Source: a virus
Strand: one strand, 5' to 3'
IMG/VR virus record: IMGVR_UViG_3300020159_000858
Location: 1-27,570 of that record
DNA: 27,570 nt
Shown: positions 1-27,570 of the stretch, piece after piece
Numbering within the stretch: the stretch's first letter is position 1
Layout of the letters: each line of letters opens with the position of its first letter
The notes under the pieces: generated by a model
Told to the model about the DNA's origin: nothing
The model's input: only the letters and a program-made list of their open reading frames with translations
The model's database searches: none
Program-made: the position numbers and the translations under genes

Positions 1-36
1 GGCGGGGGTGGTGGCGGGGGTGGTGGCGGTGGCGGC
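1..36 (+). repeat. Poly-glycine coding run with 12-bp tandem repeat
   Basis: GGN codons only; the 12-base unit ggcgggggtggt occurs twice and continues as a degenerate copy. It encodes 12 glycines, probably a flexible linker between an N-terminal part outside the window and the helical part inside. Confidence 0.8.
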
Positions 37-2046
37 AACACACAACTTAAACGCTCCCTTATTACATTAGGTGATAGCCTAGAAGGGTTAGCTGGAAGCC
101 TCAATAATGGCACACAAGGCATGTCTGCCTACAATGGTGTCATTGGCAGCAGTACCGCTGTATTTCAACAATTCATAACACCTCTTGGCAAATTTGGTGA
201 TGTTGTAGGCAAAATAGTCGGAGTCGGTACCGACTATATCCAACAAGTAAACAAACAAACTGATGCGCTGGCCAAGAGCTATCAAGATATTTCTGGTGTG
301 GGCGCAGCAGGCAAAGACGGCCTGCAAGGTGTATTCACCACCATGCAGCAGTTTGGGCTTGGCATTGCTGACCTTCCAAAATTTAATGCACTAATCAGAG
401 AAAACGCTGACAGTCTAGCCAAATTAGGTGGCACAGTAGGTCAAGGTGTCAAAACATTTGCCAATATGTCTGAAGGTATACAGCGAACTGGATTGCAGAC
501 TGAATTGTTTGCACTGGGACAGACTACTGAAAGTATAAACAAAGGTCTAGGTAATTTCACTAAATCAATTATACAAGCCGGCGGATCTACTAGACTGTTG
601 ACTATGAGCACAGAGCAGCAGGCCAAAGCTGCTAGTGATTATATCAAACAAGCAGACCTGTTGACCAAACTCACAGGTCAAAGTGTAGAGCAACAGCAAA
701 AAACAATAGATCAGGCCATGGCCAATGATCGTTATGCTGCTAGGGCAATTGGTTTACAAAAAGAACTCAGAGAAGCTGAAGCCATGGAAGCAGGCGCAGC
801 ACGTGATCAACGTATAGCAGAGATTAAAGCTACACAAAAACAAGACGAAGCAGCACTGAAAATTGCTGCGGCACAAGGCCCAGAAGTTTTTGCTGGTGTA
901 CAAGACATGTTGGCCGGAGCAGTAACTGATGCCAGCAACAAAGTTAGATTTGCATTTGGTAATGAATTTCAAGAAGCAGTTACTCGAGTACCTAAGACCA
1001 TCGACGAAGCAAATCAGAATGTTGCTGGAGCATTTACTATAGCCGGCAAAAACTTTGAAACATACGTTGACACATTTGGTAGATCTATTTCACTAAGTGG
1101 TACTAACATAGGTGTAAAACTTGCCGAAGGTGCTACATTGATTGGTAGAGATTTTGCTAAAGATCTTACTAGCACTATCAAAGAACAAACAGCTCAAATA
1201 GAAAAACCTGAACGTGCATTGGCCACCTACAATGCCATGCTGCAAGCACAGACAGATGTCACACGCGGATTCCAAAATCTTATACTATTAGGAATGACTC
1301 CTGTTACTAATGCAATGAGCATAGCATCAACAGCAATAAAGACAGCAATTGAACTCATACCTGGATCAGGAACCGCACGTCCAGCAGGAAGTTCACAGGC
1401 CTACATAACTGAAAAAGAACAAACCGAACGTGGAAGAACTGAAACTCTTGCTGCACGTAATAAAGTGGCACCAGTTATTCCAGATGATGTCAAAGAAAAA
1501 ATTAGAAAAGATCTCAGAGAAGACATTGAATCTCTGCAAAAATGGCTCGGTGATACAGTAACTGGTCTCACCACAAGAATTCCAAGTTTAAATCAGGCAG
1601 GAACAGCACTGGCAGATTCGGCCAAATCTGCTGGAAATGCAGTAAGTGGTGCAGTTGATTCTGTAGTTGATCAGTTTAATCGTATGAGAAATCGATTAAA
1701 TGAAATGGCACCGTCATTGAGAACTCCTACCAGTGGTCAAACAGCAGCATTACCATCCGGTCAAGTGGCTGCATTGAGCATGACTTCATTGTTGTCTGAG
1801 ATGCGTAATCTAGGCGGACCCAACAACAATTACAATCCGTCTTTGAACAATGCTGTGTATACTCCACCAATCAACAGAGAAGATGAAACTGCTAGATCCA
1901 ATGCAGTTGGGGCAGCAGAACAATACAATAGAGAACAAGTCATGGCTTATAATACCATGTCTGGAAAATTGGATGAAATGATAGATTTATTGTCTAGAAG
2001 TGTGGGCATTCAGGACAAAACTTTACGTGCGGCATACAGTGCATAA
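1..2046 (+). CDS. Virion structural protein, tape-measure-like (5' partial)
   Basis: The reading frame is open to the left edge, so the gene is 5' truncated; an internal ATG at 121 is not needed as a start. The first visible residues are 12 consecutive glycines encoded by positions 1-36, followed by an Ala/Gln/Thr-rich, mainly helical protein of about 680 visible residues with predicted coiled-coil character around 800-860 and 1480-1560. A small hydrophobic stretch lies near 1290-1370. Long helical, low-cysteine, Ala/Gly-rich sequence next to the portal gene suggests a virion protein such as a tail tape measure or an internal head protein, but I recognise no diagnostic domain. In T4 the gene before the portal is the tail tube (gp19), which this is not. 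The portal gene follows after 16 bases. Role in the virion is inferred; exact function unknown. Confidence 0.6.
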   Translation, partial: GGGGGGGGGGGGNTQLKRSLITLGDSLEGLAGSLNNGTQGMSAYNGVIGSSTAVFQQFITPLGKFGDVVGKIVGVGTDYIQQVNKQTDALAKSYQDISGVGAAGKDGLQGVFTTMQQFGLGIADLPKFNALIRENADSLAKLGGTVGQGVKTFANMSEGIQRTGLQTELFALGQTTESINKGLGNFTKSIIQAGGSTRLLTMSTEQQAKAASDYIKQADLLTKLTGQSVEQQQKTIDQAMANDRYAARAIGLQKELREAEAMEAGAARDQRIAEIKATQKQDEAALKIAAAQGPEVFAGVQDMLAGAVTDASNKVRFAFGNEFQEAVTRVPKTIDEANQNVAGAFTIAGKNFETYVDTFGRSISLSGTNIGVKLAEGATLIGRDFAKDLTSTIKEQTAQIEKPERALATYNAMLQAQTDVTRGFQNLILLGMTPVTNAMSIASTAIKTAIELIPGSGTARPAGSSQAYITEKEQTERGRTETLAARNKVAPVIPDDVKEKIRKDLREDIESLQKWLGDTVTGLTTRIPSLNQAGTALADSAKSAGNAVSGAVDSVVDQFNRMRNRLNEMAPSLRTPTSGQTAALPSGQVAALSMTSLLSEMRNLGGPNNNYNPSLNNAVYTPPINREDETARSNAVGAAEQYNREQVMAYNTMSGKLDEMIDLLSRSVGIQDKTLRAAYSA

Positions 2047-2047
2047 C

Positions 2048-2055
2048 AATAAATA
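2048..2055 (+). promoter_or_regulatory. Putative T4-type late promoter (AATAAATA) for portal gene
   Basis: AATAAATA matches the NATAAATA form of the T4-like late promoter -10 element. It lies between the preceding stop codon and the portal ATG at 2063. A start about 6 bases downstream would give an almost leaderless mRNA, so its activity is uncertain. Confidence 0.4.
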
Positions 2056-2062
2056 ACACACT

Positions 2063-3871
2063 ATGGCAGAATCAAACAACGGTACTGGTTGGAAAAAATA
2101 TTTCAAAGTCGCAGATTTATCTGGGCAAATGAGTCCTATTGCAGGCGGAAGAGATCAAGGATTACCGGGCTATCCTAAAAACGATGGACGTCAAGGATCG
2201 GGCAACACCAATGACTTTAGTTTTAGAAACTATGCCAGCAGATTACCTGAAGTGTATAGTGGACATCCCAACAGAATTGAACGCTATAATCAATACGAAA
2301 ACATGGACGCTGATTCAGAAGTAAACGCATGTTTGGATATTATTGCTGAATTCTCCACACAGCTGAACGAACAAAACGACACACCGTTTGACATAACCTA
2401 CAACGACGATCCAACAGATCACGAAATTGAAATCATCCGCAAACAGATGCAACAGTGGGTCAAGCTGAACAAGCTGGATCAACGTATCTTCAAACTGTTC
2501 CGCAACACAATCAAGTACGGAGATCAAATATTTGTACGTGATCCAGAAACATTTGAAATGTACTGGGTGGACATGAGCAAAGTGGTACGTGTGATCGTGA
2601 ACGAAAACGAAGGCAAACGCCCAGAACAATACATCATCCGTGACATCAACCCTAACTTTCAAAACTTGACAGTGGCAGCTAAAACCACAACAGACTTTAT
2701 GGTCAACCCAAGTTCAGGTGGTGCAGGTGGCATTGGTGGCAGTATGCAAGGCGGCGGATATACAGCACCCAGTTCAGCAATGAGTGGTGTAAGCAGATTT
2801 AATCGTGCTGTGAACGAAACATGTCTTGACGCCAAACATGTGGTGCATATGAGTTTGAACGAAGGCTTGGACACATTCTGGCCTTTTGGTAAATCAATCT
2901 TAGAAAACATTTTTAAAGTGTTCAAACAGAAAGAACTGTTGGAAGATGCCATGTTGATCTACCGGGTGCAACGTGCGCCAGAGCGTAGAATGTTTAAGAT
3001 TGACGTGGGAAACATGCCCAGCCACATGGCCATGGCATTTGTGGAACGTGTTAAAAATGAAATGCATCAACGACGTATTCCCACATATGGTGGCGGCGGC
3101 CAAAACATCATGGATAGCAGTTACAATCCACTCAGCATCAACGAAGACTTCTTCTTTCCAGTAGGTGCAGACGGTCGTGGCAGTTCAGTAGAGATGCTGC
3201 AAGGTGGTCAAAATCTTGGTGAAATTGACGATTTAAAGTATTTTAACAACAAAATGGCTCGTGGTCTGCGTGTGCCATCAAGCTATTTGCCTACTGGACC
3301 AGACGACTCTGACCGTGCGTTGACTGACGGAAAAGTAGGCACAGCACTGATACAAGAGTATAGATTCAATCAATATTGCGAGCGACTACAAGCCTTGATT
3401 GTGCAGAAATTAGATGACGAATTCAAGATGTTCATGCGTTGGAGAGGGTTTAACATTGATGCTGGACTGTTTCAGATCAAGTTCAATCCACCACAAAATT
3501 TTGCCAGTTACCGTCAAGCAGAGCTGGATACCACACGTATCACAGCATTTACATCACTAGAAGCACTGCCTTACATGAGCAAGCGTTTCTTGTTGGAGCG
3601 TTTCTTAGGTTTGACTGAAGACGAAATTCAACAAAATTCCAAGATGTGGAAAGAAGAACGCAGTCAGCCAGAGTTGGAAACTTCTCAAGGTCAAGATTTA
3701 CGTTCAGTTGGTATTACACCTGCTGGATTGGAAAGCGATGTGAGTATGGGTCAAGAAATGACTGGACTCACTCCTGCAGACCAATCTGGTTTGCCAGCAG
3801 CACTAGGCGGTACAATTGGCGCTACTCCAATAGCACAACCGCCGGCCGCTCCAGCAGCGCCTGGAGCATAA
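2063..3871 (+). CDS. 20: Portal vertex protein of head, gp20-like
   Basis: At 602 residues this matches the T4 gp20 portal family (T4: 524 residues), the dodecameric ring at the unique capsid vertex through which DNA is packaged and to which the tail attaches. Recognisable features are the N-terminal region with NRIERYNQYENMD followed by DSEVNACLDIIAEF (about residues 73-100), the conserved KYGDQIFVRD segment (about 152-161), and the DDLKYFNNKMARGLRVP stretch (about 388-404) with the following DRALTDGKVG. A Gly/Ser-rich insertion sits at about residues 216-240, and the C terminus is Ala/Pro-rich. No strong Shine-Dalgarno precedes the ATG. It starts the head block in the same order as T4 (20, then core, 21, 22, 23), which strengthens the call. 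Confidence 0.95.
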   Translation: MAESNNGTGWKKYFKVADLSGQMSPIAGGRDQGLPGYPKNDGRQGSGNTNDFSFRNYASRLPEVYSGHPNRIERYNQYENMDADSEVNACLDIIAEFSTQLNEQNDTPFDITYNDDPTDHEIEIIRKQMQQWVKLNKLDQRIFKLFRNTIKYGDQIFVRDPETFEMYWVDMSKVVRVIVNENEGKRPEQYIIRDINPNFQNLTVAAKTTTDFMVNPSSGGAGGIGGSMQGGGYTAPSSAMSGVSRFNRAVNETCLDAKHVVHMSLNEGLDTFWPFGKSILENIFKVFKQKELLEDAMLIYRVQRAPERRMFKIDVGNMPSHMAMAFVERVKNEMHQRRIPTYGGGGQNIMDSSYNPLSINEDFFFPVGADGRGSSVEMLQGGQNLGEIDDLKYFNNKMARGLRVPSSYLPTGPDDSDRALTDGKVGTALIQEYRFNQYCERLQALIVQKLDDEFKMFMRWRGFNIDAGLFQIKFNPPQNFASYRQAELDTTRITAFTSLEALPYMSKRFLLERFLGLTEDEIQQNSKMWKEERSQPELETSQGQDLRSVGITPAGLESDVSMGQEMTGLTPADQSGLPAALGGTIGATPIAQPPAAPAAPGA

Positions 3872-3874
3872 ATA
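3867..3874 (+). promoter_or_regulatory. Putative T4-type late promoter (CATAAATA)
   Basis: CATAAATA overlaps the portal stop codon and lies 4 bases before the ATG at 3879. The match is the T4-like late consensus, but because it includes the stop codon and sits so near the ATG, it could be coincidence. Confidence 0.35.
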
Positions 3875-3878
3875 TATC

Positions 3879-4097
3879 ATGATACTCAATGAGCTTTACG
3901 AACGTAGTCCCAGTGCATATCAAGATGTAGCTGCTGATAACACACAGCCTCAGCTTGGGCAATTGCGTAAGACCAAGCTGACCTTGATGCAGTTAAACAA
4001 ACTGCGAAAAATGAATGACACCAGAACCTTTGAGTACAATGAAAAACTCAAAGATATACGTACACAATACGCACCTCCTGCTGCTCCTCCGGTGTAA
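3879..4097 (+). CDS. Small conserved phage protein between portal and prohead core
   Basis: This 72-residue basic protein has a Lys/Leu-rich central helix (LRKTKLTLMQLNKLRKMND, about residues 26-44) and ends in a Pro/Ala tail (APPAAPPV). It begins 7 bases after the portal stop. Small proteins of this type sit between gp20 and the core proteins in many marine T4-like phages; a role in prohead core assembly is a positional inference. It could be a divergent counterpart of one of the small T4 core proteins, but the acidic gp67-like protein is clearly the next gene. No catalytic motif is visible. I do not know its function. Confidence 0.75.
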   Translation: MILNELYERSPSAYQDVAADNTQPQLGQLRKTKLTLMQLNKLRKMNDTRTFEYNEKLKDIRTQYAPPAAPPV

Positions 4098-4098
4098 T

Positions 4099-4123
4099 TT
4101 TTCTGTCATAGAATGACAGAAAA
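4099..4123 (+). other. Stem-loop in the leader of the prohead core gene
   Basis: TTTTCTGTCA (4099-4108) pairs perfectly with TGACAGAAAA (4114-4123) around a 5-base loop. No T run follows on the + strand, so it is not a classic terminator; it may stabilise mRNA ends or act as a processing site. Confidence 0.55.
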
Positions 4124-4155
4124 CCACCCATAAACCATGTATTTTTTGCCTATAT

Positions 4156-4163
4156 TGTAAATA
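4156..4163 (+). promoter_or_regulatory. Putative late promoter motif (TGTAAATA)
   Basis: TGTAAATA lies inside the inverted repeat TATATT-gta-AATATA (4151-4165), 56 bases before the ATG at 4220. It resembles the GTAAATA motifs before 8165 and 16040. The same 8-mer also occurs within genes, so specificity is low. Confidence 0.3.
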
Positions 4164-4175
4164 TAGGTATAGATT

Positions 4176-4189
4176 TTGCCAGGTGGCAA
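4176..4189 (+). other. Short hairpin before the prohead core ribosome binding site
   Basis: TTGCC-AGGT-GGCAA forms a 5-bp stem with a 4-base loop. AGGAG at 4207-4211 follows, the ribosome binding site for the ATG at 4220. The hairpin could influence access to it. Confidence 0.35.
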
Positions 4190-4219
4190 GATTAACAAAT
4201 ACCTACAGGAGCCTATTAA

Positions 4220-5080
4220 ATGAGCAAAAACCATTTCGAACAGTTGATTGAATACGTGATCAACGACGAAGACGCCAAAGCCAAAGAGCTTTTCCATCAA
4301 ATCGTGGTATCAAAAAGCCGCGAGATTTATGAAAACCTCATGCAAGAAGACAACGCTATGGGCATGGAACCCACCGAAATTGACACCAATGTTGACGAAG
4401 GTGACGACATGATGGGCGGAAGCCAATCTGGCGACATGATTGACGACGTTGAAACAGAAGAGTCTGGCATGCATGAAGGTGAAGATGACTCTGATGCAGA
4501 GTTTGACGACGAAGCTGAAGAAGACGGCGAAGATTTGACTTATGATATGGAACAAGATCATGACGAAATGGGCGGCGATGAAGCTGCTACAAAAGGCGAT
4601 GTGATGGATCTAGCTGACAAGTTAGACGAACTCATGGCTGAATTTGAGCAAATGATGGGTGGCGGCGATGACATGGGTGGCATGGGTGGCATGGGTGACG
4701 ACATGGGTGGCATGGATGACGGCATGAGTGACATGGGCATGGATGACGACGAATTTGAAACAGAAGGCATGATGGAAAACATCACGCTCAAAGCTGCTCC
4801 AAAACCAGTGACTTCTGAACCAGCTGGAACCAATACCAAGTCTATTACTGCATTCAACAGTGGACAAGCTGGTATGGAAGGCCGTCCTGTTAGTGCAGGC
4901 AAAAATGAAGGTGGACATCATGACACTGCTGCTTACAAAAACACCACCAAAGACCTAATTGGTAAAGTTGGTAATTCTCCAGCACAAGGCACACAAAATC
5001 TCAAGCCAGCTCCAAAACCACATTTGGGTCAAGCCAGCGGTGTAAACACCCGCACACCTTTTCCACGTGGCGGCAAGTAA
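4220..5080 (+). CDS. 67: Prohead core protein, gp67-like (acidic)
   Basis: This protein of 286 residues is very acidic. Its N terminus (FEQLIEYVINDEDAKAKELF, residues 6-25) resembles the start of T4 gp67, where a short helical LIEAIKSND-type segment leads into a polyacidic tail. Here the acidic region (about residues 46-190) is rich in Asp/Glu/Gly/Met, including a DDMGGMGGMGDDMGG-type low-complexity stretch near 150-172, and a less acidic, Pro/Gly/Thr-rich C-terminal third follows. T4 gp67 is only about 80 residues, so this is much enlarged. In the family it forms part of the inner scaffolding core, cut by gp21 during maturation. AGGAG at 4207-4211 supports the ATG. It lies directly before the protease gene, as expected. 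The exact T4 counterpart (67 or 68) is not certain. Confidence 0.75.
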   Translation: MSKNHFEQLIEYVINDEDAKAKELFHQIVVSKSREIYENLMQEDNAMGMEPTEIDTNVDEGDDMMGGSQSGDMIDDVETEESGMHEGEDDSDAEFDDEAEEDGEDLTYDMEQDHDEMGGDEAATKGDVMDLADKLDELMAEFEQMMGGGDDMGGMGGMGDDMGGMDDGMSDMGMDDDEFETEGMMENITLKAAPKPVTSEPAGTNTKSITAFNSGQAGMEGRPVSAGKNEGGHHDTAAYKNTTKDLIGKVGNSPAQGTQNLKPAPKPHLGQASGVNTRTPFPRGGK

Positions 5081-5086
5081 TCAGCA

Positions 5087-5728
5087 ATGAAATACTTACA
5101 GGAACATCTAAACTTCAACCAAGCCAAGATCAAAGTCTTGGTTGAAGATGGTCCTGACGGCGCAGGAAAGACATTGTACATGGAAGGTATATGTATTGAA
5201 GGCGGAGTAAAGAACGCTAACCAACGTGTATACCCTGTAGATGAAATTGGTAGAGCAGTTCACAGTATCAATGAACAATTGCGCGAAGGTTATTCAGTGC
5301 TGGGTGAAGTAGATCACCCTGAAGATTTGAAAATCAACTTGGACCGTGTGAGTCACTGCATCGACAAGATGTGGATGGATGGTCCTGCAGGGTATGGCAA
5401 GTTGAGAATATTACCCACACCCATGGGCCAATTGGTTAAAACTATGTTGGATTCGGGTGTAAAACTAGGAGTTTCGAGCCGTGGTTCCGGAAACGTAAAC
5501 GACGGCAACGGACATGTCAGTGACTTTGAAATAGTCACTGTGGATATTGTTGCTCAGCCCAGTGCGCCTCATGCGTATCCCCGTGCAATTTATGAAGGAC
5601 TTCGTAATATGAAGTATGGTCATAAAGTCATGGAGATTGCCAAGGAAGCTGGAACGGACAGCAAGGTACAGAGATATTTGCGTGAGGAAGTAAAACGCCT
5701 TATCAAAGATCTCAAAATTAAGGAGTAA
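5087..5728 (+). CDS. 21: Prohead core protease, gp21-like
   Basis: At 213 residues this matches the T4 gp21 prohead protease family, a herpesvirus-assemblin-like serine protease that degrades the core and trims the capsid protein. Visible signatures are VLGEVDHPEDL with candidate catalytic His77, and the GVSSRGSG motif with candidate nucleophile Ser130 or Ser131, followed by FEIVTVDIVAQPSAP (about 148-162). The N-terminal half carries NANQRVYP, typical of the family. The length equals T4 gp21 (about 212 residues). No strong Shine-Dalgarno is visible; the start 6 bases after the preceding stop suggests translational coupling. Its place between the core and scaffold genes is exactly T4-like. 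Confidence 0.95.
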   Translation: MKYLQEHLNFNQAKIKVLVEDGPDGAGKTLYMEGICIEGGVKNANQRVYPVDEIGRAVHSINEQLREGYSVLGEVDHPEDLKINLDRVSHCIDKMWMDGPAGYGKLRILPTPMGQLVKTMLDSGVKLGVSSRGSGNVNDGNGHVSDFEIVTVDIVAQPSAPHAYPRAIYEGLRNMKYGHKVMEIAKEAGTDSKVQRYLREEVKRLIKDLKIKE

Positions 5729-5731
5729 AGC

Positions 5732-6829
5732 ATGCTAGATGCAATCAAACCATTGCTAGATAGCGGCCTGATCACAGAAGACGTCAGTCAAGAACTCAAC
5801 GAAGCTTGGGAATCAAAACTGACAGAAGCACGTGAACAGGTTCGAGCCGAACTACGTGAAGAGTTCGCACAACGCTATGAGCACGACAAGACAGTGATGG
5901 TTGAAGCCTTAGACAAAATGGTAACAGATGGTCTCGCCGGTGAACTCTCAGAGTTTGCCCAAGAGAAAGCTGCCTTACGTGAAGATCGAGTGAAGTTCCA
6001 CACCAAGATGAAAGAAAGCGCCGGTAAGTTTAATAACTTTATGGTGAGCAAATTGGCCGAAGAAATCAGCGAACTGCGTAAAGACCGCAAGCAGCACAAT
6101 GAAGGACTAGAAAAACTAGAAAGCTTCATGGTGCATGCCCTGGCTCGTGAGATCCAAGAATTTGCAACAGACAAACGTGACGTGGTGGAAACCAAGGTAC
6201 GTTTAGTGCGCGAAGCACGTGGCAAATTAGAAACTCTCAAAGCACGTTTCGTGAAAGAAAGTGCCCAAAAAATGAGTCAAGCTGTTAGCCATCATCTCAA
6301 GGCTGAACTTACACAGTTACACGAAGACGTGCGAATTGCTCGCGAGAACAATTTTGGTCGTCGTATCTTTGAAGCGTATGCTGCTGAATTTGGTGCCACT
6401 CATCTCAATGAGAAAGCCGAAGTTCGCAAGTTGCAAAACATCATCGCTGCCAGAGAACATCAACTGTCAGAAGCTATCAAACTCACACGCAAGGCCAAAG
6501 TCTTGGTGGAGTCCAAAGAACGTGAAATACGTATTATCCGTGAATCCAATGTGCGTGAAAGCACCCTGGACGATCTGCTGAATCCTCTAAACGAGGCCAA
6601 GCGTGAAGTAATGCGTAATTTACTCGAAAGTGTGCAGACACCCCGTCTGAAGAACGCTTTTGAAAAGTATCTACCAGCAGTATTAGCTGAAGGCAAGTCT
6701 GTGAAAGCCCGCCAGGTGATTTCAGAACATGTGTCAGAAGTAACTGGTAATAAAACTGCACTGCGTCAAGACGACGATAACGCTGACAACAGCAATGTTA
6801 TTGAAATCAAGCGTTTGGCAGGGCTTTAA
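5732..6829 (+). CDS. 22: Prohead scaffolding core protein, gp22-like
   Basis: This 365-residue, highly charged, almost entirely helical protein has long heptad-like Glu/Lys/Arg/Leu stretches, as expected of T4 gp22 (269 residues), the main internal scaffold around which gp23 assembles and which gp21 then degrades. The N terminus (MLDAIKPLLDSGLITEDV) and the EAWESKLTEAREQVRAELRE segment are typical of cyanophage-type gp22. Several (L/I)-X-E tripeptides of the gp21 cleavage type are present. A strong AAGGAG at 5722-5727 precedes the ATG, lying within the end of the protease gene. The C terminus is a short Asn/Asp-rich tail ending IEIKRLAGL. Confidence 0.9.
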   Translation: MLDAIKPLLDSGLITEDVSQELNEAWESKLTEAREQVRAELREEFAQRYEHDKTVMVEALDKMVTDGLAGELSEFAQEKAALREDRVKFHTKMKESAGKFNNFMVSKLAEEISELRKDRKQHNEGLEKLESFMVHALAREIQEFATDKRDVVETKVRLVREARGKLETLKARFVKESAQKMSQAVSHHLKAELTQLHEDVRIARENNFGRRIFEAYAAEFGATHLNEKAEVRKLQNIIAAREHQLSEAIKLTRKAKVLVESKEREIRIIRESNVRESTLDDLLNPLNEAKREVMRNLLESVQTPRLKNAFEKYLPAVLAEGKSVKARQVISEHVSEVTGNKTALRQDDDNADNSNVIEIKRLAGL

Positions 6830-6845
6830 TTTAAAGGAGACTTAA

Positions 6846-8057
6846 ATGTCACAACAACTATTAGAAGGCCGCTGGGATGAAACCAAAGAAGCCCTTCTTG
6901 AAGGCCTAAAAGGCAACAAGCGTACCAGTATGAGCGTGATCCTTGAGAACACACGCAAGTATTTGAAAGAGAATGCCAGTGGTGGTAGCACCGGTTCAGG
7001 CAACATTGCCACACTTAATCGTGTGATTCTGCCAGTTATCCGTCGTGTTATGCCAACCGTTATTGCTAACGAATTGGTAGGCGTTCAGCCCATGACTGGT
7101 CCAGTCGGTCAGATCCACACCCTGCGTGTGCGTTATGCCAACACAATGACTGACAACAGCACCGCTGCCACAAGCACCGCTGCTGGCCAAGAAGCATTGA
7201 GCCCATTCTTGATTGCTCAAGCATACTCTTCAGCATCAAGCGTAACAGCTGGTATTGTTGATCCAACACAAAACATCTACACTGGTGCTAACACATCAGT
7301 GCTTGAAGGTTCCGGTGGTCGTCAGATCAGCGTTCAGATCTTGAAGCAAGCTGTTGAAGCTAAGACACGTAAGTTGCAAGCTCGTTGGACATTTGAAGCT
7401 GCTCAAGACGCACAAGCAATGCATGGTATCGACGTAGAAGCCGAAATCATGGCTGCTCTGGCACAAGAGATCACAGCTGAGATCGACCAAGAGATCCTGT
7501 TGAGCCTGCGCTCGTTGGCCACAACTGAGTACACATACAACCAAGCTACCGTAAGTGGTACAGCTACATTCGTTGGTGACGAACACGCTGCTTTGGCAGT
7601 GTTGATCAACCGTGTTGCTAACTTGATCGCCCAACGTACACGTCGTGGCGCTGGTAACTACGCTGTTGTAAGTTCTGCTAGTTTGACCGTGCTGCAAAGT
7701 GCAACCACAAGCGCATTTGCTCGTACTACAGAAGGTACATTTGAAGCACCTACCAACACCAAGTTTGTTGGTACACTGAACGGCGCAATGCGTGTGTTCG
7801 TTGACAGTTATGCCAGCGATACCACTCCTGTGTTGGTTGGTTACAAAGGTAGTTCAGAAGCTGACGCTCCTGCATTCTACTGCCCTTACATCCCCTTGAT
7901 GAGTTCAGGTGTTGTACTGGATCCAACAACATTCGAACCAGTCGTATCGTTCATGACACGTTATGGCTTCATCGAATTGACCAACACCGCGAGCAGTTTT
8001 GGTAACGCTGGCGACTACGTGGGCGAAATTGCCGTATCCAATTTGTCATTCTCCTAA
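6846..8057 (+). CDS. 23: Major capsid protein, gp23-like
   Basis: At 403 residues, this is the T4-type major head protein, an HK97-fold subunit of the icosahedral shell. The aligned landmark RRVMPTVIANELVGVQPMTG (residues 64-83) corresponds to the T4 segment RRAIPNLIAFDICGVQPM. The C-terminal half includes YCPYIPLMSSGVVLDPTTFEP and MTRYGFIELTN, conserved in the family. It is notably short (T4 gp23: 521): the N-terminal prosegment before the conserved core is only about 45 residues, with LKE42-N43 a possible gp21 cut site. AAAGGAG at 6833-6839 gives a strong ribosome binding site. Codon use is more uniform than in neighbouring genes, as expected for very high expression. The gene ends the head block at a strong terminator. 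Confidence 0.97.
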   Translation: MSQQLLEGRWDETKEALLEGLKGNKRTSMSVILENTRKYLKENASGGSTGSGNIATLNRVILPVIRRVMPTVIANELVGVQPMTGPVGQIHTLRVRYANTMTDNSTAATSTAAGQEALSPFLIAQAYSSASSVTAGIVDPTQNIYTGANTSVLEGSGGRQISVQILKQAVEAKTRKLQARWTFEAAQDAQAMHGIDVEAEIMAALAQEITAEIDQEILLSLRSLATTEYTYNQATVSGTATFVGDEHAALAVLINRVANLIAQRTRRGAGNYAVVSSASLTVLQSATTSAFARTTEGTFEAPTNTKFVGTLNGAMRVFVDSYASDTTPVLVGYKGSSEADAPAFYCPYIPLMSSGVVLDPTTFEPVVSFMTRYGFIELTNTASSFGNAGDYVGEIAVSNLSFS

Positions 8058-8081
8058 TCAGAGATTGTTCAAAAAGAACTC

Positions 8082-8107
8082 AAAAAAGCACCTTCGGGTG
8101 CTTTTTT
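8082..8107 (+). terminator. Rho-independent terminator after the capsid gene
   Basis: AAAAAAGCACC (8082-8092), TTCG loop, GGTGCTTTTTT (8097-8107): an 11-bp perfect stem with the very stable UUCG tetraloop and a six-T tract. Because the flanks are A6 and T6, it could also work on the opposite strand. Confidence 0.95.
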
Positions 8108-8135
8108 GTTGGCTGTTAATTATTCCACCTGCACC

Positions 8136-8143
8136 GGTAAATA
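8136..8143 (+). promoter_or_regulatory. Putative late promoter motif (GGTAAATA) for the fibre gene
   Basis: GGTAAATACAACCA (8136-8149) lies just after the terminator and 21 bases before the ATG at 8165, with AAAGGGA as ribosome binding site between. Nearly the same 14-mer precedes the collagen-like fibre gene at 16014. A promoter is expected here because the upstream transcript is terminated. Confidence 0.5.
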
Positions 8144-8164
8144 CAACCAAAGGGAACTCAAACC

Positions 8165-11014
8165 ATGGCTATAATTACAACACCCGGTGCTGGCGTATCA
8201 CCATATCAGTCGTCTGATACCGATCCTACTGTTCTGCGAGCCGCTGCCGACGGAACAACAGTGTTAGCCAATGCAACCACTGCTGCTGCCACTGGCGCTA
8301 ACACATCAGTATATGTTGCTGGCCAAGCAGCAATAAACAGTTTGATCACTTCAGGACAATCGGGGGTATTCCAAGGTGCTAATGTAAATATCACATTAGA
8401 AGAGCAGAATTTTAACACCACCAATCAAGTTACATCAACTATTAACTATGCCTCGGGGGCTGCAGGATCCATTCAATACAACAATGGTGCAAATGGTTTT
8501 GCCGGCAGTGATTACTTTACATATACCAGTGGCAATGTAGTCACACCAGGTATCCGCACTGATGGATATTTCTACAGCAATGGAGCACCATTTACGGGTG
8601 GTGGTAATGCTGCTATTGGTAATTTTGTGTTCTCAGGCGATACAATGACTATTGCTCATGCCAACAGCACGTTGAGCGTAACTGGCAACGGCACTGGTAA
8701 TGTAAATATCAATGCCAATGGTAATACCTGGGCCTTTAACTCTGATGGTAATTTAACATTGCCTGGTAATACTTTTGATGTAAACTATGCCAACGGCAAT
8801 CCTGTATCAATTGCCAACACCGGCAATGTGACCTTCAGTAGCGAGATAGTGATAGGAACGGGCACAAGCAATCTCATCAGTGGATTGTATCTTGCACCCA
8901 GCAGTTCTAGCGCAAATGCCAATATGTACTTGCGAGTGCGGGGCAATATTGTCGACGAACCTACTCATATACATTTTGACACTGGCAACAATCAATACTA
9001 CAATCAGTTTATCGGCGATGACAACAAATATATACAATTGGCCAACACCGGCAATATTGTTATCAACAGCAATGATGCAGCGGGCAACTCGGCACAATGG
9101 ACCTTTGGCACAGATGGTAATCTAACCATACCGGGCAATATTATTGGTGCCAATGTGGTCAGTGCCAATGTATTCACAAATTTAATAGGTTCTGGAAATG
9201 TTCTTATAGCATCGTCAAGCAATCAAACTGGACCAATAGCAACTTGGACGTTTGATCCTGTATCAAATGGTACTGGTAACACAGTATTTCCTACAGGCAT
9301 GCATATTACCTCTGACGGAGCAGGCGGTACTAGGATGAGTCAAAATTCAGGTACTAGTAATATCGGATTAAGAATATCTGCTGGAAATACTAATGCATTC
9401 TCATCAATAGGATGGTCTCTAGACGAAATTCCAGGAATAGGTCCTGTTGCTGCAATAGCGTTTAATTTGCCAGTCAGCCAAAACAATGCACAGATATTAA
9501 CTGGAAATCTTTCAGCCACAAATTATAGATGGACATTTGACAACGGTGGCAACTTGACCTTGCCAAACGGTGCAGTGATAAACGACACTGTGGGCAACGC
9601 AGTGGCATTTGGTAAAACTGCTGGTAATACCGGTCAAGGTATAAGTTCGGTAGCAATTGGTTATGGTGCTGGGTTAACTGATCAAGGTAATCAAAGTGTT
9701 GCTATAGGAGAGAATGCCGGGGCTAATCAAGGATCAACGGCAGTAGCAATTGGACAAAATGCCGGCGGAGGTGTTGCCCATCAAAATGATGATGCAGTGG
9801 CTATTGGTCATAGTGCAGGTGAAGAAAATCAAGGAACACAAGCGATTGCGATTGGATTATATACTGGGCAAGTTGCTCAAGGGCTTAACTCTATAGCCAT
9901 CGGTGGCCTTGCAGGCCAAAGTGCCCAAGGCAACAATTCAATCATCATAAATGCCACCGGTAACACGCTGAATCAAACCACAGCCAACACATTCACAGTG
10001 GCTCCGGTCCGTAACGATGTGGCCAACATTGCTGAAGTCATGTTCTACAATGCCACCTCAAAAGAAATCACTTACGGCAACACCATAAGTGTTGCTGGTA
10101 ACATCACTGGTGGCAATTTATCAGCGATCAATCTAGTGATCAATAGCATCTCTAGTGATGATTCTACTTTTGTCACAATTGAAGATGGCGTTAATATTAC
10201 CACGGGATCAATATCTTCACAAGAAAATCTATCACTCACTGCCAACGCTTACACCTGGACATTTCGCAATGACGGTGTTGGCATAGTTCTGCCCTACAGT
10301 GCCACAATCAGGGACACCAATGGTGGTAGTTTGGTTATTGGTGTAGGTGCTGGCGCACTTGCTCTGGGCAACACAGCAGTGGCCATTGGCTATCAAGCCG
10401 CGTTTTTGGCACAAGGCAACAACTCAGTGGCCATAGGTAGAAGTGCCGGCGAAACTCAAGGTGAACAAGCTGTAGCAATTGGATTGAATGCTGGCAGGTC
10501 TCAGGGCAATTATGCTGTGGCAATTGGTAAATTTTCTGCCAACAGCAGTCAAGGTGAATACTCTGTGGCCATTGGTCCCAATGCTGGATTTGAGAATCAA
10601 TTATCCAATGCTGTATCAATTGGGTCTCAAGCTGGTGCGTCAAGTCAAGGTATCAATTCGGTTGCAGTTGGAGTCAGTGCTGCTTATAATACCCAAGGTA
10701 ATAATGCAGTAGCAATTGGTAACTCTGCCGCATATCTCTTACAAGGGTACAATTCGGTTGCAATTGGAGTCAATGCAGGTATTTACTATCTTGGAAATAG
10801 TTCAATTGCCATTGGTGCTAACGCTGGCAACAATCTGCAGGGCGATAATTCAATCGTATTCAATGCTACTGGTAGCAATCTAAGAAACACCACAGCCAAC
10901 ACATTTACTGTGAAACCTGTGCGTGGTGATAGCACAGCAAACTTAGTCGGCGGCGGATTCAAAGCAGTTTATTATAATTCATCTACTGGTGAGTTTGCTT
11001 ATAGCACCGACTAA
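8165..11014 (+). CDS. Fibre/adhesin with YadA-head-like (Hep_Hag) repeats
   Basis: This 949-residue protein is rich in Gly, Asn, Thr and Ser and almost free of Cys. Residues about 1-110 form a unique N-terminal part that probably anchors it to the virion. Residues about 110-470 are Asn/Gly-rich beta-repeats (GNLTLPGN, TGNVTF and similar). Two blocks of AVAIG-x-x-AG-type repeats lie at about 479-602 and 722-906; this pattern is the left-handed beta-roll of trimeric autotransporter heads (YadA). Each block is followed by a similar tail segment (TTANTFTVAPVR and TTANTFTVKPVR), so the C-terminal half looks duplicated. Such proteins are usually trimeric fibres binding a receptor. AAAGGGA at 8150-8155 supports the start. 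Whether it is a tail fibre or a head fibre cannot be told. Confidence 0.85.
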   Translation: MAIITTPGAGVSPYQSSDTDPTVLRAAADGTTVLANATTAAATGANTSVYVAGQAAINSLITSGQSGVFQGANVNITLEEQNFNTTNQVTSTINYASGAAGSIQYNNGANGFAGSDYFTYTSGNVVTPGIRTDGYFYSNGAPFTGGGNAAIGNFVFSGDTMTIAHANSTLSVTGNGTGNVNINANGNTWAFNSDGNLTLPGNTFDVNYANGNPVSIANTGNVTFSSEIVIGTGTSNLISGLYLAPSSSSANANMYLRVRGNIVDEPTHIHFDTGNNQYYNQFIGDDNKYIQLANTGNIVINSNDAAGNSAQWTFGTDGNLTIPGNIIGANVVSANVFTNLIGSGNVLIASSSNQTGPIATWTFDPVSNGTGNTVFPTGMHITSDGAGGTRMSQNSGTSNIGLRISAGNTNAFSSIGWSLDEIPGIGPVAAIAFNLPVSQNNAQILTGNLSATNYRWTFDNGGNLTLPNGAVINDTVGNAVAFGKTAGNTGQGISSVAIGYGAGLTDQGNQSVAIGENAGANQGSTAVAIGQNAGGGVAHQNDDAVAIGHSAGEENQGTQAIAIGLYTGQVAQGLNSIAIGGLAGQSAQGNNSIIINATGNTLNQTTANTFTVAPVRNDVANIAEVMFYNATSKEITYGNTISVAGNITGGNLSAINLVINSISSDDSTFVTIEDGVNITTGSISSQENLSLTANAYTWTFRNDGVGIVLPYSATIRDTNGGSLVIGVGAGALALGNTAVAIGYQAAFLAQGNNSVAIGRSAGETQGEQAVAIGLNAGRSQGNYAVAIGKFSANSSQGEYSVAIGPNAGFENQLSNAVSIGSQAGASSQGINSVAVGVSAAYNTQGNNAVAIGNSAAYLLQGYNSVAIGVNAGIYYLGNSSIAIGANAGNNLQGDNSIVFNATGSNLRNTTANTFTVKPVRGDSTANLVGGGFKAVYYNSSTGEFAYSTD
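9598..9970 (+). repeat. YadA-head-like repeat block 1 (coding)
   Basis: About eight degenerate repeats of roughly 14-17 residues with the core (S/A)VAIG-x-x-AG and a Q-G in the connecting turn, as in trimeric adhesin heads. Confidence 0.8.
10330..10880 (+). repeat. YadA-head-like repeat block 2 (coding)
   Basis: About twelve degenerate repeats of the same kind as at 9598-9970, ending in the same NS(I)-x-x-NATG and TTANTFTV segments, which indicates that the whole unit was duplicated. Confidence 0.8.
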
Positions 11015-11023
11015 GGATCACAC

Positions 11024-11092
11024 ATGGCACTAACAATTGGCACTGGACTCACGCAAAACTGGAACGCCGACCGAGCACGATTTGGGCTGTAA
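11024..11092 (+). CDS. 22-codon mini-ORF, possible gene remnant
   Basis: The ORF reads MALTIGTGLTQNWNADRARF followed by Gly-Leu and TAA. AAGGAT at 11013-11018 gives a reasonable ribosome binding site overlapping the preceding stop codon. The N terminus looks like the start of a phage beta-structural protein, cut short just before an exact sigma70 promoter and cargo genes. It may be the remnant of a larger gene broken by insertion of the glycosyltransferase cassette, or a short translated peptide with no function. I do not recognise a homolog. Confidence 0.4.
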   Translation: MALTIGTGLTQNWNADRARFGL

Positions 11093-11095
11093 TAA

Positions 11096-11124
11096 TTGAC
11101 ACACCCAACACATCCTGTTATAAT
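11096..11124 (+). promoter_or_regulatory. Exact consensus sigma70 promoter with extended -10
   Basis: TTGACA (11096-11101), 17-base spacer, TATAAT (11119-11124), with TG one base upstream of the -10 (11116-11117, extended -10). This is a perfect match to the bacterial housekeeping consensus. The expected start at about 11131 is only 2 bases before the ATG at 11133, so the mRNA would be essentially leaderless. Confidence 0.85.
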
Positions 11125-11132
11125 TACTGGAT

Positions 11133-12140
11133 ATGTTTGAACACTACTGGGGAGTGACTCCCGGAGATAAAAATCACTGGAATACTGCGGTAAGCCATCG
11201 AGCCCAATTTGAATATTTTGGGTTAGAAAAATTGTCAAACCAATTGATATTTTTTTATGATGGTCATTTGCGATTACATCAAGGTCCAGAATACGCAGTT
11301 GAACTGATAACCAGTGCTGCACGACAAACAGGAAGACTTCCTGTGTTATGTCTTGATGGCAATCCTTGCAATGCCAATCTAATACATCAAGAATTATGTA
11401 AACATCTAGATGTTAAAGATTTTTTCATATTTCATCCCGATATACGTCCAATCCTTAGTGATCAACCTAATTTAGCACCCTGGCCCAGCTGGTGGTTCTT
11501 CCAACTGGTAGAACACAATCATCAAGCAAATAAACTAAAAAAGCATAGAATAAGTTTCTTATCTGGCAGTTCTAGATATCACCGAGTAAAATTGTTACAC
11601 GACATAAAACCCTATGTGACTGATCAGGATGTGATAATTGTAAATCAGATTGGCAACTTCAAAGATCGGTTACCAGCAGGCTGGTGGGATGAATTGCCTT
11701 GGACCAACCGACCAGAATTTTTTGATTATGTTGGCACCAGCGGATATCCTCCAAAGATGGAACAAAACAATCATCCGGCGTTTGCAGCTTGTGTGAATAT
11801 CAATGGAGAAACCAGTGATAATGATCAAGTGTTGCTGAGTGAAAAAACTTGGAAAGCATATCGCAGCGGATGTTTGGTTGTTAATTACGGACCAGAACAA
11901 GCCACGCAAACACTTAAAGATCTTGGATTTGCAATTTGGGACGAATACGATCAAGTGGGCACACACGAACACAAAGCTGATCTCATAGTCAAACTTATGC
12001 AGCGAGATGATATCGCAGACCTATATCAAAAGAATATAGAAATGGTCAAACACAATGTCGCTTGGTTCAACAATCCAGCAGCTATACAAAAAGTTACAGA
12101 AATGGCTGTTTTAAAACTAGAAAACTTGTTATCACCATGA
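11133..12140 (+). CDS. Glycosyltransferase-like protein (GT10-like C-terminal motif)
   Basis: This 335-residue protein contains LLSEKTWKAYRSGCLVVNYG (about residues 233-252), resembling the (S/T)EK(T/L)-x-x-A-x-x-(S/A)G-x-x-P/V motif of GT10 fucosyltransferase-like and related phage glycosyltransferases, which binds the nucleotide sugar. It is preceded by FLSGSSRYHRVKLL (about 143-156), like a Rossmann-type strand-turn. The protein is soluble, with no signal peptide or membrane segment. The ATG is the first possible start after an in-frame stop and has no Shine-Dalgarno; it lies immediately after a consensus sigma70 promoter. The 3' end overlaps the next gene by ATGA, so the two are one operon. 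Donor and acceptor are unknown. Confidence 0.6.
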   Translation: MFEHYWGVTPGDKNHWNTAVSHRAQFEYFGLEKLSNQLIFFYDGHLRLHQGPEYAVELITSAARQTGRLPVLCLDGNPCNANLIHQELCKHLDVKDFFIFHPDIRPILSDQPNLAPWPSWWFFQLVEHNHQANKLKKHRISFLSGSSRYHRVKLLHDIKPYVTDQDVIIVNQIGNFKDRLPAGWWDELPWTNRPEFFDYVGTSGYPPKMEQNNHPAFAACVNINGETSDNDQVLLSEKTWKAYRSGCLVVNYGPEQATQTLKDLGFAIWDEYDQVGTHEHKADLIVKLMQRDDIADLYQKNIEMVKHNVAWFNNPAAIQKVTEMAVLKLENLLSP

Positions 12141-13249
12141 CAACAAATTATTGGTTATACGCTGACCCTAATGATGGTCAATCCAGCGAAATTATAAACA
12201 TAATAAAAGAACAATTTGCACAAGCGGTATTTTGCAGCAACTTTGATCAATTACTGACTAATATTGACAATGATCAATCACATGTGGTGTTGTTAATACA
12301 ACCCACTGATAGCAATCGTGCAGAAAAAATAAAAGAAATTACGTGGAACATTCAAATAAAAACACTTACATCTAAACCTATACAATGTGTATGGTTTGTT
12401 GACGAACTTTTTACTATTGGTAGAATATTAAATTGGGTATCTACTTTTTCAAACTTATTGATTGTCACTCCAGGACAACATACTTTTGGAATGCTACACT
12501 ATCCGTGGCTAACTTGGCAACATTGGCTGCAAGATGCTGTAGATGTATACCAGCATCCAACCATGCAAAATTATATCAATACACTTGATCTTACCACACC
12601 TAAACCTCAGTTGTTTGATGCGTTGTTAGGAGGTGAAAGACCTTATAGAACTTTACTGCATGATTGGATTGAAGAAGATTCAGTGTTGTCACCTCAAACT
12701 ATTATGTCTTACTATGGCGGTAAAACCACTAGACCAAGAGAAATATTAGAGCCTGACATGATTGTGCCTGTACCAATAACACATTTTGCAATTCCATGTA
12801 AATTTCACGATATTGTTACTCGAACAGGACTAATACCACCGGTCAGTGTGTACCAACAAACTGCTTACTCGGTAGTTACTGAAACTAATGCTCAGCACAA
12901 CTACATATTTTTTACTGAAAAAATAGCCAGAATCATGGTCTGCAGACGATTGTTTATAGTATTGTCAAGCTACAAGTATCTACATTACCTTAGAGAATCA
13001 GGTTTTAGAACTTTTGGTCATATCATAAACGAAAGTTACGATTTAGAAGTAGATGATGTACGCCGGTGGAGAATGGCATTTGAACAGATGCAAGCACTAG
13101 CTGCAATGGATCAAAGTTGGGTGCTAGAACAAATACAACCCATAGTAGAACATAACTTACAAGTGTTGATGAACACTGATTGGCATAAAAAAATGTCGAT
13201 CGAAGTTAATAAAATTCTAACTGCAAGATTAAATTTTAAAAAATCCTAA
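12137..13249 (+). CDS. Glycosyltransferase-like protein, second of a pair
   Basis: At 370 residues when started at the ATG at 12137, which overlaps the preceding stop (ATGA); a longer frame from 12062 would run far into the previous gene and is rejected. The C-terminal part holds YIFFTEKIARIMVCRRLFIV (about residues 254-273) followed by YLHYLRESGFRTFGHIINES, a pattern found in many phage proteins in which FxTEKxxxPI leads to a GF.TF segment. It corresponds to the EKT motif of the upstream gene, so both may be distant relatives. No membrane segment is visible. The 3' end overlaps the convergent gene by 21 bases. A sugar-transfer role is inferred from motif and neighbours. Confidence 0.55.
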   Translation: MTTNYWLYADPNDGQSSEIINIIKEQFAQAVFCSNFDQLLTNIDNDQSHVVLLIQPTDSNRAEKIKEITWNIQIKTLTSKPIQCVWFVDELFTIGRILNWVSTFSNLLIVTPGQHTFGMLHYPWLTWQHWLQDAVDVYQHPTMQNYINTLDLTTPKPQLFDALLGGERPYRTLLHDWIEEDSVLSPQTIMSYYGGKTTRPREILEPDMIVPVPITHFAIPCKFHDIVTRTGLIPPVSVYQQTAYSVVTETNAQHNYIFFTEKIARIMVCRRLFIVLSSYKYLHYLRESGFRTFGHIINESYDLEVDDVRRWRMAFEQMQALAAMDQSWVLEQIQPIVEHNLQVLMNTDWHKKMSIEVNKILTARLNFKKS

Positions 13250-14380
13250 GAATTTGTGCATCTTGTTGATCACACTATCCCAGTCGCCCATCACTGGTTG
13301 ACGATATAGTCTGGCACTAGGATACCAAGGCGAATCATCACGCTTGAGCAACCAACGCCAGCAGTTACCATACGCATTCAACGGAATCCAAACAGGACGA
13401 CCCATTGCTCCTGCTAAGTGTGCATTAGCAGTATCAACTGAGATCACAAGATCCAAGTGATGCATAAGTCCTGCTGTGTCTGCAAAATTAGTGATAGTGC
13501 CTGGAAAACATTCACCACCGGCGGCTGTAATCACAGCTGATTCTTCTTCAGTGGAATCAACAGTCAAATTGATCCATTGATGTTCAGGATTACGACGGAT
13601 CAATTCGGCCATCTTTTCCACAGGCATGGCCTTGTGATTGTGTATCCATGAATCTTTTCTTCCTGCCCAACATACACCAATTCTCATGCGAGTTTTATGA
13701 CCTAATCTGTCAGCCCACTCTTTTGCTTTGGCAGGACTAGCAGCAACATATTGTAATTGATGTGCTAGATTGTCTAGTTTTAATCCTATCACTCGTGGTA
13801 TGCTCATCATTGGAATCCAGTAATCAAATTCGCCAAGGTCTTCACCAGATTCGTAAATGCCAACAATACTGTCGGACACAGTAGGAAACAATGCTTTAAC
13901 ACCTGCACTGAGAACTAGTTTTATTTTGGCTCCAGTACTAATTAAATTGGCTGAAAATCTTAAAAACTGAATCTGATCACCAAGTCCTTGCTCGCCTATT
14001 AACAGTATGATTTTATCTTTGAGGTCTTGTCCGGTCCATTCTGGTTGCGACAATTTTGGTTTGACACCAGCCATGTGTTCATAACGCCACCGTGCTTCAT
14101 AGTAAGGCCATCCACGTTCGAAGTCACCTTTGAGCAAGTAAGCCACAGCTAGATTGAATTCGGCAGTGACGTTGGCGGGATCAATCTCATGTGCAGCATG
14201 TAAGAATGGAATGGCACGCTCAGGATAGCCCATTTCTCTCAGCACATTGCCGTAGTTGTTGAAAGCAGCACCGTGATTGAAGTCCTGCCCAAATATTTGT
14301 GCATAGCAGTTCAATGCTTGGTCGGGTTGGTGATCAGCGCGATGTTGGTTGCCTTGCGCCAGTAGTTGTTCAGTGTTCAT
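13229..14380 (-). CDS. TPR protein with GT9/heptosyltransferase-like domain
   Basis: The preferred start is the ATG at 14380 (383 residues); a GTG at 14398 would add six residues and has no better ribosome binding site. The N-terminal 110 residues are tetratricopeptide repeats (GAAFNNYGNVLREMGYPERA, then AEFNLAVAYLLKGDFERGW). The rest resembles the GT-B fold of GT9: GEQGLGDQIQFLRF (about 129-142) is the N-domain loop, and VISVDTANAHLAGAMGRPVW (about 311-330) the C-domain donor site, followed by the WRWLLKRDDSPWYPS stretch. TPR-GT9 fusions are common beside bacterial flagellin or surface-glycan loci and in marine phages. It may add sugars to a virion or host surface protein. The gene is on the opposite strand to its neighbours. 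Confidence 0.8.
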   Translation of the reverse strand: MNTEQLLAQGNQHRADHQPDQALNCYAQIFGQDFNHGAAFNNYGNVLREMGYPERAIPFLHAAHEIDPANVTAEFNLAVAYLLKGDFERGWPYYEARWRYEHMAGVKPKLSQPEWTGQDLKDKIILLIGEQGLGDQIQFLRFSANLISTGAKIKLVLSAGVKALFPTVSDSIVGIYESGEDLGEFDYWIPMMSIPRVIGLKLDNLAHQLQYVAASPAKAKEWADRLGHKTRMRIGVCWAGRKDSWIHNHKAMPVEKMAELIRRNPEHQWINLTVDSTEEESAVITAAGGECFPGTITNFADTAGLMHHLDLVISVDTANAHLAGAMGRPVWIPLNAYGNCWRWLLKRDDSPWYPSARLYRQPVMGDWDSVINKMHKFLGFFKI

Positions 14381-14385
14381 ATAGA

Positions 14386-14393
14386 TATTTAAG
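14386..14393 (-). promoter_or_regulatory. Weak late-promoter-like motif (CTTAAATA)
   Basis: CTTAAATA on the minus strand lies 5 bases before the ATG at 14380. It differs from NATAAATA at one position and would again give a leaderless mRNA. Confidence 0.2.
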
Positions 14394-14427
14394 AACACTA
14401 GGTGTGAGACCCAAAATAAGTGTTCGC

Positions 14428-14435
14428 CATAAATA
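14428..14435 (+). promoter_or_regulatory. Putative T4-type late promoter (CATAAATA)
   Basis: CATAAATA lies in the divergent region, 88 bases before the ATG at 14524, with a sensible leader length. No upstream + strand promoter can read through from the opposing gene, so a promoter is needed here; this is the best candidate. Confidence 0.6.
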
Positions 14436-14443
14436 AGTCATGT

Positions 14444-14476
14444 ACGCAATACTGCGTCTTATGCGGTTTAACCCGC
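14444..14476 (+). other. Two small stem-loops in the 5' leader
   Basis: ACGCA-ATAC-TGCGT (14444-14457) and GCGG-TTTAAC-CCGC (14463-14476) lie between the late promoter motif and the ribosome binding site AAGGAG (14511-14516). They may stabilise the mRNA. Confidence 0.4.
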
Positions 14477-14523
14477 CGCGTAGAAGCTAGAACCTTCATC
14501 GGACTTCTTTAAGGAGAAAACAA

Positions 14524-15351
14524 ATGGGACGTCCTCTAAAAATACAAAAATTCAGTTTAAACACTGGCGTTGGTAGCCCTGGCGCAAACACCCCTGTGGA
14601 TCTTGCTTATCCACCATTCAGCGCACTTACCAATCCAGCATACAATCAGCCCACACAGACGCTGGACTCGGCCCAGTTCTTGGGTGTGGTAGGTGGATCG
14701 CCTCCTACCAGCCAGCCCAGTGCCACATACCCTGTGGTCACAGCATTTGTGAATATCACACTGGCCAATGGTTCATCTACCTTTGCCTTTTCCGGATCAT
14801 ACGCAGGCCAGATTATACGCCAAAAAGGCAGCCACAAATATCTAGTGGTATACACAGGTGATACCACTGCTGATGGCGCTTTCATTGTTGGGCAGTCATA
14901 TCAGATTGTTGCTCTTGGCACAACCAACTGGCAATCAGTGGGCACCGGAACAGGTACAGTTGCAGCAGGTGATATTTTCACAGCCACAGCAGCAGATGGT
15001 GGCGGCAACGGTACTGCATACCCAGTTGGCGTGTGTGTGTTGACCAATGATACTTCACCAGCAACAGGTCTCATGGCCATCGGCTACGAATCAGGCGACA
15101 GTGCAGCAGCCACAGCCAGCAATCTTACCAACAAGCGAGTGCGTGACTGGGTAGGAACTGCCGGTGACTACAGCGATGCCAACCTGGGTGAAGTCTCTTA
15201 CACTGATGAACTTTTCTATATTGCCAACTTCTTCACAGACGAAGGCGGTGTTGCACAGAGTGGATCAGAAACAGAAACTGCTACAGAAACAGTTAACGGA
15301 GCACCAGCAGGATTTATTCCGCTGGCAGTTATCAACAACGCCACTTCTTAA
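14524..15351 (+). CDS. Putative virion structural protein
   Basis: This 275-residue protein is rich in Gly, Thr, Ala and Ser and lacks basic clusters. Residues about 119-160 hold the pattern FIVGQSYQIVALGTTNWQSV followed by a G-x-x-F-x-AT segment and GNGTA. This short beta-module recurs in many marine phage structural proteins. The N terminus MGRPLKIQKF and the C-terminal VINNATS are unremarkable. A strong AAGGAG at 14511-14516 and an 88-base leader with a late promoter motif suggest high late expression. Position before the fibre gene suggests a virion surface or decoration protein, but no family is assigned with confidence. Confidence 0.75.
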   Translation: MGRPLKIQKFSLNTGVGSPGANTPVDLAYPPFSALTNPAYNQPTQTLDSAQFLGVVGGSPPTSQPSATYPVVTAFVNITLANGSSTFAFSGSYAGQIIRQKGSHKYLVVYTGDTTADGAFIVGQSYQIVALGTTNWQSVGTGTGTVAAGDIFTATAADGGGNGTAYPVGVCVLTNDTSPATGLMAIGYESGDSAAATASNLTNKRVRDWVGTAGDYSDANLGEVSYTDELFYIANFFTDEGGVAQSGSETETATETVNGAPAGFIPLAVINNATS

Positions 15352-15366
15352 AGTTTAGCAACCCTG

Positions 15367-15399
15367 AATCCTCTCAGATACATACTGAGAGGATTTTTT
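15367..15399 (+). terminator. Terminator hairpin containing the next gene's ribosome binding site
   Basis: AATCCTCTCAG (15367-15377) pairs perfectly over 11 bp with CTGAGAGGATT (15385-15395) around a 7-base loop; with the T run to 15399 it is a good rho-independent terminator. The 3' arm contains GAGAGG (15387-15392), the apparent Shine-Dalgarno for the ATG at 15400, so read-through mRNA would have it hidden. Confidence 0.85.
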
Positions 15400-15987
15400 A
15401 TGACCATAGCATTTGTATTGGGCAATGGACAAAGCCGAGTCGGCGTAGATCTAGTGCAACTTCAGCAACTGGGACCCATCTACGGCTGCAATGGGCTGTA
15501 CAGAGACTGGCAACCTGACTGCTTGGTGGCCACAGATCGTCCTATTGCTGAAGCTATACAACGCTCAGGATACAGCAAAAAACACAGATTTTACACCCGC
15601 AGACCCTTGCCTGATATGGGAGCCCAAGTTGTTCCTAGAAAATATCACGGCAACAGTTCTGGACCCATAGCCTGCGCTATTGCTGCTTTAGACGGGCACG
15701 ATCGCATTTATCTGTTGGGGTATGACATGGGACCTAGCCCGGCTATGAGATTCAACAATGTGTATGCTGGTACCGAATTTTACAAAAGTCCAGATGCAGC
15801 ACCCACATACACAGGAAATTGGATACGACAATTGGTCTCTGTAGCTCAAGATTTTTCTAAAACTCAATTTATCCGTGTTTGCGGACCCACTAGCGCCGAA
15901 GTCAAAGAGTTTAAAAATATTGGAAATTTTGATCACATAGACATCAAACTGTTCTGTCATCGGCTGGACTCCAACCACGGGCTATAG
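15400..15987 (+). CDS. DUF115/sialyltransferase-like glycan enzyme
   Basis: This 195-residue protein starts with FVLGNGQSRVGVDLVQLQQL (residues 5-24), then IYGCNGLYRDWQPDCLVATD (about 28-47) and HDRIYLLGYDMGPS (about 104-117). The G-N-G-x-S loop, the conserved GCNxLYRD and the PDxLVATD segment are shared by phage and bacterial proteins related to the DUF115 (motility accessory factor) and CST-type sialyltransferase families, which use nucleotide-activated sugars. It is shorter than most GT42 enzymes, so the link is by motif only. Its ATG directly follows a T tract, and its Shine-Dalgarno lies inside the terminator stem. It sits between two structural genes, fitting a role in decorating one of them or the host surface. 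Confidence 0.55.
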   Translation: MTIAFVLGNGQSRVGVDLVQLQQLGPIYGCNGLYRDWQPDCLVATDRPIAEAIQRSGYSKKHRFYTRRPLPDMGAQVVPRKYHGNSSGPIACAIAALDGHDRIYLLGYDMGPSPAMRFNNVYAGTEFYKSPDAAPTYTGNWIRQLVSVAQDFSKTQFIRVCGPTSAEVKEFKNIGNFDHIDIKLFCHRLDSNHGL

Positions 15988-16006
15988 GCTCGAAACGACT
16001 TTGATA

Positions 16007-16035
16007 AGAGTCTGGTAAATACAATCAGAGACTCT
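16007..16035 (+). other. Inverted repeat enclosing a late promoter motif
   Basis: AGAGTCT (16007-16013) and AGACTCT (16029-16035) form a 7-bp inverted repeat around GGTAAATACAATCAG, ending 4 bases before the ATG at 16040. It could be an operator-like site or an mRNA hairpin. Confidence 0.4.
16014..16021 (+). promoter_or_regulatory. Putative late promoter motif (GGTAAATA) for the collagen-like fibre
   Basis: GGTAAATACAATCA (16014-16027) matches the 14-mer before the 8165 fibre gene at 13 of 14 positions. The ATG at 16040 has no strong Shine-Dalgarno. Confidence 0.45.
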
Positions 16036-16039
16036 ACAA

Positions 16040-19000
16040 ATGACACAATACACCATTGACATCGGCGCGACACCAGATGACGGACAAGGTGATCCGTTAC
16101 GTACCGCGTTTGACTATACCAATTTAAACTTTGATCAGATTTTTGCAGCTGGTCCAGTGTTGAGTAATGTGGCCATTGCCAACAACACTATTCAAACCAT
16201 AAACAGCAATGGTAATCTGATACTAGCACCCAACGGAATTGGCAAAATACAAGCCAACGCCGCAGTGGTTCCCGGCTTGGATAATGTATATAATCTAGGT
16301 AGTCCAAGTCAACGGTTTAATTCAATCTATGTGGGCACCGGCGGACTAAACATAACTGATATTTTTGTTTCTGGTAATGTCTCGGCTAACAATATCAATT
16401 CTACTGGCATTGTGTCATCTGCTGGTAATGTAGTCAGCGGTGCTACTGTGTCGGGTACCACTTTATTAGTATCCAGTGCCACAGCCACAGGAAATATTAC
16501 TGCTAGTTATTTTATTGGTAACGGTAGTCAACTCACCGATACCCCACCAGGTGTACAAGGTATCCAAGGGGTACAGGGCACACAAGGTATCCAAGGAGTT
16601 ACAGGTGCTCAGGGCATCTATGGTACACAAGGCGTTCAAGGTGTTCAAGGAACAACAGGTACACAAGGCATCCAAGGAGTTACAGGTGCTCAGGGTATCT
16701 ATGGCACACAAGGCGTTCAAGGCGTTCAAGGAACAACAGGTACACAAGGCATCCAAGGCGTTCAAGGAACAACAGGTACACAAGGCATCCAAGGCGTTCA
16801 AGGAACAACAGGTACACAAGGTATCCAAGGCGTTCAAGGAACAACAGGTACACAAGGCATCCAAGGAGTTCAGGGCACACAAGGTACACAAGGCATCCAG
16901 GGTGAAACAGGTACACAAGGCACTCAAGGAGTTCAAGGTGAAACAGGTACACAAGGTAGCCAAGGTGAAACAGGTACGCAAGGTATCCAAGGCGAAATAG
17001 GCACACAAGGCGTCCAGGGTGAAATAGGCACACAAGGCATCCAGGGCGAAATAGGCACACAAGGCGTCCAAGGTGAAACAGGTACCCAAGGCATCCAAGG
17101 TGAAATTGGTACGCAAGGAGTTCAGGGCGTCCAGGGCGAAATAGGCACACAAGGCGTTCAAGGTGAAATTGGTACACAAGGCATTCAAGGCGTCCTTGGA
17201 GCACAGGGAGTTCAAGGTGTTCAAGGTGCTATTGGCACACAAGGAGTCCAAGGCGTACAAGGAGTCCAAGGCATACAAGGGTTACAAGGACTTGGAGATC
17301 GATACGAAACAACTAGTAGCACCAGTCTGACAATCAGCAATGCAACCAAGAGTCTAACTGTTAGCACAGGGTTAAATTACAGTGCTGGACAAAATACAAT
17401 TATTGCATATGATGGATCCAACTATATGCAAGGCAACACTGTGTCTTACGATGCGGGCACCGGTGCATTGGTTGTAGATGTTACTGTATCAGTTGGTGGC
17501 CCGGGCCCGTATTCTAGTTGGCAAGTAAATCTTTCAGGCGTTGAAGGACCTGCAGGAGCACAAGGTATCCAAGGCACACAAGGAGTTCAAGGCACACAAG
17601 GAGTTCAAGGCACACAAGGTGTACAGGGAGAAATTGGAGCACAAGGTGTTCAGGGTGAAATTGGAGCACAAGGTGTTCAGGGTGAAATTGGAGCACAAGG
17701 CATCCAAGGAACACAAGGCATCCAAGGTGAAATAGGTACACAAGGCATCCAGGGTGAAATTGGAGCACAAGGTATCCAAGGCGAAATAGGCGCCCAAGGT
17801 ATCCAAGGTGAAATTGGAGCACAAGGTGTTCAGGGTGAAATTGGAGCACAAGGTATCCAAGGCGAAATAGGCGCCCAAGGCATACAAGGTGAAATAGGCA
17901 CACAAGGTATCCAAGGCGAAATAGGCGCCCAAGGTATCCAAGGTGAAATAGGCACCCAAGGTATCCAAGGCGAAATAGGTACACAAGGCATACAAGGTGA
18001 AATAGGCACACAAGGTATCCAAGGCGAAATAGGTACACAAGGTATCCAAGGCGAAATAGGCACACAAGGTATCCAAGGTGAAATAGGCGCCCAAGGCATA
18101 CAAGGTGAAATAGGCACACAAGGCACAACAGGTACACAAGGCACACAAGGAGTTCAAGGTGGAATTGGTGGGCAAGGAGTCATTGGGTCTCAGGGAGTAC
18201 AAGGTACTCAGGGCATCCAGGGTATACTGGGCACTCAAGGTGTTCAAGGTATGCAAGGCGTTCAAGGTACAACGGGCATACAAGGTGAAACAGGTACACA
18301 AGGCATCCAAGGTGAAATAGGCACCCAAGGCATACAAGGCGAAATAGGTACACAAGGCATACAAGGCGAAATTGGTACACAAGGCGTTCAAGGAGAAATA
18401 GGCACCCAAGGTATCCAAGGTGAAACAGGTACACAAGGTATCCAAGGTGAAATTGGAGCACAAGGCGTTCAAGGAGAAATAGGCACCCAAGGTATCCAAG
18501 GTGAAACAGGTACACAAGGTATCCAAGGTGAAATTGGAGCACAAGGCATACAAGGAGAAATAGGCACCCAAGGTATCCAAGGCGAAATAGGCACCCAAGG
18601 CATCCAAGGTGAAATAGGCACACAAGGTATCCAAGGTGAAATAGGCACCCAAGGTATACAAGGTATTGTTGGCCCTGGTAATATCATAAACGCCACTGAT
18701 AATACCAGTACCACCACACTGTATCCTGTGATGGTTGGTGCTGCTGGCAGCGGGCAAGTGGCCAATGTCACTACCGGCGGATTTGTATTCAATGCAGCAA
18801 CCAACACATTGTCCGTAACAAGCAATGTCACCGCCAACAACGGCATGTTTACCACAATTGTAAACACAGCCAGCTTCACTGGCGGATTAGTAAGTGTCAC
18901 AGGCAATGTCACAGCTAATAATGTTTTAGCAACCACGATCAGCAACGCAGCCAGCTTCACTGGCGGACTTGTATCAGTTACAGGCAATGTCACTGCTAAT

Positions 19001-21628
19001 AATGGCATGTTTACCACGATTGTAAATACAGCCAGCTTTACTGGAACCATCGTATCAGTCACAGGCAATGCCACTGCTGGCAATGTCAACACCAATAGAG
19101 TTGTAGGCACTGCTCTTGCACTTTCCAGCACCGGCAATCTAAATCTAAACGCTGTTGGCGGAAATGTAGTTTTGAGTGCCAACACATACATCAACAATCT
19201 TGCCAGTCCTGCACAGAATGCAGATGCAGCAACCAAAGAGTATGTTGATAACATTGCCACAACCGGTATTACCTTCCACGAACAAGTTTATGCAGCCACA
19301 GTGACCACACTGGAGGTAGCTACCAGTGGTAACATAACTTATACACAACCCAACGGCGCAGGTAACGGCGTAGGTGCCACACTTACCACAACAGGCACAT
19401 ACAATCTCATCGATACTGCCAACATCCAGACTGTGGGTAGACGAGTATTGGTTCAAAATCAAGCCAATGCTGTTCAAAACGGTATCTATACCTATGCCAA
19501 CACCACCGCTATCGTTCGCTCCACAGATGCTGATGAATACGGAGCAAACAGCACAGTATCAATTAGTATCAACGACTACTTCTTTGTATCCAATGGTAAT
19601 GTCAATGCCGGTGCTGCGTTCATCGTAAATGCCCCTGCAGGAACAATCACATTTGGTACCAGCAACATCACTTTTGCTCAGTTCAGCAGCAGCCAAGTTT
19701 ACACAGCCAATACCGCTGCTGGTCTGACTTTGGTAGGAACTGTATTCAGCACCAAGGTTGACAGCACCACCACTGCATTTGATGCAGGTGGTAATATAAT
19801 CGTCAAGGCCAGTGCTAATCTAACCACACCCAACATTGGTGCTGCCACAGGTACATCATTAAGTGTCACAGGTAACATCTCAGCAACCGGCGGCACATTT
19901 GGATCAGGCAATATTAGCACAACTGGTAATGTTCAAGCTGGCTTCTTTGTTGGTGCTGTAGCAGCAACTACGGTCAGTGCATCGGGTAATGTCACTGCTA
20001 ACAATGGCATGTTTACTAACATTGTGAACGTGGCAAGTCACACAGGTACATTGGTAAGTGTAACAGGCAATATCACTGCTGCTGGAGCCACACTTGGTGC
20101 GGGCAATCTTTCCACCACTGGTAACATCAGTGCTGGTTATTACTTTGGTAACGGAGCATTGCTCACAGGTATAATCACTTCTGTCAGCAACATCAACAAC
20201 GGCACAAGTAATATCACAGTGGTCAGTTCGGGAGGTAATATTGCTGTGGGCATTGGCGGAACCAGCAATGTGGCTGTGTTTGCTACCACAGGTGAATATG
20301 TCACTGGATTGATCAGTGCTACAGGCAATGTGATTGCCGCTGGTGTAGCTGCATCGGGCAACATATCAGCTACCGGCAATGTCCAAGGTGGTAACGGTGT
20401 ATTCACCACCATAGTGAGTGCAGCAAGTCACACAGGTACATTGGTAAGTGTCACAGGCAATATAACAGCCAACAATGGCCAGTTTACTACGATAGTAAAC
20501 ACTGCCAGTTTCACTGGTGGATTAGTAAGTGTGACTGGTAATGTTACTGCCGGCAATGTAAACACCACAGTGGTCACCGGTGCCACAATGACTATCAGCA
20601 CTAATGCCGGCAATGCTAATATTGTATTCACACCAAATGGAACAGGCAATGTGAACACCGGTGCCAACATAAGCGTTACCGGTAATGTCAGAGCAGCTGG
20701 ATATACCTATGCTAACGGTGTGGCCGTAGCAGGATCTGGTGCTCAAGGTACAACAGGTACCCAGGGTATTACTGGAGCACAAGGTATTACCGGAACACAA
20801 GGTGCTGTAGGTACCCAAGGCGCTGTGGGCACCCAAGGTACAACTGGTGCACAAGGCGCAACTGGTGCACAAGGCGCAACAGGCGCAGGTGGCGGCACAG
20901 GAGCACAAGGCATAACCGGAACACAAGGCGTGCAAGGTCGTCAAGGCATAACAGGCGCACAAGGTGCTGTAGGTACCCAAGGCACAACCGGAGCACAAGG
21001 CATAACAGGCGCAGGTGGCGGCACAGGAGCACAAGGCGCAACAGGCGCAGGTGGCGGCACAGGAGCACAAGGCGCAACAGGCCCAAGCACTGCTATAAAT
21101 GCCACCAATGTTACAACTGGAACATTTTATCCTGTGATGGTGGCTGCTACTGGTAGCAATCAAACTCCGTCGGCAAACACAACCGCCTTGTCTTTTAACG
21201 CAGCCACAGGACGACTAACTACTACCTCCACCAACGCACTATATGCTGACTTGGCTGAAATGTATGCAGCTGATTCACCATACAATCCAGGAACAGTGTT
21301 GGTATTTGGTGGCAATCAAGAAGTCACTATAAGCACCACAAGCCATGATAATAAAGTAGCAGGTGTGGTATCTACTATACCTGCACACGTTATGAATTCT
21401 GGACTACAAGGAGAGTTTACTATAGAATTGGCATTGGTAGGCCGTGTTCCTGTAAGCGTGATTGGCAACATCTCTGCAGGTGATCGAGTTGTTACAAGCA
21501 ATCGAGCAGGTGTGGCAGAAGCTTTGGATATGGCGCTCTATCAACCAGGTGTGATAATTGGTAAAGCCTTGCAAAGCTACACAGGCAACGGTATTGGCGT
21601 GATTGAAGTGGTGGTGGGCAGATTATAA
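16040..21628 (+). CDS. Giant collagen-like fibre protein
   Basis: This 1862-residue protein probably forms a long trimeric virion fibre. Residues 1-170 are an N-terminal beta-domain (attachment), including [16 protein letters not shown]. Three unbroken Gly-X-Y blocks follow: residues 171-419 (83 triplets), 503-877 (125) and 1567-1680 (38). Between blocks 1 and 2 lies an insert of about 83 residues ([14 protein letters not shown] onward). Between blocks 2 and 3 lie 27-residue repeats ([20 protein letters not shown] type) and a tail-fibre module with AATKEYVD and [19 protein letters not shown] (about 1130-1160). The last 130 residues (from [20 protein letters not shown]) resemble a C-terminal domain of marine phage fibres. 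The collagen triplets have virtually no proline or lysine. Neighbouring sugar and side-chain enzymes may modify it. Confidence 0.9.
16550..17296 (+). repeat. Collagen-like block 1, 83 Gly-X-Y triplets
   Basis: Unbroken in-frame 9-base periodicity (triplets [15 protein letters not shown] and others) with larger 36-base and 27-base units. No proline or lysine within the block. Confidence 0.95.
17546..18670 (+). repeat. Collagen-like block 2, 125 Gly-X-Y triplets
   Basis: Mainly 27-base units encoding GEIGTQGIQ or GEIGAQGIQ; unbroken from GPA (residue 503) to GIV (residue 877). Proline occurs only in the first triplet. Confidence 0.95.
18827..19069 (+). repeat. Three tandem 81-bp coding repeats
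   Basis: Copies start at 18827, 18908 and 18989 with exact 81-base spacing, each encoding 27 residues like [20 protein letters not shown]. Further copies occur at 19991-20071 and, as a pair, at 20381-20542. Confidence 0.85.
20381..20542 (+). repeat. Two further tandem 81-bp repeats
   Basis: Units at 20381 and 20462 match the 18827-19069 family; the unit at 19991-20071 is a sixth, single copy. All are in frame. Confidence 0.75.
20738..21079 (+). repeat. Collagen-like block 3, 38 Gly-X-Y triplets
   Basis: Unbroken triplets of different flavour from blocks 1 and 2 (GAQ, GAT, GIT, GTT, GAV and a recurring GAGGGT pair), with no Glu; one Arg at GRQ. Confidence 0.9.
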
Positions 21629-21635
21629 TTTGGTC

Positions 21636-21650
21636 TGCCGTGGCACGGCA
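21636..21650 (+). other. Palindromic hairpin between fibre and fusion genes
   Basis: TGCCGTG-G-CACGGCA is a perfect palindrome with one central base. CATAAATG (21649-21656) overlaps its end and precedes the ATG at 21662. There is no T run, so it is not a standard terminator. Confidence 0.45.
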
Positions 21651-21656
21651 TAAATG
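21649..21656 (+). promoter_or_regulatory. Weak late-promoter-like motif (CATAAATG)
   Basis: One mismatch to NATAAATA; 5 bases before the ATG at 21662. The same 8-mer also occurs inside the 8165 gene near 9944, so specificity is poor. Confidence 0.2.
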
Positions 21657-21661
21657 TTAGT

Positions 21662-24286
21662 ATGACATTAAGCCAACAAATCTATCAAAATGGTCTGACC
21701 AAACCTGTGATCGCAGCAGGCGGCACTATACATCCGTTGATAATACCCGCAGAACTTACCAACGGAACTGGGTTAATGAATCCCAGCATCTTCATCGACG
21801 GCGATCGAATCCTAGTAAATCTGCGTCATGTGAACTACACACTTTGGCACAGTGAAAACAAAAAATTTGAACACAGATACGGCCCCTTGCAATATTTGCA
21901 CCCAGAAAACGATCACCATCTCCGAACTTGGAATTACTTGCTCACGATGAATTCGGATATGACCATAGCTACCACACAGGCTATAGACACATCCGCTCAT
22001 GATGTAGACCCAATCTGGACATTTGTGGGCCTAGAAGATGCCAGGATCCAACGCTGGAATGGTAGACTTTGGATCACCGGCGTGCGTAGAGATACTACCA
22101 CAAACGGTCAAGGACGCATGGAACTCAGTGAGATTTCAATAACCGATACTGGTGTGCGAGAGATCCTGCGTAAACGCATCCCTGCTCCGGGTGCTGATGA
22201 TACCTACTGCGAAAAAAACTGGATGCCTGTGCTGGATCAACCCTACACTTATGTAAAATGGGCCAATCCTACAGAAGTGGTTCGTTACGATCTTGACACC
22301 GGCACTACCACCATTATACATCTTGATCCAACTCAAATCATACCCGGTGTTCCAGATTTCCGTGGAGGTAGCCAAGTGATACCTTACGGCGACAACTATA
22401 TAGCCTTGATACACGAAGTCAATTTGTTCAAGAGCGAAGCTGGCGAAAAAGACGCTACCTACAAACATAGATTCCTAATGTGGGATAAGAATTGGAACAT
22501 GTTGGCCTACACGGATGCATTCAGTTTCATGAAAGCAGACATTGAATTCTGTACCGGTGCTGCTTGGTACAACAACGAATTACTGCTGACATTTGGATTC
22601 CAAGACAACGCTGCATTCATATTAAAGATGCCACGAGCATGTGTGGATCAATTTATGGCTGAGGCTAACAGTATTCCTCGAGTTCCTACTATGACCACAC
22701 TGGATGGTGTTGAACACGAGTTTGACTGGGGAGTGGCAGCTAACAACAAATGGTTCCATAGAACTATTATGCAAGAGATATTTGTGGATAATACATATCA
22801 ACGGTTCTTTGAAGTAAAACCCGGAGATGTGGTTGTAGATATTGGTGCCAGTGCTGGCCCATTTACATGGAGCATAGTAACAAAGCAACCCAGCAAAGTT
22901 ATCTGTCTCGAACCACACAAAAAACTCTACCCTACTTTGGTAAAAAATGTCAGCTATACCGGACTAGATGTTACCACTATAAACCGTGCCCTAGGGCATT
23001 CAGACGGATTGAACTATCTAGCAGGACTGTATGATGAAAACAAAGTGTCACACAGCGACGGCACTGATGGTATCGTGTTAGAGACTATCAAGTTTAGCAC
23101 ACTGGTACAACAACAGAAACTCACACACATAGACTTCCTCAAGATGGATTGTGAAGGCGGTGAATATGACTTCTTCACAGATGAAAATCGTGAATGGATA
23201 CACAACAATGTGCGTAAGATAGCTATGGAGATACATCTAGCCACTCCGGAGCAAAAAGAAAAATTCCGTAAATTCAGAGACACTTACTTGCGTGAATTTA
23301 CAAACTTCCATGCACTGAGTATTGACTATGTGGACATCAAATGGTCTGTGTTTGATGACTGGTTTGTTGATCATTACTCTGCTTTTATGTTGTACATCGA
23401 TAATCAGATAGCACCACGAGACAAGAAAAAATGGCAGCACTACCCCGCGCCCACACTTGAAATCACAACTATCATTCCTGAAAAAGGATGTGTGGTTGAT
23501 TGTGTGTTCTGCCCACAACGCACCCTGGAAGAAGTATACAAAGGCACCAGGATCTTGGCGTTGGATGACTACAAGAGCATGATCGACAAGGTGCCTACAG
23601 ATGTGCGTATCACTTTTGCTGGATTTACAGAGCCGTGGATGAACAAATACTGCACAGACATGGTTCTGTATGCACATGATCAAGGGCATCCTGTGAGCAT
23701 TTTTACCACAGGTGTGGGTGTGAGCATTGAAGATATGGAAGCCATAGTACATATACCATTTGCCGGCAACCCTAACGGCGGTTTCGTATTGCACTTGCCC
23801 GACGCAGAGATGTTGGCACGTCATCCCATCACTCCGGGTTATATCAAAACTCTGGAATGGTTCCGAGACAATCATCACAGAATAAAGAACTTTTCTAAAA
23901 TGAGTATGGGTGCCGAACTACATCCCAGTATCCGACACATTTTTGATTCAGCACCTAGTTATGCCATGTGGAGCAGAGCCGGCAACTTGTTCCGTGAAGC
24001 AGTGGCCAAACCACAACTGATCACACTACGTGATCGTTGGAACGCAATCACACACGAAGGACCAAAGACCTGTGGATGCGTAGAAGGATTGTATCACAAT
24101 GTGTTGCTGCCCAACGGAGATGTGAGTCTGTGCTGTATGGATTATGGCCTAGATCATATCATTGGAAACTTGCATGAACAGTCATATGAAGATGTGATTC
24201 CTCGAGATCAAACTTGCTTCACGCTGTGCAACTCTTGTGAAAATGCTACAGATCCTAAAGAAAAAGTCATAAACTTTGTAAAATAA
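21662..24286 (+). CDS. Beta-propeller / FkbM methyltransferase / radical SAM-SPASM fusion
   Basis: This 874-residue protein has three parts. Residues about 1-350 look like a five-bladed propeller of the glycosidase/phosphorylase type: GLEDARIQRWNGRLWITGVR (about 122-141), then EKNWMPV and a second PDFRGGSQVIPYGDNYIALI (about 228-247). Residues about 370-570 are an FkbM-type SAM methyltransferase with VVDIGASAGP (391-400) and FLKMDCEGGEYDF (Cys497). Residues about 595-874 are a radical SAM domain with Cys610, Cys614 and Cys617 in CX3CX2C spacing, and a SPASM-like tail with Cys804, 806, 824, 825, 852, 856 and 859. No signal peptide is seen. No good Shine-Dalgarno precedes the ATG. The next gene follows after one base. 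Substrate unknown; fibre or host glycan is inferred from context. Confidence 0.8.
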   Translation: MTLSQQIYQNGLTKPVIAAGGTIHPLIIPAELTNGTGLMNPSIFIDGDRILVNLRHVNYTLWHSENKKFEHRYGPLQYLHPENDHHLRTWNYLLTMNSDMTIATTQAIDTSAHDVDPIWTFVGLEDARIQRWNGRLWITGVRRDTTTNGQGRMELSEISITDTGVREILRKRIPAPGADDTYCEKNWMPVLDQPYTYVKWANPTEVVRYDLDTGTTTIIHLDPTQIIPGVPDFRGGSQVIPYGDNYIALIHEVNLFKSEAGEKDATYKHRFLMWDKNWNMLAYTDAFSFMKADIEFCTGAAWYNNELLLTFGFQDNAAFILKMPRACVDQFMAEANSIPRVPTMTTLDGVEHEFDWGVAANNKWFHRTIMQEIFVDNTYQRFFEVKPGDVVVDIGASAGPFTWSIVTKQPSKVICLEPHKKLYPTLVKNVSYTGLDVTTINRALGHSDGLNYLAGLYDENKVSHSDGTDGIVLETIKFSTLVQQQKLTHIDFLKMDCEGGEYDFFTDENREWIHNNVRKIAMEIHLATPEQKEKFRKFRDTYLREFTNFHALSIDYVDIKWSVFDDWFVDHYSAFMLYIDNQIAPRDKKKWQHYPAPTLEITTIIPEKGCVVDCVFCPQRTLEEVYKGTRILALDDYKSMIDKVPTDVRITFAGFTEPWMNKYCTDMVLYAHDQGHPVSIFTTGVGVSIEDMEAIVHIPFAGNPNGGFVLHLPDAEMLARHPITPGYIKTLEWFRDNHHRIKNFSKMSMGAELHPSIRHIFDSAPSYAMWSRAGNLFREAVAKPQLITLRDRWNAITHEGPKTCGCVEGLYHNVLLPNGDVSLCCMDYGLDHIIGNLHEQSYEDVIPRDQTCFTLCNSCENATDPKEKVINFVK

Positions 24287-24287
24287 C

Positions 24288-25472
24288 ATGAAATATCTAC
24301 ATCAGTATATTGAAAACTCTGAAGATCCTACTATCAACTTCTTGCTAGGTCAAGAATATGAAAACATAGGACAGACCGGTGCAGCAGTGAGTTTTTATCT
24401 ACGCACCGCAGAACGCAGCACCACTGATCAACAACAATACGAAGCACTCATGCGATGCTGTATCTGTTTGGAAAAACAAAAAACTCGAGACGACACTGAA
24501 AAAGGACTGCTGCTCAAAGCCATTGCATTGCTTTCAGATCGTCCTGAAGCATATTTCTTGTTGAGTAGATTATACGAAAAACGAAAAGAATGGCAGGAGA
24601 GTTATACCACAGCAGTGTTGGGATTGACCTATGGTAACTTTGATCTCACTCCGGTGATCACTGATCAGTATCCGGGCTATTGTGGATTGCTGTTCCAGAA
24701 AGGTGTGGCAAGCTGGCATGTGGGACTCACCGAACAAAGTCGTCAGATCATGGTACATCTGAAAGACAACTTTGCCATGCATCAGATTTATATAGATGCT
24801 ATCAATCACAACTTAAAGATCTGTGGTTTTCCTAAGTCCCCATGGGTAGAAACAAAGTCAGCACCTGCTGTGCATATTTCTCGAACCAGTTCTACTTTGA
24901 TTAACTCACAACCCAGACCAGGTGTATGGATTGTAGATAACTTTTATCAAAACCCTGATGCTATCAGGAAGATGGCATTGGAACAAGAATACGATCAAGG
25001 TGGCATTGGAAAGTATTACATAGGCAATCGCACTCGACAACAGTTCTTGTTTCCTGGGTTGAAAGAAGAATTTGAATACATCATGAATCGCCGGATTGAG
25101 AAGTGGGAAGAACACGGAATGAATGGTAGATTCCAAGTATGCAAAGAAGGTGAACCCCTGGTGTATCACTGCGATCCACAACGGTGGGCAGGCATGCTGT
25201 ATCTAACACCCGACGCACCTTATCAAACAGGCACATCTACCCATGCATTAAAAGGCACAGATGTGCGTCATCTTAGTCATCCGGACATAACAAAATGTTT
25301 CAGACCCGGCAGCCAGAACCTAGATAGAACTATATTTGAGCCAGTTGACAACTTTGGCAATGTATACAATCGGTTGATTATCTTCAATGCCGGATACTTG
25401 CATTCAGCCACAGACTACTTTGGATACAACAACGAAAACTGCCGATTGTGGCAGATGTTCTTCTTTGATTAG
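24288..25472 (+). CDS. TPR-like protein with 2OG-Fe(II) oxygenase domain (DUF6445-like)
   Basis: This 394-residue protein has TPR-like helices over about residues 1-190 (FLLGQEYENIGQTGAAVSFY; AYFLLSRLYEKRKEWQESY). The C-terminal half begins GVWIVDNFYQNPDAIRKMAL (about 213-232) and has the double-stranded beta-helix metal site: His294 and Asp296 in YHCDPQRWAGMLYLTPDAP, and distal His372 in NAGYLHSATDYFG, with Arg386 as candidate 2-oxoglutarate anchor. Enzymes of this type hydroxylate proteins or small molecules using Fe(II), O2 and 2-oxoglutarate. The gene begins one base after the propeller/FkbM/radical SAM gene, so the two are almost surely co-translated. Its 3' end overlaps the convergent Nudix gene by 4 bases. 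The substrate is unknown. Confidence 0.75.
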   Translation: MKYLHQYIENSEDPTINFLLGQEYENIGQTGAAVSFYLRTAERSTTDQQQYEALMRCCICLEKQKTRDDTEKGLLLKAIALLSDRPEAYFLLSRLYEKRKEWQESYTTAVLGLTYGNFDLTPVITDQYPGYCGLLFQKGVASWHVGLTEQSRQIMVHLKDNFAMHQIYIDAINHNLKICGFPKSPWVETKSAPAVHISRTSSTLINSQPRPGVWIVDNFYQNPDAIRKMALEQEYDQGGIGKYYIGNRTRQQFLFPGLKEEFEYIMNRRIEKWEEHGMNGRFQVCKEGEPLVYHCDPQRWAGMLYLTPDAPYQTGTSTHALKGTDVRHLSHPDITKCFRPGSQNLDRTIFEPVDNFGNVYNRLIIFNAGYLHSATDYFGYNNENCRLWQMFFFD

Positions 25473-25900
25473 ACGCAGGTAATTTCTAAACTTGTGATTT
25501 TCTTTTGGATAGCATCTAGGTTCACAGTGTTCCACAGTCCAGGATGCAATGGTCTGGGCCACCGCCCACTCTTTATCCAAGCATAACCCACATGTTCATA
25601 GTTGAGTTCAGGAATAAACTCATGATCCACTCTGCACCAGAATGTATGATATTCAAACCCACCATCAGACGATGTGAATTTTTCAATAGGTATCAGCTGC
25701 TGGTAATCGGGCATGCTGCCCAATTCTTCTGCACATTCACGTTCCACTGCTGAAATCAGTGTTTCAGTAGGCTCTACTTTGCCACCAGCAAGCCCCCAAG
25801 TGTCTGGATATTTTGAATCATTACGCAGTAGATACAGATAGCAGCGGGTTCTCACGCAGTAGAAACAAACCCCTACTGCTTTTACAATACCAGATTCCAT
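25469..25900 (-). CDS. Nudix hydrolase
   Basis: This 143-residue protein has a full Nudix box at residues 40-62: Gly40, Glu46, Arg54-Glu55, Glu58-Glu59, Gly61, with the last position Ser instead of a hydrophobic residue. WGLAGGKVEPTE precedes the catalytic helix. The family cleaves nucleoside diphosphates linked to another group (nucleotide sugars, dinucleotides, oxidised NTPs); the preceding YPDTWGLAGGK and C-terminal GYAWIKSGRWPRPLHPGLW fit the MutT/NTP-type. Its start overlaps the end of the gp15-like gene by 19 bases, so it is translationally coupled to a late structural gene. Substrate cannot be decided; nucleotide-sugar turnover would fit the neighbouring glycan genes. Confidence 0.9.
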   Translation of the reverse strand: MESGIVKAVGVCFYCVRTRCYLYLLRNDSKYPDTWGLAGGKVEPTETLISAVERECAEELGSMPDYQQLIPIEKFTSSDGGFEYHTFWCRVDHEFIPELNYEHVGYAWIKSGRWPRPLHPGLWNTVNLDAIQKKITSLEITCV

Positions 25901-27288
25901 GAGCCTCCGGTATACAACCCATCAATGCTTTTGACCCATTTAGTTCCATCCCAGAAGTATTGGATACCAGTGGTTAAATTTGTCACATATTGCGGACCTG
26001 CGGTACCTTGGCTTTGAAACGCCACTACCCACCTTGTTCCATCAAATTCAATAATATCATTAGCATTGGCAATCAATGGTTGTCCAATAGCGCCAACCCA
26101 GGCTATAGGATTGCTTGGATTGGCAGCATTACCGGTGCCTTCATTCAGCAAATATCGTTGTCCAGTTAGACTGCTATCTAACCCATCCCCTGGCCCAGCA
26201 GTCAACGGGTTAACCACAGCATCCACAGGACTTAAAGTATTTTGTGGTGCGGTGTCTGGATCAATATTGATAATCAACAATCGATCATCGGCAGGATTCA
26301 CAGCAACTGTGCCTATTATACTTGAATCAGGTGCCCAGGGATTATCCAAAGTGATGTAACTGATTCCTGGGCGTAACACACCGTACGCACCAATCACAGT
26401 GGGCCAAGTTATTTGAGGATTTTCTACTATAGGAAAAGTAAATGTATCCAAACTGATACGGTCTGGATTCACTGGTTGTGCAGGTTGTAACACTTGTAGC
26501 TGTCCATCCAACAACAACACTTGATATCCCCAGGGAGTGACTTTGACTCTAGTACCCAACAACAAATCATTGTCGGTAAGAGCGTTCACGGCATCACCTT
26601 GTGCATCAAATATGCTGGCAATCACACGTTCTACCACACCCAATTTCTTGATCTTGGCCGGACTACTGATCCAGATGGGCAAGCTAAAAGTCATGGTCAT
26701 GATGTCAATGGGATTTTCAGTACCCTGAGGAATACTTCTGCTGCTCCACCGCACATTGTCAAGATTACACACAGTGAGACTGGTCCAATCAATGTAGTTG
26801 TCTGTAGCTTGTATCTCTAGCGCAGGATTAAACAGCGTAGCAATCTGTTCAAACAACTGCATTTTTTGATTGGTATTTGATGTCCAAATATCCAAGTCTA
26901 TGGTCAGCTTGTAAGGCACAGGCATGAGTCTTTCAATTTGAAATGCATTGCCTTGTGTGGTTTCGTAGCTTTCTGTACCTGCGTCATATGTGCGTTGACG
27001 TACCATCATCTTGTTCACATGGTACGGCTCTTGCATGCGTTCTCGGTCATAGGTCAGTCCAGTGATGTGAAATGTCATCATTGGTGTGGCGTTTAGACTG
27101 TTGGCTGAGTTTTGATTCAAGATGGTCTGTGCTTGTCTGCTGGCATCACCATATCGTATGGGTACACGGATTAAATCACTTGTGCCTTGTTCGTTGCGTC
27201 CGTATTCGACTTCAAACAAGCTGAACATGCGAGTGAATTGCAGTAGATATCGACGTATCTGATCATCATTGAAAAACATCTGGGTCAT
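25882..27288 (-). CDS. 15: Tail sheath stabiliser, gp15-like, with C-terminal extension
   Basis: This 468-residue protein begins MTQMFFNDDQIRRYLLQFTR, and its first 230 residues resemble T4 gp15 (272 residues): an RRY helix, an IRVPIRYGDASRQ segment (about 41-53), and KLTIDLDIWTSNTNQKMQLF then LFNPALEIQATDN (about 127-160). In T4, gp15 caps the tail tube and sheath and joins the tail to the head. The last 200 or so residues have no T4 counterpart: a beta-rich part with Trp-containing repeats (EFDGTRWVVAF; FWDGTKWVKSIDG; GGSWNLVL). The ATG overlaps the upstream gene's stop (ATGA). It is on the opposite strand to the head genes. Confidence 0.7.
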   Translation of the reverse strand: MTQMFFNDDQIRRYLLQFTRMFSLFEVEYGRNEQGTSDLIRVPIRYGDASRQAQTILNQNSANSLNATPMMTFHITGLTYDRERMQEPYHVNKMMVRQRTYDAGTESYETTQGNAFQIERLMPVPYKLTIDLDIWTSNTNQKMQLFEQIATLFNPALEIQATDNYIDWTSLTVCNLDNVRWSSRSIPQGTENPIDIMTMTFSLPIWISSPAKIKKLGVVERVIASIFDAQGDAVNALTDNDLLLGTRVKVTPWGYQVLLLDGQLQVLQPAQPVNPDRISLDTFTFPIVENPQITWPTVIGAYGVLRPGISYITLDNPWAPDSSIIGTVAVNPADDRLLIINIDPDTAPQNTLSPVDAVVNPLTAGPGDGLDSSLTGQRYLLNEGTGNAANPSNPIAWVGAIGQPLIANANDIIEFDGTRWVVAFQSQGTAGPQYVTNLTTGIQYFWDGTKWVKSIDGLYTGGSWNLVL

Positions 27289-27570
27289 AGTCTATGCTCT
27301 GGATATAATACTTCGTCAATGAACTTCTTAATCACGGCTTCCTCCACACCCATACTGATCATGCTGCGAGCCACATGTGGATTCAATTTGTTGTTGGCAT
27401 TGTATCGACTTTGATTTGGCCAGTAGTCATGTTCAGACTGTGCAGTTTGGCCCACATTGTTTAGATAGTAATCCAAGTTTGATTCGGCCAGCTGGCATAA
27501 GTTTTCCAGTTCGGCTTCGTCGCTAACATTGCCAGCGGCCACAATGTTTGAACTAAAAATTTCAGACGCC
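27285..27570 (-). CDS. Unknown protein, C-terminal fragment (5' partial)
   Basis: The frame is open to the right edge, so only the last 94 residues are seen (an internal GTG at 27542 is not required as start). The fragment is mostly helical and Asn-rich: ENLCQLAESNLDYYLNNVGQ, then a C-terminal helical part MGVEEAVIKKFIDEVLYPEH. It overlaps the gp15-like gene by ATGA and is in the same operon. In T4 the gene before 15 is 14 (neck protein), so a neck or tail-completion protein is a fair positional guess, but I see no motif to confirm it. Confidence 0.6.
   Translation of the reverse strand, partial: ASEIFSSNIVAAGNVSDEAELENLCQLAESNLDYYLNNVGQTAQSEHDYWPNQSRYNANNKLNPHVARSMISMGVEEAVIKKFIDEVLYPEHRL

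What the first reader, a model, noticed from the sequence alone, without database searches (positions are those of the whole stretch)
11096..11132. Perfect consensus sigma70 promoter in a late-gene region
TTGACA-17-TATAAT plus an extended -10 TG is a full match, rare even in bacterial genomes, and it sits between a late fibre gene and two GT-like genes. It implies expression by the unmodified host polymerase, possibly early in infection or in a lysogen-like or carrier state, in contrast to the late motifs before structural genes. The predicted start leaves about 2 bases before the ATG.
Basis: partly seen in the sequence, partly recalled or inferred. Interest (0 to 1): 0.7.

Follow-up and report, generated by a model that had tools for sequence, protein, structure and literature searches.

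The report
Strong host-type promoter driving phage cargo
A virus of bacteria carries, in the middle of its late structural genes, two extra genes with a textbook-perfect host-type promoter almost touching the first start codon, so the host's own polymerase can probably read them early; this turns out to be a recurring design in its relatives.

Summary
In detail: TTGACA (11096-11101), 17-bp spacer with TG at 11116-11117, TATAAT (11119-11124), ATG at 11133. It is the only such site in the window; shuffles expect 0.02. It is conserved in a 157-kb relative (G001): 36 of 40 bp identical, no change in -35, TG or -10.

It lies at a cargo site between the fibre gene and a convergent GT9-type gene. Relatives L283/L336 hold a different operon there, with its own perfect TTGACA-17-TATAAT and ATG 6 nt after the -10. 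So the promoter probably arrived with moron-like cargo.

Consensus sigma70-type promoters are the usual non-late class in this lineage: G001 has 25 forward and 0 reverse, so "rare" does not hold here. Eight of the 25 abut a start codon without a Shine-Dalgarno. The late-type motif TAAATA shows 4-5 nt spacing to ATG, unlike PA5oct, T4 and OC. Leaderless mRNA is therefore a likely lineage habit.

Host-polymerase, probably early, expression is supported by inference only; no RNA was tested. Nothing supports a lysogen or carrier state. The two genes match no glycosyltransferase family. No terminator separates them from the fibre gene, so late read-through is also likely.

The parts
11024..11092 (+). 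22-codon ORF MALTIGTGLTQNWNADRARFGL*, in-frame internal-deletion remnant of a LamG-domain (PF13385) structural gene that is 245 aa in relative G001
   Evidence: start and end match the two ends of L002 1663-2400; Laminin_G_3 E 9e-17 in the intact gene; intact 244-aa version in L279
11096..11101 (+). -35 element TTGACA
   Evidence: identical in G001
11116..11117 (+). extended -10 TG
   Evidence: identical in G001
11119..11124 (+). -10 element TATAAT
   Evidence: identical in G001
11131..11132 (+). predicted transcription start and 2-nt leader (inferred, not measured)
   Evidence: 7 nt after the -10; 8-nt spacing from -10 to ATG conserved in G001; no Shine-Dalgarno
11133..12140 (+). cargo gene 1, 335 aa, orphan family, function unknown
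   Evidence: homologues: G001 84%, L004 partial 82%, L279 46%; no Pfam, PHROG, NCBIfam or PDB family
12137..13249 (+). cargo gene 2, 370 aa, orphan family, ATGA overlap with gene 1 (one operon)
   Evidence: homologues: G001 78%, L004 71%; no family match
13229..14398 (-). convergent GT9 + TPR gene that bounds the cargo slot; overlaps gene 2 by 21 bp
   Evidence: PF01075 E 1e-7 and TPR; homology with L283 resumes exactly at 13229
8165..11014 (+). fibre-like structural gene upstream of the slot, preceded by late-type motif GGTAAATACA
   Evidence: YadA_head repeats; upstream motif

Best explanation
The site is a functional promoter for the host's sigma70-type (housekeeping) RNA polymerase. It belongs to a two-gene moron-like cargo operon (11133-13249) sitting at a variable slot between the fibre gene and a convergent GT9 gene in a T4-type phage. 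It should be active as soon as DNA enters, like the phage's other sigma70-type promoters, and makes an almost leaderless mRNA (2-nt leader) translated from a 5'-proximal AUG without a Shine-Dalgarno. Late read-through from the fibre transcript probably adds a second wave. Shown by sequence: the elements, their conservation, the lineage-wide promoter class, the cargo slot, and the lack of SD and late motif. Inferred: polymerase recognition, timing, start site, leaderless translation.
For: Unique perfect match, 0.02 expected. Conserved in G001: 36/40 bp identical with all 14 core bases unchanged, against 65% identity at 4-fold sites of the same genes, P = 3e-4. G001 has 25 sigma70-type sites in the main coding direction and 0 in reverse, with 1 in the reversed-sequence control; contigs G002-G008 show the same one-strand pattern with 0 controls. 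A matrix built without this site or its G001 copy still picks it as the only hit above 10 bits in the window (14.0 against 6.9 for the next + strand site). A different cargo operon in the same slot of L283/L336 has its own perfect promoter with ATG 6 nt after the -10; window and L283 homology stops at 11018 and resumes at 13229. In the second subclade the GT9 gene itself has TTGACA-17-TAAAAT about 30 nt upstream. ATG 6-8 nt after the -10 in 8 of 25 G001 promoters (4.3% expected per site), all without SD. Late motif to ATG at 4-5 nt: 50/207, against 32/3001 for anagrams. T4 early promoters are described as excellent sigma70 matches and lie before novel ORFs in T4-like phages (PMC2988021, PMC1524935).
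Against: No RNA data and no known host. Built without them, the matrix gives the G001 copy of this promoter only 8.7 bits, rank 37 in G001, so it lacks the TTGACC...GCTATAATA..ACAT hallmarks of the commonest class. The 46% homologue in L279 has no sigma70 promoter, so the gene can do without one. Seeds for the matrix were chosen by consensus, so only strand bias and controls, not the match itself, are independent. A 2-nt leader assumes the usual 7-nt spacing.
Confidence: 0.72

Rival explanations
1. The cassette is expressed late only, by read-through from the fibre transcript; the sigma70 site is an inert relic of the gene's bacterial or phage donor.
For: No terminator between fibre and cassette. 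The L279 homologue of gene 1 has no sigma70 promoter and starts 11 nt after the preceding gene's stop. The commonest class in G001 has a different consensus.
Against: All 14 core bases are kept in G001 while 4-fold sites in the genes are 65% identical; start-codon spacing is kept; a second, unrelated cargo in the slot has the same design.
Confidence: 0.15
2. The promoter gives constitutive expression in a long-lived carrier or lysogen-like state, as in serotype-converting prophages.
For: The promoter needs only host polymerase; the genes are accessory; GT9 and methyltransferase neighbours could modify surfaces or virion proteins.
Against: The T4-type head genes suggest a lytic phage; the same promoter class lies before many ordinary phage genes; no test for integrase or repressor was made.
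Confidence: 0.05
3. It is a typical T4-type early promoter recruited inside the phage, not one that came with the cargo.
For: G001 has many sigma70-type promoters; one other G001 site shares TTGACA...CCTGTTATAAT.
Against: It differs from the lineage's dominant TTGACC...GCTATAATA type; in L283 the promoter lies just inside the cargo breakpoint.
Confidence: 0.08

Closest known systems
T4-type early promoters before novel ORFs (T4, RB49, RB69, 44RR, Aeh1; PMC2988021, PMC1524935)
   Same: Excellent sigma70 -35/TGn/-10 match in a T4-type phage, in front of accessory ORFs; late genes use a separate TAAATA-type motif
   Different: The -35 is the plain host consensus rather than the T4 GTTTAC type; it sits inside the structural gene block; it abuts the AUG
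Morons (accessory genes carried with their own promoter and often terminator; definition as in PMC2147016)
   Same: Extra genes in a variable slot with their own host-type promoter, lower G+C (35-41% against about 45%)
   Different: No terminator of their own found; in a T4-type phage, not a prophage
PeSL mobile cassettes of T4-type phages (Arbiol et al. 2010, doi 10.1093/gbe/evq006; cited in PMC4177764, not readable here, content recalled)
   Same: Early promoter associated with gene shuffling at variable sites
   Different: No stem-loop at the promoter
Leaderless mRNAs of phages such as lambda cI from PRM (from general knowledge)
   Same: AUG at or within 2-3 nt of the 5' end, no SD
   Different: Here a lineage-wide pattern in both sigma70-type and late-type promoter classes, by prediction only

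Membership tests
sigma70-type promoter | -35 TTGACA, 16-18 bp spacer, -10 TATAAT, optional TGn | tested here: met
   12/12 with 17 bp and TG
sigma70-type promoter | initiates transcription with host holoenzyme | not testable with these tools
   needs RNA or in vitro transcription
T4-type early promoter | belongs to a strand-biased genome-wide class distinct from late promoters | tested here: met
   G001 25 forward, 0 reverse; no TAAATA at 11014-11133
T4-type early promoter | shares the extended consensus of the lineage's main class | tested here: not met
   leave-out scores 14.0 (window) and 8.7 (G001 copy, rank 37), main class up to 38; TTGACA not TTGACC, no ACAT
T4-type early promoter | active immediately after infection | not testable with these tools
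   no RNA data
moron | accessory gene at a variable site absent from relatives | tested here: met
   slot 11018-13229 holds other cargo or none in L276-L291, L283, L336
moron | own promoter | tested here: met
moron | own terminator | tested here: not met
   no + strand terminator-like site between 11492 and 13522; often but not always present in morons
PeSL cassette | stem-loop next to an early promoter | tested here: not met
   no terminator-like site; fold z 0.86
leaderless gene | start codon within a few nt of the transcription start and no SD | tested here: inconclusive
   predicted +1 2 nt before ATG, no SD, spacing conserved; start site not measured
   no Pfam, PHROG, NCBIfam or PDB match; AlphaFold pLDDT 39 and 44, too poor to search

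The most novel reading that the evidence does not exclude
A clade of uncultured T4-type phages runs a substantial share of its genes on leaderless mRNAs from both of its promoter classes (sigma70-type and late TAAATA-type), and has a plug-in cargo slot in the late block whose cargoes bring perfect host promoters fused to the start codon, so that they are expressed early wherever they land.
Probability: 0.5. Interest if true: 0.6.

Novelty: new variant of a known kind. Interest (0 to 1): 0.42.

Why it matters
It shows how accessory genes inserted into a phage's late structural block can escape late control: they bring a host-type promoter joined directly to the start codon. The pattern in the lineage predicts leaderless translation on a scale that, to my knowledge, has not been described for T4-type phages; a limited search of open-access papers found no such report. 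If so, it says something about the unknown host's ribosomes and gives a testable signature.

Tried and rejected
PeSL cassette: no stem-loop at the promoter. Bacterial homologue of gene 1 by a genome scan: none. Homologues of genes 1 and 2 in isolated phages: none. Glycosyltransferase identity by profiles and PDB: none; the two genes are not detectably related to each other (hhalign probability 0.3%). Two AlphaFold runs too poor to use. T4 gp55-type late sigma in G001: not found by phmmer, phrog_234 or phrog_12791, but the control genomes also gave nothing, so absence is not shown. Host inference by tRNA: none found. Leaderless late spacing as a general T4-type trait: rejected, absent in PA5oct, T4 and OC.

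Full report
What is there. The window is a fragment of a T4-type phage: portal gp20, prohead protease and major capsid gp23, with the capsid protein 64-65% identical to Vibrio phage 2.275.O and Pseudomonas phage PA5oct. The site is exactly as described: TTGACA 11096-11101, 17 bp, TG at 11116-11117, TATAAT 11119-11124, ATG 11133. It is the only perfect match in 27.6 kb; 2 of 100 shuffles have one. It fills the 40-bp gap between a 22-codon ORF and the ATG.

The neighbourhood. PA5oct has the same order of head genes followed by an accessory region, a fibre gene, and reverse-strand NUDIX and tail genes, so the window's 8165-25472 is a variable region. The 22-codon ORF is an in-frame deletion remnant of a 245-aa LamG-domain gene that is intact in the relative G001. 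The two genes downstream overlap by ATGA and form one operon; they have no Pfam, PHROG, NCBIfam or PDB match, so 'GT-like' is not established. Only the convergent gene at 13229-14398 is a GT9 protein.

Conservation. G001 (IMG/VR 3300027741_000023, 157 kb) has the same operon and the same promoter. Of the 40 bp before the ATG 36 are identical and the four changes lie in the spacer and next to the ATG, none in -35, TG or -10. In the two genes, 4-fold degenerate sites are 65% identical, which gives P = 3e-4 for 36 of 40.

A promoter class, not an oddity. G001 has 25 sigma70-type sites at 17-bp spacing in the main coding direction, none in reverse, and one in the reversed-sequence control. The commonest form is TTGACC-GTATTG...TCGGCTATAATA..ACAT; seven further contigs hit by that form have 1 to 14 TTGAC(A/C)-17-TATAAT sites each, all on one strand, with 0 controls. 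PA5oct and Ochrobactrum phage OC also have strand-biased consensus sites (22/7 and 1/12), though PA5oct's control is 6/7. G001 genes behind such sites include a DNA-metabolism exonuclease. A matrix that leaves out this promoter and its G001 copy still picks it as the best in the window at 14.0 bits; the G001 copy scores only 8.7. So it is a plain-consensus outlier of the class. In T4, early promoters are strong sigma70 sites (PMC2988021), and in T4-like genomes they often precede novel ORFs while late ones precede conserved late genes (PMC1524935).

A cargo slot. Sixty-eight loci with the GT9 gene allow comparison. Homology between the window and L283 or L336 runs through the fibre 3' end to 11018 and resumes at 13229. 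Between these points L283/L336 carry an unrelated operon (309 aa; a 590-aa ATP-grasp protein matching cyanophycin synthetase models at 2e-77, below the curated cut-off; a Methyltransf_24 protein), preceded by its own perfect TTGACA-17-TATAAT with ATG 6 nt after the -10. Other loci have LamG genes, a HAD gene or an HNH endonuclease. L279 has a 46% homologue of gene 1 without a sigma70 promoter. In the more distant subclade the GT9 gene has TTGACA-17-TAAAAT about 30 nt upstream. The promoter therefore looks like part of the cargo.

Leaderless design. With a start 7 nt after the -10, the leader is 2 nt. Eight of 25 G001 promoters have an ATG 6-8 nt after the -10 opening an ORF of at least 40 codons (4.3% expected per site), and none of these has an SD; for 141535 a second, SD-preceded ATG lies 24 nt downstream, so that one may not be leaderless. 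The late-type motif TAAATA has ATG 4-5 nt downstream in 13 of 75 cases in G001 and in 50 of 207 in the GT9 loci, against 32 of 3001 for anagrams; loci are related, so these are not independent events. PA5oct, T4 and OC show no such peak.

Verdict. The most likely reading is a host-polymerase promoter of a moron-like cargo operon in a T4-type phage, probably early, probably leaderless, with late read-through in addition. The lysogen or carrier idea has no support. Timing, start site and leaderless translation remain inferred.

Noticed in passing
G001 (L150-L157) and loci L275-L342; window 2063 and 3879: Late-type motif TAAATA is followed by the start codon at 4-5 nt far more often than anagram controls, absent in PA5oct, T4 and OC: predicted leaderless late genes in this clade.
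   Followed up: partly
window 11024-11092 against L002 1663-2400: A LamG-domain structural gene reduced to 22 codons by an exact in-frame internal deletion (669 bp), with its SD kept.
   Followed up: partly
L283/L336, slot opposite the GT9 gene: Phage operon with a cyanophycin-synthetase-like ATP-grasp protein (590 aa) and a methyltransferase.
   Followed up: partly
window 16040-21628, 21662-24286 and 24288-25472: Long collagen-like fibre (G-x-Q repeats) next to an FkbM methyltransferase/radical SAM-SPASM fusion and a TPR-DUF6445 protein: possible modification enzymes for the fibre.
   Followed up: no
L002 24-1166: Structural-looking protein with a weak Hint (self-splicing-like) domain, just before a HAD_SAK_2 gene.
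   Followed up: no
window 8081-8108: Strong hairpin with T-tracts between gp23 and the fibre gene, a likely (bidirectional) terminator.
   Followed up: no

Follow-up and report, generated by a model that had tools for sequence, protein, structure and literature searches.

A candidate fibre-modification cassette with a five-bladed propeller and a TPR module beside a collagen-like phage fibre gene

Gene content of the locus

The stretch of DNA analysed here, referred to as the window, is 27,570 nt long and comprises positions 1 to 27,570 of IMG/VR record IMGVR_UViG_3300020159_000858. The following genes and domains were identified in it.

8165-11014, plus strand: YadA-head-repeat fibre, 949 aa, upstream neighbour (Pfam YadA_head, 1.1e-5, three stretches)
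11133-12140, plus strand: gt1, an orphan ORF, syntenic in close relatives only
12137-13249, plus strand: gt2, an orphan ORF homologous to gt1, 370 aa counted from ATG
13229-14398, minus strand: TPR-GT9 (heptosyltransferase-type) gene (Glyco_transf_9, 31.8 bits, cut-off 22; synteny)
14524-15351, plus strand: u14, a 275-aa protein
15400-15987, plus strand: sialyltransferase-like gene, 195 aa (phrog_4603, 1.3e-5; phrog_30607, 3.6e-37)
16040-21628, plus strand: collagen-like fibre, 1862 aa, proposed substrate (Pfam Collagen, 2.7e-104)
21662-22672, plus strand: five-bladed propeller domain with a GH130/GT108 fold, about aa 1-337, part of the cassette core (AF2, Foldseek)
22709-23360, plus strand: FkbM methyltransferase domain, about aa 350-566 of the fusion (TIGR01444, 68.8 bits, cut-off 37.7)
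23450-24286, plus strand: radical SAM/SPASM domain, about aa 597-874 of the fusion (SPASM, 25.0 bits, cut-off 21.5)
24288-24830, plus strand: TPR module, near-obligate partner of the propeller
24900-25472, plus strand: 2OG-Fe(II) oxygenase-like (DUF6445) module (DUF6445, 29.0 bits, cut-off 24)
25469-25900, minus strand: Nudix hydrolase (Nudix, 45.5 bits, Nudix box present)
25882-27288, minus strand: gp15-type tail sheath stabiliser, a marker of the phage lineage (T4-gp15_tss, 102 bits; phrog_11196, 4.7e-83)

The propeller, FkbM and radical SAM/SPASM domains are encoded by one gene (21662-24286, plus strand), as are the TPR and 2OG modules (24288-25472, plus strand). A preliminary description of this DNA had listed both of these fusions, the YadA-like fibre, the collagen-like fibre and the TPR-GT9 gene, and all of them were confirmed by the matches given above.

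Genes flanking the collagen-like fibre

No family match was found for gt1, gt2 or u14 in profile searches. The preliminary description had called gt1 and gt2 GT-like, and they are at most putative glycosyltransferases. The C-terminal halves of gt1 and gt2 are homologous to each other by iterative HMM comparison. One relative of gt1 (83%) was found, in a contig of 157 kb, and relatives of gt2 are present in L501 and L502. These two genes were rejected as conserved members of a cassette, being present in the closest relatives only and, for gt2, giving an AF2 structure model with a pLDDT of 45. The TPR-GT9 gene keeps its synteny in three related loci (L050, L500, and L502), where u14 belongs to the same block. 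The gene at 15400-15987 is present in 11 related loci, in which it either precedes the fibre gene or separates the TPR and Nudix genes. It had been named as DUF115/sialyltransferase-like. The sialyltransferase-like part of this name stands (PHROG 4603, E 1e-5), but the DUF115 label is unconfirmed because this 195-aa gene has no Pfam or NCBIfam match.

The Nudix gene is real, but its earlier inclusion in the modification locus does not hold. It overlaps the gene for the gp15-type protein, both in the window and in Paride-like phages, and it is absent from most of the divergent cassettes. It is a conserved neighbour of the tail-sheath stabiliser and was placed outside the cassette.

Accessory enzyme domains

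The FkbM domain of the fusion scores over both curated cut-offs (PF05050, 40.8 bits against 22.7, in addition to TIGR01444) and has a DIGASAGPF motif at residue 393. The radical SAM domain has a CX3CX2C motif at residue 610 (C610-C617) as well as the SPASM cysteines, and is 62% identical to its counterpart in phage DSL-LC02. The Radical_SAM model gives 19 bits, below its cut-off of 29.5, whereas SPASM is above its own. The metal site of the 2OG module, H294xD296 with the distal H372, is invariant in three phages. These domains are reshuffled between the propeller gene and the TPR gene in the window, DSL-LC02, and S-SCSM2R. The last of these, an isolated phage of Synechococcus WH7803, combines a propeller with a TPR-FkbM-2OG protein. 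Genes downstream of the cassettes often encode GT2, FkbM, radical SAM, GT17, and GT25 proteins. No membrane segments were predicted in the enzymes of the locus, all of which are predicted to be soluble.

Conservation of the propeller, TPR module and collagen-like fibre

The propeller family is near-restricted to viral sequence. At least 588 stretches found in an IMG/VR search encode it, and among 84,980 bacterial and archaeal genomes it was found on 6 MAG contigs. A bacterial origin was rejected on this count and because L497, which carries a portal gene, is phage DNA. Of 98 propeller clusters that could be assessed, 94 have a TPR gene after the propeller. The median gap is -7 bp, and the two genes usually overlap.

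Collagen-like ORFs are also linked to this pair. One lies within 6 kb upstream of the propeller in 24 of 38 independent clusters, with none in that range in the other 14, and downstream in 2 of 29. For records found through collagen, the distance to the propeller is about 7 kb or less in 16 of 20. The propeller is present in 18 of 50 unselected contigs with GTQG-type collagen, compared with 2 of 49 contigs with collagen of any composition (Fisher 9e-5); the 32 GTQG contigs without it include many fragments. This 2/49 is one of two control co-occurrence counts, the other being 2/47.

The preliminary description had suggested a co-occurrence analysis across genomes. This was run and did not refute the hypothesis: modification genes do recur beside collagen-like fibres in many phage contigs. 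L497, a phage whose portal type and structural genes are unrelated, also has propeller, TPR and collagen genes. The locus is a conserved cassette and not a chance cluster, with a core that is narrower than first described. Co-occurrence tests with controls place the fibre, the propeller and the TPR module above chance, and the YadA fibre is an upstream neighbour of this core. T4-like phages have plastic fibre regions, and gt1 and gt2 are rare orphans, as would be expected if the genes were passengers of a hypervariable region with no common function. However, the propeller-TPR order, their overlap and the upstream collagen are kept in divergent phages against the low control counts, and the passenger explanation is very improbable.

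It was also proposed earlier that the locus remodels host surface glycans against superinfection. Bacterial polysaccharide synthesis commonly involves FkbM, GT2, and GT9 enzymes, which would be in keeping with changes to LPS O-chains or capsule during infection. Glycosyltransferases near the tail-fibre genes of pelagimyophages have likewise been interpreted as host-surface modifiers (PMC7029224). However, membrane enzymes, a flippase and polyprenyl-dependent partners are all missing from the locus, very few bacterial genomes encode the propeller family, and the TPR modules point to a protein as the substrate. The cassette is linked to fibre genes, and to fibres of one composition. No specific support was found for superinfection exclusion, which appears unlikely, and modification of the phage's own fibre is favoured.

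Fold and motifs of the propeller

The AF2 model of the propeller (pLDDT 93.6) has five blades. Its top Foldseek matches in the PDB are GH130 mannoside phosphorylases, a mannoside synthase, and GT108 GDP-mannose mannosyltransferases (best E 2e-9), with TM-scores against GH130 of only about 0.5-0.58. The window propeller has no match to Pfam GH130 (PF04041) at the cut-off of 26 bits, and individually scanned family members reach 20.3 bits at most. A weak match (E<=1) is present in 25 of 56 family members, the best at 9.1e-5. Searching PDB sequences with a profile of the propeller gave no meaningful match. The propeller was therefore kept out of GH130 membership, and its activity could be lost or changed given these scores and the TM-scores.

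Six residues, N40, R55, E125, D126, K185, and D315, are invariant in 54 of 54 propellers. They occur in the same order as the BT3780 residues for catalysis and mannose contact (PMC4599007). A profile-profile alignment with a bacterial GH130 is too weak for formal residue mapping. A GLEDAR motif is invariant in the family and is covered by the Pfam GH130 matches. It may correspond to the GxEDxR-type motif of GH130 and GT108, in which the acidic residue is essential in GH130 (D142 of BT3780). The fold is common to mannoside phosphorylases and the GDP-mannose mannosyltransferase-phosphorylases of Leishmania, and the N, R, K, and D residues run in a matching order. Unlike these proteins, the phage propeller is virus-restricted, has about 10-14% identity to them, falls under the Pfam cut-off, has a TPR partner, and occurs in fusion with FkbM and radical SAM domains. 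It is interpreted as a distant relative of the GH130 phosphorylases and GT108 mannosyltransferases, with a putative transferase activity.

The same fold could instead belong to a virion-borne protein that binds or cleaves glycans, as a GH130 hydrolase or lectin-like protein, with the other enzymes acting elsewhere. GH130 does include hydrolases (PMC4599007), five-bladed propellers can bind glycans, and the gene is located in a fibre region. Nevertheless, the propeller has no attachment or fibre domain, and the gene of the window joins it to the FkbM and radical SAM domains. Giant-virus proteins of the same fold are named as fucosyltransferase, WcaK-like pyruvyl transferase, and LicD-type, that is as glycosyltransferase-type proteins. 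In addition, invariant basic residues are numerous (R142, R143, R152, K185, K199, R234, and H251). A virion-borne role is thus given little probability.

Collagen composition and possible acceptor sites

The fibre of the window has three GXY runs of 747 aa in all, with 3 prolines, 97 threonines, and no lysine. In the propeller-linked collagens, X is threonine in 0.39 and proline in 0.009 of triplets, and lysine is 0; the scarcity of proline and lysine extends across 38 relatives. In generic collagens, the corresponding values are 0.03 for threonine and 0.17 for proline. The link with composition follows phage lineage in part.

Hydroxylation of the fibre had been put forward for this locus. In the sense of animal or mimivirus collagen it was rejected for the repeats, since the linked collagens are rich in threonine and almost devoid of the proline and lysine that would be the substrate. 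O-glycosylation of threonine is the best candidate modification of the repeats, judging from their composition.

Peptides are frequent substrates of TPR, radical SAM/SPASM, and 2OG enzymes, and the propeller might lack activity and serve as a scaffold. The main function could then be hydroxylation or methylation of non-collagen parts of the fibre by the 2OG, FkbM, and radical SAM domains, with the propeller used for recognition. This appears improbable: the repeats have no classical proline or lysine sites, the three domains are optional whereas the propeller and TPR module are near-constant, and the GH130-type motif residues are strictly invariant.

Known systems offer partial parallels. Mimivirus has collagen-like proteins together with collagen-modifying enzymes (L230 and a collagen glucosyltransferase), combining a 2OG oxygenase with sugar transfer (PMC9546862). 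The window likewise has a 2OG-type gene and a predicted sugar enzyme. Mimivirus, however, modifies lysine and hydroxylysine (PMC9546862) with unrelated enzymes, and the phage repeats have no lysine and almost no proline. The bacterial BclA-type proteins are glycosylated and have threonine-containing collagen repeats, as the phage fibre does, and their sugar is thought to help the triple helix instead of hydroxyproline (PMC8968730). Their repeats typically have proline in X and threonine in Y (PMC8968730), whereas in the phage threonine is mainly in X and proline is nearly absent; the enzymes of the two systems are unrelated. Phage-encoded glycosylation of virion proteins, predicted in the window, has been described for mycobacteriophages (Freeman 2023, cited in PMC12619734). 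The targets in that system are capsid and tail tube C-termini, and it has no collagen fibre, propeller or TPR cassette.

Proposed role of the cassette

The region 16040-25472 is interpreted as a fibre-modification cassette in which the propeller and TPR proteins decorate the collagen-like fibre with sugar, and we judge this somewhat more probable than otherwise. It draws on the fold, the gene pairing, the domain shuffling, the linkage to threonine-rich and proline-poor collagen, and the near restriction to viruses. The collagen-like fibre would be made in the host cytoplasm, where the propeller, inferred to be an active transferase, may add a sugar to it, perhaps of the mannose type. The acceptor would most plausibly be the abundant threonine of the Gly-Thr-Gln or Gly-X-Thr repeats. 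The translationally coupled TPR protein could hold the enzymes close to the fibre. Methylation, oxidation or extension of the glycan could follow, carried out by the interchangeable domains (FkbM, radical SAM/SPASM, and 2OG in the window; GT2, GT17, and GT25 in relatives). Such a coat of sugar may stabilise the triple helix without proline or hydroxyproline, may vary or camouflage the exposed fibre surface, or both. The most specific form of this proposal is tentative: a modular, virus-restricted system in which a GH130/GT108-fold transferase and a TPR adaptor glycosylate fibre threonines and thereby replace proline/hydroxyproline as the helix stabiliser, with FkbM, radical SAM, and 2OG swaps diversifying the glycan.

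The propeller and TPR proteins would be a widespread, uncharacterised enzyme pair of aquatic phages. They offer a testable answer to the question of triple-helix stability in phage collagen fibres that have nearly no proline. A propeller with transferase activity would add to the GH130/GT108 clan a new branch that acts on protein, similar in fold to the giant-virus proteins that bear glycan-enzyme names, and could possibly serve as a tool for glycosylating recombinant collagen. If the proposal is true, the host-range surfaces of phages with the cassette would differ in their glycans and not just in sequence.

Supply of sugar donors

Strong matches to GDP-mannose 4,6-dehydratase (GMD) were found in 7 of 14 propeller-positive records and in 0 of 10 propeller-negative records. 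In an independent set, the counts were 0 of 18 with the propeller and 1 of 32 without it. GDP-mannose supply was therefore rejected as a general correlate of the cassette and kept as a lineage feature only. The preliminary description had taken the lack of donor genes to mean that host sugars are used. This lack is instead an effect of the small size of the window, because the closest relative, of 157 kb, encodes a GDP-mannose 4,6-dehydratase-like protein and a nucleotidyltransferase/mannose-6-P-isomerase fusion.

The propeller-TPR pair

The core of the cassette is a propeller-TPR pair. At least 588 relatives of the propeller are present in IMG/VR, of which the best 80 loci were retained; the radical SAM query found 137 relatives there. 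Of 102 propeller clusters, 98 could be assessed, and a TPR gene lies downstream of the propeller in 94 of these. It begins within 300 bp in 87 clusters, and the median gap is -7 bp. In the genome collection (84,980 species), the propeller was found in only six contigs, nearly all MAG-labelled, and all six kept the pair. One of the six, L497 (6086-8611), is clearly a phage: it encodes a portal of a different type (PF04860), an S78 protease, and a CHAP domain, and a collagen adjoins its propeller-TPR pair. Its filing under a cyanobacterial MAG is likely binning contamination. No published description of the fiber-propeller-TPR cassette was found among open-licence PMC papers.

Three module layouts were compared:

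Synechococcus phage DSL-LC02: propeller, TPR-FkbM-radical SAM, and 2OG as three genes, flanked by a collagen-like gene and a tail-fiber gene
S-SCSM2R: propeller, then TPR-(another FkbM-like)-2OG
Window: propeller-FkbM-radical SAM (21662-24286), then TPR-2OG (24288-25472)

These layouts differ, and thus the same modules are distributed differently among genes. Tandem propellers, with a propeller followed by a TPR-propeller or propeller-TPR gene plus a second propeller, occur in a few contigs (among them L060 and L513), including a 413-kb record.

Propeller fold

The AlphaFold2 model of the propeller (54 sequences) has a mean pLDDT of 93.6 and a pTM of 0.92. In the PDB, the model best resembles GH130 mannoside phosphorylases, together with a mannoside synthase and Leishmania GT108 mannosyltransferases (best E 2e-9, TM about 0.5-0.58). 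GH130 was weakly recognized in 25 of 56 family members. Strictly invariant residues include N40, R55, E125, D126, R128, K185, H251, and D315. As mapped by motif order and Pfam span rather than formal alignment, these appear to follow the order of N74, R89, E141, D142, K199, and D363 in BT3780, whose activity requires E141, D142, K199, and D363 (PMC4599007).

The viral structure matches are closer than those in the PDB (TM about 0.75) and include uncharacterized pithovirus proteins. Others among them are giant-virus proteins named alpha-1,3-fucosyltransferase, WcaK-like pyruvyl transferase, and LicD-type. This independent association with glycan-enzyme names favors a glycan role for the propeller. 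The match spans only part of the longer giant-virus proteins, and a fusion there is suggested by their lengths and names. Entomopoxvirus and EsV-1 proteins are also among the matches (BFVD).

Linkage to collagen-like fibers

Among 38 independent clusters whose upstream sequence extends for 6 kb or more, 24 have a collagen-like ORF within 6 kb upstream of the propeller; downstream, it is present in 2 of 29 clusters. When contigs were selected by collagen only, the propeller was found in 18 of 50 with GTQG[IV]QG collagens versus 2 of 49 chosen for 12 GXY repeats irrespective of composition (Fisher 9e-5). Among 20 propeller records found via collagen, the collagen ORF was about 7 kb or less away in 16. 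Co-occurrence counts are de-duplicated but phylogenetically uncorrected, and come from fragmentary, phylogenetically uneven collections in which scans by short peptide patterns give lower-bound listings.

The nearest upstream collagens of 38 independent clusters are rich in threonine (medians per triplet: X=Thr 0.39, Y=Thr 0.29, X=Pro 0.009, Lys 0). In generic collagens without the propeller, the figures are 0.17 for X=Pro and 0.03 for X=Thr. Within the GTQG-selected set, X=Thr was higher with the propeller (0.25 vs 0.125, p=0.004) and X=Pro was lower (p=0.009). The window fiber has 97 Thr, 3 Pro, and no Lys among 747 repeat residues. In the bacterial collagens known so far, Pro mostly occupies X and Thr mostly Y; one of them, BclA, is glycosylated (PMC8968730).

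The preliminary description had proposed that the enzymes modify phage fibers or host surface glycans. Host LPS is a less plausible substrate than a virion component, given that the enzymes are predicted to be soluble and that the family hardly occurs outside viral sequence. The fold, the gene pairing, the module shuffling, the collagen linkage, and the composition are shown by the data; catalysis, acceptor, site, and benefit are putative. The propeller would most likely transfer sugar onto the fiber, the TPR protein would most likely be a tether, and the exchangeable domains would most likely decorate.

Enzyme domains and the wider locus

Most of the enzyme and fiber genes noted in the preliminary description hold, with GT9, FkbM, SPASM, DUF6445 (2OG), Nudix, and collagen above curated cut-offs. 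The two GT-like ORFs (gt1, 11133-12140, and gt2, 12137-13249) matched no family in the domain scans. The two share homology across their C-terminal halves, and the gt2 model reached a pLDDT of only 45. A 195-aa gene has a sialyltransferase-type PHROG match. The radical SAM motif (C610-C617), the methyltransferase motif (DIGASAGPF), the 2OG site (H294xD, H372), and the Nudix box are intact. The DUF6445/2OG oxygenase domain has homologs among cyanophage proteins annotated "minor coat protein" (NC_008296, NC_015287, and NC_031935); judged by this homology, their annotation may be misleading.

The block of gt1, gt2, GT9, u14 (a 275-aa protein), the sialyltransferase-like gene, and collagen has a syntenic counterpart in a 157-kb relative (L500; L109 is that same contig), and part of it is found in contigs L050 and L502. 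One protein of the relative is GDP-mannose dehydratase-like (398 bits, narrowly missing the cut-off of 415; next best family 105 bits). The relative also has a cytidylyltransferase-like (nucleotidyltransferase) and mannose-6-phosphate isomerase cupin fusion (L527, 10571-11335) adjoining a GT8 gene. The GDP-mannose link did not generalize to an independent set of cassette phages. Ninety downstream proteins of divergent cassettes include DUF6445 (16), GT2 (13), FkbM (12), radical SAM (8), GT17 (4), and GT25 (2), with nucleotide-sugar genes as single instances.

Phage lineage

The window is the whole IMG/VR record (27,570 bases) and has T4-type structural genes for a gp20 portal, prohead protease, gp23 capsid, and gp15-type sheath stabilizer. 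The nearest portal is that of jumbo Agrobacterium phage Atu_ph07 (49%). In this lineage (47 records chosen by portal), the propeller is present in two, and both also have very long Thr/Gln-type collagen. Four records have collagen without the propeller: two proline-rich, one mixed, and one cut at the contig end. The proline-rich collagens (GPQGPQ, GPKGD) of propeller-free members G056 (10792-11243) and G075 (23906-24096) are opposite in composition to the cassette-linked ones.

The Nudix gene overlaps the gp15-type gene (25469-27288), possibly as a translationally coupled pair, and Paride and its relatives have the same layout. In the interval separating the portal gene from the prohead protease gene, 4220-5080 encodes a very acidic Met/Gly/Asp-rich protein, and short tandem DNA repeats lie within this gene at 4667-4748.
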